This document shows, piece by piece, positions 1 to 64,000 of a stretch of 64,000 nt of DNA (position 1 is its first letter; every line of letters begins with the position of its first letter). The stretch lies in NCBI GenBank assembly GCA_007121075.1, contig SKMK01000021.1, positions 1-64,000 of the forward strand, in the 5' to 3' direction. Below the pieces are notes generated by a model. It did not search any database. It was not told the origin of the DNA and was given only the letters and a program-made list of their open reading frames with translations. Made by a program: the position numbers and the translations under genes. Origin of the DNA: Syntrophomonadaceae bacterium. Its GTDB lineage: Bacteria; Bacillota; Dethiobacteria; DTU022.

Positions 1-121
1 AACCCTTGTTAATTACTTCCTGGGGCTTGGCACCCTCATCCACCATCTTGCGGGTCAGCTCATCCGCCTTCGCCGCATCACACTCAATTATCGCTCCTGC
101 CAAAGCTTCAAAATCTGCCAT
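1..121 (-). CDS. Corrinoid protein of a methyltransferase system, N-terminal part only
   Basis: The minus strand opens with ATG at 121 after an AAAGGAGT ribosome binding site at 129-136, and stays open to the window edge (40 codons). The residues visible, MADFEALAGAIIECDAAKADEL, then KMVDEG..PQEVIN, match the helical cap domain at the N-terminus of MtaC/MtbC/MttC-type corrinoid proteins. In that family a B12-binding Rossmann domain follows and carries the methyl group from the substrate-specific methyltransferase to a corrinoid:acceptor methyltransferase; that part lies outside the window. It is 85 bp downstream of the MttB-type gene on the same strand, the usual pairing, so the two are probably co-transcribed. 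Family assignment is from the short N-terminus plus context. Confidence 0.75.
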   Translation of the reverse strand, partial: MADFEALAGAIIECDAAKADELTRKMVDEGAKPQEVINKG

Positions 122-206
122 CCATGCCACTCCTTTACGAAAGTATTATGTTGTAATTTTGATAATATTGTGTTTTTAAGCAGTTATTATTTAGATAGTT
201 GAATAG

Positions 207-1679
207 CTATGAATGTAACTGCCTTGATTCATAAGATTCCAATCGCTTGCTTATCAAGGTGCTTATTTCTTCCTGAACTTTTTCTGGCAATTTAGAGGAT
301 TGATAGTTTTCTAAAATATCACGTGCTTTTTCATTCGCCTTCATTGACAAGGTCATACTACCTGACTGTTCCCAACTGTCATGTCTATTCCTATTCAACA
401 ATTTAGGAAACCACATTTCTTCTTTAAAATTGGCAAAAGTATGTTCATTTGTAACATATTGTCCACCAGGACCCACTTTTTCGATTACATCTAATGCCAT
501 TGTATTGGTATTAACTGCAAAATTATTCAACATATGACGAACCATATCAATTATTTCGTCAGAAACAACCAGCATCTCGTAGGAACAAGTTAGGCCAGAT
601 TCAACATAACCGACATCATGAATTAGATTAGCACCGCTCAGTGCAGCTAAAAAGATTGTATATGATGATTCAAGTGCTGCTTGCTCATCAAAAACATTGG
701 AATCAGAACACCCTGCTGTACTAAACATGGGCAATTCATACATCTTGGAAAGCTGCGTCAAAACGGCACTGCCAATATGCATCTCAGGCGCGGCATAAGA
801 AAATACTGTCGATTTCATATCAAGTATAGTGGCGACACCACCATAAATAAAGGGGGACCCTTTTCTTTTCAGCTGGTGTATTGTTAACGCGCTTAATGAT
901 TCGGCGTTAGCTGTAACAAAAGCTCCGGCTCTGGTAACCGGCCCGGTACCTCCCCCGCATAAACCGGGAGTGTAATTAACAGGAATGCGATATTCAGCAC
1001 AACTCATTAATTTTTGGAGACCATCATAAGAGTGACAAAGTGGAGATACTGGTTCTGTATAAAGAGAAAACAGTGGATTAGCCTGTAAGTTTGCGAGTCC
1101 ACCTCTAACCATTGCCGCCATTTCAATCTGATCTAAAAGGCTCTGACGGTGATGGGCGGTAATTAACAAAGGTTTACTAGTGTTGTTTACCATGGCCTCG
1201 AACTGGTGCAAATCGGAAACACTGGCAGGCTTATCTTTGGCAATACCCATCGACATCATAAAATCAATGTTGGGCAGATAATCTACAACCCGGGTTGTAT
1301 TTTCTATATCTTGTTTTGAGTTGCTGCGTCTTTCACCCGTATATGGATCAATCACGTAATGCAGATCCGAGCCCGTTCCAAAATAAGGATTGTTTTTTTC
1401 CAAGTACATGCAACGTTTACCATCACGATCAGCAAGAACCACACGAGGTGGTGCAGAATTAATAGCGCTTTGAACAATGTCTGATGGAATCTTGCAAACA
1501 TTTGACTTTTCATCTATTAAAGCACCGGCATCCTTTAACAACTTTCTTGCTTCAGGTTCATCAACTTTAACTCCTACCCTCTCTAAAACTTCCAGTGAAG
1601 CCAAATGGATTTCATAAAGTTGATCATCTGATAAAATACGAAACATCGGCGACAACTGTGCTTCAACATTAACCTTCAT
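207..1679 (-). CDS. MttB-family (COG5598) methylamine/betaine-type methyltransferase without pyrrolysine
   Basis: This 490-residue protein belongs to the trimethylamine methyltransferase MttB superfamily, TIM-barrel enzymes that move a methyl group from a (quaternary) amine to a cognate Co(I) corrinoid protein. The reading frame is open throughout with no in-frame amber codon, so it is a non-pyrrolysine member; characterised members of that kind use glycine betaine, proline betaine or carnitine rather than trimethylamine. Which substrate it uses cannot be read from sequence. A good ribosome binding site (AGAGGAG, about 10 nt upstream) supports the ATG at 1679. The corrinoid protein gene follows directly and a GntR-type regulator is divergent. 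Codon use and base composition are more AT-rich than the genes from 3 kb onward, which may indicate acquisition. Confidence 0.88.
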   Translation of the reverse strand: MKVNVEAQLSPMFRILSDDQLYEIHLASLEVLERVGVKVDEPEARKLLKDAGALIDEKSNVCKIPSDIVQSAINSAPPRVVLADRDGKRCMYLEKNNPYFGTGSDLHYVIDPYTGERRSNSKQDIENTTRVVDYLPNIDFMMSMGIAKDKPASVSDLHQFEAMVNNTSKPLLITAHHRQSLLDQIEMAAMVRGGLANLQANPLFSLYTEPVSPLCHSYDGLQKLMSCAEYRIPVNYTPGLCGGGTGPVTRAGAFVTANAESLSALTIHQLKRKGSPFIYGGVATILDMKSTVFSYAAPEMHIGSAVLTQLSKMYELPMFSTAGCSDSNVFDEQAALESSYTIFLAALSGANLIHDVGYVESGLTCSYEMLVVSDEIIDMVRHMLNNFAVNTNTMALDVIEKVGPGGQYVTNEHTFANFKEEMWFPKLLNRNRHDSWEQSGSMTLSMKANEKARDILENYQSSKLPEKVQEEISTLISKRLESYESRQLHS

Positions 1680-1774
1680 TTACGTCAACTCCTCTGTCTC
1701 AATATTATATAATATTTTCAAGCTTCAATTACAATCTACTACTCATTAAAACTAACTCCTTACTAAAAAAATAT

Positions 1775-1990
1775 TTACTGCAGTACAAACAAATCTAATA
1801 TTTCTATTGATGTATTATTATCACCTCCATCCTTAAATTCTGGTGCTTCGATTACCGGTTTGCGGTAAAAAATCTTCTCAATAAAAATGCTTGATTTATA
1901 GCAGTTTTTGCAACACTTAATGCTATGATTCTTACCTTTGATGCCTTCTATTAAGCCAATAATTTTGTTTATGGGATTATATTTAAAACA
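1775..1990 (-). other. Open stretch without start codon in the mttB-gntR gap; possible gene remnant
   Basis: The 480-bp gap between mttB and the GntR gene is AT-rich. On the minus strand one frame is open for 71 codons, from just after a TGA at 1991-1993 to a TAA at 1775-1777, without ATG, GTG or TTG near its beginning. The translation has protein-like features (KCCKNCYKSS with three cysteines, then KPVIEAPEFKDGG) and is followed by AAGGAG and a 5-codon frame just upstream of mttB. I do not recognise a family. It may be the 3' end of a decayed gene; chance is also possible in AT-rich DNA. Confidence 0.25.
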
Positions 1991-2092
1991 TCAATTATTT
2001 TTAATTGTCTCATATATATTACTACGATATCATTATTAATGTCAAGATATATATTTAATATTTTTGTTTTCTCAATAACATATATTACTATC

Positions 2093-2121
2093 TTGTAATT
2101 ATTTTTTTTTATTGTTATAAT
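2093..2121 (+). promoter_or_regulatory. Predicted sigma-A promoter of the GntR-family gene
   Basis: TTGTAA at 2093-2098 and a perfect TATAAT at 2116-2121 are separated by 17 bp, about 40 bp before the start codon. The 11-bp sequence ATATATTACTA occurs twice in the gap (near 2013 and 2082) and could be part of an operator for the divergent regulator, but this is only a suggestion. Confidence 0.6.
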
Positions 2122-2160
2122 ATTTGTAGAGAATTATTATTCAAAGGAGTAAGGTAGGAA

Positions 2161-2811
2161 ATGAAAACAGTTAAGCCAAAATTCAGAAACTCTCACCACA
2201 TATATCAAGATATTAAAGAGTCAATTATCAAACTTGAAATTCCACCAGGTGCTAAAATAGATGAAACCCTCCTGCAGGAAAAGTACAACACCAGTAGGAC
2301 TCCGATTAGAGAATGCCTTCAAAGGCTGGTATATGATAAATTGATCTACATTGTTCCTAGAAAGGGAACTTTCGTAACCCAGGTTGATATTAAAGAATTT
2401 AAGCATATATTTGAAGTAAAAGTAGTTTTAGAAGGGTTAGCTGGCGACTTAGTTATAAAAAGAGCAGGGGATTTCGAAAAAAAAACTATTTACGAACTGC
2501 TAACCAACACGAGATCAGTGTTAGAAAAAGGGGACTACAATGAACTTATCAGCCTTGATCAGGAATTCCATAAAAAAATACGGGAATTCAGCAGGAACAC
2601 TGAATTGGAAGAAATCTTGGATAATTACAATTTAAAAGCTACCCGGTTTTGGTATTATACATTGGATGAAGTCCCCGAAATGGAAGGTTTTTTAAAAGAT
2701 TTTGAGGAATTTTACCGGTGTATGGAAAATAAGGATAGTGAGAAAGGAAAAAAAATCCTTTCAGATCATGTTATAAGATTCGTTGAATATATCAAGTACA
2801 AATTGCTATAG
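2161..2811 (+). CDS. GntR-family transcriptional regulator, FadR/FCD subfamily
   Basis: This 216-residue protein has an N-terminal winged helix-turn-helix (residues about 10-75, with IPPGAKIDE and SRTPIRECLQRL, the typical GntR recognition region) and a C-terminal all-helical FCD ligand-binding domain (about 85-210, with FEVKVVLEGLAG, DQEFHKKI and a C-terminal DHVIRF). FCD domains usually bind small organic acids through a metal site with Asp and His residues; DQEFH and DH are candidates. It is divergent from the mttB-corrinoid pair, so the simplest inference is that it controls that pair and itself. The start at 2161 is supported by AAAGGAG at 2143-2149 and a second AAGG closer to the ATG. 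The effector is unknown. Confidence 0.9.
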   Translation: MKTVKPKFRNSHHIYQDIKESIIKLEIPPGAKIDETLLQEKYNTSRTPIRECLQRLVYDKLIYIVPRKGTFVTQVDIKEFKHIFEVKVVLEGLAGDLVIKRAGDFEKKTIYELLTNTRSVLEKGDYNELISLDQEFHKKIREFSRNTELEEILDNYNLKATRFWYYTLDEVPEMEGFLKDFEEFYRCMENKDSEKGKKILSDHVIRFVEYIKYKLL

Positions 2812-2812
2812 G

Positions 2813-2840
2813 GCTTATTTAATTGAATAAGCTTTCTTCT
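2813..2840 (+). terminator. Intrinsic terminator after the GntR-family gene
   Basis: GCTTATT and AATAAGC form a 7-bp stem with a 6-nt loop directly after the stop codon, followed by a T-rich run (TTTCTTCTTGTT). Confidence 0.6.
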
Positions 2841-2939
2841 TGTTACAGCATCTGAAACCTGTTTCACCTTATCTATTATTACCGACCAGCCGACAAAACG
2901 GTTTTTAACGTAAACAAACTTAAGTATCAATCTTTTTTC

Positions 2940-4055
2940 TCATTGCAGCAGCTCCCGGGCCACCACGAGGCGCTGGATCTGGTTAGTGCCTTCATAAATC
3001 TGGGTCGCCTTGGCATCACAAAAATAACCGGCTGGAAGGCTGCCCGCTTCGGCGGCTGGAAAGCCGCATAAATCAATACAGCGCGTTGCTGCAGCTACCG
3101 CCAGGTCTGTGGTATAATATTTGGCCATGGAAGCCTCTTTAGAGCACTTTCGGCCTGATTCTTTAACCAGGGCCGCCCGGTAAACCAGGAGCCGGGCTGC
3201 TTCCAACCTGGTCGAAAGATCGGCTAGCTCAAAAGCGGCGTACTGATCGGTTTTGCGGCCGGTTTCTTCCTCCCGCTGTTTTAAAAAAGCGGTACCGTAG
3301 TCAACTGCTGCCTGGGCCAATCCCAGGGCCTGGGCGGCAATGCCGATCCGCCCCCCGTCCAGCAGGGACATGGCAATTTTAAATCCCGATCCTTCCTCGC
3401 CCAACCTGTTCGACGCCGGGATATAGAGATCCTCCAGGCGTAACTCGGTGGTGTTGGAGCGGTTCAGGCCCATCTTTTTCTCCGGTTTTCCCGGGATCAG
3501 TCCCGGGGTATCCTTTTCAACCAGGAAGGCGGTAATTCCCCTGTGACCCAAGCTGCGGTCAACCGTAGCAAAGACGGTATAAATATCCGCCTGGCCCCCG
3601 CTGGTTATAAAGAGTTTGCAGCCGTTTAAAATGTAGCCGTCCCCAGACCTGACGGCGCTGGTGGTGAGGGCAGCCGCATCGGAACCCGCCCCCGATTCAG
3701 TCAGGGCAAAGGCGCCGAGCAGCTCTCCCCGGGCCAGCCCGGGCAGGTAGTGCTTTTTCTGCTCTTCAGTGCCGAAATAGTAAAGAGGAAAGGTGCCCAC
3801 CGAGGTGTGGACCGCTATAATGGCCCCGGTAGAAGCGCAAACCCTGGACAACTCCTCGATCAGAATCGTGTAGGTTAAAAAATCTTCTCCTCCACCGCCC
3901 CATTCGGGGGGCAGGGGCAGTCCCATGTAGCCATTTTGAACCGCTTTGCGCAGGTTATCGGCGGGAAAATGATCTCCCCTGTCCACTTCCTTTTCCGCAA
4001 AGCAGCGGAATTCTTCCTTTCTGGACCGGTGGTAATCGGAAAGGACAAAATTCAC
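2940..4055 (-). CDS. Acyl-CoA dehydrogenase (short-chain/butyryl-CoA type)
   Basis: This 371-residue flavoprotein oxidises acyl-CoA to trans-2-enoyl-CoA and passes electrons to an electron-transfer flavoprotein. It has the three acyl-CoA dehydrogenase domains in order: N-terminal helical (with PPEWGGGGEDFLTY), middle beta (AFALTESGAGSD, the FAD/substrate signature; then NGCKLFITSGG) and C-terminal helical. The catalytic base of the short-chain group is visible as Glu355 in IYEGTNQIQR. The start is a GTG at 4055 with GAGGGG upstream. It lies 245 bp downstream of a thiolase on the same strand, which suggests a shared role in short-chain fatty acid oxidation or butyrate formation. No ETF genes are in the window. 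Substrate chain length is inferred from family resemblance only. Confidence 0.93.
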   Translation of the reverse strand: MNFVLSDYHRSRKEEFRCFAEKEVDRGDHFPADNLRKAVQNGYMGLPLPPEWGGGGEDFLTYTILIEELSRVCASTGAIIAVHTSVGTFPLYYFGTEEQKKHYLPGLARGELLGAFALTESGAGSDAAALTTSAVRSGDGYILNGCKLFITSGGQADIYTVFATVDRSLGHRGITAFLVEKDTPGLIPGKPEKKMGLNRSNTTELRLEDLYIPASNRLGEEGSGFKIAMSLLDGGRIGIAAQALGLAQAAVDYGTAFLKQREEETGRKTDQYAAFELADLSTRLEAARLLVYRAALVKESGRKCSKEASMAKYYTTDLAVAAATRCIDLCGFPAAEAGSLPAGYFCDAKATQIYEGTNQIQRLVVARELLQ

Positions 4056-4300
4056 TGTTTAACCCCTCTTTTTGAGTTGTCATTACATTTTATTTACCGC
4101 TTCAACCGAAACAAATGATGAGATCATAACCACTGATCGGATCAGCTGGAATAATATAGCTAATGAAGTAAAACTGTTTTCCTAATTTAGTTCTATTCCA
4201 AACAATTCATAACCCTGGTTACTGCGGCCTGCTTTAACTGCTGCAGGCTGCGCCCCGGCTGCCGCATCTTCTGTGATCGGGCTGGCCAGATCAAGCCGGG

Positions 4301-5482
4301 TTATGAAACTTTTACCACGGTTGCCTCGCCCTGGGCCGCCCCGCTGCAGATCGTGGCCAGGCCGTACCCTCCGCCGCGCCGGTGCAGCTCGGCAATCAGG
4401 GTGAGCAAGATGCGGGCGCCGCTGGCCCCGATGGGGTGGCCAAGGGCCACCGCTCCCCCGTTGACATTGACCCGGTCCGGATCCCAGCCGCCGAGCTTGA
4501 TGCTGGTCAGAACCACGGCGGCAAAGGCCTCGTTCACTTCAATTAAATCAATTTGATCGGCCTTTAAATCGATCCTGTCCAGAGCTACCGCCGCCGCTTC
4601 ATAAGGGACGGTGGCAATAAAACGTGGCTTTCTTGAGGCTGTGCCGGTGGATATAATTTCCGCCAGGGGTTTCAGGCCCAGTTCAACCGCTTTTTGCCTG
4701 GAAGTCAAAACCAGCGCCGCCGCACCGTCCGAGATCCCGGGTGCATTTCCGGCCGTGATCAGTCCTTTTTCCTCAAAAGCTGGTGGCAGTTTGGCCAGTT
4801 TTTCCAGGGAAGTGTCGCGTCGCGGCAGCTCGTCCCGGTCCACCACCTGCGAACCCCTTTTTTTGTGGAACACTTCCACCGGGACGATTTCTTCACCCAG
4901 GCGCCCGCTGTCCATCGCTTCAATGGCCAGGCGGTGGCTGCGCAGGGCCCACTCGTCCATAGCTTCCCTGGTAATGCCGTGCTCGGCCGGAACAATGCTG
5001 CCGTGCACTCCCATATGGACATCATGAAAGGGGCACCACAGACCATCATGGACCATAGCGTCGATCACTTCGGCATCGCCCATCCGGTAGCCGGTGCGCG
5101 CGCCCTGCATCATGTAGGGGCCTGAGCTCATATTTTCCATGCCCCCGGCCACCAGGATGCCGGCTTCCCCGGTTTTAATCATGGCCTGGCCGAAGTTAAC
5201 CGCCCGCAGCCCGGAAGCGCAAACCTTGTTAATCGTATCGGAGGGAACCGTGTAGGGCAGACCTGCTTTTACCGTTGCCTGTCTGGAAGGGATCTGCCCC
5301 GCGCCACCCTGGATTACCATCCCGAGCAGCACTTGGTCGACCCGGTCGCCGGCCACACCGGCACGGGAAAGGGCCTCTCTGACGGCGGCTGCACCCAGTT
5401 CCACGGCCGGAACGGGCTCTAACACCCCCAAAAACCGGCCAAAAGGAGTTCGGGCAAATCCGACCACCACTGCAGATTCCAT
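4301..5482 (-). CDS. Acetyl-CoA acetyltransferase (thiolase)
   Basis: This thiolase (393 residues from the chosen start) cleaves or condenses acyl-CoA units. Counting from that start, the nucleophilic Cys88 is in NKVCASGLRA, the histidine in ALGHPIGASGAR is His349, and the second catalytic cysteine is Cys379 in CSGAAQG. The usual consensus there is CIGGGQG, so the last loop is slightly divergent; NEAFA is intact. I chose ATG at 5482 because GGAGGTG at 5491-5497 is 8 nt upstream of it, whereas the GTG three codons earlier overlaps that ribosome binding site. It precedes the acyl-CoA dehydrogenase on the same strand. Confidence 0.94.
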   Translation of the reverse strand: MESAVVVGFARTPFGRFLGVLEPVPAVELGAAAVREALSRAGVAGDRVDQVLLGMVIQGGAGQIPSRQATVKAGLPYTVPSDTINKVCASGLRAVNFGQAMIKTGEAGILVAGGMENMSSGPYMMQGARTGYRMGDAEVIDAMVHDGLWCPFHDVHMGVHGSIVPAEHGITREAMDEWALRSHRLAIEAMDSGRLGEEIVPVEVFHKKRGSQVVDRDELPRRDTSLEKLAKLPPAFEEKGLITAGNAPGISDGAAALVLTSRQKAVELGLKPLAEIISTGTASRKPRFIATVPYEAAAVALDRIDLKADQIDLIEVNEAFAAVVLTSIKLGGWDPDRVNVNGGAVALGHPIGASGARILLTLIAELHRRGGGYGLATICSGAAQGEATVVKVS

Positions 5483-5695
5483 CTTTATCACACCTCCGTC
5501 AAATCTTTAGGCTGCCGGGACAAATCACCTGTTTTTAGCTCACGATTGAGCAATCAACCCGGATCCTGACCGGTTGCCCAACTTTCCCCGCTTAATCCTT
5601 TTACCAGGGCAAATCGGGGCGGCTCACGCTGATTTTTTTATAAGCCCGCGCACCCGGTGAAGATTCCGCTCTAAAAATACTTGCTAACCAAACAC

Positions 5696-6988
5696 TTATT
5701 CTCGCTCCTGCCTTTTTAAAGCCCGGTGGGCGATATCCCGGCGAAAGTAAGCGCCTTCAAATTTAATTCTATCGCAGGCGCTGTAAACCCGATCCAGGGC
5801 TTTACTCAGGTCTATATCCCAGGCGGTTACGCCCAAAACCCGGCCTCCGTTAGTGACCAGGCGGCCATCCTTGATCGCCGTCCCGGCATGAAAAACCGCC
5901 ACCCTGCCGTCGCTTTCATGCTCCAACTCATCTATCCCCTCGATGGGGAAACCTTTTTCGTAGCTGCCCGGGTATCCGCCCGATGCCATCACCACGCAGA
6001 CGGCCGGATCCCCGCGCCATTCGGCATCAAGCCCTTTCAGATCGCCCCCTGCTGCCGCATCCAGCAGTGGCAGTAGATCTGATTTCATGCGCGGGATCAA
6101 GGCCTGAGCTTCCGGGTCGCCAAAACGGACATTGTATTCGAGTACGTTAAGGTCGTCACCAGACACCATCAAACCGGCATAGATCACACCCCTGAAATCG
6201 ACACCAAGGTTGTTAAACCCTTTCAGCAGGGGCCAAAATACCTGTTCTTCGGTCCTGCGGGCCAGTTTTTCCGTGTAAACCGGTGCCGGCGAATAAGCAC
6301 CCATTCCGCCTGTATTCGGTCCCCTGTCGCCTTCATAGATGGCCTTGTGGTCCTGCGATGAGGGCAGGAAAACCAGGCTTTTGCCGTCGGTTATAGCCAG
6401 AACCGACACTTCTTCCCCGCTCAGGCATTGCTCGATAACCACCCGGTTGCCGGCTTCACCAAACTTTCGCTCAATCATGATATCATATAAGGCCTGCTCC
6501 GCCTCGGCGGGGCCCGAAGCCACGGTAACGCCCTTGCCGGCCGCCAGGCCCTCCGCTTTGATCACCACCGCTCCCCCGTAAAAGCGGGCCAGGTGGCTGC
6601 GGGCATCATCAAAGTCATCGAATACGGCAAAGCCGGCCGAGGGGATGCCCCATTCTTTCATTTTCCGCTTGGTCCAAACCTTGCTTCCCTCGAGCCGGGC
6701 CCCTTCTTTGCCGGGCCCGAATACTTTCAACCCCGCTACCCGGAAGCTGTCGGCCAGCCCCAGTACCAGGGGCGCTTCCGGCCCGACTACCGTTAAATCG
6801 ATTTTTTCTTCCAGGGCCCATTTTTTCAGGTTTTCAATATCATCTGCGGCAATATCAACACACTCGGCCACTTTGGCTATACCCGGATTGCCCGGGGCGC
6901 TGTAGAGCTTTTCCAAAAGCGGGCTTTGGGCCAGCTTCCAGGTCAGGGTATGCTCTCGACCGCCGCCGCCGACTATCAACACTCGCAT
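5696..6988 (-). CDS. purD: Phosphoribosylamine-glycine ligase (GAR synthetase)
   Basis: PurD joins glycine to phosphoribosylamine with ATP, step 2 of purine synthesis. The 430-residue chain starts with the N-domain motif VLIVGGGGREHTLTWKL, continues into an ATP-grasp domain (VIKAEGLAAGKGV near 140-155; FGDPEAQALIPRM near 290) and ends with the C-terminal domain (GYPGSYEKG..I). GGGAGG is 9 nt before the ATG at 6988. It is the last gene of the purine operon, 55 bp after purH. The gap downstream (5483-5695) shows no clear terminator. Confidence 0.97.
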   Translation of the reverse strand: MRVLIVGGGGREHTLTWKLAQSPLLEKLYSAPGNPGIAKVAECVDIAADDIENLKKWALEEKIDLTVVGPEAPLVLGLADSFRVAGLKVFGPGKEGARLEGSKVWTKRKMKEWGIPSAGFAVFDDFDDARSHLARFYGGAVVIKAEGLAAGKGVTVASGPAEAEQALYDIMIERKFGEAGNRVVIEQCLSGEEVSVLAITDGKSLVFLPSSQDHKAIYEGDRGPNTGGMGAYSPAPVYTEKLARRTEEQVFWPLLKGFNNLGVDFRGVIYAGLMVSGDDLNVLEYNVRFGDPEAQALIPRMKSDLLPLLDAAAGGDLKGLDAEWRGDPAVCVVMASGGYPGSYEKGFPIEGIDELEHESDGRVAVFHAGTAIKDGRLVTNGGRVLGVTAWDIDLSKALDRVYSACDRIKFEGAYFRRDIAHRALKRQERE

Positions 6989-7043
6989 TTAAATTGACCT
7001 CCCTTCACTGTCACGCTCTCCCGCTGCAGCAGGAGTAGCAGCG

Positions 7044-8591
7044 TTAATGCTTAAAATACCGGCGCCCGGTAAAGACCATGGCCAGGTTGTGATGGTTGCA
7101 CAGCTCGATCGATTCACGGTCTTTTTGAGAACCGCCGGGTTGGACTATGGCTGTAACCCCGGCTTTAGTCGCTTCCTCGACCGTATCGGGGAAGGGGAAG
7201 AATGCATCGGAACCGAGCACGGCTCCCCTGGCTTTACCTGCGGCCTGGTTAAGGGCTATCTTAGCCGCCCCGATCCGGCTCATCTGGCCGGCGCCGATTC
7301 CGTAGGTCATGTTTTTACCGGCAATGACAATGGCGTTGGAGCGGACGTGCTTAACCACTTTCTGGGCAAATCCGAGAGCGGCCCATTCTTCCTCTGTCGG
7401 CGCCCTCTCGGTCACCACTTTTCCCGCAGTTACATCGACCGGCGCCCAATCGATGGTCTGGACCAGGATTCCGCCTGAAATTCTTTTGATATCAAAGCAA
7501 TCCTGACCACCGGCAACCTCCTCTATTTTAAGCAGGCGGATATCTTTCTTGCCCTTAAAAACTTCAACCGCATCTTCGGTAAAATGCGGGGCAGCGATCA
7601 CTTCTAAAAAGATCTTGCTCATCTCCCGGGCCGCATCGGCATCCACGGGCCGGTTCAGGGCCAAAACTCCGCCGAAAATGGAAACCGGGTCTGCTTCAAA
7701 AGCCAGATTGTAGGCATCCTTTAAATTGCCCGCTGAACCGACCCCGCAGGGATTGGCATGTTTAACCGCTACGGCTGTCGGTTCTGCAAATTCCAGCACC
7801 GCTTCCCAGGCCGCATTAAGGTCGTTCAAATTGTTGAAAGAAAGTTCTTTGCCCTGTAGCTGCCGTGCAGCAGCCAGGCCGGCCGGCGCTCCTCCTGATG
7901 CGTAAAAAGCGGCTTCCTGCTGGGGGTTTTCACCGTAGCGTAACCCCTGGACCTTGTTAAAGGAAAAATTCAATCTTTCCGGGTAGAGCTCCGTTTCCAC
8001 CTCGGGCCGGGCGTTGAAATATGAAGCAATGGCCGCGTCGTAACCGGCCGTATGCGAAAAAGCTTCAGTCGCCAGGCTGAAGCGGGTCTCGGAGCTGACT
8101 CGGCCATTTTTTTCCAGCTCTTCTATTATGGGGCCATAGCGCTTCGGGTTGACTATCACTGCCAAATAGGCGTGGTTCTTGGCCGCCGCCCGGAGCATGG
8201 TGGGGCCTCCAATATCGATATTCTCCACTGCTTCCTGGTGGCTCACCCCTTCGCGGGAAATAGTCTGTTCAAAGGGATAGAGGTTTACAACCACCAGTTC
8301 AAGAGGTATAATGCCGTGCTTTTCCAGATCCCGCCGCTGATCATCTACGTCCGGGCGGGCTAAAATCGCGGCATGGATATTGGGGTGCAGGGTCTTGACC
8401 CGGCCGCCCAAAATTTCCGGAAATCCGGTTATTTCAGAGGCGTCGGTCACCTCCAACCCGTCTTCACGCAAAGCGCGCGCCGTTCCTCCGGTGGAAATGA
8501 TTTCGAAACCCAGCCTGGACAGTTCCCGGGCGAATTCGGCTATTCCCGTTTTGTCGGATACACTGATCAGGGCTCTGCGCTTTTCAGTCAA
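7044..8591 (-). CDS. purH: Bifunctional AICAR transformylase / IMP cyclohydrolase
   Basis: PurH carries out the last two steps to IMP. The 515-residue protein has an N-terminal MGS-like IMP cyclohydrolase domain (residues about 1-190, with LISVSDKTGIAEFA, STGGTA and GGRVKTLHPN) and a C-terminal AICAR formyltransferase domain (about 200-515, with RYGENPQQEA, VKHANPCGV and SDAFFPFPD). Length is normal. Its first codons overlap the end of purN by 8 bp, so the two are translationally coupled. Confidence 0.97.
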   Translation of the reverse strand: MTEKRRALISVSDKTGIAEFARELSRLGFEIISTGGTARALREDGLEVTDASEITGFPEILGGRVKTLHPNIHAAILARPDVDDQRRDLEKHGIIPLELVVVNLYPFEQTISREGVSHQEAVENIDIGGPTMLRAAAKNHAYLAVIVNPKRYGPIIEELEKNGRVSSETRFSLATEAFSHTAGYDAAIASYFNARPEVETELYPERLNFSFNKVQGLRYGENPQQEAAFYASGGAPAGLAAARQLQGKELSFNNLNDLNAAWEAVLEFAEPTAVAVKHANPCGVGSAGNLKDAYNLAFEADPVSIFGGVLALNRPVDADAAREMSKIFLEVIAAPHFTEDAVEVFKGKKDIRLLKIEEVAGGQDCFDIKRISGGILVQTIDWAPVDVTAGKVVTERAPTEEEWAALGFAQKVVKHVRSNAIVIAGKNMTYGIGAGQMSRIGAAKIALNQAAGKARGAVLGSDAFFPFPDTVEEATKAGVTAIVQPGGSQKDRESIELCNHHNLAMVFTGRRYFKH

Positions 8592-9189
8592 TAATCATAC
8601 ACCTTCTTCCCTCCACTTTTAGTTTTTCCCTGCAAAACAGGTCGATTGCCGTCGGATAAAGACGGTGTTCGGAGGCATGAATCCGCTGGTGCAGGGTTTC
8701 TACGCTGTCCTGCTGAATCACCGGAACCGCCTCCTGCAGAATAATGGGTCCGGTATCCAGACCTTCATCGACGAAATGGACCGTGCAACCGGTCACCTTT
8801 ACGCCATAAGCAAGCGCCTGCTCCACCCCGTCGAGGCCGGGGAAAGCAGGCAGAAGAGATGGATGGATATTCATAATTTGCATCGAAAAAGCGTTGACAA
8901 AATAAGGTGACAGCAGGCGCATGAAGCCGGCCAGTGCCACCAGGTCAATCCGATCTTCTTTTAGCTGCTCCACTATGGCCCGGTCGTACTGCTCACGTCC
9001 GCCATTGTTTCCGGGGGCCATGAAAAGGGCTTTTACCCCCCTTCTTTCCGCCCTCTGCAGGGCCTGTGCCTGTTCTTGATCGCTGATTACCAGCGCCACC
9101 TCGCCGAAAATATCGCCTCTTTCCACCGCTTCCAGGATCGCTTCCAGGTTCGTCCCCCGGCCGGAAGCGAGCACAGCAATTCGCTTCAT
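8584..9189 (-). CDS. purN: Phosphoribosylglycinamide formyltransferase
   Basis: PurN transfers a formyl group from 10-formyl-THF to GAR (step 3). The 201-residue protein shows the glycine-rich N-terminus (VLASGRGTNLEAIL), the catalytic loop HPSLLPAFPG with its His, and VDEGLDTGPII with the catalytic Asp. Length matches the folate-dependent family. It overlaps purH by 8 bp and follows purM after a 178-bp gap that carries two copies of TCAAGCCGTAG but no recognisable signal. Confidence 0.97.
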   Translation of the reverse strand: MKRIAVLASGRGTNLEAILEAVERGDIFGEVALVISDQEQAQALQRAERRGVKALFMAPGNNGGREQYDRAIVEQLKEDRIDLVALAGFMRLLSPYFVNAFSMQIMNIHPSLLPAFPGLDGVEQALAYGVKVTGCTVHFVDEGLDTGPIILQEAVPVIQQDSVETLHQRIHASEHRLYPTAIDLFCREKLKVEGRRCMIID

Positions 9190-9367
9190 ACTACAGCCCC
9201 TCCTGGTTTTAACAGATTAAAAAGAACTTCTATTTGATAAGCAATAAATCCTCTAAAAGTATTCCTCAAGCCGTAGATAATGTCTTCAAGCCGTAGTTGT
9301 TATTGTCGGTTAAAAATATATTGGCCAGTAAAATGCTAAATTAACTGACGGCCCAAAGAAATTCTTC

Positions 9368-10408
9368 TTAAAGATTGTTCAGTTTGACCAAGCCTTCACC
9401 GGATTCGATGCGGCCAATCCGGTAGGCGGAAATACCCTGCCCTTTAAAATGTTCTGCCAGGCGGTCCGCTTCCCGATCGGGGACGACCAGGGTAAAGCCA
9501 ATGCCCATGTTGAAGGCACGGAACATCTCCTCTCGCTTGACCGGACCCAGTTCGCTGATCATTTCAAATACGGGCGGTTCCGGCCAGGTCCTGACCTCAA
9601 TATCGGCCCTCAGACCGGCCGGCAATATCCGGGGCAGGTTGCCGGGCAGCCCGCCGCCGGTAATATTGGCCATGCCCTTGACAGTGAACTTATCCAGGGC
9701 GCTTAAAACCGGCTTTACATAGATGGTGGTGGGTCTGAGCATCTCCTCGGCCAGAGTCGTCCCCAGGCCGGGTTGGTAATCGGTAAGTTTCAAAGCGGCT
9801 TCTTCGAGGAGTACCTTGCGGGCGAGTGAATAACCGTTGCTGTGCAGCCCGTTTGAAGCCAGCCCCACCACGGCATCACCGTCTTCAATCCCGGCCCCGT
9901 TGATGATGGCGGACCGATCGACCAGGCCGACCACGAAACCGGCCAGTTCGTATTCCCCGGCAGGATAAAACCCGGGCATCTCGGCAGTTTCTCCTCCCAG
10001 GAGGGCACATCCGGCCTGCCGGCAGCCCCCGGCAATTCCGCTCACTATTTCCTGCACCTGACCAGGCACCAGTTTACCCATGGCCATATAGTCAAGGAAG
10101 AATAAAGGTTCGGCGCCCTGGACCAGGACATCGTTGACGCACATGGCCACGCAGTCGATGCCGACCGTGTCGTGCTTTCCGGCGGCAAAAGCGACACTCA
10201 ATTTGGTCCCGACACCGTCACAGCCGGAGACCAGGACCGGTTCCTTCAGCTTTTTGAAATCGGGTGCAAAGAGGCCGCTAAATCCGCCCAAACCCTGGAG
10301 GACCTCCGGCCGGAACGTGGAACGGGCCAGGTCTTTGATCCTTTCCACTGCTTCCTCACCGGCGTCAATGTCCACTCCGGCTTTGCGGTAATCCATTTCA
10401 TCGCTCAT
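9368..10408 (-). CDS. purM: Phosphoribosylformylglycinamidine cyclo-ligase (AIR synthetase)
   Basis: PurM closes the imidazole ring of FGAM with ATP (step 5). Visible motifs include DYRKAGVDIDAG at the N-terminus, VSGCDGVGTKL, the ALLGGETAEMPGFY segment and NITGGGLPGNLPR. From ATG 10408 the protein has 346 residues, normal for the family. I preferred this ATG because GGGGAG lies 9 nt upstream; the in-frame TTG three codons earlier is too close to that site. It is separated from hppA by 380 bp containing a terminator and a repeat patch, so purMNHD may have its own promoter or depend on read-through. Confidence 0.96.
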   Translation of the reverse strand: MSDEMDYRKAGVDIDAGEEAVERIKDLARSTFRPEVLQGLGGFSGLFAPDFKKLKEPVLVSGCDGVGTKLSVAFAAGKHDTVGIDCVAMCVNDVLVQGAEPLFFLDYMAMGKLVPGQVQEIVSGIAGGCRQAGCALLGGETAEMPGFYPAGEYELAGFVVGLVDRSAIINGAGIEDGDAVVGLASNGLHSNGYSLARKVLLEEAALKLTDYQPGLGTTLAEEMLRPTTIYVKPVLSALDKFTVKGMANITGGGLPGNLPRILPAGLRADIEVRTWPEPPVFEMISELGPVKREEMFRAFNMGIGFTLVVPDREADRLAEHFKGQGISAYRIGRIESGEGLVKLNNL

Positions 10409-10430
10409 ACCGATCAACTCCCCTCTTTAG

Positions 10431-10690
10431 ACGGTAGTTTAAACAGAAGGACCCGGCCCTCCATCATTGATGCGCAAACAACACCGGCACTTCCACGTGT
10501 AGCAACAACTCCGTCCCCTTGCTGTGCTAGCAACAACTCCGTCCCCCTGCTACACCCCTGCTACATCGTAAGGCGATAATTTAAACATCAGGGCCCGGCC
10601 TCTTGTCTTTAAATATGACCACACTTCGCTTCCGCCACATACTTCTCACGTGCCACGTGGTGTAGCAACAACTCCGTCCCCTCGCTACGT
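10431..10690 (+). repeat. Imperfect ~140-bp tandem duplication with three GTAGC-armed repeats
   Basis: In the hppA-purM gap the 19-mer TAGCAACAACTCCGTCCCC occurs three times (10500-10518, 10528-10546, 10663-10681). Copies two and three are closed by an inverted arm (GTAGCA...TGCTAC or GTAGC...GCTAC), so each can form a small hairpin. A larger unit is also duplicated: a TAGTTTAAACA..AGGACCCGGCC block at 10434 recurs, diverged, at 10574. No coding frame is convincing here. It looks like a small dispersed or duplicated intergenic repeat; ACTCCGTCCCC/ACCGTCCCC-like strings also occur near 29300-29350. Confidence 0.7.
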
Positions 10691-10748
10691 TCTGCCAAGC
10701 CCACAGCGGACTTTCACCGCCAAGTTAACGCCCATGCCGGGCGCACTT

Positions 10749-10778
10749 AAAAAAAGCGCCCGGGGATGGCCCGGGCGC
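10749..10778 (-). terminator. Strong intrinsic terminator after hppA
   Basis: On the minus strand GCGCCCGGG and CCCGGGCGC form a 9-bp GC-rich stem with a 5-nt loop, followed by seven T residues, 11 bp after the hppA stop codon. Confidence 0.88.
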
Positions 10779-10789
10779 GTGGTTTTGGT

Positions 10790-12769
10790 TTAGAAGAACA
10801 GCGGCGCGAAAACAAGGGCGACAATGCTCATCAGCTTGATTAAAATGTTTAATGACGGACCGGCGGTATCCTTGAAAGGGTCGCCGACCGTGTCACCGAC
10901 CACGGCCGCCTTGTGGGCTTCGCTGCCCTTGCCGCCGTGATGCCCCGCTTCGATATATTTTTTGGCATTGTCCCAGGCCCCGCCGGCATTGGCCATGTTG
11001 ATGGCCTGCAGGACCCCGGTTACGAGCGCGCCAGCCAGCAGGCCGCCCAGGGCCGCTTTGCCCAGGAACGGTATCAAGCCAACAGCCAGGGGCACCACTA
11101 CCGCCATCAATCCGGGCACGATCATTTCCCGCAGGGCGGCCCTGGTGCTGATATCAACACATTTGGCATACTCAGGCTTAGACTCGCCTTCCATCAAGCC
11201 GGGGATTTCTTTAAACTGGCGCCGGATTTCCTCGATCAGGGAAAAAGCAGCGTTACCGACCGCCTCCATGGTCCTGGAGGTGAAGAAGTAGGTGAGCACC
11301 CCGCCGATCAATAACCCGGCGATAACCTGGGGGCTGGTAATGTCAATCACCTCCAGTCCCGCTACTTGCGCATAAGCAGTAAACAGGGCCAGTGCTGTCA
11401 GTGCCGCTGAACCGATAGCAAAGCCCTTGCCGATGGCGGCCGTGGTGTTGCCCAGTGAATCGAGTTGATCGGTGATCTCGCGCACTTCCGGCTCCAGCTC
11501 GGCCATTTCGGCAATACCGCCGGCATTGTCGGCCACCGGGCCGTAAGCGTCGACCGCCACAGTCATCCCCACGGTCGAAAGCATCCCCACCGCCGAGATG
11601 GCAATGCCGTATATACCGGCCACGTAATAGGAAATCAAAATGGCGGCTACAATGGTGATGATCGGGAAAACGGTACTTTTCATCCCCACCGCCAGACCGC
11701 TGATGATCTTGGTAGCCGTTCCGGTCAGGGAAGCCCGGGCAATGTTCTGCACCGGCTTAAAATGATCCGAGGTGTAGTACTCGGTCAACCTCCCGATAAT
11801 CACTCCGGCAAACAACCCGGCCACCACGGCGATAAAGGGCCCATAGTCGGGAAAGACCCCTTCGCCGACAAACCAGTTAACTATGAAAAAGGCCACCACC
11901 AAAACCACCAGGGCGCTGACCCAGATTCCCCGCTCTAAAACGGCGCCCAGCCGGGCTCCTTCTTTAGCCCGGACGAAGAAAAAGGCAAATATAGAGGCCA
12001 GGATCCCCACCGAAGCCACCAGGAGCGGCAGGAGGGTCCCTTCAAAACCGTATAAAACAATTCCCAGGGTCATGGTGGCGATCATCGACCCGACATAAGA
12101 CTCAAAGAGGTCAGCTCCCATACCGGCCACGTCGCCCACGTTGTCGCCGACGTTATCGGCAATAACCCCGGCGTTGCGGGGGTCGTCTTCGGGGATGCCG
12201 GCTTCAACTTTACCGACCAGGTCGGCGCCTACATCGGCCGCCTTGGTATAAATTCCACCTCCGACACGGGCAAAGAGGGCAATCGAGCTTGCCCCCAGGG
12301 CATACCCGTTAACAACGGCCGGGTCGCGGATAAAAATGTACAGCGTCCCCAGACCGAGCAGGCCAAGGCCGGCCACCATCATTCCCATGATTGTTCCGCT
12401 TGAAAAAGCCGTTGTCAGGGCCGGGTTTATACCCGAACGGGCGGCATGGGCGGTGCGCACATTGGCAAAGGTCGCCACCGTCATTCCAACAAAACCGGCC
12501 GTTCCGGACAGGATCGCCCCGACCACAAAGCTTACCGCGGTAAGAATGTTGATCACCACGGCCAGGACCACCGTCAGCACGATCACGAATACGACCAGGT
12601 AAGTATATTCGCGCCTCAAAAAAGCCATGGCCCCTTCGTGGATTGCGGCGGCGATCTCTCTCATGTGTTCGCTTCCGGGTTCGGCCTTGCTCAATCTGGA
12701 CCATAAGATTAGTGCAAAAACCAGAGCAGCCAGAGCACAGGCCGGAACCACGTACAATAACCCTTCCAT
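10790..12769 (-). CDS. hppA: Membrane-bound pyrophosphatase (ion-pumping), K+-dependent type
   Basis: This 659-residue, multi-spanning protein (about 16 membrane segments expected) hydrolyses pyrophosphate and pumps H+ or Na+. Key sites are visible: the [21 protein letters not shown] catalytic loop region and [12 protein letters not shown], then the [18 protein letters not shown] segment, whose Ala residues (AAxGKG rather than KAxTKG) mark the K+-dependent class, and [13 protein letters not shown] near the C-terminus. Whether it moves Na+ or H+ cannot be decided here. Its position inside the purine operon, directly after purF (which releases PPi), is unusual. It has a good ribosome binding site (AAGGAGGT, 8 nt), a possible promoter of its own and a strong terminator, so it can be expressed separately as well as by read-through from purF. 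Confidence 0.96.
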
Positions 12770-12872
12770 CTTCTACTACCTCCTTGGTTTCAGTTGCTTC
12801 TGCTTAGTCGCTTATTTGATCAGGACGAAGAAAGCTCAGGCAAACCGCTTCCCCCGACACTTCACACCCTCT

Positions 12873-12901
12873 TTTATACCATAATAAATGCCCACCACCA
12901 A
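12873..12901 (-). promoter_or_regulatory. Possible promoter for hppA in the purF-hppA gap
   Basis: On the minus strand TTGGTG (12896-12901) and TATAAA (12873-12878) are 17 bp apart, and the -10 box is preceded by TGG, an extended -10 signature. The -35 match is weak (3 of 6). Confidence 0.45.
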
Positions 12902-12951
12902 AACATATTCCACCCCGGTCCGGGCCAATCCTTCCTGGTTCAGGCAATCTG

Positions 12952-14349
12952 TTAATCGTTAATAAGCGGATAATCCCCCGTAAAGCAGGCCCGGCACAGT
13001 TCAACCGCGGGCAGGCCGACCGCTTCCACGGTCCGCTCCATGCTCAAATAGCCGACCGAATCGGCTCCCGTCACGGAAGGGATCTCTTCCACCGGCCGGT
13101 TGTAGGCGATCAGGTCCCGGGCATCAGGAATATCGATCCCGTAAAAACAGGACCCTTTTACCGGCGGCGAACTGATCCGCAGGTGCACCTCGCTGGCCCC
13201 GGCCCGGCGCATGATCTTGATCAGCTTAACGCTGGTAGTGCCACGCACAATAGAATCGTCCACCAGCACCACCCGTTTACCTTCGACGATCTTTCGGACA
13301 GGGTTAAGCTTGATGTCGACCCCTTCTTCCCGCATTTTCTGGGTCGGCTTGATGAAAGTGCGCCCAATATAGCGATTTTTTACCAGGCCCATTTCGTAGG
13401 GCAGGCCCGCCTCTTCGGCAAAGCCGGAAGCGGCGGCAATGCTCGAATCGGGCACACCCGAGACGATATCGGCTTTCACCGGATGCTCACGGGCCAGCTG
13501 GCGGCCCAGTTCGCGGCGGACCAGGTGAACATTGCGGCCCTGCAGGTTGCTGTCAGGGCGGGCAAAATAGATATATTCAAAGACGCACAGCTTCGGACAG
13601 GAGTTATCGAGAACCCGGCGGCTGTGCATCCCCTCTTCATCCAAAACTACCATTTCACCGGGCTCAAGGTCGCGGATAAACCTGGCCCCGATGGTATCAA
13701 AAGCACAGGTTTCCGAGGCCATGAAATATCCATCCCCATCTATAGAGGCTAAAGAAAGCGGCCGGAAACCGTAACCGTCGCGCAGGCCGATGACCTTATG
13801 CCCGTCGGTTACAATAAAGGCAAAAGCCCCTTTCAGGCGTGGCACCACATCGGCCAGGGCTTCTTCCAGGTTGCTGCTGCCCTGCCTGGCCACCATGTGG
13901 GCCAGCAGCTCGCTGTCCGTGTCGGTCTGGAAAATAGCACCCTGGCGCTCCAGCTCTTCGCGCAATTCGGCGGAGTTAAGCAGGTGGCCGTTATGGGCAA
14001 CGGCCAGCTCCCCGTGCCGGTAACGCAGTTTAAGGGGCTGAGAATTTTCGGGGCTGCGCCCGCCCTCCCCGTAGGAGTAGCGGACATGGCCCACGGCAAG
14101 CCGGCAGACGATACCTTTTAAATCGGCACTGTCCGGAAAAACATCCGAAACCAGGCCCATCCCCTTTTTCAGCCACATCTTACGGCCTTCTCCCGGGCCG
14201 GCCACAATACCGGCCGATTCCTGGCCGCGGTGCTGGAGGGCATACAGGGAAAAACAGGTCAGAAAAGCCAGGGGTTGATCATCGGCAAAACCGCCGCAAA
14301 CCCCGCAGGCCTCACTCAGCCTGCCGGGTAAAATTATTTCATCATCCAT
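12952..14349 (-). CDS. purF: Amidophosphoribosyltransferase, iron-sulfur type
   Basis: PurF makes phosphoribosylamine from PRPP and glutamine, releasing PPi; it is the committed step. The 465-residue chain has a short propeptide ending before Cys15 (EACGVCGGF), the Ntn glutaminase domain ([20 protein letters not shown]), and the PRTase domain with the PRPP motif [14 protein letters not shown]. Cysteines placed as in the 4Fe-4S Bacillus subtilis enzyme are present ([22 protein letters not shown] at the C-terminus), so an oxygen-sensitive cluster is likely. It overlaps purL by 16 bp. A PPi-hydrolysing pump follows it. Confidence 0.97.
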
Positions 14350-16568
14350 GAGAAAACCTCCTCGTAGGCCTTTTTCATCGCTTCCAGCTCCAGGCTGACA
14401 ACCCGGCTGCCGCCGCAGTTGATTTCCAGTTTCTTGCCGCCAGTCCAGCCCAGTTCACTCAGTCTGACTCCGGCTTCACCGGCCTGCTTTGATACATCCC
14501 CAAGATCAGCGGGCCGGATCGAAACCAGCACCCGCGAAGGCCCTTCCCCAAACAGGTCCAGGTCGGGGCGCGGAGAAGATGGCAGGTCCAGCGCGGCCCC
14601 CGTTCCTCCTTTAAGGCAGCTTTCGGCTACTGCCACACCCAGTCCGCCATCTGAAAGGTCGTGGGCCGACATAATTAGTTTACCTGCAACCAGCCGGCGC
14701 AGAAAAGCCTGCAATTTTTTCTCCCCGGGCAGGTCAATGCCGGCCGGACTGCCGGCCACGCGTCCGTGAATAGTTTTCAAAAACTGGCTTCCGCCTAAAG
14801 ATATATGATGCGGTCCGATCAGGCAGATCAGGTTTCCTTCTGCGCAGAAACCAATCCCGCAGTGCTGATCTGCTTTCTCTAAAAGGCCGACTGCTCCAAC
14901 CACCGGGGTGGGATAAATGGCTTCGTCTTCTACTTCGTTATAGAAGCTGACGTTCCCTCCCACCACCGGCACTTCCAGAACCCGGCAGGCCTCGGCCATC
15001 CCTTCCACCGACTGCCTGAACTGCCAGAACATCTCCGGCTTTTCGGGGTTGCCGAAATTCAGGCAGTCGGTTATTCCGATCGGCTCCGCTCCGCTGCAGC
15101 TTAAATTCCTGGTCGCTTCGGCCACGGCCAGCATCCCGCCCAGGCGGGGGTCGAGGTAGGCATGGCGGCCGTTGCCGTCCACCGCCACTGCCAGGGCTTT
15201 ACCGGACCCCCGCAGTCTTAAGACCGCGGCATCCCCACCCGGCCCCTCGAGGGTGCAGGTGCGGACCATGTAGTCATACTGCTGCCAGACCCATTCCTTG
15301 GAAGCAACATCGGGTGCTGAAAGCAGGTCCAGCAGGGCTTTCCCCCGGTTTTTAACCGGCGGCAGGCCCAGGGGGTCAAAGGCGGCCAGTTCGCGAATGT
15401 AAGCCGGCTCCCGGCTTTCAGGCTCGTATTCCGGGGAGCCCCCGGCCACGCTTCCTGCCGGCACCTCGGCCACAATTTCCCCGTGATAGCGCACGGTCAC
15501 CATTTTACCGCTGCTGACCCGGCCGAGCACCGTCAGCGGCAGTTCCCAGTGCCGGAATATTCCTTCCAGCTCTTCCAGCCGCTGCGGTTCAACAATAAAA
15601 AGCATCCGTTCTTGCGACTCCGAGGTTAAAATTTCAAACGGCTCCAGCCCTTCTTCCCGCAGGAGTACCTTTTCCAAATCAATTTCCAAACCTGTACCGG
15701 CCCGGGAAGCAGTTTCAGTCAGGGCACAGGTTAATCCCGCCCCGCCGAGGTCCTGGACCCCGGCAACCAGTTTTCTGTCCACCGCTTCCAGGGTGGCATC
15801 GATCAACAGCTTTCCCAGGAAAGGGTCGCCCACCTGCACGGCGGGTCGGTCCTTTTCGGACTGGTCAGATAGCTCCTCGGAAGCAAATGTGACCCCGTGG
15901 ATTCCGTCCCGCCCGGTCCTGGCCCCGGCCAGGGCTACCAGGTTGCCCTCGCCGCAGGCTTTACCCAAAACCAGCCGTTCCACAGGCATAACCCCGACGC
16001 ACATGGCGTTTACCAGCGGGTTGCCCCGGTAGCAGGGCTCGAAATATACTTCTCCGCCTACGGTAGGGATTCCCACACAGTTGCCGTAGCCCCCGATGCC
16101 CGCCACCACCCCGGCAAACAGGTAGCGGCCGCGGGCGTTATCGGGCGGTCCGAAGCGCAGTGAATTCAAGAAAGCAATGGGCTGGGCACCCATGGTATAA
16201 ATATCTCTTAAAATGCCGCCCACCCCGGTCGCTGCGCCCTGGTAGGGTTCCACGGCCGAGGGATGGTTGTGGCTTTCAATCTTGAATACAGCCGCATACC
16301 CGTCCCCGATATCGACCACCCCGGCATTTTCACCGGGCCCCTGGACCACACGCGGGCCGTCGGTAGGAAAAAGTTTCAAAGATGACCGGGAGTGCTTGTA
16401 ACTGCAGTGTTCGGACCACATTACGCTGTACATATTCAGTTCCACCGGGTTTGGTTCCCGGCCGAGCTGCTCGACAATCACTTCATATTCATGATCACTT
16501 AATCCCAGCTTGCGCCACAGCTTTTCCGGTTTATCCGTCCCGGCCTTTTCCTGCTCAGACATCTTCAA
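14334..16568 (-). CDS. purL: Phosphoribosylformylglycinamidine synthase, large subunit
   Basis: This 744-residue protein is the small-type PurL that needs PurS and PurQ, not the 1,300-residue fused form. It converts FGAR to FGAM with ATP and ammonia from PurQ. Motifs include [12 protein letters not shown] near residue 50, [34 protein letters not shown] and, in the C-terminal half, [11 protein letters not shown] and [11 protein letters not shown]. Spacing is tight: it overlaps purQ by 14 bp and purF by 16 bp, consistent with coupled translation. Confidence 0.97.
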
Positions 16569-17268
16569 CCACCTCCCGGTTTTGAAAATGCCCGATCAGT
16601 GATTTAAAAATGACCAGGCCGTCCTCCGACCCCAGCGCTATTTCTCCAGCCCTTTCCGGGTGAGGCATTAAACCGATCACGTTACCGGAGCGATTGGAAA
16701 CTCCGGCAATATTATCTATCGATCCATTGGGATTTGCTTCTGTGTTTGTCCGCCCGTCCTGATCGGCATAGCGGAATACAACCTGCCCGTTGCGATCCAA
16801 CTCCTGCAGCAGCTCCGGCGGGGCATAATAACTACCGTCGCCGTGGGCCACGGGCATTCTCAGGACCTCACCTTCTGCAGCAAGAGTCGTAAAGGGAAGG
16901 CTGTTGTTATCTACGCGTACATAAACCTGCCGGCATCGAAACTGCAGGCTGCCGTTGCGGCAAAGAGCGCCGGGCAGGAGCCCGGCTTCGGTCAGGGCCT
17001 GGAAACCGTTGCAAATGCCCAAAACCAGGCCTCCCCGGTCCGCAAAATCGGCCACAGCCTCCATCACCGGCGTACGGGCCGCGATGGCCCCGGAACGAAG
17101 GTAATCTCCGTAGGAAAAACCGCCGGGCAGGATCAGGACGTCGTAATATCCCAGCAACCGCCGGTCGTAGCCGACGTATTCAACCCTTTCATTTAAAACA
17201 TCGCGGACCAGGTGGTAGGCATCGAGGTCGCAGTTTGATCCGGGAAATACTATCACCCCGAATTTCAT
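16555..17268 (-). CDS. purQ: Phosphoribosylformylglycinamidine synthase, glutaminase subunit
   Basis: PurQ supplies ammonia to PurL. The 237-residue class I glutamine amidotransferase has the nucleophile in LGICNGFQ and the His/Glu pair in MPHPERAGE, with FPGSNCDLD at the N-terminus. It overlaps purS by 4 bp (ATGA) and purL by 14 bp. Confidence 0.97.
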
Positions 17269-17522
17269 GTTTCGACCTCCTGTAAGGTATAATTATAATT
17301 TTCGATCACCGGGTTGCTCAGCAGGCGCCCGGCCATATCTTCCACCAGGGAGGCCGCATTCTCCCGGCTTGAAGCTACCAGGATCAGTTCGAGGTACTTG
17401 CCCACCCGCACCCGGTGGACTCCGTCAAACCCGAGCGCCTTCAGGGAGCTCTCCACGGCCGTCCCCTGCGGGTCGTGCACTTCCTTTTTTAAAGTAACCT
17501 CAACTTTCGCCTTCCACTGCAG
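17265..17522 (-). CDS. purS: Phosphoribosylformylglycinamidine synthase subunit PurS, apparent CTG start
   Basis: PurS bridges PurQ and PurL. The conserved protein begins [19 protein letters not shown] and ends NYNYTLQEV, 85 residues in all, matching the usual 80-85. The frame is open further upstream, but that part is the shadow of purC. No ATG, GTG or TTG lies near the conserved N-terminus; a CTG at 17520-17522 stands 6 nt after a GGAGGAG ribosome binding site inside the 3' end of purC. I therefore place the start at this CTG. It overlaps purC by 23 bp and purQ by 4 bp. Confidence 0.88.
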
Positions 17523-18234
17523 GGTTTTCTCCTCCTTCCAGGCGGCGCAGGACTTCCCGGTAGGCCTCGACCACCCCGCCCATGTCGCGGCGGAAGCGGT
17601 CCTTATCCATCTTTTCGCCGCTGCTGCTGTCCCAGAAGCGGCAGGTGTCGGGAGATATTTCATCGCCGAGCACGATTTCGCCATTGTGACGGCCAAATTC
17701 CAGTTTAAAATCAACCAGGACGATGTTTTTATCTTTCAGGTACGGGACCAGGATCTCATTTACCTTGAGAGCCACCCGTTCCATTTCTGCCATCTCTTCA
17801 GGCTTAGCCAGGTCCATGGCATAAATGTGGTAGTGGTTGATCATCGGATCGTGCAGTTCGTCGTCCTTTAAGGAAAATTCCAGCACGGTTTTTTTCAGTT
17901 CTGTTTTTTCCGGGATGCCGAGTCGTTTGGATAAGCTGCCCGCGGCAATGTTGCGCACGATCACTTCCACCGGAATAATCTCCAGGGATTTGACCAGCAT
18001 CTCCCGGTCGCTGATCGTTTTGATGTAATGGGTGTTAATGCCGTGCTGTTCGAGCAGGCTGAAAAAATGAGCCGAAAGGCGGTTGTTTAAAACCCCCTTA
18101 TCTTCGAGGCGGTCTTTCTTGACCCCGTCAAAAGCGGTGGCGTCGTCCTTAAACTCCACCAGGACATGAACCGGATCGTCGGTCCGGTATATTATTTTGG
18201 CCTTGCCTTCATACAAAAAATCTTTCTTCTGCAC
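17500..18234 (-). CDS. purC: SAICAR synthetase
   Basis: PurC condenses CAIR with aspartate using ATP (step 7). The 244-residue chain shows [15 protein letters not shown] at the N-terminus, [25 protein letters not shown] and [15 protein letters not shown], with [14 protein letters not shown]; length is normal. It follows purB after 102 bp and runs 23 bp into purS. Confidence 0.97.
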
Positions 18235-18336
18235 CCTTAATTTCCCCTCCTGAGAAAATCAGATTAGATTTTTATTAAATTATCGATTTGTTATTTCATC
18301 TAACTGTTTAATACAATTCGTTTTTTCAAACCCTGA

Positions 18337-19632
18337 TTATGCAAGACCCAGGCGGCGGTAAATATGATTTACCCGCCGCAGGTAGTGGCCCGGGTCAAAA
18401 CAGCTTTCCAATTTTTCATCGCCCAGCCGCTCCCGGACAACAGCTTTTTCAGTCAAGGCCTCCTTAAAAGAGCGGCCCTTTTCCCAGGCCTCCATGGCGC
18501 AGTCCTGGACCAGGTTGTAGGCTTCTTCCCGCGACAGTCCGCTTTCGACCAGTTCCAGCAGTACTTTCTGGGAATAGATCAGCCCGCCGGTTGCCTCCAG
18601 GTTGCAGGCCATCTGATCCGGGTAAACCCTCAGTTCCTCCATCACCCGGACCATCTGCCGGATAATGTGATCGGCAATGATCGTCGCATCAGGCAGGATC
18701 ACCCGTTCTACCGAGGAGTGGGAAATATCGCGCTCATGCCACAGGGCCACGTTTTCCAGGGCCGTCCCGGCATAGCCCCGCAGGAGGCGGGCCAGGCCGC
18801 AGACCTGCTCGCAGGTGACGGGGTTGCGCTTGTGGGGCATAGCCGAGGAGCCTTTCTGGCCGCTGTAAAAGGGTTCTTCCAGCTCCCTGATCTCGGTGCG
18901 CTGCTGGTTGCGGACTTCCAGGGCCATTTTCTCCAGGGTGGTCCCGATTACAGCCAGAGTGGAGGTAAATTCGGCATGGCGATCCCGCTGCAGGACCTGG
19001 GTTGAAACCGGGTCCGGTTCCAGCCCCAGTTTCCTGCAGACATATTCCTCGATAAATGGATCGATATGGGCAAAGTTGCCCACCGCTCCGGACAATTTGC
19101 CCACGCCCACCGTTTTTTTAGCCCGGGCCAGCCGCTCCCGGTCTCGCTGCACTTCGGAGTACCAGAGGGCGAACTTCAAACCCAGGCTGGTCGGCTCGGC
19201 ATGGACACCGTGGGTTTTGCCCACCACCGGTGTCTCCTTATGCTTCAGGGCCTGCTCCTTGAGTGCTTTTTCCAGTTCCTCCAGGCCTTCGTCGATCAGC
19301 TCCGTCGCCTCCAGGATCAGCACCGAAAGGGCGGTATCCACTATATCGTATGAGGTGAGGCCGTAGTGAAAGTAGCGGCTTTCTTCTCCCAGCGATTCGG
19401 CCACACAACGGGTAAAGGCTACCACATCGTGGAGGGTTTCTTTTTCCAGTTCTTCAATCCGTTCCACGTTGAAAGCGGAATTTTGGGCAATCTTCTGTGC
19501 CGCTTCCCGGGGTATTGCCCCCAGCTCGGCCCAGGCCTCGGAAGCCAGGATCTCCACATCCAGGAATTTGCGGTAGCGGTTCTCCAGGTTCCAGATCCGG
19601 CCCATTTCCGGCCGCGTATAGCGTTCAATCAT
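18337..19632 (-). CDS. purB: Adenylosuccinate lyase
   Basis: PurB removes fumarate from SAICAR and from adenylosuccinate, so it serves both the IMP and AMP steps. The 431-residue chain carries the superfamily signature GSSAMPHKRNPV (near 263-274), the HDVVAF segment with a catalytic-region His, and GKTHGVHAEPTSLG. The ATG at 19632 overlaps the purE stop by 4 bp. Confidence 0.97.
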   Translation of the reverse strand: MIERYTRPEMGRIWNLENRYRKFLDVEILASEAWAELGAIPREAAQKIAQNSAFNVERIEELEKETLHDVVAFTRCVAESLGEESRYFHYGLTSYDIVDTALSVLILEATELIDEGLEELEKALKEQALKHKETPVVGKTHGVHAEPTSLGLKFALWYSEVQRDRERLARAKKTVGVGKLSGAVGNFAHIDPFIEEYVCRKLGLEPDPVSTQVLQRDRHAEFTSTLAVIGTTLEKMALEVRNQQRTEIRELEEPFYSGQKGSSAMPHKRNPVTCEQVCGLARLLRGYAGTALENVALWHERDISHSSVERVILPDATIIADHIIRQMVRVMEELRVYPDQMACNLEATGGLIYSQKVLLELVESGLSREEAYNLVQDCAMEAWEKGRSFKEALTEKAVVRERLGDEKLESCFDPGHYLRRVNHIYRRLGLA

Positions 19633-20168
19633 TTGGAAGCACCTTCGTCCGAGCGCTTATTTTGAGCAGTTTTTTCCCTCAACTGCCTGTCTTTTTCTTC
19701 TACTTTTGCCGCCAGCTCCTGGCGGTAATTGTTCAGCTTTTCCCGGATTTCGCTGTCCGACAGGGCCAGGATTTCCACGGCCAGCAGGCCGGCGTTAAAA
19801 GCTCCGTTGACGGAAACAGTGGCCACGGGGATCCCCTGGGGCATCTGGACGATGGAATACAGCGAATCGACCCCGTGCATCGGTTCAATGGCGATGGGAA
19901 CGCCGATCACCGGCAGCAGGGTCATGGAAGCCAGCACCCCGGGCAGGTGAGCGGCTCCACCCGCCCCGGCGATAATTATTTTCATTCCGGCTTCTTCGGC
20001 ACCCTTTGCGTAGCGGGCCGTTTTTTCCGGGTGGCGGTGGGCGCTTGAAACCACCATTTCGTAGTTGACATCAAACAGTTCGAGCGCTTCTGCGCATTTA
20101 TTCATGATCGGCAGGTCGGAATCACTGCCCATCACAATGCCAACTTTAACTGAAGATTTTTCGGGCAT
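19629..20168 (-). CDS. purE: N5-carboxyaminoimidazole ribonucleotide mutase (class I PurE)
   Basis: PurE interconverts N5-CAIR and CAIR. The 179-residue protein has the class I hallmarks GSDSDLPIM, SAHRHPEKT and AGGAAHLPGV. It is about 20 residues longer than the usual 160 because of a charged C-terminal tail (EEKDRQLREKTAQN). No purK is seen in this window, which would be needed to make N5-CAIR unless it lies elsewhere or the enzyme works directly on AIR and CO2 (class II features are not evident). Confidence 0.96.
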   Translation of the reverse strand: MPEKSSVKVGIVMGSDSDLPIMNKCAEALELFDVNYEMVVSSAHRHPEKTARYAKGAEEAGMKIIIAGAGGAAHLPGVLASMTLLPVIGVPIAIEPMHGVDSLYSIVQMPQGIPVATVSVNGAFNAGLLAVEILALSDSEIREKLNNYRQELAAKVEEKDRQLREKTAQNKRSDEGASK

Positions 20169-20195
20169 TTTAGATCAACTCCATTCCGGAATATT

Positions 20196-21488
20196 TTAGA
20201 TCGGTCCAAAAAAGTGAAGCAGTGAAATAGCCGCCAGGAAATAAAGGAGCCAGTGGACCTGGTCCGTTCTTCCGGAAACTACTTTAACCAGCGGGAAAGC
20301 GATGAAGCCAAAAGCGATCCCGTCGGCAATACTGTAAGCCAGCGGCATGAAAATTATGGTTAAAAATGCCGGCAGGGCTTCCGTAAAATCGTCAAAATTG
20401 ACTTTTACAACCGATCCCATCATCAGGACCCCGACAATCACCAGGGCGGGAGCGGTTGCTTCCGGTGGGACCAGCCCGGCCAGCGGGGCCAGGAACAGGG
20501 TCAGGAAGAACAAGATCCCTACCACGATCGAAGTGAACCCGGTCCGGCCGCCTTCAGAAATACCGGCCGTAGATTCAATGTAGGTGGTTACGGTGGAAGT
20601 CCCCATCATCGCTCCGCCCATAGTCCCGATTGCATCGGCCAGCATGGCCTTGTTAACCTTGGGCAGGCGCCCCTTGTCATCCAGGAAGCCGGCCCGGGCA
20701 CCGGTGCCAAGCAGGGTTCCCATGGTATCGAATACGTCGACGAAAACAAACGAGAAGATTACAAAAATAGGAATGGCAAAAGTAGCTCTCAAATCAAACT
20801 GGAACAGGATTGGCGATAAACTGGCCGGTGGTCCAAAAATGTCGCCCAGGCCGGTGGGAACAGGTTGGATGCCCATGATAAAGCTGACCACCGTGGTCAA
20901 AAGAATCCCCAGCAGGATCGCCCCTCTCACCCGGCGGGCCATCAGGACGGCGATAATCAGGAGGCCAATCAAGGAAAGCAGCGGCCCGGGGGCGGTTAAA
21001 TCGCCCAGGGTCACCTGGGTTGCTTCATAGCCGACAATAATTCCGGCGTTTTGCAGGCCGATGAAGGCAATAAAGAGGCCGATCCCGGCGGCCACGGCGT
21101 GTTTCAGGCTGGAGGGGACCGCGGCGTCAAAGTGGGTAACCAGGCCGGTTACAGCTAAGATGAGAAAAACAACCCCGGAAATAAAAACGGCCCCGAGGGC
21201 TGCCTGCCAGCCGTACTGGGCCGCTACCACGAAAGCGAAAAAGGCATTCAGGCCCATTCCGCTGGCCAGGGCAAAGGGATAGTTGGTCAAAAGCCCCATC
21301 AGGATTGTCGTCACCCCGGCGGCGATAATTGTAGCAGTCATAACCGCGCCAAAATCCATGCCGGCGGCGCTTAAGATATCCGGATTGACAAATATAATAT
21401 AGGCCATGGTCATGAAGGTGGTTACGCCGGCGGTAATTTCGGTCTTCGTGTTGGTATTGTGTTCTTTGAATTTAAAGAAATTCTCCAT
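20196..21488 (-). CDS. Purine permease, AzgA/PbuG (NCS2) family
   Basis: This 430-residue membrane protein belongs to the hypoxanthine/guanine/adenine permeases (COG2252). Typical parts are TAGVTTFMTMAYIIFVNP at the N-terminus, ASGMGLNAFFAF and, later, FVDVFDTMGTLLGTG, with SSTVTTYIEST-like residues (GTSTVTTYIESTAG). I chose the second of two adjacent ATGs (21488) because AAGGAGG lies 6 nt before it; the longer frame begins inside that ribosome binding site. It is the first gene after the riboswitch leader, and purE follows after 27 bp, so purine uptake and synthesis share one control point. Confidence 0.94.
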   Translation of the reverse strand: MENFFKFKEHNTNTKTEITAGVTTFMTMAYIIFVNPDILSAAGMDFGAVMTATIIAAGVTTILMGLLTNYPFALASGMGLNAFFAFVVAAQYGWQAALGAVFISGVVFLILAVTGLVTHFDAAVPSSLKHAVAAGIGLFIAFIGLQNAGIIVGYEATQVTLGDLTAPGPLLSLIGLLIIAVLMARRVRGAILLGILLTTVVSFIMGIQPVPTGLGDIFGPPASLSPILFQFDLRATFAIPIFVIFSFVFVDVFDTMGTLLGTGARAGFLDDKGRLPKVNKAMLADAIGTMGGAMMGTSTVTTYIESTAGISEGGRTGFTSIVVGILFFLTLFLAPLAGLVPPEATAPALVIVGVLMMGSVVKVNFDDFTEALPAFLTIIFMPLAYSIADGIAFGFIAFPLVKVVSGRTDQVHWLLYFLAAISLLHFFGPI

Positions 21489-21613
21489 CATTCTCCTCCT
21501 TGGCATAAGTCTTCAATGGAAACTGGAAAAGATCAAGACAGGAAATGACAGTTCCTACTTAATGTACCCGGTTTTTGATCAATGGTTCAAGGCTCACCTC
21601 CCGGAATAATACT

Positions 21614-21657
21614 AAAACCCGGGCAGATAGGTATCGAGTGAAACCTACCCGCCTGGG
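21614..21657 (-). terminator. Riboswitch-controlled intrinsic terminator in the purine operon leader
   Basis: On the minus strand CCCAGGCGGGTAGGT and ACCTATCTGCCCGGG pair at 14 of 15 positions (counting G-T pairs), followed by TTTT. The 5' arm begins with the last conserved bases (GCCC) of the ykkC-type aptamer, so folding of the aptamer and of the terminator should exclude one another. Confidence 0.88.
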
Positions 21658-21811
21658 CTTTTATCCCTCCGGTGTGACACCCAACATTAGAATTCGTGGA
21701 GAATTCGTGGCGTTCCAGGATGCCTGTGTCACTTGGACCAGCCCGGGACAGGATTGCCTGGCAATAAGTACTGGGCCAGTTTCTCCCGGCGGAACCCTAG
21801 ACACACTTTCC
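21640..21811 (-). ncRNA. ykkC-family riboswitch, probably PRPP-sensing (subtype 2b)
   Basis: Minus-strand leader of the purine operon. Conserved ykkC blocks appear in order: GTGTGTCTAGGGTTCCG, then CTGGTCC, the closing GACACA, then ACACCGGAGGGATAAAAGCCC. The outer stem GTGTC/GACAC closes the first module; a hairpin insertion with CCGGGA/TCCCGG arms extends the second. The ykkC subtypes bind guanidine, ppGpp or PRPP; PRPP members are known upstream of purine genes, so context decides for PRPP. Because the terminator's 5' arm overlaps the aptamer's 3' end, binding should prevent termination, an ON switch. I see no guanine-aptamer core, so this is not one of the guanine-PRPP tandems. Ligand assignment is inference; family membership is clear. 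Confidence 0.87.
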
Positions 21812-21815
21812 CTCG

Positions 21816-21843
21816 TTTATATATTTTTTCCCGTCATCAACAA
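21816..21843 (-). promoter_or_regulatory. Predicted promoter of the purine operon
   Basis: On the minus strand TTGTTG (21838-21843) and TATAAA (21816-21821) are 16 bp apart. Transcription would start about 7 bp later, just at the 5' edge of the riboswitch aptamer, which supports the call. Confidence 0.6.
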
Positions 21844-21974
21844 ATTATAATTTTCGCCGTCCAATTTTATATTCCTTCAAAGACTTGAAAAAAATAGCCC
21901 CTTAAAATAACCAGGCCACTATGCCATTGGTATGTCAAAGGGACAATTCTTTTGACCTTTAACAAAAATTATGC

Positions 21975-22003
21975 TTGACAGCCCCTTGAAGCTGTGCTAA
22001 TCT
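21975..22003 (+). promoter_or_regulatory. Predicted promoter of the trpB T-box transcript
   Basis: A perfect TTGACA (21975-21980) is 17 bp from TAATCT (21998-22003), which is preceded by TGC, an extended -10 signature. The T-box leader starts right after. Confidence 0.65.
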
Positions 22004-22007
22004 TTTG

Positions 22008-22336
22008 TGCTAAGAACATAAGATAACGTCGATGACAGGAATTAGTAGCCCGGAACGGATCAACCAAGAGAGCTGGATGGAGGAAACGATAAGTTTCCAA
22101 AGCTGAGATTCCGGTGTTGATGCCCCTGGTGAATGGCTCCTGGAGGCGCCGGCTGAAAGTGAGGTTCACATCATGAACCCACCAGTAGACCCGGACGGAA
22201 CTTTCACCGTTAAAAGAAAGCAGGTCTGAAAAAAGAACAATTCTTTTTTCGCATCTGAAAGAGTGGCCTTTTTATTTAAAGGCAACCAGGGTGGTACCGC
22301 GAACAACTCTCGTCCCAGGACGGGAGTTTTTTATTT
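22008..22336 (+). promoter_or_regulatory. Tryptophan-specific T-box leader
   Basis: The T-box sequence AGGGTGGTACCGCG is at 22288-22301, preceded by GAGTGGCC and the large stem I with AGAGAG and the GGTGTTGATG...GTGAATGGCTCC segment. The specifier read from the loop is TGG at 22134-22136, the Trp codon. Uncharged tRNA-Trp should bind the T-box sequence, favour the antiterminator and allow transcription of the downstream gene; charged tRNA should leave the terminator at 22305-22332. The Trp reading agrees with the downstream tryptophan synthase beta gene. Confidence 0.93.
22305..22332 (+). terminator. T-box regulated terminator
   Basis: AACTCTCGTCC and GGACGGGAGTT form a stem with a very short loop, followed by a T-run. 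Its 5' arm lies just after the T-box sequence, as expected for the antiterminator/terminator switch. Confidence 0.9.
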
Positions 22337-22369
22337 ATAAATTAACTATAATAACTGGAGGGAAAGAAC

Positions 22370-23728
22370 ATGAAGGAACGTAAAATTATCCTGTCGGAAA
22401 AGGAAATGCCCCGCAAGTGGTACAATATCCAGGCCGATCTGCCCAACCCAATTCAACCGCCGCTGAACCCGCAAACCAAAAAACCGGCCGGCCCGGATGA
22501 CCTGAGCGCCATTTTCCCCATGAGCCTGATCGAACAGGAGGTCTCGAGTGAACGCTGGATTGATATCCCGGAAGAAGTTCTGGAAATCTACAGCCTCTGG
22601 AGGCCGAGCCCGCTTTACCGGGCCTACAGCCTGGAAAAAGCTTTAGGCACGCCGGCCCGCATCTACTACAAGAATGAAGGAGTCAGCCCGGCCGGCAGCC
22701 ATAAACCGAACACTGCCGTAGCCCAGGCCTACTACAATAAGGAGGCGGGCGTAAAGAGGCTGGCTACCGAGACTGGCGCCGGGCAGTGGGGCAGTTCCCT
22801 GGCCCTGGGCTGCAATTATTTCGGGCTGGAATGTACCGTCTACATGGTCAAGGTCAGCTACCACCAGAAACCGTACCGCAAATCCCTGATGGAAGTATGG
22901 GGAGCGGACGTATATGCCAGCCCCACCGACAAAACCAAATCGGGCCGCGACGTGCTGGCCAAGGATCCGGACTCTTTAGGCAGCCTCGGCATCGCCATCA
23001 GCGAAGCAGTTGAGGATGCCGCCGGCCGTGAAGATACCAATTATTCACTGGGCAGCGTGCTCAACCATGTTATGCTCCACCAGTCCATCATCGGTTTAGA
23101 ATGCCAGGAACAGTTCAAACTGGTCGATGATTACCCGGATTTCGTAATCGGCTGCTGCGGCGGCGGAAGTAACTTTGCCGGGATCAGCTTCCCCTTTATC
23201 CACGACAAGATCCGCAAAGACAAAAATATCCGGGCCATCGGGATCGAACCCAAGGCCTGCCCTACCTTGACCAAAGGCGCTTTTACCTATGACTTTGGAG
23301 ATGTGGCCGGCTATACGCCCCTGTTGATGATGTACACGCTGGGCCATGATTTCATGCCCAACGGTATCCACGCCGGCGGCCTGCGTTACCATGGCGAATC
23401 GCCGCTGGTAAGCCAGCTCTGCAAGGATGGCCTGATTGAAGCCCGGGCCTACGGGCAGGAAGGCGTTTTCGAAGCGGCCCTCACTTTTGCCCGCACCGAG
23501 GGCATCCTGCCGGCCCCCGAAACCGCCCATGCCATCAAGGGCGTCATCGATGTAGCCCTGGAATGCCGTGAAGCGGTTGAAGAAAAAACAATTTTGTTCA
23601 ATTTAAGCGGTCACGGCCACTTTGATCTAACCGCTTATGATGATTACCTGGCCGGGAAGGTCAAGGATGTTGAATATCCGCAAGGGCTAATTGACCAGTC
23701 CATCGCCTCGCTGCAAAAACTCCTTTAA
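22370..23728 (+). CDS. trpB: Tryptophan synthase beta chain, TrpB2 type
   Basis: This 452-residue PLP enzyme belongs to the TrpB2 branch (COG1350), longer than classical TrpB. It condenses indole with serine. The PLP lysine is Lys112 in AGSHKPNTA; the phosphate-binding loop is CGGGSNF and the substrate segment TGAGQWG is intact. TrpB2 proteins generally lack a normal contact with TrpA and may act as stand-alone indole-salvage enzymes. Here it stands alone, with no trpA or other trp genes nearby. Control by a Trp T-box shows that the cell treats it as a tryptophan-supply gene. The start follows GGAGGG at a normal distance. Confidence 0.95.
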
Positions 23729-23746
23729 GATTGGTCTAAAATTAAC

Positions 23747-23776
23747 GGCGCCCCGGGCATAACCAGCCGGGGCGCC
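23747..23776 (+). terminator. Hairpin downstream of trpB
   Basis: GGCGCCCCGG and CCGGGGCGCC form a perfect 10-bp stem with a 10-nt loop 18 bp after the trpB stop. The T-run is short (CCCCTTT), so it may be a weak or stabilising hairpin. The 345-bp gap to groEL also holds a second, stronger hairpin and otherwise nothing I recognise. Confidence 0.55.
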
Positions 23777-23976
23777 TGCCCCTTTCATTCCTGCTATTAG
23801 TAGTTATTCTAAAAAACTTTCCCTGCTCCTTTATGTTTTCGCCCCTCTTGAGAATAAAGATCTGCATAAATTATAGCCTCCCGGAATTTGCAGCCGGGCA
23901 GAGAGGGAACTTAATCCAATCCGGAACAATCTCTTAGGAAAACCCTTTTCAATCCCGCCTTTACTTCCGGCAGAAG

Positions 23977-24020
23977 CAAGGCCCCCGTCAGCGACGGGGG
24001 CCTTGTGTTTTTGCTTTTTA
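23977..24020 (+). terminator. Intrinsic terminator between trpB and groEL (convergent)
   Basis: CAAGGCCCCCGTC and GACGGGGGCCTTG form a 13-bp stem with loop AGC, followed on the plus strand by TGTTTTTGCTTTTT. On the minus strand the T-run is poor, but the hairpin may still serve groEL 70 bp away. Confidence 0.75.
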
Positions 24021-24073
24021 CAGCCTTTTTTTCTTCAGAATTTCCTGGTCTTGCTTTAGGGGGCAGGCTTGCT

Positions 24074-25723
<1,650 letters not shown>

Positions 25724-25779
25724 TTACCTCCTTCTCATTTGTTAAACTACGTGGACAATAAACCTGTAAGCGATAATGC

Positions 25780-26067
25780 TTACTCAGTGAGGGCCAGGAT
25801 GTCATCCTGCCTTAAAACCAGATACTCTTCGCCGTCGACCTTTACGTCAGTACCGGCGAAACGGGAAAAGATTACCTTGTCGCCAACCTTTACTTCCATG
25901 TCAAGCTTGGTGCCGTTATCAAGGACCTTGCCTGATCCGACAGCCACTACTTCGCCTTCCTGCGGCTTTTCCTTGGCCTTGTCGGGAAGGACAATGCCGC
26001 TGGCTGTTTGCTCTTCAGCTTCCAAAACCTTAACAACAACCCTGTCTGCTAATGGTTTGAGGTTCAT
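25780..26067 (-). CDS. groES: Co-chaperonin GroES (Hsp10)
   Basis: The 95-residue lid of the GroEL chamber starts [14 protein letters not shown], has the mobile loop [12 protein letters not shown] and ends [16 protein letters not shown] strong ribosome binding site (GGAGGC region) precedes the ATG. It is first in the groESL operon; a CIRCE operator lies about 35 bp upstream. Confidence 0.98.
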
Positions 26068-26101
26068 TCAACCTGCCTCCTTTATCCTTTTTTTCTTATT
26101 A

Positions 26102-26128
26102 GCAGCACTCTCTAAAAGTGAGTGCTAA
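26102..26128 (-). promoter_or_regulatory. CIRCE operator (HrcA site) of groESL
   Basis: The inverted repeat is a perfect GAGTGCTAA arm (26120-26128), a 9-nt spacer and a GCAGCACTC arm (26102-26110) matching TTAGCACTC at 7 of 9 positions. The exact 9-nt spacing and position upstream of groES support HrcA repression. A TTGCGG/TATTAG pair with an 18-bp spacer just upstream could be the promoter. Confidence 0.85.
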
Positions 26129-26304
26129 TAATTTCGTGACTCATAATACCGCAAACCCGGTAGACGGGCAAACAGAATTAAAGGCCCTTTAGGGCCCTTA
26201 AACGAACTCATTGGCATTTATTCTTATATTTCTCTATATATCTTGGTTTTTCTCCTTACAGCGCCTTAATCTTGCTTAATATTTTTAATCGCTCCTTAAA
26301 AACC

Positions 26305-26478
26305 TTAAAAACAGCTCAGCTGGCATTCCACGATCTTAACTTCCAGCTCGTTGCAGGCTTTACCGACTTCCGCCGGTTTCAGGCCGGCTTCCTCGGCAAT
26401 GGCAAAAGCCTTCCGGCAGGGCAGCCTGGAGTTGTCGGCCTCAGCCTGAATCCTTTCCTTTAACTTGTCCTGATCCAT
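26305..26478 (-). CDS. Small conserved protein with C-terminal Cys-rich CQLSCF tail
   Basis: A 57-residue frame starts at ATG 26478, 5 nt after a strong GGAGGTG site, and ends at TAA 26305. It begins MDQDKLKERIQ, has a helix-turn-like middle with PCRKAFAIAEEAGLKPAEVG, and ends ECQLSCF; cysteines are at the middle and in the tail. The look (small, EAGLxPxEVGKxxNEL, then two Cys at the very end) resembles short uncharacterised proteins of Clostridia, but I know no function. It lies 16 bp downstream of the phosphodiesterase gene on the same strand and is probably co-transcribed with it. A winged-helix-like DNA-binding or metal-binding role is conceivable; not supported further. Confidence 0.75.
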   Translation of the reverse strand: MDQDKLKERIQAEADNSRLPCRKAFAIAEEAGLKPAEVGKACNELEVKIVECQLSCF

Positions 26479-26494
26479 TGTCACACCTCCTCAC

Positions 26495-27025
26495 CTAGAC
26501 GTAGATAATTTCCCCTTTAATATTTTTGCCGTTGATTGACAGGCGCCCGCAGGTAGGTTCTGAACGCCGGCGCGGATCAATGGCCGACCCGGGATTAAAA
26601 AACAGGATCCCGTTATACAGTTTGGAAATTGGTTCATGAAGGTGCCCGAATATCACGGCATCGGGCTTTTCCGGGTTGAAGATTCCTCCAAGCTGTTCCG
26701 GGTCCGCCCGGCGGCCGATCAGGTCTCCATGCAGGAGGCCGATCGACACGTTGGCAGCCTTGATCAGCTTGACCATGCCCAGGCGGTTCTGCAGGTGGGG
26801 AGGATCCATGTTTCCGGCCACCGCCTCCACCGGGGCAATGGTCTGAAGCTCCTCGATAATCTGATCGTCGATCAGGTCGCCGGCATGGAGGATCAGCTTC
26901 ACTCCATCGAACCGCCGGAAGACTTCCGGCGGTATAAACCGTCCCCGGCCTGGGATGTGAGTATCAGAGATTACGCCAATTTCACCGAGTTCCTGATCGT
27001 AGGGCACCGTTATAAACTCGACCAT
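26495..27025 (-). CDS. Metallophosphoesterase, YfcE/MJ0936 family
   Basis: This 176-residue calcineurin-like phosphoesterase has the metal ligands in order: ISDTHIP (Asp, His), LHAGDLID, GNMD, LHGD and FGHLHEP. Family members hydrolyse phosphodiesters such as bis-pNPP; the natural substrate is not known. Its N-terminus is extended by about 15 residues before the first beta strand; the ribosome binding site upstream of the ATG is weak (GGTGAT). It heads a two-gene unit with the small Cys-tailed protein. Confidence 0.88.
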   Translation of the reverse strand: MVEFITVPYDQELGEIGVISDTHIPGRGRFIPPEVFRRFDGVKLILHAGDLIDDQIIEELQTIAPVEAVAGNMDPPHLQNRLGMVKLIKAANVSIGLLHGDLIGRRADPEQLGGIFNPEKPDAVIFGHLHEPISKLYNGILFFNPGSAIDPRRRSEPTCGRLSINGKNIKGEIIYV

Positions 27026-27139
27026 TCAATCACCAGCCATTATCTTTGATTTCCGTTCGGGTACGCTTCAATTTTCCGTTTAAGCCTTGAATGTTTTTTA
27101 ATTCTTTCGTCTCTCTTTATATGATAACATTATTTATCC

Positions 27140-27168
27140 TTTAGAAATACAGCTCTTTCAGATATAAT
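27140..27168 (+). promoter_or_regulatory. Candidate promoter in the 323-bp gap before the DUF368 gene
   Basis: TTTAGA (27140-27145) and a perfect TATAAT (27163-27168) are 17 bp apart on the plus strand. The leader between here and the GTG start at 27349 contains a GC hairpin (ACCCGGG/CCCGGGT near 27296) and no clear small gene. Confidence 0.5.
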
Positions 27169-27348
27169 CAGGGTTGATAATAAAACACCAAAAAAAGCCC
27201 AAAAAAGGAACTTTTCAAGGTTGAATAGAAAATGTCCGGGTGTAGAACTGGAATAAAACTGGTTAAAAGCGCAAAGTGCCGCTTCCGCCAGCAGCACCCG
27301 GGGGCCCGGGTTTATCCTGAATAAAAGGATTGGTGCAAAGGAGCAGCC

Positions 27349-28131
27349 GTGATAAAAAAAATTCTGCAGGGAGTATTTATAGGGGTGGCCCTCGTCCTTC
27401 CCGGCCTGAGCGCCGGGACGGTGGTCCTGATCCTTGGCTTTTACCGCCGCCTGCTCGATGACATCGCCTCGTTCAACTTTAAGCCGTACCCACCCCTGGT
27501 AGCCGGGGTGGCTGCAGGCGGGATTTCCGGGGTCTACACGATCAGTTTTTTGCTCGAACATTTCAGCGTGCTGATCATGTCTTTTCTACTGGGGATGCTT
27601 TTGGCCTCGGTACCCATGGTCATCAACCCGCAAAGGAGTTCACAACTGCGTCCCTGGCCATTTATCCTGGGCCTGCTCGGTTTCCTGTTCACCTGGTTTT
27701 ACATTTGCGAACCGACTCGCACCTTTACCGTCCTTCCCCCGGGCGGATATTTCCATTTTTTCATCGGCGGCACGGTAGCCAGCTCCACCATGCTGCTGCC
27801 GGGCGTATCGGGAAGCGCCGTCCTGATCATCCTCAACCTGTACGAAGAGGTCATCCTTGCCTTCAGCACCTGGCAATGGCCTAAACTGGCCTTCTTCGCA
27901 GGCGGCTTTGCGCTCGGCCTTATGGTCCTGGCCCGGCTCATCTCCGCCCTGTACCGTCGCTTCCAGGCTGAAGTGTCATTTCTCTTGGCCGGCATGGTCA
28001 TCGGCTCAACCAGGGCCCTCCTGCCGGAGCAGTTCACCATCGCCTTCTTTATCTTTGCCGCCCTGGGCGCTTTTGTGGTTCTCTATTTCACCCGGTCCCA
28101 GCTCCGGTTCCCGGGCGGGGTTGAGGAATAA
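27349..28131 (+). CDS. DUF368 membrane protein (PopT-type undecaprenyl-phosphate translocase family)
   Basis: This 260-residue protein is almost entirely hydrophobic with about eight membrane segments. It begins KKILQGVFIGVALVLPGLSAGT and repeats a similar motif in the middle (STMLLPGVSGSAVLIILNLYEE), the paired P-G-(L/V)-S re-entrant loops typical of DUF368. Members of this family have been implicated in returning undecaprenyl phosphate across the membrane. Its position next to a polysaccharide locus that consumes this carrier fits. The GTG start is supported by AAAGGAG upstream. It points toward the convergent epimerase gene with only 24 bp between. Confidence 0.85.
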   Translation: MIKKILQGVFIGVALVLPGLSAGTVVLILGFYRRLLDDIASFNFKPYPPLVAGVAAGGISGVYTISFLLEHFSVLIMSFLLGMLLASVPMVINPQRSSQLRPWPFILGLLGFLFTWFYICEPTRTFTVLPPGGYFHFFIGGTVASSTMLLPGVSGSAVLIILNLYEEVILAFSTWQWPKLAFFAGGFALGLMVLARLISALYRRFQAEVSFLLAGMVIGSTRALLPEQFTIAFFIFAALGAFVVLYFTRSQLRFPGGVEE

Positions 28132-28155
28132 AGACTTCCCATTCTGATCAAGTTG

Positions 28156-29181
28156 TTAAGCTAAACTGTCATACATTAAAGCCAGGCCTTCTTCAAGAGA
28201 TACCTTTGGTTTAAATCCAAGTTCTTCTTCAGCCCTGGAAGGATCGGCATAGGTATGGAGGGGATCGCCGGCCTGCACCGGTTCGTGCCTGATCCGGGCC
28301 GGCTTCCCGGCTATTTTCTCCAAAATGGCAAAAACCCCGTTTACCGAGATCCGGCTGCCGCCGCCGATGTTATAAACCCGGCCTTCGGCTTTTTCAGAAA
28401 CAGACGCCGCCAGGTTGGCCTCAACAATATCGTCGATATATGTAAAATCACGGGTCTGCTCACCGGTGCCGTGGATGGTCAGCTCCCTGTCTGCCCTGAT
28501 CGCCTTGATAAAGCGGTGAAAAGCCATATCGGGGCGCTGGCCGGGCCCGTAGACGGTAAAATAGCGCAGGCTGACCGCCGGCACCGCAAAATTCTGATGG
28601 TAGAGGTTGCAGAGGTGTTCAGCCGCCAGCTTGGTCACCCCGTACGGCGACAGGGGATGGGGCAGGTCTTCTTCATGCATGGGCAGCTTCCCTGTATCTC
28701 CGTACACCGAGGATGAAGAAGCGTAGACAAAACGTTCCGGCCTACTCCAGCGGGCCCACTCCAGCAGGCGCTGGGTGGCCAGGACATTGTGCCGGGTATA
28801 GTGGGAAAACTCCTCTCCCCAGCTGGCCCGCACCCCGGCCTGGGCCGACTGGTGAAAAATTAGGTCCACATTGCCCGCCCAGTCCTTATCAATGCCGGTT
28901 ACATCACGGCGGAGCAGTTTAAAAGCCTTTTTTTCAAGCAGCGTGGCCACATTACCTTCTTTTAAGGACCGGTCATAGTAATCGGTAAAACAGTCAATCC
29001 CGGTAACGCGGCACCCCAGGTTGAGCAGCCGCCTGCAGAGATGCGAGCCCACAAATCCCGCCGCTCCGGTTACCAGGCAGTGTTTGCCGGGTAGGATAGA
29101 GCTGTAATCACGGCTGCCGATCCTTTTTTCACTGGTGCTGCCATTGTTGCCGCTGTTATCATCAGAACCGTTCGGGTGCAT
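28156..29181 (-). CDS. NAD-dependent sugar-nucleotide epimerase/dehydratase
   Basis: This 341-residue extended short-chain dehydrogenase has the NAD motif TGAAGFVGSHL near residue 38, the catalytic SSSSVYG and YGVTK, and a C-terminal part resembling UDP-glucose 4-epimerase and UDP-glucuronate epimerase (RYFTVYGPGQRPDMA, then YNIGGG). Since a UDP-glucose dehydrogenase is present in the locus, a UDP-glucuronate 4-epimerase role is a reasonable guess but not proven. The first 30 residues are a polar, low-complexity extension; the ATG has AGGAGG at a suitable distance. Confidence 0.88.
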   Translation of the reverse strand: MHPNGSDDNSGNNGSTSEKRIGSRDYSSILPGKHCLVTGAAGFVGSHLCRRLLNLGCRVTGIDCFTDYYDRSLKEGNVATLLEKKAFKLLRRDVTGIDKDWAGNVDLIFHQSAQAGVRASWGEEFSHYTRHNVLATQRLLEWARWSRPERFVYASSSSVYGDTGKLPMHEEDLPHPLSPYGVTKLAAEHLCNLYHQNFAVPAVSLRYFTVYGPGQRPDMAFHRFIKAIRADRELTIHGTGEQTRDFTYIDDIVEANLAASVSEKAEGRVYNIGGGSRISVNGVFAILEKIAGKPARIRHEPVQAGDPLHTYADPSRAEEELGFKPKVSLEEGLALMYDSLA

Positions 29182-29383
29182 TTTATGCTTCCTCCTGTTC
29201 TCGATCCCTTATTTCAATCGGAAGTTTTTTTCAAAGGATATCTTTTAGGTCAACCTGCAGTATTTGATCCGGTTTTAATACCGTGGAGACTTTTCCAGGC
29301 CATTAGATCCGTCCCCAGGACATACCCTTGATTTAGACATACCGTCCCCCTGGCCTGTCCATTAGGCCTGCCCGGCCTGTACT

Positions 29384-30370
29384 TTATCTCCCGTTTGGGT
29401 TAATCAATTTTTCAACCAGGTCCTGCTTGCTGCTTTCATCCAGGGCCAGGTAGTAGGTGTCATCGTCATCCCGGGTAAAATATTCGCCCTGCAGGGAATA
29501 ATCGTAAATCGCATCCGCTTCCAGGCGTTCACCGGCAAAAAGGGTCAGGGCGGTGACCTGGTTGAAGTTTAAGTCGGTCCGCACATGTTCGCGGTAAGCC
29601 GCATAGGTGGGGATTACGTAGCGGAACAGGCCCATCTCCTGGAAGTAGTCAAAAGTAGCCAAAAGCAGTGATTTCTGGCGTTCCATGCGGTTCAGGTCGT
29701 CCCGGGCATCTTCTTCCCGGTACGTTAAATAGGTCAGGTAACCGCGGCCGTCGAGCATCTGTGGGCCTGCCTCCAGCGATTCCCGGGGGGTGGGACCGAT
29801 CATATCTCTTTCCACGTTGTAGTAAACACCACCCAGGGAATTAACGAGCTGTTCCAGGCCCTGGATATCCATGGCGATGTAATAATGGAGCTCGATTTCA
29901 TCCCAAAGTCCGCCGATCGTATCCACGGCATAGCGCATCCCTTCAGCGTGCTGCTCGTCCAGACCCTCTTCTTCGGCTGCATCAAAGCCGTAGCTGTAAG
30001 ACTGGCGGATCCGGTCTTTATCCCCGGCGTGGGCAATTTCCACGTATGAATCGCGGGGCACGGCCAGCATGGTGACCGAATCCCGGTCGAAATTGACTGA
30101 AGTGATCAGGATGGTGTCCACGAAGTAGACCTCGCCAAAGGTATTGTCCTCGCGGCGGTTGTGCAGGCCCATCACGGCGACATTGACCACCCGTTCATCA
30201 AAGTATTCCTCGATGTCCCCGCCGCTGCCAAAATCGTGGCGGAACAAGGAGGCCGGGTCGTAGTAAACCTGGTAAACGCCGTAAAAGATGATCGAAAAAG
30301 AAACCAGGATGATCGAAAAGACAATTCCCAGCGAAATATAAAGTTTGATTTTACCGGACAGGTTGTTCAT
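29384..30370 (-). CDS. LytR-CpsA-Psr (LCP) family glycopolymer ligase
   Basis: This 328-residue protein has a short cytoplasmic start, one membrane anchor (about residues 9-32) and an extracellular LCP domain with VNVAVMGLHNR, AVPRDSYVEI and RMERQKSLL, the arginines and aspartate that hold the polyprenyl pyrophosphate. LCP enzymes move glycopolymers from the lipid carrier onto peptidoglycan or related acceptors. It follows a second LCP gene after 14 bp, so they form a pair. Confidence 0.9.
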   Translation of the reverse strand: MNNLSGKIKLYISLGIVFSIILVSFSIIFYGVYQVYYDPASLFRHDFGSGGDIEEYFDERVVNVAVMGLHNRREDNTFGEVYFVDTILITSVNFDRDSVTMLAVPRDSYVEIAHAGDKDRIRQSYSYGFDAAEEEGLDEQHAEGMRYAVDTIGGLWDEIELHYYIAMDIQGLEQLVNSLGGVYYNVERDMIGPTPRESLEAGPQMLDGRGYLTYLTYREEDARDDLNRMERQKSLLLATFDYFQEMGLFRYVIPTYAAYREHVRTDLNFNQVTALTLFAGERLEADAIYDYSLQGEYFTRDDDDTYYLALDESSKQDLVEKLINPNGR

Positions 30371-30384
30371 AATGCTCCCTGCCT

Positions 30385-31932
30385 TTAGTACCGGTTATCG
30401 TTGCTGCCGCCATCGGCGGCAGGTTCTTCCTGCTGTTCCGGTTCTAAATCTTCCTGGTTCTCTGCCCCGGATTCTCCCTCTTCATCTGCAGCCGGATAGT
30501 CTCCGGCGCCATCACCGGTGCCGTCACCCTGATCCCCGGTTCCACCGGGCTGATCATCCGGGCCGGGCTGTTCTTCTTCCGGGTTATCTTCAAATATGCT
30601 CGGCCTGTCATCGTCCCTGAAGCGCTTTTCCCTTTCTTCTTCCCGGCGCAGCCGTTCCTGTTCCTCCAGGTACTCCGGACTGTCTTCCAGCACAATCGGC
30701 GGCCACCGCTCGGCCTCAACCCCAAATACTGCCCTGATAATTTCAAGCCGCTCATCCTGCCTGAGGATCTGGTACCAGATCCCATCCCTGGTCTGCCCGT
30801 CGCCCGGCAAGACGTGGAATTCGAGATCGTCCACTGTCAGGTCCCTGGCAAAGTAAGCCAGGGAAGCAATCTGGGTATAGCTGAGGTCGGTTTCCACGTA
30901 ATCTTTGTAAATCCGGTAGGTGTTGGGTATGTCGGCCAGCTTGCCCTGTTCCCGCAGGTAAACAAAAGTTTCCCTGAGCAGGTTGATCTGCCGCTCTATG
31001 CGCCCGTAATCCTGGTCGGTGGCCTCGTCGCGGTACTGCAGGTAACGCAGGTAGGTTTTTCCGTCCATGACCTGTAGACCTTTGGGGACCAGGACACGGC
31101 CCACATCCCAGTGCTGGTCGTATATAGTTTCCTCAACTTCGTAGTAGATGCCGCCCATAGCGTCGACCAGTTCGATTACCGAGTACATATCGACCGAAAT
31201 GTAATAGTGAATCGGGATGTCGCCCAGGGTGTGGCTGATCGTGTTCAGGGTATAATTAATTCCGTCTTTATGGCTGTCCTTGCCGTCACCGTAGGTGTAA
31301 CCGAAAAAATAAGAATGGTTGATCTTGTCGTGCATCCCACTCATGCCATAGATCGGCACGTAGGCATCGCGGGTTATGCGCACCACTGACACTTCATCGG
31401 TGGCAAAATCGATAGAAAGCACGGCAATCATGTCCGGGCGGAACATCTCTTCACCCATTTTTTCCCGGCTCCAGCCGCGGTCAAAACCGAGCACAGCAAT
31501 ATTGACTATTCGATCAGAAAAGGCCATATCCACTTCATGGTCCTGCTCAAAGGTGGCGTCGTCCAAAAGAATGCGCTGCGGTTCCTGCACACCGGTATAA
31601 AGCGAATAAGCATAGGTGCCCACTCCGGCCAGCAGTAACAGCAGGGCTCCGCCCACGGCCAAAAGGATTTTTTTCAGGCGCTTTTTTTGCCCCCGGCGTC
31701 TTTCGCCTCTCCCGGTGTATTCTTCTTCATCGGCCCCCCAACCGGCATCCCAGGGACCGAGCTCGTCGTACCAGTTCGGTTCGTCCAGGCCCAGTTTGGC
31801 CGCGCCCTCTTCTTCCCCGGAAGCCTGGCGCTCATTTTCCGGCCGGCTTTCTTCATTTTTTTCCCGGTTTAGAACTTTTTCCTGGTTCCGGTTTTGTTCC
31901 CGGTGTTGATCCCGATCCCGGTTTCCGGTCAT
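30385..31932 (-). CDS. LCP-family glycopolymer ligase with long acidic C-terminal tail
   Basis: From ATG 31932 the protein has 515 residues: a charged cytoplasmic region (about 80 residues rich in E, R, N), a membrane anchor (ILLAVGGALLLLLAGVGTY), an LCP domain (IVNIAVLGFDRG, RITRDAYVPIYG, RIERQINLLRETF) and a C-terminal tail of about 100 residues rich in Glu, Asp, Gly, Gln and Pro. I chose this ATG because GGGAGG is 9 nt upstream; the frame is open 18 codons further but without such a site. The acidic tail is absent from the neighbouring paralogue. Confidence 0.9.
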   Translation of the reverse strand: MTGNRDRDQHREQNRNQEKVLNREKNEESRPENERQASGEEEGAAKLGLDEPNWYDELGPWDAGWGADEEEYTGRGERRRGQKKRLKKILLAVGGALLLLLAGVGTYAYSLYTGVQEPQRILLDDATFEQDHEVDMAFSDRIVNIAVLGFDRGWSREKMGEEMFRPDMIAVLSIDFATDEVSVVRITRDAYVPIYGMSGMHDKINHSYFFGYTYGDGKDSHKDGINYTLNTISHTLGDIPIHYYISVDMYSVIELVDAMGGIYYEVEETIYDQHWDVGRVLVPKGLQVMDGKTYLRYLQYRDEATDQDYGRIERQINLLRETFVYLREQGKLADIPNTYRIYKDYVETDLSYTQIASLAYFARDLTVDDLEFHVLPGDGQTRDGIWYQILRQDERLEIIRAVFGVEAERWPPIVLEDSPEYLEEQERLRREEEREKRFRDDDRPSIFEDNPEEEQPGPDDQPGGTGDQGDGTGDGAGDYPAADEEGESGAENQEDLEPEQQEEPAADGGSNDNRY

Positions 31933-31959
31933 CAGCGCAAGCCTCCCTTCTTGATCCAA

Positions 31960-31986
31960 ATTATAACATACAGGGAAGGGTTTCAA
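31960..31986 (-). promoter_or_regulatory. Possible promoter for the LCP gene pair
   Basis: On the minus strand TTGAAA (31981-31986) and a perfect TATAAT (31960-31965) lie inside the 3' end of the upstream gene. The 15-bp spacer is shorter than optimal, so support is modest. Confidence 0.35.
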
Positions 31987-33238
31987 CCTTTTTGCCGCTT
32001 AAATAGCTCTGGTCGGTCCAGAGGTAGTCCCACTCCCCGAACCGTCCCACGGGCAGGATGCCTTTTTCGGCCAGGTAGTCCCGGACGATCTTGCGCCTGC
32101 CGGTCATCCCTCTTTCAAAAACCACGTTGGCGTAGGGCAAAATCCGGCAGTCGGTAACGTCAATATCAGGAGCGCACAGGAGGCCCATTTTTTCCGCCGC
32201 CCCGATCACATGCCCTTCCAGGTCTTCCAGCGACACCGGCAGGGGCTTATAGCGGGAAAAGTAGGTTTCAAATTGCAGGGAGCTGCAGCCTTCCGGGGCG
32301 TTATCGGGCGATTTACGGTAGGGGGCATGGACCCGGGCGGGCATGATATCGCGGTCATAGATGTAGAACCAGAGGTGCTCTCCGGCCTCAGGCGTATTAA
32401 GCCCGAGCGAAACCAGAGCAATCGAAGTGGCCCACAAACCTTCTGCCGCTTCTTTAACCGCAGCCGGCGTCCCATCGATCATTTCCGCCATTTCCGGCAG
32501 GGGTGCGCTGCTGACCAGGTACTCGTAATATTCCCTGGTCCCGTCCCGGCATTCCACGAAACGTTTTGAGGGATCAATCCGGACCGCTTCTTTTCCGGTG
32601 CGCAGGTCCAGGCCTTCGACCAGCGGGTCGAGGATGGCCCTGAACCCGCCGCGCCGGGGGTAAAACAGTTCCGGGAGATAATAAGTCAAAGGAGTCCGGT
32701 CGGTCATGGCCCCGAAAAGGACCTCTTCCAGGGAAGGGCGGTAGAGGCGGTTGCCGATCCAATCCGTGCTCAGGCGCTCCGGGGGCACGGTCCAGTATTT
32801 CCCGGTATAGCGGACCGGGAACCGGTCGGCGATCACTTTCCCAAACTGTTCGTACAGCCACTGCCGGTAATCGGAAGCTTCGCCCCGGGCGGGACGCTCA
32901 ACAAAGCTCTTGATCGCCTCCACTTTTTCTTCAGCCGGCAGGGGATAGAGATTGTTCTGCACCGGGTGCTTCAGCCAGCGTCCCTGCTCGTAATTGTACG
33001 GTTCCGGGCGGTGGGTGATCAGGTCCGCCCTGGCCAGCACTTCAGAATAAGGCTCGTTTTTGCTAAAGGCAAAGTGGACGGCGTTGTCGAAGCGGAAACC
33101 GTCCTTGTGAAAATGATCGAGCAGGCCCCCGTAGCGATCACCTGCCTCCAGGATTACCGCTTCCCGGCCGGCCTGCCGCGCCTGACAGGCCGCTGAAATA
33201 CCGGCCACTCCACCGCCGATGATCAAGATTTCGGCCAT
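31961..33238 (-). CDS. FAD-dependent amine-oxidase/UDP-galactopyranose-mutase-like protein
   Basis: This 425-residue flavoprotein starts with the FAD dinucleotide motif IIGGGVAGISAA and LEAGDRYGGLLDHF, the pattern of the protoporphyrinogen oxidase / UDP-galactopyranose mutase superfamily. Similar proteins recur in polysaccharide clusters without a settled activity. The middle (TGKYWTVPPERLSTDWIGNR) resembles mutase-like members. A role in modifying a sugar or lipid-linked sugar is inferred from context. Its start overlaps the end of the priming transferase gene by 16 bp, so they are co-translated. Confidence 0.78.
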   Translation of the reverse strand: MAEILIIGGGVAGISAACQARQAGREAVILEAGDRYGGLLDHFHKDGFRFDNAVHFAFSKNEPYSEVLARADLITHRPEPYNYEQGRWLKHPVQNNLYPLPAEEKVEAIKSFVERPARGEASDYRQWLYEQFGKVIADRFPVRYTGKYWTVPPERLSTDWIGNRLYRPSLEEVLFGAMTDRTPLTYYLPELFYPRRGGFRAILDPLVEGLDLRTGKEAVRIDPSKRFVECRDGTREYYEYLVSSAPLPEMAEMIDGTPAAVKEAAEGLWATSIALVSLGLNTPEAGEHLWFYIYDRDIMPARVHAPYRKSPDNAPEGCSSLQFETYFSRYKPLPVSLEDLEGHVIGAAEKMGLLCAPDIDVTDCRILPYANVVFERGMTGRRKIVRDYLAEKGILPVGRFGEWDYLWTDQSYLSGKKVETLPCML

Positions 33239-34602
33239 GTTAACCTCCCCAAAGCCTCTTTATTCAATCCCCGGGCTGCTTCCCGGTTAATCAGGGTTGG
33301 TATTGTCAGCAATACAATCCTGAAATCCATCAGGAGCGAATAATCGGAAACGTAATAAAGGTCGTAGCGCAGCTTATCCCTGGTATTAGTGGCATAATGC
33401 CCTGCTACCTGGGCCAGGCCGGTAATGCCCGGTTTGACTAAGTGCCGCAGGTTATACTCGGGCATTTCCTCCTGAAAAAGTTGGACGAAATAGGGCCGTT
33501 CCGGTCGGGGGCCGACAATACTCAGGTCTCCCCGCAAAACATTGTAAATCTGGGGCAGCTCATCCAGGCGGGTGGCCCGCAGGAAGCGGCCCACCGGGGT
33601 GACCCGGTCGTCTTCCTCGGTCGAAAACACGGGCCCGCTCTGATCCTCGGCATGATCGATCATCGTCCGCAGCTTGTAGAGGGTGAAGATACGGTTTCTG
33701 AAACCGACCCGTTCCTGGGAAAAAATGACCGGGCCAGGCGAAGTTGACTTGATCAGGATGCTCAGCAAAAGCATCAGCGGCAAGGCCGGGACGGCCATCA
33801 CCGCGGCCATTGCCAGGTCAAAAACCCGCTTGATAAAGAGCTGGCTAAAGGTAGCCTGCATATCCTGGCACTCCACAACCGGGGTATCGTGGACCTGGGT
33901 AATCATAGCCCGGGTCAGGATTATTTCATAAAGATCGGGGACAATAAGCACTTCCCGGCTCTGGTCAAAGCTCTCCCGGATCACCCGGTTTTTCTGTTCC
34001 AGCTCCAGGGAACCGGCAATCATGACCGCATCGGCCCCCGGAAGCCACTCCGAAAACTCGTCGACTTTGTCCGGTCCAATAACCTTGATTACCTCAAATA
34101 CACCGCGGGGCAGGCACATCAATTTTTCGAGGGCCTGTTCCACCTCATCGTGACTGCCGATAACTAAAAGTTTTTTCTGCCCGTGGATCCAGCGCTCCAG
34201 GCGCCAGTAAAGGAACCGCCAGCCGATCAAAAGGACCAGCTGGATCACGGGTGCAGCCAGGAATACACCCTGCTGAAAAATAAAGGCCCTGGTCCAAAAG
34301 GCAAACAGCGCGCTGAACACAGCCAGACCGATCACGCCCGTAAGCAGCGAGCGCACCACCGGCATCATTCCGCTGAGCTGACGGGAGTAAAGACCGAGGT
34401 TGTTGAACAAAAGTACGGTTGCCAGCGATAAAAGAGGCAGCAGCAAAAAAAGCGGTTCCAGCTGGAACCCCTGGAGGTCGCCGGTTACGAAAACAAAGGC
34501 AAAATAAAGGCCCAGGTTGACCAGTGAGATGTCCACCAAAGCCACCAGCCATTTTGGGATGCCGCTGGTTTTTACATGCCCCCTGCTGCTGTTAAAACCC
34601 AT
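33223..34602 (-). CDS. Polyprenyl glycosylphosphotransferase (priming sugar transferase, WbaP/CpsE type)
   Basis: This 459-residue enzyme attaches the first sugar-1-phosphate to undecaprenyl phosphate. The N-terminal half has four membrane segments and a cytoplasmic Rossmann-like domain (residues about 1-250); the C-terminal bacterial sugar transferase domain starts with KRVFDLAMAAVMAVPALPL and has LYKLRTM, TRLDELPQIYNVLRGDLSIVGPRPE and VKPGITGLAQV, the conserved catalytic block. GGTGGAG is 7 nt before the ATG. It is the likely first committed step of the locus product; which sugar it transfers cannot be read. Confidence 0.93.
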   Translation of the reverse strand: MGFNSSRGHVKTSGIPKWLVALVDISLVNLGLYFAFVFVTGDLQGFQLEPLFLLLPLLSLATVLLFNNLGLYSRQLSGMMPVVRSLLTGVIGLAVFSALFAFWTRAFIFQQGVFLAAPVIQLVLLIGWRFLYWRLERWIHGQKKLLVIGSHDEVEQALEKLMCLPRGVFEVIKVIGPDKVDEFSEWLPGADAVMIAGSLELEQKNRVIRESFDQSREVLIVPDLYEIILTRAMITQVHDTPVVECQDMQATFSQLFIKRVFDLAMAAVMAVPALPLMLLLSILIKSTSPGPVIFSQERVGFRNRIFTLYKLRTMIDHAEDQSGPVFSTEEDDRVTPVGRFLRATRLDELPQIYNVLRGDLSIVGPRPERPYFVQLFQEEMPEYNLRHLVKPGITGLAQVAGHYATNTRDKLRYDLYYVSDYSLLMDFRIVLLTIPTLINREAARGLNKEALGRLTWPKS

Positions 34603-34724
34603 ATTTTCACTCCACCTGAAAGTTCATCAAACTGTTCATCCTGCGCTGTTATTTTATGTTACCCTATGAAATTACTTCTTGGCAATCGCGTCTTTTTCCT
34701 GCCTTTTCCCACAACAGTAAGATC

Positions 34725-35876
34725 TTATTCAGGTTTTACAATTCTTTTGTATTCCGGTTCAAAGGGCCGGTAGCGGTTAAGGCCGCGCATAATCTGGAAC
34801 AGGTTGCCCAGGTAGACCAGGTAATAATACCACTTCCTGGTTGCTCCTGTCCATACGATAACGGCCAGGTTGACCAGTACGGGTAGCGGTTTCCAGATCA
34901 GGTACAGGGGCGGGATCAAAATAAGCCCGGCCAGGACCATAAAGGGGTAAGGGTAGCAGCGGATCAAAGACAAAAGGTCTCCCGCCCTGTAGCGGGCCGC
35001 CACTACCTGCCCGGCCCCGTACAGGTTCTTGCCCCGGTAGCGGGGTAAAAAATTTAGTTTTAATCTTTCCGCCAGCCCCTGGTAGGGGGCATAATGATCA
35101 ACCATGGGCAGGTCAACAGCCCGGACCGTGCCGCCCAGGGCCCGCACCCGGCTGTAGAGATCAATCTCTTCCAGCTGGCATACGGCCGGGTTCCAGCTGC
35201 CCGCTTTTATAACTTCCTCCCTCCGGTAGAGCACCGCCCCGCCGTGATATCCGGCCGGGCGCCCCCACTCTCCCACCGGGCCCATTTCTTTGGGGGCCAG
35301 GACCACGTAATCGCGCACCTCCACCACCCTGCCGCTTTGATCCAGGCAGCGGTTGAGGGTCCTTCCCACAAAGCCGGCTGTTCCGGACGGCAGTATACTT
35401 CCTCCTTCAATTTCAGCCCGCTTCAGGCGTTGCAGGAAAGGGATAAATTCTTTTCGCAGGACCATATCTCCATCCAAGTAGAGGATCCACTCCCCTTTTG
35501 CTTCCAGGGTTCCAATATAGCGCCCCGTCCCGGGACCGCACACAGAACTTTCCGCCACCCGGTACACCTTTGCCCCGGAAGCAAGCGCAATTTCGACACT
35601 CTGGTCGGCAGAGTGTGAATCAACATAGATCCATTCCACGTTGTCCCCTTCCGGCAGGGACCTGAACAGCTCCGGGAGGCGCCGCTCCTCATTCCTGCCG
35701 ATCATCACCACCGACAGCCAGGTCCCCGGCGACGAACCCGGATCTTGATTATTCTTGCTCAAGCTACGCTGCACCTTGTAAGATTCACCTTTCAAGCCTT
35801 TGGATTTATTCAACCTGCAGGTTGTATCTAGAAATAGTCGGCCCGGACATAAAACCTGTGATCTTCCAGATCTCAT
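34725..35876 (-). CDS. Family 2 glycosyltransferase with C-terminal membrane segments
   Basis: This protein (383 residues from the longest start) has a GT-A domain: LSVVMIGRNEERRLP at the start, YVDSHSADQSVEIA, and the DxD-type ILYLDGDMVLRKEF. After it come amphipathic and membrane-spanning parts (PFMVLAGLILIPPLYLIW). About 50 residues precede the GT domain and look unconserved, so the true start may be further downstream, for example a TTG at the SLSKNN stretch; ribosome binding sites do not decide. Acceptor and donor are unknown. Confidence 0.85.
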   Translation of the reverse strand: MRSGRSQVLCPGRLFLDTTCRLNKSKGLKGESYKVQRSLSKNNQDPGSSPGTWLSVVMIGRNEERRLPELFRSLPEGDNVEWIYVDSHSADQSVEIALASGAKVYRVAESSVCGPGTGRYIGTLEAKGEWILYLDGDMVLRKEFIPFLQRLKRAEIEGGSILPSGTAGFVGRTLNRCLDQSGRVVEVRDYVVLAPKEMGPVGEWGRPAGYHGGAVLYRREEVIKAGSWNPAVCQLEEIDLYSRVRALGGTVRAVDLPMVDHYAPYQGLAERLKLNFLPRYRGKNLYGAGQVVAARYRAGDLLSLIRCYPYPFMVLAGLILIPPLYLIWKPLPVLVNLAVIVWTGATRKWYYYLVYLGNLFQIMRGLNRYRPFEPEYKRIVKPE

Positions 35877-35943
35877 TTGCTATGTCCCGTCCATTAAACA
35901 GATCCATCCAGAGCTCACCTTAAAATATTATTTTGATAACCGT

Positions 35944-36094
35944 TTAATACTACAGCGAAAGATTAAGAATTAAGCAGTGCCAGGGGGCGGTTCGAGCGTC
36001 CCGAAGCGCAGCGTAGGCCGAAGGAAAAACAATGGAACTGTCCCCCTGGTCTAGCGGGCCCTAATTCACGACATAAGTTTCGCTGTAGTGTTAA
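35944..36094 (+). mobile_element. MITE-like inverted-repeat element, copy 1
   Basis: A 151-bp non-coding element with terminal inverted repeats TTAATACTACAGCGAAA and TTTCGCTGTAGTGTTAA (16 of 17 matching). A nested inverted repeat (AGGGGGCGGTTC ... GGAACTGTCCCCCT) makes the whole unit foldable into a long hairpin. Both ends carry TTAA, which could be the target duplication. A second copy at 53999-54146 is about 90% identical in the same orientation. No transposase is in the window. Confidence 0.85.
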
Positions 36095-36107
36095 GCACTT
36101 CCCTGTT

Positions 36108-37265
36108 TTATGCCTGTTTGTTGGCCATGATATCCTTTAATTCCTCATAACGGCTCCGCCAGGTCTGCTGCCGGGCATAAGCCCGGCCCTCTTCCCGTTC
36201 CTTTGCTCCAGCTGTTTGGGCTTTTTGCAGGGCCGCCGTGAAATCTTCCCGGTTCCGGTAGGCATAAATAGGCCCCTGCATGGCCGCCAGTTCCCGCAGC
36301 GGCGGAGCCACCACCGGCAAGCCGCAGGCCAGGTACTCGTAATACTTGATCGGGTTAACGGCTTCGGTTAACTCATTCTGCCGGAAAGGAATCAGGCCTA
36401 ATTCGGCGTGCTGCAGGTAAGCCGGGGCCAGATGATGGGATCTGGGGCCAAGCCAGGTAATGTTTTTTTCTTCCAACAGGGTTTTTAACCCCGGCTTCAG
36501 GCTTTTATCGGTCAGGGGGCCGATCAGAAGAAAGTGGAAGTTCTTCATTGCCAAAACCCCGTGAGCCAGGGTTTCCAGGTCAAACCGGGTATCTATAGTG
36601 CCCAGGTAAACCGCCACCGGCTTCCCGCCTCCCGGAAAATCCCCGGGCGGTTCTGCTGCCGGTTCAAAAAAATGTTCACCGACCCCGTTTGGCAGGTAGT
36701 AAACCCCTTCTTTCCGCACTTCCCGGGCCCATTCCAGGAGCGACTGCGAGGTGGCCAGCACAAAGTCAACCCGCCTGATCATTTCCTGTTGCAGTTCACC
36801 CACCCCCGGCGGAATCCGGCTGAATTTATCAAGGCGGTCGGCCAGGCGGTAACAGCTCATGCCGTGGGGAACCAGGTCGAGCAGGCTTAAAGCCGCCGGC
36901 CCGGCGCACCAGAGCAAATCGGCCGGAATAAAGCCCATCTTTATTAACTTGTTTGCCAGGGGCGGCAGGCAAAAGCGGTACTGGCTGCGCCCGATCTGAT
37001 TGCTGCGCAGCAGGGGGAGGTTATAGTAAAAAAGCAAGCTGAACGGCACCATCCAGTCGATACCGTCAACCCGGCGGGGGCCTCCCCGCCAGATTCGGAA
37101 GCGGTGCCGGTTTAGCGAGTCGAGTTTGAACAGGTGCATGGGGCTCACTGCCGGCCCGAGCCACAGGCAGTCATGGCCTTCTTCTTTGAACAGGCGGATG
37201 TACTGGTGCGACCCGAGCGGATCGGGCCGGTCGAGGTTGTGGGACTCGGCAAAAATTATTTTCAT
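36108..37265 (-). CDS. Glycosyltransferase, GT-B fold (family 1/4-like)
   Basis: This 385-residue protein begins KIIFAESHNLDRPDPLGSHQY and has a C-terminal donor domain with VAVYLGTIDTRFD, LIPFRQNELTEAVNPIKYYEYLACGLPVV, the typical E-x7-E-like GT-B motif (NPIKYYEYLA). It is the last gene of the phosphonate operon, 13 bp after the alcohol dehydrogenase gene, which suggests that it acts on the same glycan. Its 3' end is 13 bp from a MITE-like element. Confidence 0.88.
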   Translation of the reverse strand: MKIIFAESHNLDRPDPLGSHQYIRLFKEEGHDCLWLGPAVSPMHLFKLDSLNRHRFRIWRGGPRRVDGIDWMVPFSLLFYYNLPLLRSNQIGRSQYRFCLPPLANKLIKMGFIPADLLWCAGPAALSLLDLVPHGMSCYRLADRLDKFSRIPPGVGELQQEMIRRVDFVLATSQSLLEWAREVRKEGVYYLPNGVGEHFFEPAAEPPGDFPGGGKPVAVYLGTIDTRFDLETLAHGVLAMKNFHFLLIGPLTDKSLKPGLKTLLEEKNITWLGPRSHHLAPAYLQHAELGLIPFRQNELTEAVNPIKYYEYLACGLPVVAPPLRELAAMQGPIYAYRNREDFTAALQKAQTAGAKEREEGRAYARQQTWRSRYEELKDIMANKQA

Positions 37266-37278
37266 TTCAAACCCCTTA

Positions 37279-38430
37279 TTACCGCGGCAGGGATGCTTTT
37301 ATAATTGCCCGCACCTCTTCCAGGCCGGCCGGGCAGATGTTGTTGCCGGAACGCTCCGGGGTAAACATCCGGTCGGCCAGGGCCAGCGCAGCTTCGGCTC
37401 CCAGCTTGTATTTTTCAAGCAAATCCCTGACCCCGATCTTTGCAAAAAGTTCCTCCAGGCGCGTCGACAGGCCGCTGATCCCCCCGCAACCGGCCATTCC
37501 GGCGGCCATTTGCAGGCGGCCGTCATCACTCCTGGCATTATAGGCCAGAAGGGCCGGCAGGGTAAAACCGCAGGCCAGGCCGTGGGGCACCCCCAGGGCG
37601 GAGGTAAGCGGATAAGACATCGAATGGGCCAGGGCGGTTTTGGTAATGCTGATGCAGACCCCGCCGTAAAAGCTACCGGTCAGCATCATGGCCCGCTTTT
37701 CTAAGTCCCGGGGCTTTTCAACAAGCGCGGGCAGGGCGTCCAGGGCAATATCGATCGCCCGGGCGGCGTAGCTGATGCTGAGCGGCCCGGCATTGCGGTT
37801 CCAGACTGATTCCAGGGCGTGGGACAGCACGTCGAGGCCGCTGATAACCGTCGTTTCTACCGGCAGAGACAGGGACAGTTCCGCATCAAGCAGGGCCACA
37901 TCCGGAAAAAGGTCCAGGTGAACCAGGGAATATTTTTTAGAACTGCAGTCGTCCCAGATGGTGGCAAAGGGAGTCGCTTCGCTGCCGGTGCCTGCTGTGG
38001 TAGGGACGGCGATCATGTAAAGGGGCGGGATGTCCGGCAGGGCCACATTCCCGGTCAAATGTTCCCGCAGGGAAAACTGCGGATCGTCAAGGCCAAGCAG
38101 GCAGCTCAGCGCCTTGGCCGTGTCCAGGGCACTGCCGCCGCCGACTCCGACCACAAAATCGATATTTTCTTGCTCCAATTCAGTCCGGTAGTTCTCAATC
38201 GAAGCGATATCGGGGTTGGGGCAGACCCGGTCCAAAACAATCACCCGGCGCCCGCCTAAGAGCTCCTTGAGCTTTCCGGTGACCCCCCTTGCTGTTGATC
38301 CCGGGGAAGTAACCAGCAGGACCTTGTTCATATCCCCTTCCGGCACATGGGAGGCCAGTTCGTTTATAACGCCCGGTCCGGAAACAACCTGCACCGGGTT
38401 GTAAAAAGACCATTTCCGGTCATAAAGCAT
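37279..38430 (-). CDS. Iron-type alcohol dehydrogenase, predicted phosphonoacetaldehyde reductase
   Basis: This 383-residue group III alcohol dehydrogenase has the nucleotide motif GGGSALDTAKAL and the metal ligands in GLDVLSHALES (Asp, His), ALAHSMSYPL (His) and VPHGLACG (His). In other phosphonate pathways, iron-type dehydrogenases reduce phosphonoacetaldehyde to 2-hydroxyethylphosphonate. It sits directly downstream of PEP mutase, phosphonopyruvate decarboxylase and a nucleotidyltransferase (3 bp gap), so the same role is inferred. An alternative is that it acts on another aldehyde in glycan tailoring. Confidence 0.85.
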   Translation of the reverse strand: MLYDRKWSFYNPVQVVSGPGVINELASHVPEGDMNKVLLVTSPGSTARGVTGKLKELLGGRRVIVLDRVCPNPDIASIENYRTELEQENIDFVVGVGGGSALDTAKALSCLLGLDDPQFSLREHLTGNVALPDIPPLYMIAVPTTAGTGSEATPFATIWDDCSSKKYSLVHLDLFPDVALLDAELSLSLPVETTVISGLDVLSHALESVWNRNAGPLSISYAARAIDIALDALPALVEKPRDLEKRAMMLTGSFYGGVCISITKTALAHSMSYPLTSALGVPHGLACGFTLPALLAYNARSDDGRLQMAAGMAGCGGISGLSTRLEELFAKIGVRDLLEKYKLGAEAALALADRMFTPERSGNNICPAGLEEVRAIIKASLPR

Positions 38431-38432
38431 CT

Positions 38433-39173
38433 TTATTCCTCCCAGTCTCCGCCATAATAGCTTCGGGCCACTTCCAAATCCGTGCGATCATCTATCTCCA
38501 TGCAAAACTCATTTTCCAATTCCACCGGGTAAAGGCCGAGCCCCGGCAGCAAATTGTTCAGGGCATTTTCGGCGTAAACCTTGAGTTCCCCCCTGGCCCG
38601 GAAGCGCTCCATCTCTTCCAGCCAGACTGAGAAAGCCTGCCCGGACAGCCTGTAAAAAGGAATCAAAAAGACGCAGTTTTCACCGAACAGATCGACCCCG
38701 ACCTTTTTAACCAGGCCATTTTCCATTTCCGCTTTAAAATCTTTTTCAGGCAGCTCAATGTTGGGGTTGGTCAAAACCGCATTCCGGCAGCCCGATGCTA
38801 AAAGCTTATCCAAAACCTCCGGATCAAAAACCAGGTCTCCGTGCAGGAGGATAATCTCCCCGGGATTTTTATTTCTTAGAAATTCCCCGGCCAGGATCAG
38901 CGAATAGATATAGTTGGTTTGCTCGTAGTCAGGGTTGTTGACCAGGCTGACCGGCAACCATTCCGGGCGGCCGTCCAGGTAATCCTTGATTTGATCCTCG
39001 AACGGGCCGGTGGTAATTAAGATATCGTTTAAGCCAAAACGCTCAAAAATATTTAACTGCCGGCCCAGGATATTTTCCCCATTGCCGATTTTAACCAGGC
39101 ACTTGGGCCTGGCCTCGGCAAGCTCTCCCATCCTCGACCCTGTTCCTGAATTTAAGATGATCACCTGAGTCAT
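38433..39173 (-). CDS. Sugar/choline-phosphate-type nucleotidyltransferase (LicC/PntC-like), predicted phosphonate cytidylyltransferase
   Basis: This 246-residue nucleotidyltransferase begins VIILNSGTGSRMGELAEARPKCLVKIG, the MobA/LicC-type nucleotide-binding loop, and has LLHGDLVFDPEVL and EIDDRTDLEVARSYY, which match CTP:phosphocholine and CTP:2-aminoethylphosphonate cytidylyltransferases. In context it probably activates a phosphonate with CTP for LicD-type transfer. It overlaps the phosphonopyruvate decarboxylase gene by 4 bp. The N-terminal domain of PEP mutase here is a second, unrelated cytidylyltransferase fold. Confidence 0.85.
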   Translation of the reverse strand: MTQVIILNSGTGSRMGELAEARPKCLVKIGNGENILGRQLNIFERFGLNDILITTGPFEDQIKDYLDGRPEWLPVSLVNNPDYEQTNYIYSLILAGEFLRNKNPGEIILLHGDLVFDPEVLDKLLASGCRNAVLTNPNIELPEKDFKAEMENGLVKKVGVDLFGENCVFLIPFYRLSGQAFSVWLEEMERFRARGELKVYAENALNNLLPGLGLYPVELENEFCMEIDDRTDLEVARSYYGGDWEE

Positions 39174-40306
39174 TTATAACAGCACCCTTGCAAAAATTTC
39201 ATGAAGGCGGCCTTGTTTTCCCGGGGTGTGGTTTTGGGGCGGCCCAGATCGCTCCTGGAGCCCCTGCGGATCCGGATTTCAAGCAGGGAAGGTCCTTCTC
39301 CTTCCCTTATTTTTTCCATGGCCTCTTCCAGTTCTTCCTCATTGTCCGCCCGCAAGACCAGCCGGTAACCGCAAGCTTCAGCTACGCCCCGGATATCGAT
39401 CCGGAAGCCGGCCGTGGCCTGCCCGCCCACCGAGTCGTGGGCGCTGTTGTTAAAAACCAGGTGGCGGAAATTTTTAGCTCTGCTGCCGGCATTGATGGCC
39501 AGGGCCCCCATGTGCATGATCACCGCCCCGTCGCCGTCAAAGCAAAATACCCGGCGCTCCGGTTTTTCCAGGGCGATCCCCAGGGCAACCTGGGAAGCAT
39601 GGCCCATGGAACCGACATTTAAAAAGTCGCGGCTGTGTCCTTCCCCCTGTTCTTCCCTGTATTCGTAAATCTCCCGGGACAGTTTGCCGGTGGTGGAAAC
39701 CACCACGTCTTCTAAACCCAGGACCGGCAGGATCTTCTGCACCGCCTCTTCCCTGCTCATCAGGTAAGAACTTTCCTGCTCATTTTCCGGCCGGTAGGGG
39801 CTGAAAGTGCCCTTTCCGGCTACCAGGGCAAAGGGTTCGCTTTTGGTGCGCATATGCCTTGCCGCCCGGGCCAGGACTGCTTCTGCCTCCTTGTCTGAGA
39901 AGGGCAAGAGGGCATACTCAATACCGAGCGCCTGCAAAAGCGGCAGGGTGACCAGGCCCTGTTTTAAGTGTTGAGGCTCGTCCGGCACTTCCGGTTGGCC
40001 CCGCCAGCCGATCAACAGTAGCACAGGAATGCTGTAAACCATGGGATCGGCCAGGGAAACCAGGGGATTGGTGGCGTTGCCCAATCCGGAATTTTGCATG
40101 TAAACCATTCCGGGCCGGCTGGTGGCCAGGTAATGGCCCGCGGCCAGGGCCACGGCGTTGCCTTCGTTGGCAGCCACCAGGTGTTTTGAGGGAGGTATGT
40201 GGTCCGAAATACAGGCGGAAATATCTGAAAGCAGGGAGTCCGGCACCCCTGCAAAAAAATCAACCCCCTCTTTCTTCAGGGTTTCAAAGAAAAAGCGGCA
40301 GTCAAT
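39170..40306 (-). CDS. Phosphonopyruvate decarboxylase, apparent ATT start
   Basis: This ThDP enzyme turns phosphonopyruvate into phosphonoacetaldehyde, the irreversible step that pulls phosphonate synthesis. Motifs are the active Glu in AANEGNAVALAAGHYLA, GDGAVIMHMGAL with NNSAHDSVGG (ThDP/Mg site) in the C-terminal half. Family members begin about 20 residues before the PDSLL motif. Here a frame without ATG, GTG or TTG near that point runs DCRFFFETLKKEGVDFFAGVPDSLL; a GGGAGGG site at the end of pepM stands 7-10 nt before two ATT codons (40309, 40306). I place the start at ATT. A GTG at 40246 would cut off the N-terminus and has no ribosome binding site. Confidence 0.88.
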   Translation of the reverse strand: MDCRFFFETLKKEGVDFFAGVPDSLLSDISACISDHIPPSKHLVAANEGNAVALAAGHYLATSRPGMVYMQNSGLGNATNPLVSLADPMVYSIPVLLLIGWRGQPEVPDEPQHLKQGLVTLPLLQALGIEYALLPFSDKEAEAVLARAARHMRTKSEPFALVAGKGTFSPYRPENEQESSYLMSREEAVQKILPVLGLEDVVVSTTGKLSREIYEYREEQGEGHSRDFLNVGSMGHASQVALGIALEKPERRVFCFDGDGAVIMHMGALAINAGSRAKNFRHLVFNNSAHDSVGGQATAGFRIDIRGVAEACGYRLVLRADNEEELEEAMEKIREGEGPSLLEIRIRRGSRSDLGRPKTTPRENKAAFMKFLQGCCYK

Positions 40307-40310
40307 AATT

Positions 40311-41609
40311 TTAACTCCCTCCCGGAATTAAATGCAAGATATCCTTGATCGGCATGCAGTAATCTTCACTTTCGCAGGCCCGCTCATTTTCCAGGATGCA
40401 CCGGGCTGTTTTGACCATGGCCGGGTAAGCGCTACGGAGCAGGTGGTTGGCATAGATGACGATATTGACCCCCGCCTCGGCCAGTTCGGTTTCCCTGACC
40501 CGGTTGTAAGTGGTTGGGACCGCCACCAGGGCCGCCTTCTTATTGAATTTACGGTATTGTCGGCAGAACTCAAATATTTCATCCGGCTCTTTTTCTTTGC
40601 TGTGGATCATAATCCCGTCCGCTCCCGCTTCCAGGTAGGCGTGGGCCCGCCGGAGGGCGTCCTCCATCCCGGTCTTCAAAATCAAGCTCTCGATGCGGGC
40701 AATGATCATGAAGTCTTCGGCCACCTGGGCCTGTTTACCCCGGGTGATCTTTTGGCAAAAGTTTTCGATGCGGTCCTGTTCCTGTTCAACCTCGGTCCCG
40801 AACAGGGAGTTTTTCTTCAAACCGATCTTATCCTCGATGATCACCGCCGATACTCCGAACCTTTCTAAACTTTTGACCAGGTAGGCAAAATGCTCGACGT
40901 GGCCCCCGGTGTCACCGTCCATGATGATCGGCTTGGTAGTCACCTCCAGGATATCGTTAATCGTGTTCAGGCGGGAGCTGGAATCGACCAGTTCGATGTC
41001 CGGTTTGCCCTTGACGGTGGAATCGCACAGACTGCTGACCCACATCCCGTCAAACTGTTTGACCATATCGTCCTGGCTGATCTTGAGCTTTTCCACGATC
41101 AGACCGGTCAGACCGTTATGGGCCTCCATGAACCGGACCAGCGGCTTGACTTCGAGCAGTTTCCGGAGGCGGTGAATCCGGAGCTGGGGAGTGGTGCCGA
41201 TATCCTGCAGGGCCTGTTCGAGCATGCTTACTGAAACGCCCTTGGTGTATTCAATTTCTACCAGCTGTCCGCCCCACTGTTTCAGGGTCTCGATTACTTT
41301 TTCCCGGATTTCCTGCTGGATCCCGGTTTTCCAATCGTCTCCGTGGATCACATAATCGGGTTTCAGTTTCATCAAATTGGGCACATAATCAAGCGTATCC
41401 TGGGGCACTACCCGGCTGACCCCTTTTAGATTTTCCACGATCTGCTTGCGGTGTTCAAAATCAATTACGGGCAGGCGTTTATAGGTGGCAATCACTTCAT
41501 CGGTTAAAATACCGACCGTAATCTCACCCAGCTTTCTGGCTTCAGCAATAACATTAATATGGCCATGGTGGATGATATCAGCGCTCATGGCCAGGTAAAC
41601 CTGCTTCAT
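40311..41609 (-). CDS. PEP mutase with N-terminal cytidylyltransferase domain
   Basis: This 432-residue fusion starts phosphonate synthesis by turning PEP into phosphonopyruvate. The N-terminal domain (about residues 1-130) is a nucleotidyltransferase of the cytidylyltransferase type: HHGH at 14-17 is the HxGH motif and the RxxGVSVS-like segment ([10 protein letters not shown]) the second. The C-terminal domain (about 150-420) is PEP mutase: [10 protein letters not shown] at 259-268 fits EDK-x5-NS, the sequence that separates PEP mutase from isocitrate lyase relatives, and GDTGGHVE holds metal ligands. Such fusions occur in phosphonate-tailoring clusters. It heads a five-gene unit (mutase, decarboxylase, NTase, dehydrogenase, GT). 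Confidence 0.94.
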
Positions 41610-41663
41610 TTCCCACTCCCCTTTGCCGAAGCTAAAATTCCTTCTACCGTACTATTTTAATAT

Positions 41664-41693
41664 ATTATCATATCTGTTCAACCGGGGTTTCAA
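41664..41693 (-). promoter_or_regulatory. Predicted promoter of the phosphonate operon
   Basis: On the minus strand TTGAAA (41688-41693, 5 of 6) and GATAAT (41664-41669, 5 of 6) are 18 bp apart, about 50 bp before the pepM start with its GGGGAG site. Confidence 0.6.
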
Positions 41694-41699
41694 AAACAG

Positions 41700-41998
41700 G
41701 CCGGATCATACCTGTGCTTTAATTATCTTTCGCTACAGGCTTTATAAAAACCTTTTAAAATATTAATTTACATCCCGGATGTCACGCCCTCATTTAAGCC
41801 AAAACAGGTGGATTAAAAAAAAGTGGCAGGGCAGCAGCACAACTGGATTTCACAGGAAAAACTGCCCCCTGCAAGCGCTGCAGGAAACGAAAGGACGGTC
41901 AAAAATCGGGGCTGTTAATTGAACAGTAAAGCTGTTGTTTGCTACCAATCATGGAATAGATCAGGCAAGCATTGTGGCAACAGCCTTATTATGGAGGC
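41700..41998. other. Intergenic gap between licD genes and pepM
   Basis: No gene is supported here. A hairpin CCTGCA-AGCGC-TGCAGG lies at 41868-41884, and on the minus strand it is followed by GGGCAGTTTTT, so it might be a weak terminator for the licD operon upstream of the pepM promoter. Otherwise the gap is unremarkable. Confidence 0.3.
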
Positions 41999-42679
41999 TC
42001 AGCGGTTAAAGCAGGTAACCATTTTTTCGGGACTGGTGTGTTTGATCGCTCCGTCATCGAAGATGAAAAACCAGTCCTTACGCGGTTCCTGCCATTTGCC
42101 GTAGCGGTAAACCAGGTACTCCCGGTAGTTTTTCGGAGCGGGAATGCTGTCATAAAGGGGGGCGGTTTCCATGAAATACCGGTCCGGGATCCATATCATG
42201 TAGACCTTGTAAGTGGTAGTCCAGGGCCAGTTGTGAAGCGGAACAAACTCCTTCCTGATGAAGAACTCCTGGATAATACGGTGCGGCAAAGCGTAGAGGT
42301 AATAGGCCAGGTTTTTGTTTTCAAAGGGGTAGGGCATGCAGTAGACCTGGGGGCACCAGGCATAATCTTTCTCCCGCCTGAAGAGGCTGATGTCAATGTC
42401 CAGCGAAGAGCTCTTGAACCGCGGCGAAAATTTGTACTTGAAATTAAGGCCGCGGTAATTTTTAACCGAAACCTTGTAGCCCCTGGCCCTGGCTGCAGGT
42501 ATAATTTTCTCCAGGAGGGGTTCGCTGCCGGACCACATACTAATATCGATGTCGTGATCGCCCTCGATCACTCCACCTTCGCGGGCCAGGCCGAGCAGGG
42601 TTCCGCTGTCGATCCAGTACTCTACCCCGTGGTCGTTCAACAAACCGCAGATCCAGTTCAGTTCAGGGTTAAGGCTCAT
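41999..42679 (-). CDS. LicD-family phosphotransferase, paralogue 1
   Basis: This 226-residue protein has the LicD/fukutin-like core: EYWIDSGTLLGLAREGG, then GDHDIDISMW, the metal-binding Asp cluster. LicD enzymes transfer phosphocholine or another CDP-activated headgroup to a glycan. It ends with the pattern YGKWQEPRKDW..DDG, which is repeated in the two neighbours. Third of three tandem genes; a donor CDP-phosphonate from the neighbouring operon is the likely substrate. The start has AGGAG at a good distance. Confidence 0.85.
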   Translation of the reverse strand: MSLNPELNWICGLLNDHGVEYWIDSGTLLGLAREGGVIEGDHDIDISMWSGSEPLLEKIIPAARARGYKVSVKNYRGLNFKYKFSPRFKSSSLDIDISLFRREKDYAWCPQVYCMPYPFENKNLAYYLYALPHRIIQEFFIRKEFVPLHNWPWTTTYKVYMIWIPDRYFMETAPLYDSIPAPKNYREYLVYRYGKWQEPRKDWFFIFDDGAIKHTSPEKMVTCFNR

Positions 42680-42697
42680 ATAAACTGCTCCTGTTTT

Positions 42698-43447
42698 TCA
42701 GCTGATTATGGCCCCGTCGTCTTTCCAGTAAACCCAGTCATTCCTGGGTGTTTTCCAGTCCGGCCCGTACTTGAGGGCCAGGTACTTTTCCGGGTCGGCC
42801 GGCACAGACACCACCAGCCCCTCCACCTTGACCTTCTCCAGGTTCAAAAAATAGTGTTCATCCACGGCCATCCGGAAGGAAGGCCTGAACAGGTACTGGG
42901 CTCTACCTGCACTATAACATATAAAATTCCAAAGCGGGACCGGAATTATTTTCGCCGCCATCGCGGCCAGTTTCGCCCCCCCGGGAGGCATCTTGTTATC
43001 CAGCGTTCCCTGCCCGGCACAGGCACAGAACAAAACAGCTCCAACCAGCAATTCAGCCGGCTTTCCCGAAACCGGGTAATAAACTTTCTTAACAACCCGT
43101 CCCCGCTCGCGCCGGTAAAAGGCGATGTTGATCATGCTGAAGTTTTTTTCCAGGTCGGAGATTGAAAGCTGGTGAGGCTTGTAGGTTTCGACAAAGCGGC
43201 CTTTTTTCTGCAGGCGTTTAACGATTTCCCGGCGGTGCTTGCGGTAATCATCTTCCCACATCCCCAGGTCAAGATCGTGGTCCGATTTTAAAAGGCCTCC
43301 CTCCCGGATTACCCCGAGCAGGGTGCCCTGGTCGAGCCAGCAGGAAATCTTCAGCTCCGCAAATGTTTCCAGTACCGCCCTGAAATGTGGGTGACCCTTA
43401 AGGCTTTTCGGGCCTTCTCCGGCCGGCCTCTCTCCAGTTCCCGTCAT
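42698..43447 (-). CDS. LicD-family phosphotransferase, paralogue 2
   Basis: This 249-residue protein carries the same core: SCWLDQGTLLGVIREGG and KSDHDLDLGMW, and ends with YGPDWKTPRNDW..DDG. It differs clearly from its neighbours (the middle contains KVYYPVSGKPAELLVG and several cysteines), so the paralogues are old and probably act on different positions or acceptors. Its ATG overlaps the stop of paralogue 3 by 4 bp (ATGA). Confidence 0.82.
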   Translation of the reverse strand: MTGTGERPAGEGPKSLKGHPHFRAVLETFAELKISCWLDQGTLLGVIREGGLLKSDHDLDLGMWEDDYRKHRREIVKRLQKKGRFVETYKPHQLSISDLEKNFSMINIAFYRRERGRVVKKVYYPVSGKPAELLVGAVLFCACAGQGTLDNKMPPGGAKLAAMAAKIIPVPLWNFICYSAGRAQYLFRPSFRMAVDEHYFLNLEKVKVEGLVVSVPADPEKYLALKYGPDWKTPRNDWVYWKDDGAIIS

Positions 43448-44322
43448 CTGCTCCCCCGCAGTTTTGTTTTAACTTTTACCCGGGTTTCCTTTAAAACGGG
43501 GGCACCGTTCCAGGCCTGGTAACGGGACAGATCAACCATTTCTTCCGGCCGTACCTGCCTCAGGCCCCCGTCATCAGTCCAGATGTTCCACTTCTCAACC
43601 GGGGTGCGCCAGCTGCCGTAACGGTAAGTAAGATAAGCATCCCACTCAGTCGGAATGTATGCTTCATAGAGGGGATGGTACTTCCGCTGCTCAAAAAACC
43701 GGGCCGGGACCCACCAGGTTCCCGTCTGGCGGCGAACCTTCCAGGGCCAGCGGGTAACCTCGGTGGCAATCAGGCGCTCGCGCAGTTTTTTCCTGGCCAC
43801 CACAAAATATCTATAAAAACGCCGGGTCACCCTCCCCGAAAAAGGAGGACCGGTCCCTTCACCGGCCGGGCACCAGGCCCAGCTGCCGGCCCGCCTGAAA
43901 AGCATGATGTGCACGGGCAGTTTGCCTTCTCTCAGAAAACGATACTGGCAGACCAGTCCCCTGTAAAGCCAGATTGTAACCGTGTAACCTTGATCCCAGG
44001 CGGCAGGCAGAAGCCTGAGCAGATATTCTTCGTCTTCGGCCCACATCTGCAGATCAATATCCTTCTCATGGTCCAAAAGTTTGCCGTCACGCATCAGGCC
44101 GAGCAGGACCCCGCTATCGATAGCATAGGGGACCCCGTGTTCATTGAGGAGATCGGTAAAGGACCGGTAGTCTTTATCCCTGGGCCGGGGAAAAAGCGCA
44201 TCCTCTTCTTCTACGGCCCCCTCATTTCCCTTTAGATGGACCTGGTCTTCTTTATTCAAAGTCCTGTCAACAACCTGTTCTTTTCCCTTATCTTCAGCCC
44301 TGTCCCGTCCGTTCAGTTTCAT
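43444..44322 (-). CDS. LicD-family phosphotransferase, paralogue 3
   Basis: This 292-residue member has an N-terminal charged extension of about 50 residues, then PYAIDSGVLLGLMRDGK and HEKDIDLQMW (the LicD core), and a C-terminal YGSWRTPVEKW..DDG block. It is first in the three-gene unit. The 480-bp gap upstream (44323-44803) separates it from a divergent aminotransferase. Confidence 0.84.
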   Translation of the reverse strand: MKLNGRDRAEDKGKEQVVDRTLNKEDQVHLKGNEGAVEEEDALFPRPRDKDYRSFTDLLNEHGVPYAIDSGVLLGLMRDGKLLDHEKDIDLQMWAEDEEYLLRLLPAAWDQGYTVTIWLYRGLVCQYRFLREGKLPVHIMLFRRAGSWAWCPAGEGTGPPFSGRVTRRFYRYFVVARKKLRERLIATEVTRWPWKVRRQTGTWWVPARFFEQRKYHPLYEAYIPTEWDAYLTYRYGSWRTPVEKWNIWTDDGGLRQVRPEEMVDLSRYQAWNGAPVLKETRVKVKTKLRGSR

Positions 44323-44732
44323 CCCGCCACTGCTCCCCCCGATTTTCTCCGCGGGCCGCTATATTTAAGCCACCCTTTGCCGTATTTTAGCCCTGCCTCC
44401 TCCTTCTTTTTATTATATTGTCGCAGTCCATTTCCCTTTAATTTTTGCCCTTTTTAACCCTGAATTTTAACCTGTTAGCAAATCGTCGTTCTTTCCGGTA
44501 AATTGCAAAGGCTGGTTTGATTTTTAAAATCCCTATCTGCGGCTTTAACGGTAAAGGAGGATGAAAACTGGCCGCAGTCCTTGTATGCAAAGGGCTTTTT
44601 ACCTTCACATTTTAACACAAATTTGCAGAGGACACCTCAGTATTTGCTTTTAGCGAACTTTCATACCTACCTGAATGGCAGCTTTGTTCTTGTAAGAAAA
44701 AAAGGTTGATTAGATCATCATGCAGGCGAGGT
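44323..44732. other. Divergent intergenic gap, nothing recognised
   Basis: Between paralogue 3 of the LicD genes and the divergent aminotransferase. It is AT-rich in the right half. Apart from the promoter at 44733-44761 I see no gene, repeat or structured RNA. Confidence 0.4.
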
Positions 44733-44761
44733 TTGACGCTCCCCCTAAAATGAAGTAACAT
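44733..44761 (+). promoter_or_regulatory. Predicted promoter of the class III aminotransferase
   Basis: TTGACG (44733-44738, 5 of 6) and TAACAT (44756-44761, 4 of 6) are 17 bp apart, 43 bp before the GTG start, which has AAAAGGAG upstream. Confidence 0.55.
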
Positions 44762-44803
44762 TAATTTATCCAATAACAAATATTTGTAAAAAGGAGTGTT
44801 AAC

Positions 44804-46084
44804 GTGAAGGAACAGTTTTACGAAAAGCATAACAAATACATCTTCCCGTGTGTTGCAACTTACTATCAGGAACCGCTGGTGTTGGAAAAGGGCAAAGACA
44901 ACCTTCTCACCGATATCGAAGGAAATGAGTATTTGGACTTTTTTGGTGGTATTTTAACGATTAGTTTGGGGCACTGCCTGGAAGAAGTTACCGAAAAAGT
45001 AGTGGAGCAGTACCGGACCCTTCAGCATTGTTCCACGCTGTATCAAAATAAACCGGCACTCCTTTATGCAGAAAAACTGGCCCGGGTTACTCCCGGGAAA
45101 CTGCAAAAAAGCTTCTTTACCAACAGCGGCAGTGAAGCTGATGAGCATGCGGTTCTTTTAGCCCAGTTGGCGACCGGAAATGAAGAAATCATTACCCGGA
45201 GACATGCATACAGCGGGGCAAGCACTTTGACCATGGCTATGACTGCTCTGGCTCCGTTCAGAATGGGATCAAACTTTGGTTATTTAAAATTTGCCCATGC
45301 GCCGTACTGCTATCGCTGCCCGTTTGGTAAAACCTACCCCGGGTGCGATCTTATATGTGCCAAAGACATTGAAGACCTGATCATAACTTCCACTAAAGGA
45401 CAGATAGCCGGTTTTGTGGCTGAACCAATTATGGGTGTAGGCGGTTTTATCACGCCGCCGAAGGAATACTTTAAGGAAGTTGAAAGGATCATCAGAAAAT
45501 ACGGCGGCCTATTCATCGTTGACGAGGTGCAGACCGGCTGGGGACGAACCGGAGATAAAATGTTTGGAATTGAGCAGTGGGGAGTGGAGCCTGACATAAT
45601 GACCATGGCAAAAGGAGCCGCCAATGGTTTACCGATCGGAATTACCATAGCTGCTCCTGAAATTGCCGATCATTTTGACGGTAAACATATCTCCACTTTT
45701 GGAGGCAACCCCGTAACAATGGCCGGAGCCCTGGCCACCCTGGATTATATAGAAAAAAATAACATCCCCAGAAATTGCAAAGTTATGGGCGATTACCTGC
45801 GCGACAAGCTGGATGAGCTGCAGGACAAATACCCCGTAATCGGAGATATTAGAGGCATGGGCCTGATCCTGGGATTGGAGATTGTGAAAGAAAACAAAAC
45901 TCCTGATGCAGAAATGGTGGATAAACTGTTCGAGGAAACAAAGAAACAGGGTCTACTGCTCGGTAAAGGCGGCCTTTACGGAAACGTAATTCGTGTTACA
46001 CCGGCTTTAAATGTAGGGAAAGAAGAAATCGATGAAGCCATAATCAAGCTGGACCGGGCTTTTGCCGCAACGGTTAAAAATTAA
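44804..46084 (+). CDS. Class III (AGXT2-like) PLP aminotransferase
   Basis: This 426-residue aminotransferase has the fold-I features FFTNSGSEADEHAV, VDEVQTGWGRTG and the PLP lysine in MTMAKGAANGLPIG. The HAPYCYRCPFGKTYPGCDLICA segment is typical of alanine-glyoxylate/beta-amino acid transaminases of the AGXT2 group. Its substrate is unknown. Its position between the phosphonate block and the exporter genes makes phosphonoacetaldehyde (to 2-aminoethylphosphonate) thinkable, but classical AEP transaminases are class V proteins, so this is a weak guess. Start is GTG with AAAAGGAG 9 nt upstream. Base composition is less GC-rich than its neighbours. Confidence 0.9.
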   Translation: MKEQFYEKHNKYIFPCVATYYQEPLVLEKGKDNLLTDIEGNEYLDFFGGILTISLGHCLEEVTEKVVEQYRTLQHCSTLYQNKPALLYAEKLARVTPGKLQKSFFTNSGSEADEHAVLLAQLATGNEEIITRRHAYSGASTLTMAMTALAPFRMGSNFGYLKFAHAPYCYRCPFGKTYPGCDLICAKDIEDLIITSTKGQIAGFVAEPIMGVGGFITPPKEYFKEVERIIRKYGGLFIVDEVQTGWGRTGDKMFGIEQWGVEPDIMTMAKGAANGLPIGITIAAPEIADHFDGKHISTFGGNPVTMAGALATLDYIEKNNIPRNCKVMGDYLRDKLDELQDKYPVIGDIRGMGLILGLEIVKENKTPDAEMVDKLFEETKKQGLLLGKGGLYGNVIRVTPALNVGKEEIDEAIIKLDRAFAATVKN

Positions 46085-46143
46085 TCTGCCAGCCCTTAAA
46101 AGTGAAGGGGTTTCCTGATGGAAAGGAGCCCGGGCAACACCCG

Positions 46144-46920
46144 ATGAACGAATACTTAAAAGAGCTGTTTAAGAGAAAAGACCTGCTGATCTACCTGGTT
46201 ACTTCGGGGCTAAAAGCCCAGTACCGGAACACTTTCCTGGGCTACCTGTGGTGGATCCTTGACCCGTTATTGATGGGGGCCGTTTACTATTTCCTGCGCG
46301 TTGTGGTCCTGGGCATGGAAGGGGAATACGTTGGAGCCTTTTTGATCACCGGCCTGGTCGCCTGGCACTGGATCAACTCCAGTTTAAAAGGCGCGGCCTC
46401 TTCAATCACCGGCCGCTCCCGGATCATCACCCAGGTTTACCTGCCCAAGGCCATCTTTCCCCTCGGGGTCAACCTGACCCAGACGATCAATTTTTCTTTC
46501 GGCCTGGTCGTGGTGGCCGTTTTCCTGGCCGCCTACCAGATTGTTCCCGGCAGCCGGCTCCTGTGGCTGCCCCTGATCATGATCGTCCAGTTTATTTTCC
46601 TGGCCGGGCTGTCCCTGGTAGTTGCTTACCTGTGCATGTTCATCCGTGATATCGACAACGTCCTTACCCATCTGATGCGGATCTGGTTCTGGGGTACCCC
46701 CGTAATCTGGGAAGTCGATCGCCTGGACGAACAATACCATTTCATTTTCGACATCAACCCGGCCGCCATTTTGCTGATCAGCTACCGCAATGTGCTCATG
46801 TACAATACCGCTCCCGAACCGGGCAAGCTGGCCCTGATCGGCTTCCTTTCCCTGGCCCTAACTATGTACATGATCTACTACTACCACCTGAACGAGCACA
46901 AGATAATCAAGGCCCTCTAA
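46144..46920 (+). CDS. Polysaccharide ABC exporter, membrane subunit (Wzm/TagG type)
   Basis: This protein (258 residues from ATG 46144) belongs to ABC-2 polysaccharide/teichoic-acid export permeases: an amphipathic start (KDLLIYLVTSGLKAQYRNTFLGYLW) followed by six membrane segments, with the conserved LWWILDP near the start. A GTG at 46102 would add 14 residues but has no ribosome binding site; AAAGGAG is 15 nt before ATG 46144, which is somewhat far, so the start is uncertain. It is followed by its ATPase gene after 45 bp. In the chain it would export a finished lipid-linked polymer. Confidence 0.9.
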   Translation: MNEYLKELFKRKDLLIYLVTSGLKAQYRNTFLGYLWWILDPLLMGAVYYFLRVVVLGMEGEYVGAFLITGLVAWHWINSSLKGAASSITGRSRIITQVYLPKAIFPLGVNLTQTINFSFGLVVVAVFLAAYQIVPGSRLLWLPLIMIVQFIFLAGLSLVVAYLCMFIRDIDNVLTHLMRIWFWGTPVIWEVDRLDEQYHFIFDINPAAILLISYRNVLMYNTAPEPGKLALIGFLSLALTMYMIYYYHLNEHKIIKAL

Positions 46921-46965
46921 AGGGCCTGACCTGAACCACCCTGGAACAAGAAGCGGTGAACAACC

Positions 46966-48522
46966 TTGGAGCATCACAAAAACAACAGCCCTACATCCGG
47001 TGCCTCAGCCGCTAAATCCGGCACCGATCCCCGGGTCCTGATCCGGGCCGAAAACCTGGGCGTTTACTACGAAAGCGACCGGGACAGGCGTGATGACTTC
47101 AAGTCCCACGTCCACCGGATCGTGCGCGGAGAACGCCGCAACGACATCTTCTGGGCATTGAATAATATCACCTTCACCGGATACGCCGGCGACGTACTCG
47201 GGGTAATCGGCCCCAACGGGGCCGGCAAAACCACCCTCTGCCGGGCTATCGCCGGGCTGCTCCGCCCCAACCGGGGCACTTTAGAAGTCAGGGGCAGCGT
47301 GTCAGCCCTGCTGTCGCTCGGCACCGGCTTCGACAAGGAGCTGACCGGCAACGAAAACATTTATTTGAACGGGATGATGCTCGGGTTTTCCCGCCGCCGG
47401 ATCAACGAACTCCTGCCCCTGATCCAGGACTTTTCCGGTCTGGGCCGCTTCCTGGACCAGCCCCTTAAATATTACTCCAGCGGCATGAAGGCGCGCCTTG
47501 GCTTCAGCATTGCTTCGGTCATCGACGCCGAGATCCTGGTCATCGATGAAGTTCTCGGTACCGGCGACATGGAATTCAACGAAAAAGCGGTCCAGAAGGT
47601 CTGGGATCTGGTCGGCGGAGCCAGGATGGTCCTGGTGGTTACCCACGAAACTGAATTCGTCAAAGAGCACTGCAACCGGGCTCTTTGGATCGAAAACGGG
47701 ACGATCAACGCCGCAGGCGCCCCGGCCGAAGTGGCCGGTGCCTACGAACAGGCCGCCTCCGGGGCCAAAAGACCCAAAAAAAAGAAACTGTCCCGCCTCA
47801 AGAAAACCAGTCAAACTGCCGGGGTTGAAAAAGCGATCGAGGCCAGGAACTTGAACCTTGAATTCAAACTGGAGAACCAATCCCTCAAAGCCCTGGACAG
47901 CCTCAACTTTGATGTCTACGACCGGGAGATCCTCGGCATCATTGGCCCCAATGGGGCCGGCAAAACCACCCTCTGCCGCACCCTGTGCGGTATTTACAGG
48001 CCGGATGCAGGTGATCTGAAGGTAAACGGGACCATCGCCGCCCTCTTGAGCTTCGGGACCGGCTTCAACCCCCAGCTTTCCGGCTACGACAATATCTACT
48101 TAAACGGGATGATGCTCGGCATCCCCAGTCTGGCGATCCGCAAAGTGGAAGATCAAATCATTGAATTCTCAGAGCTGGATCAGTTCATCGATCAGCCAGT
48201 GAAGCATTATTCCAGGGGCATGCGCTCCCGCCTCGGTTTCAGCATTGCCTCCATGCTCCAGCCGGACATCTTTATCGTCGACGAAGCTCTCTCTGCGGGC
48301 GATATTGCTTTCCAGGAAAAGGCGGCGGCCAGGATGCAGGAAATGCTGGAGGAAGCCAAGGCCGTCCTGCTCGTCACCCACAGCATGAAGATCGTCAAAA
48401 AAGTCTGCACCAGGGCCCTGCTCATGGACCGGGGCCGGATCATCTTCGACGGCGACCCCGGCGAGGCGGTGGATATCTACCGCACCTCCGTCAAAAACAA
48501 GAAAAAACCGGCCTTGTCCTGA
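46966..48522 (+). CDS. Polysaccharide ABC exporter, ATPase with two fused nucleotide-binding domains
   Basis: This 518-residue protein contains two complete Wzt/TagH-type ATPase domains in tandem. Domain 1 (about residues 25-265): GPNGAGKTT, SSGMKARLGFS signature, ILVIDEVLGTGD Walker B, VVTHE switch. Domain 2 (about 290-510): GPNGAGKTT, SRGMRSRLGFS, IFIVDEALSAGD, LVTHS. A Lys-rich linker (KRPKKKKLSRLKK) joins them. Usually such exporters use two copies of one half-size ATPase, and family members with C-terminal carbohydrate-binding domains have only one NBD. The start is a TTG with a weak site; the first 25 residues are unconserved. Confidence 0.92.
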   Translation: MEHHKNNSPTSGASAAKSGTDPRVLIRAENLGVYYESDRDRRDDFKSHVHRIVRGERRNDIFWALNNITFTGYAGDVLGVIGPNGAGKTTLCRAIAGLLRPNRGTLEVRGSVSALLSLGTGFDKELTGNENIYLNGMMLGFSRRRINELLPLIQDFSGLGRFLDQPLKYYSSGMKARLGFSIASVIDAEILVIDEVLGTGDMEFNEKAVQKVWDLVGGARMVLVVTHETEFVKEHCNRALWIENGTINAAGAPAEVAGAYEQAASGAKRPKKKKLSRLKKTSQTAGVEKAIEARNLNLEFKLENQSLKALDSLNFDVYDREILGIIGPNGAGKTTLCRTLCGIYRPDAGDLKVNGTIAALLSFGTGFNPQLSGYDNIYLNGMMLGIPSLAIRKVEDQIIEFSELDQFIDQPVKHYSRGMRSRLGFSIASMLQPDIFIVDEALSAGDIAFQEKAAARMQEMLEEAKAVLLVTHSMKIVKKVCTRALLMDRGRIIFDGDPGEAVDIYRTSVKNKKKPALS

Positions 48523-48583
48523 ACGGCATTTTGACCCAGGCAAAATAGGTTAGCCTGTTTCAAGCAATCACCATTTTCTGGGC

Positions 48584-49012
48584 TTACGATTGTTCATTCT
48601 CCAAAAACTCAACTATATATTTGCTAAATTGCTCAAAGTCTTCCAGCCGGTTATTAATGATATCATATATTTCCTCTGAACTAATATGAGCGTATTCGTG
48701 CACCAACCTGTTTCGATAACCGGCCATTCCTTTAATGTGATTACTGAATGCAGGATTTATTATGCTATGTTGGCCCAGTAATTCTATGATATGACTGTAT
48801 TTCTCCGGTTTACCCAACCCCTTCTTTGCTATAAGATGACGTCCTATATCGAACATTGATTCCAAAGATCGCCTCAAGTGATGTTCTGCAATAGCGTAAT
48901 AATCGGGATTTGAGAGAAATTGTTCTCTGGTAAGTATTTGCATTTTTTTTAACCGAGCGGAAGATGTTCTGATCTGTGCAAGGCGGTCTTCTATAAATTC
49001 AAAGCTAACCAT
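48584..49012 (-). CDS. hepT: HepT-family toxin (DUF86 ribonuclease-like)
   Basis: This 142-residue all-helical protein has the HepT motif RNRLVHEYAH (R-x4-H-x-Y type), the active site of these HEPN RNases. It is translated after and overlaps the nucleotidyltransferase by 8 bp, the typical HepT-MntA pair, in which MntA AMPylates the toxin at the Tyr of this motif. AT-rich compared with the flanking polysaccharide genes, so probably acquired. Confidence 0.88.
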   Translation of the reverse strand: MVSFEFIEDRLAQIRTSSARLKKMQILTREQFLSNPDYYAIAEHHLRRSLESMFDIGRHLIAKKGLGKPEKYSHIIELLGQHSIINPAFSNHIKGMAGYRNRLVHEYAHISSEEIYDIINNRLEDFEQFSKYIVEFLENEQS

Positions 49013-49454
49013 AAAAATTTCCTTCCTTTATAGCTTCCCTGACTTCCTTACGGTAAAGATCTAAAAACGGTTTAAAATCAAGGTAATCTCTTATCACTTC
49101 ATCTTCAAAATCAGTCCGTTTTTCTTCATCACAGCTGTAGATGAGTATACCTCGAGTGATCACCAGGTACTTAAACTCTATCGTCGCTGTATTTAAAAGA
49201 ATTACATCTACTTCTTTTTGCAACAAAGACGCCGCTTCTTCTTCTACTTTCATTATCAAATAGTTGACATCATCCTGGTCCAAACTTTTATCCACCAGGA
49301 TAGCAAAATCATAATCGCTTTTTTCAGTCGAAGTTCCTTCAGCCCTGGAACCAAAAAAATAAGCTGCTGTTACCTGGTATTTGTCCAGGAGATTTTCCAG
49401 TTCTTTTTTAGGTAAAATACAATTATTTTTCTCAACCACTCTCAGGCACCTCAA
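49005..49454 (-). CDS. mntA: MntA-family minimal nucleotidyltransferase (antitoxin)
   Basis: This 149-residue protein has the minimal nucleotidyltransferase motif AYFFGSRAEGTSTEKSDYDFAI (GSx...DxD). In HepT-MntA modules it neutralises the HepT RNase by adding AMP to it. It is first in the pair, as is usual for this order. The rest of the chain has a hydrophobic beta-sheet region and a helical C-terminus (DYLDFKPFLDLYRKEVRE). Confidence 0.88.
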   Translation of the reverse strand: MRCLRVVEKNNCILPKKELENLLDKYQVTAAYFFGSRAEGTSTEKSDYDFAILVDKSLDQDDVNYLIMKVEEEAASLLQKEVDVILLNTATIEFKYLVITRGILIYSCDEEKRTDFEDEVIRDYLDFKPFLDLYRKEVREAIKEGNFYG

Positions 49455-49621
49455 TATATAATTAGCATAATATTAACTTCAATAATACAGCATTCTGCCA
49501 GATTTTACAATTCCAAGCTGCTGTATTGATAATCTGAGCGAATTCACCAGGCAAATCAACTCTTACCTTATGCAGATCGAATAAGGTTTAGGCCAAGACC
49601 CTTTCTTATTTTTAATTTCTA

Positions 49622-51151
49622 TCAACCCAGCTTAAGCAGTTTTTTAGCTTCCCGCTTCAAATCGGCCAGGCTAACCTGCTCGGCCCGGCAGGTAATTAAA
49701 AGGATTGCCGCCCCGGTCAGGGCGAGGATAAACAACTTCATACCAAAATTAAAGCCGGTTGAAGGCCCGTAAAAGGCAACCAGGGCGATGGCTGTTACCG
49801 CTCCCACCGGCACGGCCAATAGGGCGGCAATAGTTTTTGAGGGGTAGTCTACCGGCCAGAGGCGCCTTGAAATAAAGGCGTAGCTGGCGGCAAAGAGGAC
49901 GTACGAGAGGCCCGTGGCCGTGCCCGCTCCGGCGATACCGAAGCGGGGAATTAGGAGCACGTTTAACCCGAGGTTGATCAAAGCCACCACCCAGCAGGCC
50001 AGCATTATGTAGACGGTCTTGTTTTTGACCATGATCCCTACCGAAGACACCTGGGCGGTGGTGAAAAACAAGAAACCGCCGGCCAGGAAGGGGATAGCCG
50101 CAAATGAGGCGTAGTAGGCGGGCGGGACCAGGACAAAGATCACTTCCTGGGCCAGGGCCACGAACCCGGTCACCACGAAACCGGAGGCGGCCAGCAGGAA
50201 GACCATCGTCTTTTTGAACACTTCTGCCGCCTGCACCCGGTCCTCTTCATAGATCTTGACCGCATGCGGGAGCCAGGACTGGCCGACCGAGGTCTGCAAA
50301 AGCATCAGCACCGCCGCCATGGCGGCGGCGATGGAGTAAAGGCCCACGTCCTCCAGGGTGGCCAGGCGGGACAGCATCAGCCGGTCGGCGTTGCTGAACA
50401 GCCAGAAGGCAACGTTCATCGGCACCAGGGGCAGGCCGAAGGCAAGCAGCTTTTTTAAGAACTCCAGCGAAAAGCGCCATTTCAGCAGATCCCGGATAAA
50501 CCAGAGCCGCACCGGGATCATGAACAAGGCCGCCGCTGCCGCCCCGAGCAGGGCCCCGGCCACCCCCAGGTCGAAAACGAGCACAAAGGTGACCCCCAGG
50601 GACAGGGTCAGGGCGGCAGTTAACACGTTCAAGGCGGAAAAAGCTTTGGCCCGGAAGCGGTTGCGCAGGGCCTGGGACAGGATCAGGTTCATCATCAACA
50701 GGGGGCTGCTAATGAAGCCCACCGCCAGGGCGCCCCGGTAGCCGGGAGTGTCCAGCAGCCAGTCGGCCAGGGGTCCGCTGAAGGGCAGCACCACAGCCAG
50801 GACCACCACGCTCCAGGCAGCCAGAAAAGAAAACCAGGTCGCGCTCAGGGTCCTTTTTTCCTCTTCGCTCCGGCACTGGAAAAAAAAGCGGGTGTAGGCA
50901 TTGTCACCGCCCAGGATCAGGATTCCCGTCAGGAAAGTGGCTATAACATTGATAAAGCTCCAGGCCCCGTACTGAGAAGGATCAAAAATGCGGGTATAAA
51001 TCGGTGCAGATATTATAGACATGCCCTTGATCAGCAGGCTGCCCGAGCTATATACAGCAATATCTGTAAACAGTTTCTTGAAGCTGAAGCCGGGGGGCCT
51101 CTGCCCGGGATCTTCTTCCTCTTCCGCCGGGCCTTCTTCCCACTCGGCCAT
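49622..51151 (-). CDS. Polysaccharide flippase (Wzx/MOP superfamily)
   Basis: This 509-residue protein has about 14 hydrophobic segments and the N-terminal start of MOP-type flippases (FTDIAVYSSGSLLIKGMSIISAPIYTRIFDPSQYGAWSF). It would move lipid-linked repeat units across the membrane. A polymerase (Wzy) was not recognised in the window, and an ABC exporter is also present. The first 25 residues are an acidic tail. Its start overlaps the upstream GT by one base (ATG at 51151, stop TAA ends at 51151). Confidence 0.9.
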   Translation of the reverse strand: MAEWEEGPAEEEEDPGQRPPGFSFKKLFTDIAVYSSGSLLIKGMSIISAPIYTRIFDPSQYGAWSFINVIATFLTGILILGGDNAYTRFFFQCRSEEEKRTLSATWFSFLAAWSVVVLAVVLPFSGPLADWLLDTPGYRGALAVGFISSPLLMMNLILSQALRNRFRAKAFSALNVLTAALTLSLGVTFVLVFDLGVAGALLGAAAAALFMIPVRLWFIRDLLKWRFSLEFLKKLLAFGLPLVPMNVAFWLFSNADRLMLSRLATLEDVGLYSIAAAMAAVLMLLQTSVGQSWLPHAVKIYEEDRVQAAEVFKKTMVFLLAASGFVVTGFVALAQEVIFVLVPPAYYASFAAIPFLAGGFLFFTTAQVSSVGIMVKNKTVYIMLACWVVALINLGLNVLLIPRFGIAGAGTATGLSYVLFAASYAFISRRLWPVDYPSKTIAALLAVPVGAVTAIALVAFYGPSTGFNFGMKLFILALTGAAILLITCRAEQVSLADLKREAKKLLKLG

Positions 51152-52131
51152 TACAAGGTCCCCCTTTTAAAAAACCGGATCGGCTCGCCCCGGATCGCTT
51201 TTTTAATTCCCAGGCCCAGGAAGTAGCACAGGCTCAAAGGCAGGTGGTAGAGGGCTCCGGCGGGGATCTTTTTTAGGTGGGAAAAAGCGGTCTTAAAATC
51301 GCCCCCGGCCAGGCGGGTCAGCATAAATCCAGCTGAATCGGTGATCAGGTTGAACTTGATCCGCTCTTTGCCCAGGGCGCCCAGGCGGACCCGGTCGTAA
51401 TATTTCAGGTTATAGTAGCGGATCAGGTAGGCTTCGGCAAAGGTATGCCCGCTCCTGGTGCTTCCGGCCTGCCCGGAACCGCTGTGGAAGCCGGTAATGG
51501 TCAGGGGCTTGTGGACGTAAGCCAGATCAAAACGGTTCAATATACGGTAAAAAAGTTCACTGTCGGCATGAAGCAGATCGGTCCTGAAGCCGCCCATTTC
51601 CCGGTAGGCCCGGTGGGAGACCATCAGGGAGGCCGGAGAATAAACCGTCGATCGGGCCGCCGGCTCCAGCAAAAGGCGCCGCAGAAACTCCGGGCCATCG
51701 ACCGATTCCTGCCCCGGGGGCAGGATCCCCTTCACCAGGTGCTCGCCATCGTAGTAGTGGGAAGAAACCAGGCCTACGTTTTCAGCACCTTCTCCCGCCC
51801 GGGCCATTTCGGTCAGGCAGTTCGGCAAAAAGCGGTCGTCGTCGCCGATGAATTTTAACCAGCGGCTCTTTCCCGACGCCAGGTTAAAAGCGCTGACAAA
51901 ATTCTCCAGGCGGGGCAGGGTCCTGTTATTGCGGAAAACCTTGATCCGCCGGTCCACCGAATATTCGCCGATGATGGCCGGGGTGTTGTCGGTGGAGGCG
52001 TTATCCACAATGATAAATTCAAAGTGGCGGTAATCCTGGTCCAGGACGCTTTCAATGGCATCGCGCACATAAGCCTGCCCGTTGTAAACGGGCAGGATCA
52101 CACTGACCTGTGGAATTGAAGAAAAGTTCAA
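51151..52131 (-). CDS. Family 2 glycosyltransferase
   Basis: This 326-residue protein has a classic GT-A domain: PQVSVILPVYNGQAYVRDAIESVL, FIIVDNASTDNT, the DxD-type LKFIGDDDRFLPN, and ends in hydrophobic segments. It lies immediately upstream of the flippase (stop and start share bases) and 18 bp after another GT2 gene, so it is one step of repeat-unit assembly. Confidence 0.93.
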   Translation of the reverse strand: MNFSSIPQVSVILPVYNGQAYVRDAIESVLDQDYRHFEFIIVDNASTDNTPAIIGEYSVDRRIKVFRNNRTLPRLENFVSAFNLASGKSRWLKFIGDDDRFLPNCLTEMARAGEGAENVGLVSSHYYDGEHLVKGILPPGQESVDGPEFLRRLLLEPAARSTVYSPASLMVSHRAYREMGGFRTDLLHADSELFYRILNRFDLAYVHKPLTITGFHSGSGQAGSTRSGHTFAEAYLIRYYNLKYYDRVRLGALGKERIKFNLITDSAGFMLTRLAGGDFKTAFSHLKKIPAGALYHLPLSLCYFLGLGIKKAIRGEPIRFFKRGTL

Positions 52132-52148
52132 TCGCTATCCAGCACCTC

Positions 52149-52982
52149 TCATGATCGGGGCCGGTTGTTCCGGCTGTATAATATATAGCCCGCTCCCCGC
52201 AGGCGCTCACGCAGGTATTCACCCATGCCCTTGTTGTGACGGGACAGTTCTTTCCGGAGGCTGATCGCATGGTACAGAGCGGCCGGGACAGCCCGCCAGC
52301 CGTAGCGGCGGGCATCATAACCGCCTTTGAAAATGTTCTTGGCCGGGGCGTATTCTTCCATGGCCTTGGTCATGCTCATGAAGGAGTGCTCGACCACATA
52401 GCGGGGAATATACCTGACCACCAGGCCGCTCTTGATGCAATCGTGGATAAAAACGGCCTCTTCGCCGTACTGGATCAAACTGCTGCCGAGCCCAAAGCGC
52501 TCGTCAAAGCGGATCCCCCTTTTCTTGACCGCTTCCAGGCGGAAGGCAATTTCCAGGGAAGAGATGTAGTGGCCGTTAGTTTTGTTCAGGACAAATTCCT
52601 CCGGTGCATAGTCCTTGTACTCTTCCTCCCCGGCCGGGGTGGAGATCTTGAAGCAGGCCACATCGAGGCTGTTGTCACCGGCAAAAGCTTCGCGGATTAC
52701 TTCCATGTTTTCAGGAGTAAAGCGCACATCATCGTCGGCCAGGAGGGCAACATCGCCGTCGGCCAGATCAAGGGCGTTGTTCCGGTTCCGGGCAATGCCC
52801 CGCCCCAAAAGCTGGGCGACGACCACGTCCGGGCGCTGAAGGGCCGGCGGAACCGGGCGGTACTTTTCGTCGGTAACCTGGTGGGAGATGATGTAGCTGA
52901 CACCTTCCTGTTCCGCAAGCAAAATATCGGTGATCTTTTCCAGGCCCTGATCGATGGTGGCAATTAAAATATTGATCTTCAT
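52149..52982 (-). CDS. Family 2 glycosyltransferase
   Basis: This 277-residue transferase begins [15 protein letters not shown] and has the DxD-type [14 protein letters not shown] and a conserved GYGEEAVFI-like part ([15 protein letters not shown]), typical of GT2 enzymes that act on repeat units. It overlaps the rfbG-like gene by 4 bp (ATGA), so they are coupled. Sugar specificity is unknown. Confidence 0.9.
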
Positions 52983-53965
52983 CGGCTTAGATACTCTCTG
53001 TACCAGTTGACCGTCTGCAAAAGCGCCTCCTCCAGGCTGAATAAAGGCGCCCAGCCCAGCAGCTTGTGGGCTTTTTCGGCGCTTAAGTACTGGTGAATTA
53101 TTTCATGGTCCGCCTCACCGCGCACATCCGGTTTCAGGTCGAACTCCATCAAATCCAGGATCTTTTGGACCAGCTCCAGCACGGTGAGCTGGATCTCGTT
53201 GGAAAAATTAAAGGCTTCCCCGGACAAACCCGGCTTTTCGGCCAGCTTCTCGGCCAGGAGCATGTAAGCGGCCGCCCCGTCCTCGATGTAAAAATAGTCG
53301 CGGATGTAGCTGCCGTCGGAGCGGATGATCGGCCGGCTGCCGCGCAAAACGGAGCGGATCGTACCCGGGATGATCCGGTTCCAGTTCAGGTCTCCGCCGC
53401 CGAAAAAATTGCCGCAACGGGTCACGCCCACCGGCAGGTCATAAGTCTTATAGTAACTGCGGGCCAGCAGATCGGCACACGACTTACTGACATCATAGGG
53501 GAATTCCCCCTGCAGGGGCAGATCTTCATGGTAGGGCAGGGTTTCCTGCCGCCCGTAGGCTTTGTCGGAAGAAGCCACCACCACCTGCTCCACCTCGGGG
53601 CTGCGGCGGCAGGCTTCCAGTAAAGACCAGGTGCCCCTGATATTGCTTTCGAAGGTGGAACCGGGGTTGCGGTTGGCGATCGGCACAATGCTCTGGGCGG
53701 CCAGGTGAAAAACCGTGTTTACCTCGTACTCGCCCAGGCACCGTTCCAGGAACAGCTGGTCGGTTATATCGCCGCAGGCCAGGTTAACTTTATCCGCCAG
53801 GTCCTCGCCGATCAAAATCGAGGCGGGCACCCAGTCGCGAACCGGGCAGATCAAATCGGCACCTGCTGCAAGCAGCCTTTTGACCAGCCAGCCTCCTAAA
53901 AAGCCGGTGGCCCCGGTTACCAGGACCGGGCGGTCGAGCCAGAATGAATTGTGGCCGGCCACCAT
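52979..53965 (-). CDS. rfbG: CDP-glucose 4,6-dehydratase
   Basis: This 328-residue extended SDR makes CDP-4-keto-6-deoxyglucose. It has [12 protein letters not shown], the catalytic SSDKAYG and YDVSK (where most relatives have SSS or STD), and [22 protein letters not shown], hallmarks of the CDP-glucose branch. A glucose-1-phosphate cytidylyltransferase is 250 bp away, upstream in transcription, beyond a MITE-like element. Confidence 0.93.
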
Positions 53966-53998
53966 TTTAACCCCCGTTCTTACCCCAGCTTGATCTGC

Positions 53999-54146
53999 TT
54001 AACACTACAGCGAAAGATTAACAGTTAAGCGGTGCCAGGGGGACGGTTCGAGCGTCCCGAAGCGCAGCGTAGGCCGAAGGAAAGACGATGGAACTGTCCC
54101 CCTCTAGCGGGCCTAATTCACGACATAAGTTTCGCTGTAGTATTAA
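53999..54146 (+). mobile_element. MITE-like inverted-repeat element, copy 2
   Basis: A 148-bp element nearly identical to that at 35944-36094 and in the same orientation. Ends are TTAACACTACAGCGAAA and TTTCGCTGTAGTATTAA, again with TTAA at both edges. It is inserted between rfbF and rfbG, which are normally adjacent, without breaking either gene. Its promoter or terminator activity on the operon is unknown. Confidence 0.85.
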
Positions 54147-54218
54147 CCTTTAAGCGGAAGCTTCCCTCTTCCGGTCAAGAAGGAAGCTTCCGTCTCAAAA
54201 GGGAGAGAACTTAACCGC

Positions 54219-54986
54219 CTACCAGACCTTCCAGGGGGCTTCCCCGCTCTTCCAGTAAGTTTCCAGGATCTTCAGCTCCCGGTAGGTATCCATGCACTGC
54301 CAGAAATCATCGTGCCGGTAGGCCACCAGCTGGCCGTCTGCGGCAATATTGCGCAGAGGCTCGCTTTCCCAGGGCACATCGGTCTCTATATATTGCAGCG
54401 CCTTCTTTTCGACCACAAAAAAACCGCCGTTGATCCAGCCCTCGCCGGTCAGCGGTTTTTCCACGAACTCGGTGATCAGGTCGCCGTCCGTAAAGTTGAG
54501 GCTGCCGAAGCGGGCCGGCGGGCGCACCGCCGTTACCGTCACCAGCTTGCTGTTCTTGCGGTGAAAATCGACCAGGTTTTCGAGATCAACATTGCAGACC
54601 CCGTCGCCGTAGGTCAGCATAAAGGTATCTTCATCGAGCCACGGCTCTAGCTTTTTGATCCGGCCGCCGGTACTGGTATAGAGCCCGGTTTCGACCAGGT
54701 GGACCAGCCAGTCTTCCTTAACTTCATCGTGGACTCTGGTTTTCCCGTCGGCCAGTGAAATCGAAACACTGCCGTTCATCGAAAAGTAGTCTTGAAAATA
54801 GCGCTTGAGCATCTCGCCCTTGTAACCCAGGGCGACGATAAACTCTTTGAACCCGTGGTGGGCATAATGCTTCATGATATGCCAGATAATGGGCCGTCCG
54901 CCCACTTCCACCAGCGGTTTGGGGCGGGTGATTGTTTCTTCGGCCAGGCGGGTGCCCATTCCCCCGGCCAGGATCACCACTTTCAT
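54219..54986 (-). CDS. rfbF: Glucose-1-phosphate cytidylyltransferase
   Basis: This 255-residue nucleotidyltransferase makes CDP-glucose. It starts VVILAGGMGTRLAEETITRPKPLVEVGGRPIIWHIM (cut here by family pattern: GGxGTRL-x-E-x5-PK), and has ADGKTRVHDEVKEDW, GYGDGV-like MLTYGDGVCNVDL and FWQCMDTYRELK, all typical of RfbF. It feeds RfbG. The MITE lies just downstream. Confidence 0.95.
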   Translation of the reverse strand: MKVVILAGGMGTRLAEETITRPKPLVEVGGRPIIWHIMKHYAHHGFKEFIVALGYKGEMLKRYFQDYFSMNGSVSISLADGKTRVHDEVKEDWLVHLVETGLYTSTGGRIKKLEPWLDEDTFMLTYGDGVCNVDLENLVDFHRKNSKLVTVTAVRPPARFGSLNFTDGDLITEFVEKPLTGEGWINGGFFVVEKKALQYIETDVPWESEPLRNIAADGQLVAYRHDDFWQCMDTYRELKILETYWKSGEAPWKVW

Positions 54987-55073
54987 CAGGCTGCCTCCTA
55001 AAACTTGTTTTCTCCCTGTCTGATCTCTTTCCCCTAATATTCACTACCCGGGTCTAAATTCCTTTTTTTCTGC

Positions 55074-56315
55074 TCAGATCATGCTTTCATAAACTTGAAT
55101 CGTTTTTTCGACCATCTGCTCCAGGCTGAAATGCTCTGTAAAGCGCCTTCTTCCCGCTTCACCCATGGCCCTCCGCAGGCCCGGGTCGTCGATCAGGACC
55201 CCCAGTTGCTCCCTTAGCCCCTTAACATCTCCCGGGGTAAACAGCAGCCCGCTTTCTCCATCTGCCACCGCTTCGCCGACACCGCCCACCTCCGAAGCTA
55301 CCACTGGCAGGCCGGCCCGCATCGCTTCCAGGGTACTCAGGGGGAAGCCTTCACGGCCGGAACTCAGGATAAAAACCTGCGCTGAAGCCAAAATCTGCGG
55401 CACATCACCGCGGGTGCCCAAAAAATTAACCCGTTCCACCAGGCCCAGTTTACGCACCAGTTCCCGGGCCTTCGCCATCCCCGGGCCGCCTCCGACCAGG
55501 TCCAGGCTCCACTGTTTACCTTTCAGCCCCCCTAAAGCTTTCAGGAGGGTGCCGTGGTCCTTGGGGGCGGCAAACCGGGCCACCATCACCAGCCGCGGCG
55601 GCTCCTGTAGTGGATCAGCCCTCAACCCTCCCCCCACATCCGGAAGGCCGTTATAAACCACCGCCATTTTTTCGGCCGGGATCACCTTCAGCTCCCGGGC
55701 CGCTTCAAATTCGCTCTTCGATACGGCGATCACCTTGCCGCCCGCCCGGGCGGCAGTTTTTTCCATGACCCGGTAAAAACGGCCGGACAGGGACCTTTTC
55801 CCCCGGTTAAACAAAAACCCGTGCGAAGTGTGAAGGACCGGGATGTTGAGCGACCTGGCCGCCAGGCGCCCCAGGAAACCGGCCTTGTTGGAGTGGGTGG
55901 TGACCAGGTCGGGTTTAAGTTCCTGCAGCACGCCCCGCAGTTCCTTTAAAGCGGCCAGGTCCTTTGCGGGCCGGATCGGGTGGACCATCTTTTCCAGTTT
56001 CCGGCCGGAAACGCCCCGCCTGCTTAAAGCCTCAAAAAGAACCCCGCCTCCGCCGGCCAGGACTTCCACCTCGAAGCCCCGTTCTTTTAAGGCCGAAGCC
56101 ATTTCTAAAACATGGACCTGGGCCCCGCCCAGGTCGTCGGCCCGGGTGATCACGAACACGATTCGGGACAGCCGGGGCCGCCCCGCCTCCGCCAGCCGCG
56201 CCGCCTCACCGGCACCCGGAGCGGAAGCTGCCTCAACCTGTCCGTTTCTGATCCCGGTTCCGGCCGGGCTTCTTTGAATTTTTTCGTCAGCCCCGGCCCT
56301 GTGTATTTCCTTCAC
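55074..56315 (-). CDS. Family 4 glycosyltransferase (GT-B)
   Basis: This 413-residue protein has a charged 45-residue N-terminus, then a GT4 core: RIVFVITRADDLGGAQVHVLEMA at the start of the acceptor domain, THSNKAGFLGRLAA, and a donor domain with VMVARFAAPKDH and SSGREGFPLSTLEAMRAGLPVVAS (the E-x7-E motif). The GTG start at 56315 has GAGGGG about 9 nt upstream. Its N-terminus resembles the PssD/TuaC-like enzymes that act early in repeat-unit assembly; the sugar is not known. Confidence 0.92.
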   Translation of the reverse strand: MKEIHRAGADEKIQRSPAGTGIRNGQVEAASAPGAGEAARLAEAGRPRLSRIVFVITRADDLGGAQVHVLEMASALKERGFEVEVLAGGGGVLFEALSRRGVSGRKLEKMVHPIRPAKDLAALKELRGVLQELKPDLVTTHSNKAGFLGRLAARSLNIPVLHTSHGFLFNRGKRSLSGRFYRVMEKTAARAGGKVIAVSKSEFEAARELKVIPAEKMAVVYNGLPDVGGGLRADPLQEPPRLVMVARFAAPKDHGTLLKALGGLKGKQWSLDLVGGGPGMAKARELVRKLGLVERVNFLGTRGDVPQILASAQVFILSSGREGFPLSTLEAMRAGLPVVASEVGGVGEAVADGESGLLFTPGDVKGLREQLGVLIDDPGLRRAMGEAGRRRFTEHFSLEQMVEKTIQVYESMI

Positions 56316-56351
56316 CGCTTTATACCCCTCTTGCCCGGTTCCGGCCGCCTG

Positions 56352-57728
56352 TTAGCGGCCGATGCCGCTGTAGGTAAACCCGTATTTGATCAGCTCGTCG
56401 CTGTCGAGCATGTTCCTGCCGTCGACCATGATCTTACTCTTCATGCTCTCCCCCAGTTCGTCCCAGGGCAGGTGGCGGAATTCGTCCCAGTCGGTCAGGA
56501 TCAGGACCGCGTCGCTTTCCCGGGCCGCCTCCGCGGCCGACTTGCAGTAGACCAGGTTCTGCTCCGGGTAAGTCTGCCGGTAGCGCTCCTGGGCCACCGG
56601 GTCGTAGGCCTTGACCCGGGCTCCCATATCGAGCAGCTCCCGGATAATGTCGATCGCCGGCGATTCCCTGATATCGTCGGTGTTCGGCTTAAAAGACAGC
56701 CCCAATACTCCGACCGTGCTGCCCCGGATCACCTTCAGGCTCTGCTGCAGTTTTTCGATCACCTTCTTGCGCTGCTTGCGGTTAACCTCCAAAGCCGCCT
56801 GGACCAGGTCCATGTCGCAGTTGTACTGGCTGCCGGTGAAAAGGATTGAGCGCACGTCCTTGGGGAAGCAGCTGCCGCCCCAGCCGGGGCCGGCATTTAA
56901 AAACCAGGGCCCGATCCTCTTGTCCAGGCCGATCCCCTTGGCCACCTCCACGATATCGGCGCCCACCTTGTCGGCGATGGAAGCAAACTCGTTGATAAAT
57001 GAGATCTTCATGGCCAGGAAAGCGTTGGCCGTATACTTGATCAGCTCCGCGCTGGTGGGGCTGGTGGAAACAAAGGCGGGTAGGCCGTAGCCTTCCGGCC
57101 GCGGCACCGCCTGCGGCGGGGTGAAGGTCTGCTCCAGGATCGGGGCATACATCTGGCGGAGCATGTTCAGGGCCTGCACGTCTTCAGTCCCGACCACGAT
57201 CCGGTCCGGGTAGAGGGTATCGTGCAGGGCCGCCCCTTCCCGCAGGAATTCGGGGTTGGAAGCGACGCTGTACGAACAGCTCACGCCCCTTTCGTCCAGC
57301 TCCTCCCTGATCACCGTCTCCACCCTCCGGGCCGTCCCAATCGGCACAGTGGACTTATTGACAATCACGGGCAGACTTTGGGGGTCCAGGGCCCCACCGA
57401 TCTCTTTAGCCACCGCCTCCACGTAGCTCAGGTCGGTATCGCCGTTGCTTTTGGACGGCGTGCCCACGGCGATAATGACGATATCCGCCTCCGGCAGGTC
57501 CTTAAGCAGATCGCCGGTAAATTTAACCGTTTCTGAATTATCCCGGAGCAGTTCGTCAAGCCCGGGCTCGTAGATAGTGGAAATCCCCCGCTCCAGCTTG
57601 TCGACGATCGATTGATCCTTGTCGACGCAGGTAACCCGGTGGCCCAGGTAGCCCAGGGCCATGCCGGTAGTAAGGCCCACGTAACCGGTGCCAACAATGA
57701 TGATGTTTAGTTTTTCTGCTGTCTTCAA
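56352..57728 (-). CDS. ugd: UDP-glucose 6-dehydrogenase
   Basis: This enzyme makes UDP-glucuronate with NAD+. From the TTG at 57728 it has 458 residues, starting KTAEKLNIIIVGTGYVGLTTG. Visible sites: the NAD motif GTGYVG, the catalytic cysteine in GWGGSCFPKDVR and GLSFKPNTDDIRESP in the C-terminal domain. An in-frame GTG at 57785 would add 19 residues; GAGAGGGG precedes the TTG at about 11 nt, so I prefer the shorter form, but this is uncertain. Confidence 0.94.
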   Translation of the reverse strand: MKTAEKLNIIIVGTGYVGLTTGMALGYLGHRVTCVDKDQSIVDKLERGISTIYEPGLDELLRDNSETVKFTGDLLKDLPEADIVIIAVGTPSKSNGDTDLSYVEAVAKEIGGALDPQSLPVIVNKSTVPIGTARRVETVIREELDERGVSCSYSVASNPEFLREGAALHDTLYPDRIVVGTEDVQALNMLRQMYAPILEQTFTPPQAVPRPEGYGLPAFVSTSPTSAELIKYTANAFLAMKISFINEFASIADKVGADIVEVAKGIGLDKRIGPWFLNAGPGWGGSCFPKDVRSILFTGSQYNCDMDLVQAALEVNRKQRKKVIEKLQQSLKVIRGSTVGVLGLSFKPNTDDIRESPAIDIIRELLDMGARVKAYDPVAQERYRQTYPEQNLVYCKSAAEAARESDAVLILTDWDEFRHLPWDELGESMKSKIMVDGRNMLDSDELIKYGFTYSGIGR

Positions 57729-57905
57729 AGCTTCAAGCACCCCTCTCCCGGAACCGCAGGTTCTTAAAACCCCCGGCTCTTTCACCTGATCCTGATCTAA
57801 AATTTTATATTTAACCTGGTTTCTGATCTATCATACCGGTTCCCGTTCCGGTTAAGATCTCCTATTATCTCCGGGCGCCGTCAATAACAGAGCCGGGCCC
57901 GGCCT

Positions 57906-58820
57906 TTACTGCCGGCCCAGTTTCTTTTTCCACCAGGCCAGGGTTTCTTCCAGGCCTTCCTCCAGGCTCCAGTTTTCCTGCCAGCCAACCACGTCTTTGA
58001 GGCGGCGGGCTTCAGCCAATAGAAGGGATGGATCGTCCGCCGCCGCGGACAGGGCCCCCAGCCTGACCAGGTCCGGCCGGGCTGCCGCTTCGGCCGCTTT
58101 AAAAATTAAATCCTTGAGCACGATCGGGCGGCCGGAGGCGATGTTGACCGGGCCGTTAATATCGCTGTCCAGCAGGGCGCAGAACGCATCGGCCGCGTCC
58201 TTGACGTAAAGGTAGTCGCGGACCTGCTCACCGTGGGTGCAGAGCACTTCTTCCCCGCGCAGCAGGGAAGTAATCACCGAAGGGAGTAACCGGTCCGGGT
58301 TTTCGCCGGGTCCGAACAAAAAGAACAGCCGCCCCCAGGCGCAGCTGATCTGGGCTCCCTCGGCCGCGGCACAGGCCATGCTGTACAGGGCGTTCTTACA
58401 GATCCCGTAGAGGGTCCCCGGGTGCAGTGGAGTCAGCATTTCCTTGCAGTAGCCGTATTCCCAGTCGTACTCGGCGCAGCTTCCGGCCATCACCACCCGC
58501 TCCCCGCCGGTGTCGATAAAAGACTGCAGCAGGCCCAGGCTGGTCCTTACCCAGCGCAGGTTCTCCATGGAACTCCAGTAAAAGCCGGGCGTCACGTCCC
58601 AGGCCAGGTGCAGGAGGTGATTGGGCCTGACTTCCGCCATCAGCCGCAAAACGTGCTCGGCGTTGTGCAGGTCGGCGGTATGCCAATGCACCCGTTCCCG
58701 GGAATAATTGCCCTGCTCTCGGGAACTGACCGCATGGACTTCAAAACCCCTTTTTACCAGGGGCTCCAGGCAGTGCCTGCCGATAAAGCCGCTGGCTCCG
58801 GTAATCATTACTTTTTTCAT
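57906..58820 (-). CDS. NAD(P)-dependent 4-keto-6-deoxysugar reductase/epimerase (SDR family)
   Basis: This 304-residue SDR has TGASGFIGRHC, HLLHLAWDVTPGFYW, SCAEYDWEYGYC-like (AGSCAEYDWEYG) and YGICKNALY, the catalytic Tyr-Lys. It resembles CDP-abequose/paratose synthases and GDP-6-deoxysugar reductases. With rfbF, rfbG, an RfbC-like epimerase and a C-methyltransferase it would finish a CDP-activated deoxysugar. Its ATG overlaps the stop of the RfbC-like gene by 4 bp (ATGA); a slightly later ATG at the second Met is also possible. Confidence 0.85.
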   Translation of the reverse strand: MKKVMITGASGFIGRHCLEPLVKRGFEVHAVSSREQGNYSRERVHWHTADLHNAEHVLRLMAEVRPNHLLHLAWDVTPGFYWSSMENLRWVRTSLGLLQSFIDTGGERVVMAGSCAEYDWEYGYCKEMLTPLHPGTLYGICKNALYSMACAAAEGAQISCAWGRLFFLFGPGENPDRLLPSVITSLLRGEEVLCTHGEQVRDYLYVKDAADAFCALLDSDINGPVNIASGRPIVLKDLIFKAAEAAARPDLVRLGALSAAADDPSLLLAEARRLKDVVGWQENWSLEEGLEETLAWWKKKLGRQ

Positions 58821-59347
58821 CCTTCGTAATCCGGCCACTGCCGGTCCTTATCCGAAAGTACCGGATCGGGAACCGGCCAATCAATGCCGAAAGCCGGATC
58901 GTTCCACCTCACTCCCCGGGCGTATTCTGGAGCAAAAAACTCGAACATCAGGTAATTAATGAGGGTCTCGTCTTCTAAAGTCTGGAACCCGTGCGCAAAT
59001 CCTTCCGGCACATAGAGCAGCTGCCCGCTGCCGGCTTTAAGCTCCACCCCCAGCCACCGGCGGTGGGTTTCCGAGCTCTTGCGCAGGTCGATGATCACAT
59101 CATAAATAGAGCCCTGCAGGCACTGCACCAGCTTGGCCTCGGCATAAGGGGGATCCTGGAAATGCATCCCCCGCAGGATGCCCCGGCGGGCGTTATAGGA
59201 AAGGTTGACCTGGGCTATTTCAGAGCGCAGGCCCTGATATGCAAATTCCCGGCCGCAAAAAGTGCGGGCCAAAAACCCGCGCTCGTCTTCTTTCGGTTCC
59301 GGAACGATCAGGTAAGCGCCGGCCAGGGCGGTATTTATAAATCGCAT
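58817..59347 (-). CDS. RfbC-type sugar 3,5-epimerase (cupin)
   Basis: This 176-residue cupin belongs to the dTDP-4-dehydrorhamnose 3,5-epimerase family: LIVPEPKEDERGFLARTF, RGMHFQDPPYAEAKLVQCLQG-like catalytic His region (RGMHFQ) and FAHGFQTLEDET. Here no dTDP-sugar genes are near, so it probably acts on the CDP-4-keto-6-deoxysugar, perhaps as a 3- or 5-epimerase. It is coupled to the downstream reductase (4 bp overlap). Confidence 0.9.
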   Translation of the reverse strand: MRFINTALAGAYLIVPEPKEDERGFLARTFCGREFAYQGLRSEIAQVNLSYNARRGILRGMHFQDPPYAEAKLVQCLQGSIYDVIIDLRKSSETHRRWLGVELKAGSGQLLYVPEGFAHGFQTLEDETLINYLMFEFFAPEYARGVRWNDPAFGIDWPVPDPVLSDKDRQWPDYEG

Positions 59348-59375
59348 CTCCGGGCCGCCTCCTTTCCGACGCAGC

Positions 59376-59942
59376 CTAGGGGCTGAAAATAACCGAGCGC
59401 ACCGCCTCGATCTCCGGCTCGATCTCCTCGATCAGCTCCAGGACCCGTTCCGACTGATCCATGTCCAGTTCCCCGTCTTCTTCCAGGATCATGGCTATCA
59501 CATCAGTTACTTCACCGACCAGGTCCTCCAACCGGTCCAGGGCGGTGAGCCATTTTCCCCCGTCCAGCTCCCATTCCCGGTCGCCGCGGACGATGATTAC
59601 ATCCCAGGTTTCAATTTCTTCCGCTGCGGGGAATTCAGTGTCGAGGTGCCTGTCCCTGACCGCTTCAATATCTTCCCTGTGCTCCCGCAGCCACTGCCGC
59701 CTTTCTTCGTCGTATTCAAAAGGCATGTCGTCTTCCGAATGCGGGTCCTTACTCCAGCCCTGCAGGTCGATCTTGACCCCGGGCAACAGCGCGGTCATCT
59801 CTTCCACGTAGTCGTTGATGGCCACCAGGGCCTCTTCGTCAACTTCCGGTTCTTCTTCCTCCGGCTCGCACCCGGCAGTGGCCAGGCTAAAAACCGCCAG
59901 CCCCGCTGCCAGTGCCGCGACCAGGGTTATTTTTTTGATCAA
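59376..59942 (-). CDS. Predicted lipoprotein, unknown function
   Basis: This 188-residue protein has a signal peptide ending in a lipobox (LATAGC, Cys at about residue 24), followed by a Glu-rich stretch (EPEEEEPEVDEE). The mature part is predicted mostly helical with many Asp and Glu, and no known motif. It sits between the C-methyltransferase and the RfbC-like gene in the same operon (28 to 48 bp gaps), so it may serve the surface glycan, but nothing in the sequence says how. Confidence 0.8.
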   Translation of the reverse strand: MIKKITLVAALAAGLAVFSLATAGCEPEEEEPEVDEEALVAINDYVEEMTALLPGVKIDLQGWSKDPHSEDDMPFEYDEERRQWLREHREDIEAVRDRHLDTEFPAAEEIETWDVIIVRGDREWELDGGKWLTALDRLEDLVGEVTDVIAMILEEDGELDMDQSERVLELIEEIEPEIEAVRSVIFSP

Positions 59943-59990
59943 CAGCGCACCCCCTCACGGCCTTTTTTCTCAAAGCTTGATTTTTGAACC

Positions 59991-61268
59991 TCAACTTATT
60001 TCAACTTCCGGGATCAGGGTCACGAACCGGCCGCCCCACTTCCTGATCCCTTCCATCTGGGCCATTATTTCCTGTTTCAGGTTCCAGGGCAGGATCAGCA
60101 GGTAGTCGGGCCTGGTTTCAAAAATCCGCTCCGGTTCATAGATCGGGATCCGGCTCCCCGGCAAATAGCGCCCCTGCTTGTGCGGATTTATATCCACCGT
60201 GTAATCGATAAATTCCGGCCCGATGCCGCAATAATTGAGAAGGGTGTTCCCCTTGGCCGGGGCCCCGTACCCACAGATGGTCCGGCCCTCCTTTTTAGCC
60301 CCGATCAGGAATTTCAGGATTTCGTACTTGCTCTGGCGGGCTTTATTTTCAAAGTCCAGGTAAGTATTGAGCTCTTTTAAGCCATTCTTCTCCTCGTTGT
60401 CCAGCAGTTCCTTCAACCGGCCGGTCTGCATACACACCTGGTCTTCATCCCGGCAGGCATAGATGCGAAGCGATCCGCCGTGGGTCCGGAGCAGCTCGGC
60501 ATCATAAAGCAGCAGGCCGTGGGCTCCAAAAATACGCTCGGCGGTGGTGAGCGAAAAGTAGGAGTAGTGTTCATGGTAGATGGTGTCAAACTGGTTTTCT
60601 TCGATCAGGCTGAGCAGGTGCGGGAATTCCATGCTTACCACCCCGTCCGGTTTGAGCAGAGCCTTTAAACCCTGCATCAGGTCGTTGGTATCCGGGATAT
60701 GGGCCAGGACGTTGTTGCCCACCACCAGGTCGGCCTGCCTGCCTGCGCCGACCAGTTCCTCAGCCAGGGCAGAGTCAAAAAACCGGGCTATCGTTTCGAT
60801 CCCTTCTTCCCGGGCCGACTCGACTACGTTGGAAGCGGGCTCGATCCCCAGTACGGGGATTCCCAATTCTTTAAAATAACGCAGCAGGTAGCCGTCGTTA
60901 CTGCCGATCTCGACCACCCTGCTGCTATGATCCAGGTTAAAGCGCTGTACTGCCAGCCGGGTGTAGTGGCGGGCATGTTCCAGCCAGCTTTCTGAAAACG
61001 AAGAAAAGTAGGCGTATTCGCAGAAAATATCCTCCGGGCTGCTCATCTCCTCGAGCTGGACCAGGAAGCACTCGTGGCAGACATAAACGTGGAGCGGATA
61101 AAAGGGCTCCATTTTAACCAGGTCTTCCGGATCCAGGTAGGAGTTGGACAGGGGCGACACCCCCAGATCGACAAAGGTATACATAAGCGGCGTCCGGCAA
61201 AACCGGCAGCGCCGCTCTCCTGTTTCTTCAGTAACCGGGTACTCCCCCCTGCTGTCCGCTGGTTTCAA
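59991..61268 (-). CDS. Sugar C-methyltransferase (zinc-finger SAM type)
   Basis: This 425-residue protein starts with a zinc-ribbon-like cysteine set (CRFCRTPLMYTFVDLG, plus CHECF) followed by a SAM-binding Rossmann domain (VVEIGSNDGYLLRYF, then VLAHIPDTNDLM) and a C-terminal domain with YGAPAKGNTLLNYCG. This is the TylCIII/NovU-type C-methyltransferase architecture, acting on NDP-4-keto-6-deoxysugars at C-3 or C-5. Its presence with rfbF, rfbG, an RfbC-like epimerase and a reductase predicts a branched-chain 6-deoxysugar. The start is ATG at 61268, with the sortase gene ending 35 bp upstream. Confidence 0.92.
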   Translation of the reverse strand: MKPADSRGEYPVTEETGERRCRFCRTPLMYTFVDLGVSPLSNSYLDPEDLVKMEPFYPLHVYVCHECFLVQLEEMSSPEDIFCEYAYFSSFSESWLEHARHYTRLAVQRFNLDHSSRVVEIGSNDGYLLRYFKELGIPVLGIEPASNVVESAREEGIETIARFFDSALAEELVGAGRQADLVVGNNVLAHIPDTNDLMQGLKALLKPDGVVSMEFPHLLSLIEENQFDTIYHEHYSYFSLTTAERIFGAHGLLLYDAELLRTHGGSLRIYACRDEDQVCMQTGRLKELLDNEEKNGLKELNTYLDFENKARQSKYEILKFLIGAKKEGRTICGYGAPAKGNTLLNYCGIGPEFIDYTVDINPHKQGRYLPGSRIPIYEPERIFETRPDYLLILPWNLKQEIMAQMEGIRKWGGRFVTLIPEVEIS

Positions 61269-61303
61269 TGGCCATGCTCTCCCTTGATGGGAATCAGATC
61301 GTC

Positions 61304-62005
61304 TTAATTCACTTCCGGCGCACTGGCCGGTCTTTCCTTAACCTCGACCAGCCTGCCCCGGGCCATGAGCCGGTAATCGGGGTTGGAGACGTGCGGCGGC
61401 TCACAGGTCTGCAAGGTAATGGCCGGGTAATCGGTACTGTGGATCGGTTCCCAGTCGTACTTGTCGAACACTTCCACCCATTCCACTTCGTAAATGAAAC
61501 GGTAGCCGTCTTCCACGTCCAGGTAGATCTCGTCGCCTTCTTCCAGCTTGTCGATGTTCAGGAAGAAATTCCAGCGTCCGGCCCGGTGGCCGGCAAAGGC
61601 CACGTTGCCCCTTTCGGTGCTCGGCAGGTCGCTCATCTGGAAGTGGGTCGGTCCCTGGTCGAGCAGCTGTTCGTCAAAGACATCTCCGCCGCCCACCGCG
61701 GCCAGCTCCACGTCGATGGCCGGGATAATCAGTTTCATCGGCTGCCATTCTGTGATTTCAATTACATCCGGCGGCTCCTCGAACATATTCCTGAACCCGG
61801 CCGTGCGTTCAAACTCTTCCATCAACTGTTCCTGCCGGTGGCTGACCATCAGGCGTTCATACCCGGTATAGCCGAGCACGCCCAGTCCGGCCACGATCAA
61901 GACCGCGGCCAGGACCCGGTAAAACATGGTCATTCCGGCTGCCCTTTTTCTTTTCCTGTTTTCACTGCGCGAACCGCTAGATTGAATCCTCCGCGAAGCG
62001 CCCAT
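61304..62005 (-). CDS. Class D sortase
   Basis: This 233-residue transpeptidase has a basic N-terminus, a membrane anchor (RVLAAVLIVAGLGVLGYTGY) and a sortase domain: catalytic His in FAGHRAG, the Cys in LQTCEPPH and the Arg in RLMARGRL. The segment order fits class D (as in spore-forming Bacillota). It precedes the C-methyltransferase by 35 bp in the same direction and is near a surface-type MORN-BIG2 protein on the other strand. Its sorting substrate was not identified in the window. Confidence 0.92.
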   Translation of the reverse strand: MGASRRIQSSGSRSENRKRKRAAGMTMFYRVLAAVLIVAGLGVLGYTGYERLMVSHRQEQLMEEFERTAGFRNMFEEPPDVIEITEWQPMKLIIPAIDVELAAVGGGDVFDEQLLDQGPTHFQMSDLPSTERGNVAFAGHRAGRWNFFLNIDKLEEGDEIYLDVEDGYRFIYEVEWVEVFDKYDWEPIHSTDYPAITLQTCEPPHVSNPDYRLMARGRLVEVKERPASAPEVN

Positions 62006-62035
62006 TTTCTTTTCCTCCCTGTGTGGTAAGTTTCT

Positions 62036-62701
62036 TTATTTCATGCTGTTTGGTCCCTGATCCAGGCCGAGTCCCTTCAAGGCCCGGTCGTAACTTTCAA
62101 TCAACTGTCCTTCGTCTTCGGTATTTTCAATCACGCTGACCTTGGCCCGCTCGATCCAGCGCTCCCTGATCGCCCCGGCAATCTTTTCATCGAGGGCGAT
62201 AATCCGGTTCGCCTTTTCATATATTTTTTGTTCCAGCCGCTGCAGGGCCTTGATGGCGAGCCCGTTTTTCAAATTTCCCTGTTCGATCAACGCATCCGGC
62301 CACAGCTCCCTGAATTCCGCCACCAGCGGGACCCGGTAGTATTCGCTCAGCTTCATGGCCGGCACGACCGCCGTCAGGGGCGGCGCCTTGACGATAATCA
62401 AATCCGGTTTGGGCAGGTTTTTGCCCTGCTTTCCGGTCATGCGGGCAAATTTAAAGTTGGCTATCGCTTTCTTGATGCCGCTCATCTCGCGCTTATAGGG
62501 CACGTTGAAAGCGATCACAGTCAACCCGTTTTTATGGAACAGGCCGATCTTTTTTTGGCCCAGGTCCATATCAACGGCTTTACTGCTGGTTAAGGTTGTG
62601 ACAGCATGGCCCCGGGATGCCATTTCCCGGCCCAGCTTGAACAGCCGATCGTCTCCCTTCCCGCTTGCATCCAGGGACTGGGAAATGATAAATATATTCA
62701 T
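62036..62701 (-). CDS. Stand-alone N-terminal half of a GT4-type glycosyltransferase
   Basis: This 221-residue protein resembles only the acceptor-binding N-terminal domain of GT4 enzymes: FIISQSLDASGKGDDRLFKLGREM, then VKAPPLTAVVPAMKL, VAEFRELWPDA and RIIALDEKIAG, ending after VIENTED where the donor domain would start. No donor domain follows within the window, and the stop codon is followed 30 bp later by the sortase gene. So it is either a truncated enzyme or a half-protein that works with a partner. AGGAAAGG precedes the ATG. Confidence 0.8.
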   Translation of the reverse strand: MNIFIISQSLDASGKGDDRLFKLGREMASRGHAVTTLTSSKAVDMDLGQKKIGLFHKNGLTVIAFNVPYKREMSGIKKAIANFKFARMTGKQGKNLPKPDLIIVKAPPLTAVVPAMKLSEYYRVPLVAEFRELWPDALIEQGNLKNGLAIKALQRLEQKIYEKANRIIALDEKIAGAIRERWIERAKVSVIENTEDEGQLIESYDRALKGLGLDQGPNSMK

Positions 62702-62915
62702 GTAGTCGATAAACCTTTCCTGTGACGTAATCTGTGTTAACGGCTTCGATTAATATTATACAATATCTTGGCAAGCTTTTCTGCAAAAATAAGCAATTTT
62801 TACCTGCTGGCCTTAAAAAATTTCACCGCCCCCCGGTAGGATTTGGGGCCTTGACCACGAATTGTTACCATAATATATTTGGTCAAATTGTTGCCGAAAG
62901 GGAAGGGATAACCAG

Positions 62916-64000
62916 TTGAAATTGACCCTGCGCATCGCCATCTTGGCCGCGCTGGCCTTAGTCCTGGGAGCACTGTTCTTTTTTAACACCCCGGAGGAAA
63001 CCGAGCGCTACTCGGGCGAAACCAGGAACGGCCTGCCCCACGGCTTCGGAATCTGGGAACATGCCAGCGGCGTCTACTACGCCGGCCACTTCCGGGAAGG
63101 CGAACGGCACGGCCGCGGCACCTGGATCCATCCCGATGGCATCAAGTATGCCGGCCTGTGGGAACACGGCCAGTACCACGGCCGCGGCACCCTGATCCTG
63201 CCGGGTGGCGCCCGCTATATCGGGGAATGGGAACACGGCCAGAAACACGGCCCCGGTATCCACCGCCAGCCGGATGGCACCACCTATACCGGCTGGTGGG
63301 TGGACGACAGGCGGGAAGGCTTCGGGATCATGGAAAAACCCGGCGGTTACATCTACAGGGGCCAGTGGCTGAACGGCCTCCGCCACGGCGAGGGCACAGC
63401 CGTCTACCCTGACGGCAGCGAATACCACGGCCAGTGGCTGAACGACAACCGCCACGGCCAGGGAACCATGGTTTATCCTGACGGATCGGTCTATGAGGGC
63501 GGCTGGGCCCGGGACAAGAAACACGGCGAAGGCACCCTGACCTGCCCCGAGGGCACGGTCAAAACCGCGACCTGGAATGAAGGCCGCCTCCGGGAAGTGC
63601 CGATCGAATCGATCTCCCTTGATCCGGCTAGCTTAAGCCTGGTGGCCGGCGGCGAAAGCGCCACCCTCGAAGTTGAAATATCGCCGGAGGATGCCACCGA
63701 ACAGGAACTGGAGTGGGAAAGCAGCAACCCCGATATTGCGGCGGTAGAAGACGGCGAAGTCCGGCCCCTTTCCACCGGCAGCGCCACCATCACCGCCACC
63801 AGCGCCTGCGGCAACCATACCGCCGTCTGCACCGTCACCATCCGCACCACCGCGGTTGGGGTTAGCGGTGTCAGCTTAGACCGCCGCTCGATTACCATGC
63901 AGGTCGGCGAAACGGCCCACCTGGGCGCCTCGATCAGGCCGGCTGGCGCCACCAATACCGCCGTCAGCTGGAGTTCGAGCGATGCTTCCGTAGCCGCCGT
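62916..64000 (+). CDS. Surface protein with MORN repeats and BIG2 domains, 3' end cut
   Basis: A frame opens at TTG 62916 (site AAGGGA 8-10 nt upstream) and stays open to the window end (361 codons). An N-terminal signal anchor (TLRIAILAALALVLGALFFF) is followed by about eight MORN repeats (residues about 30-225; YxGxWxxGxxHGxGTxxxPDG pattern, for example GEWEHGQKHGPG and GQWLNDNRHGQG). From residue about 228 a BIG2 Ig-like domain begins (ISLDPASLSLVAGGESATLEV, ending near 312) and a second (VSLDRRSITMQVGETAHL) is cut. Such proteins are usually extracellular. Minus-strand frames over it are shadows. Confidence 0.9.
   Translation, partial: MKLTLRIAILAALALVLGALFFFNTPEETERYSGETRNGLPHGFGIWEHASGVYYAGHFREGERHGRGTWIHPDGIKYAGLWEHGQYHGRGTLILPGGARYIGEWEHGQKHGPGIHRQPDGTTYTGWWVDDRREGFGIMEKPGGYIYRGQWLNGLRHGEGTAVYPDGSEYHGQWLNDNRHGQGTMVYPDGSVYEGGWARDKKHGEGTLTCPEGTVKTATWNEGRLREVPIESISLDPASLSLVAGGESATLEVEISPEDATEQELEWESSNPDIAAVEDGEVRPLSTGSATITATSACGNHTAVCTVTIRTTAVGVSGVSLDRRSITMQVGETAHLGASIRPAGATNTAVSWSSSDASVAA

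Follow-up and report, generated by a model that had tools for sequence, protein, structure and literature searches.

Three tandem LicD paralogues beside a phosphonate operon in a Syntrophomonadaceae bacterium: one canonical member and two with a fixed replacement of the third catalytic acid

Does a run of three adjacent LicD genes beside one phosphonate operon stand for three headgroup transferases? The question is raised by licD_A, licD_B and licD_C (proteins A, B and C), tandem minus-strand open reading frames in the window (the whole 64,000-nucleotide stretch analysed here; Table 1). An earlier note on this DNA had described them as three such transferases, alike in their core motifs and C-terminal block, different in their middle parts, and forming an unusual expansion. 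The last 4 bases of licD_A are also the first 4 of licD_B, and 18 bases separate licD_B from licD_C.

Table 1. Features of the LicD array, the neighbouring phosphonate and glycopolymer genes, and other features of the window
Feature	Position	Strand	Description
licD_A (P0003)	43444..44322	-	292 aa; LicD-fold paralogue; E86, D88, D90, H138 at the four FKRP catalytic positions
licD_B (P0002)	42698..43447	-	249 aa; LicD-fold paralogue; D56, D58, D60, N107 at these positions
licD_C (P0001)	41999..42679	-	226 aa; canonical LicD; D41, D43, D45, D96 at these positions
Gap licD_C / CyT-Ppm	41610..41998		389 bases
CyT-Ppm	40311..41609	-	PF01467 cytidylyltransferase-like domain fused to PEP mutase; TIGR02320 above cut-off, 419 bits; EDKxxxxxNS motif present
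Ppd, phosphonopyruvate decarboxylase	39170..40246	-	TIGR03297 above cut-off
PntC-like MobA-type nucleotidyltransferase	38433..39173	-	PF12804; family as in PMC6697681
Fe-ADH, phosphonate type	37279..38430	-	Best match TIGR03405, below its cut-off
Polyprenyl-phosphate sugar-1-phosphate transferase	33223..34602	-	PF02397; likely glycopolymer primer
LytR-CpsA-Psr protein	30385..31986	-	Likely attaches polymer to wall
Second LytR-CpsA-Psr protein	29384..30370		By similarity
Class III aminotransferase	44804..46084	+	Between licD_A and exporter
ABC-2 type exporter permease, Wzm-like	46102..46920	+	Profile match
ABC exporter ATPase, two ABC domains	46966..48522	+	Best match teichoic-acid export ATPase, TagH type
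HepT-like / MNT nucleotidyltransferase pair	48584..49454	-	Toxin-antitoxin type; beside exporter
MttB-family open reading frame	207..1679	-	PF06253

That the three genes encode LicD paralogues is borne out by their open reading frames, by their scores against the Pfam LicD profile PF04991 (gathering score, 22.6 bits) and by FKRP-like models of A and B. C (E 9.7e-7, 29.5 bits) and B (E 2.9e-11, 44.3 bits) score above the gathering score, and A, with 20.2 bits, falls slightly under it, although it is 37% identical to C; the pairs B-C and A-B share 25% and 24% identity, respectively. AlphaFold models of A and B, built from a 15-row alignment, have mean pLDDT values of 76.9 and 80.5, with mostly well predicted cores and a low-confidence N-terminal tail of 48 residues in A. 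The top PDB match of both models is human FKRP (Foldseek E 5.0e-6 for A and 2.4e-7 for B), at modest TM-scores of 0.38-0.50. The relation of C to FKRP comes from its sequence and its identity with A, and all three proteins are predicted to share an NTase fold related to that of FKRP.

The alignment of A, B and C likewise agrees with the motifs described in the earlier note, in that the (S/Q)G(T/V)LLG core, the DxD and the C-terminal YG.W..P...W....DDG are common to all three and the middle parts diverge. All aligned LicD proteins share the YL..YG core of the C-terminal block, and a related phosphonate locus with a single LicD (G389, L065) has the W..DDG end in that protein too. As judged from these alignments, the block is an ordinary LicD signature with a W..DDG extension and is not peculiar to A, B and C.

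The genes next to the array define a route, which we take to run from phosphonopyruvate through phosphonoacetaldehyde to 2-hydroxyethylphosphonate (HEP), followed by activation with CTP. The Fe-ADH is probably the phosphonoacetaldehyde reductase that yields 2-hydroxyethylphosphonate, and from its conservation HEP rather than AEP is suggested as the headgroup, the match of this protein being below the NCBIfam cut-off. Two nucleotidyltransferases lie near ppm, the fused PF01467 domain and a separate PF12804 protein two genes off, and the CyT domain of Fom1 is known to make CMP-HEP (PMC6697681). Glycosyltransferases are among the further genes around the operon. No class III aminotransferase stands at the corresponding place in G001, G005, G006 and G450, and the gene is therefore not considered a core part of the locus; its candidacy as an AEP step of the array was set aside on the same grounds. 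It stands at this place only in the present genome, where it could permit AEP as a second headgroup.

A consensus scan of the minus strand of the gap between licD_C and CyT-Ppm found a terminator-like stem of 11 pairs (41888-41864) and a promoter-like match (41693-41664, 10 of 12), and from these patterns the LicD genes may be transcribed separately from the phosphonate genes. Neither the length nor the sequence of the gap is conserved in relatives, and it has no Rfam match; on these grounds a hidden gene or RNA was rejected. Beyond the exporter, the HepT-like/MNT pair has a second, diverged counterpart nearby in G001 (L029, 15507-16374), where the MNT orthologue is split over two reading frames (14858-15310). 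At the other end of the window, the MttB-family open reading frame reads through an Rfam PYLIS_3 match (611-710); the position of the UAG codon of that model is UGU in this frame, which points to a non-pyrrolysine MttB homologue.

Loci of this general kind have been described before. Pnt loci with LicD also hold a Ppm fused to a PF01467 cytidylyltransferase and a nearby LicC/PntC-like nucleotidyltransferase, and likewise combine glycan genes with a LicD-like transferase (Rice et al. 2019, PMC6697681). The array differs from them in its three LicD paralogues, two of which are without the third acid, and in having an Fe-ADH instead of a conserved AEP transaminase. Several LicD paralogues also act on one wall polymer in the case of pneumococcal LicD1-3 and LicD4 of S. 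oralis: LicD1 and LicD2, with the consecutive locus tags Spr_1151 and Spr_1152, serve phosphocholine, and LicD3 serves ribitol phosphate (PMC4649388). This set, compared here by role, is not accompanied by a phosphonate operon. Another LicD-family transferase, Mf1 from Mycoplasma fermentans (NF045866; PMC11982090), transfers a CDP-activated headgroup to a sugar, and A, B and C match its profile weakly (24-39 bits against an equivalog cut-off of 225). Finally, FKRP (PDB 6kaj-6kan; PMC6965139) has an NTase-fold catalytic domain with a DxD pair, as in the array, but it transfers ribitol phosphate, and the short array LicDs have nothing that corresponds to its stem domain or zinc-finger loop.

The comparison with FKRP is most informative at the catalytic residues. 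Asp360, Asp362, Asp364 and Asp416 of FKRP are essential, D360A, D362A, D364A and D416A each being inactive, and Asp416 supports the site II metal, which lies beside the acceptor (PMC6965139). In the A1 profile alignment, which covers FKRP chain residues 284-377, chain Asp376 shares a column with D96 of C, N107 of B and H138 of A; this residue is Asp416 in the full numbering, with an offset of 40 taken from the Asp360/362/364 motif. The models, which gave secondary structure and Foldseek scores, place H138 and N107 on a strand of the sheet that comes later than the DxD strand, which matches the order in the NTase fold, and their equivalence with Asp416 is drawn from the profile alignment together with this strand order. 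The DxD pair (Asp362 and Asp364 of FKRP) is invariant in A, B, C and all their orthologues, and the position of Asp360 is an acid in all three, Asp in B and C and Glu in every A. The third acid, on the other hand, is kept only in C. Among the 59 LicD proteins where this position was readable, it is His in 9/9 A proteins, Asn in 8/8 B proteins and an acid in all 42 others (Asp 40, Glu 2); the counts for A and B amount to about two evolutionary changes rather than 17 independent ones.

The description of the genes as three headgroup transferases is thus not supported as it stood, since A and B are without the third catalytic carboxylate in every orthologue. The earlier note had itself named two findings that would weigh against it. 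Near-identical duplicates are not what is observed, and identities of 24-37% rule out a recent duplication; the absence of the catalytic Asp residues from two members applies in half, the DxD pair being intact and the Asp416 position being His or Asn. A candidate for a compensating acid in B, the D of 'SISDL' on the preceding strand, was rejected because it is Ala or Ser in some orthologues. A literature search that covered few subscription papers found no described LicD without the third acid. Going by the aligned proteins, what is new here is that two of the three array members have lost this acid as a fixed change.

Other LicD sets and copies were also noted. G042, a related genome from the same taxonomic order, has a larger mixed set (L037, L038 and L039): two LicDs bear N-terminal extensions, an A-type protein has His, a B-like protein has Asp, and the DxD of a short LicD is altered (DWDAE). 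The B-like protein and the short LicD adjoin the same ppm operon and exporter. Either the Asn of B is younger or this B-like protein is no true B. In G000, the genome that includes the window, a fourth LicD (contig C53:2742-3443; L041) carries the canonical third Asp (PVDICAYE) and is distant, with about 25-27% identity to A, B and C.

The array itself is a stable arrangement. Among named genomes, the closest relatives are MAGs labelled Syntrophomonadaceae, and two genera of one family share the A-B-C array next to the CyT-Ppm, Ppd, PntC and Fe-ADH operon. The array is intact in six genomes (G000, G001, G005, G006, G011 and G450; in G005 the contig ends within C) and interrupted only by contig ends in G007, G008, G009 and G029, no member being missing from any contig long enough to show the array. 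CyT-Ppm comes after C wherever the contig continues. Genomes of the genus with no LicD match are also without ppm; G005, G009 and G011 have LicD and no ppm was found in them, each contig ending at the array. G028, G447 and G389 hold a single LicD of the same clade, in the canonical Asp form, beside phosphonate genes. A search for a plasmid-borne licD_A gave no match.

In a phylum sample of 398 genomes, LicD was found in 9 of the 17 genomes with ppm and in 14 of the 381 others (Fisher p 2.4e-8). Adjacent LicD triplets occur in two of the 398, G000 and G412, and the phosphonate loci examined from the sample, other than the array, have one nearby LicD or none. Within this sample, the search for further loci with three adjacent LicD genes that had been proposed for this DNA returned a single one. 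The expansion is unusual, as had been claimed; it is uncommon, not unprecedented. The G412 triplet (L122, 7144-10082) is of the canonical Asp type, its third Asp being read in L058 and L070, and that genome has no ppm match.

Phylogeny, which together with structure prediction had been proposed as a check, separates the three proteins, A, B and C each forming one group in a quick tree (SH-aLRT 99-100 against each other). NG86 estimates of dN/dS, which are rough given nearly saturated synonymous sites, are about 0.05-0.08 for C, the most conserved member, against 0.13-0.23 for A and 0.10-0.33 for B. These estimates indicate that all three are under purifying selection, and values well below 1 argue that A and B are maintained.

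The reading that we favour, at a probability of about 0.55, is that the trio combines a canonical transferase, C, with two conserved non-canonical partners, A and B, and puts a phosphonate on an exported wall glycopolymer. Residues, synteny, fold and purifying selection come from the sequences themselves; to these we add, by inference, the identity of headgroup and acceptor and the parts played by A and B. The locus would make a phosphonate headgroup, activate it with CTP and have it placed on a cell-wall glycopolymer, which would be exported by the ABC transporter. C would move the phosphonyl group to a sugar hydroxyl through a two-metal site formed by D41, D43, D45 and D96, the donor most likely being CMP-HEP and the group 2-hydroxyethylphosphonate. 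A and B would be ancient paralogues held with C as a fixed set, which keep the fold, the DxD and the C-terminal block, each having fixed a different swap (His or Asn) of the third acid. This acid is expected to position the acceptor-side metal, and that site would be altered in A and B. They could assist C as subunits for the binding of acceptor glycan or donor, or be altered-chemistry transferases working with part of the metal site. The fact that the three genes stay together makes a functional set the economical reading.

The first of these options can be put more specifically. A and B might be pseudo-transferase or half-site subunits that join C in an obligate hetero-complex, in which they would bind the donor or the acceptor and leave the chemistry to C; we put this proposal forward tentatively, at somewhat less than even odds. 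It is plausible because the recognition of the acceptor by FKRP spans two subunits (PMC6965139). In a variant of this reading, the His of A may take over the catalytic part of the third acid.

Alternatively, A, B and C could all be active headgroup transferases, each modifying a different hydroxyl or residue within the repeat unit, as LicD1 and LicD2 do. Three diverged, intact paralogues under purifying selection, all with an intact DxD, would fit this possibility, for which the divided labour of the pneumococcal enzymes is a precedent (PMC4649388). The loss from every A and B orthologue of an acid essential in FKRP, together with the Glu of A at the Asp360 position, nevertheless makes it rather unlikely. 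Against the reading that we favour, certain NTase-fold enzymes may function without the third acid, an exchange of Asp for Asn is mild, and the His of A could act as a base or a metal ligand.

Less probable still is a division by donor, with one LicD accepting the phosphonate that the Fom1-like CyT domain has activated and another a second CMP- or CDP-conjugate (of an alcohol phosphate or AEP) from the PntC-like enzyme. Two distinct cytidylyltransferase types do occur within one operon, and the donors of pneumococcal LicD1/2 and LicD3 differ (PMC4649388). However, a nucleotidyltransferase fused to ppm and a separate one nearby have already been described together within one locus (PMC6697681), and the single-LicD relatives G028 and G389 keep both enzymes, which indicates that the second one does not track the extra LicDs. 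Lastly, A and B evolve faster than C and are without some catalytic consensus residues, as decaying leftovers of duplication would be, but this idea is largely refuted and very improbable, given open reading frames intact in every genome whose contig reaches them, identical replacements fixed across two genera and dN/dS well below 1.

The literature searched contains no description of a three-part LicD machine such as the hetero-complex proposed here. To our knowledge, LicD and fukutin-type transferases are little understood apart from FKRP and Mf1. The fixed trio represents a natural experiment on the role of the site II metal and bears on whether transferases of this type act as hetero-complexes. 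For the annotation of phosphonate glycans, the number of LicD genes should not be taken as the number of transfer positions.
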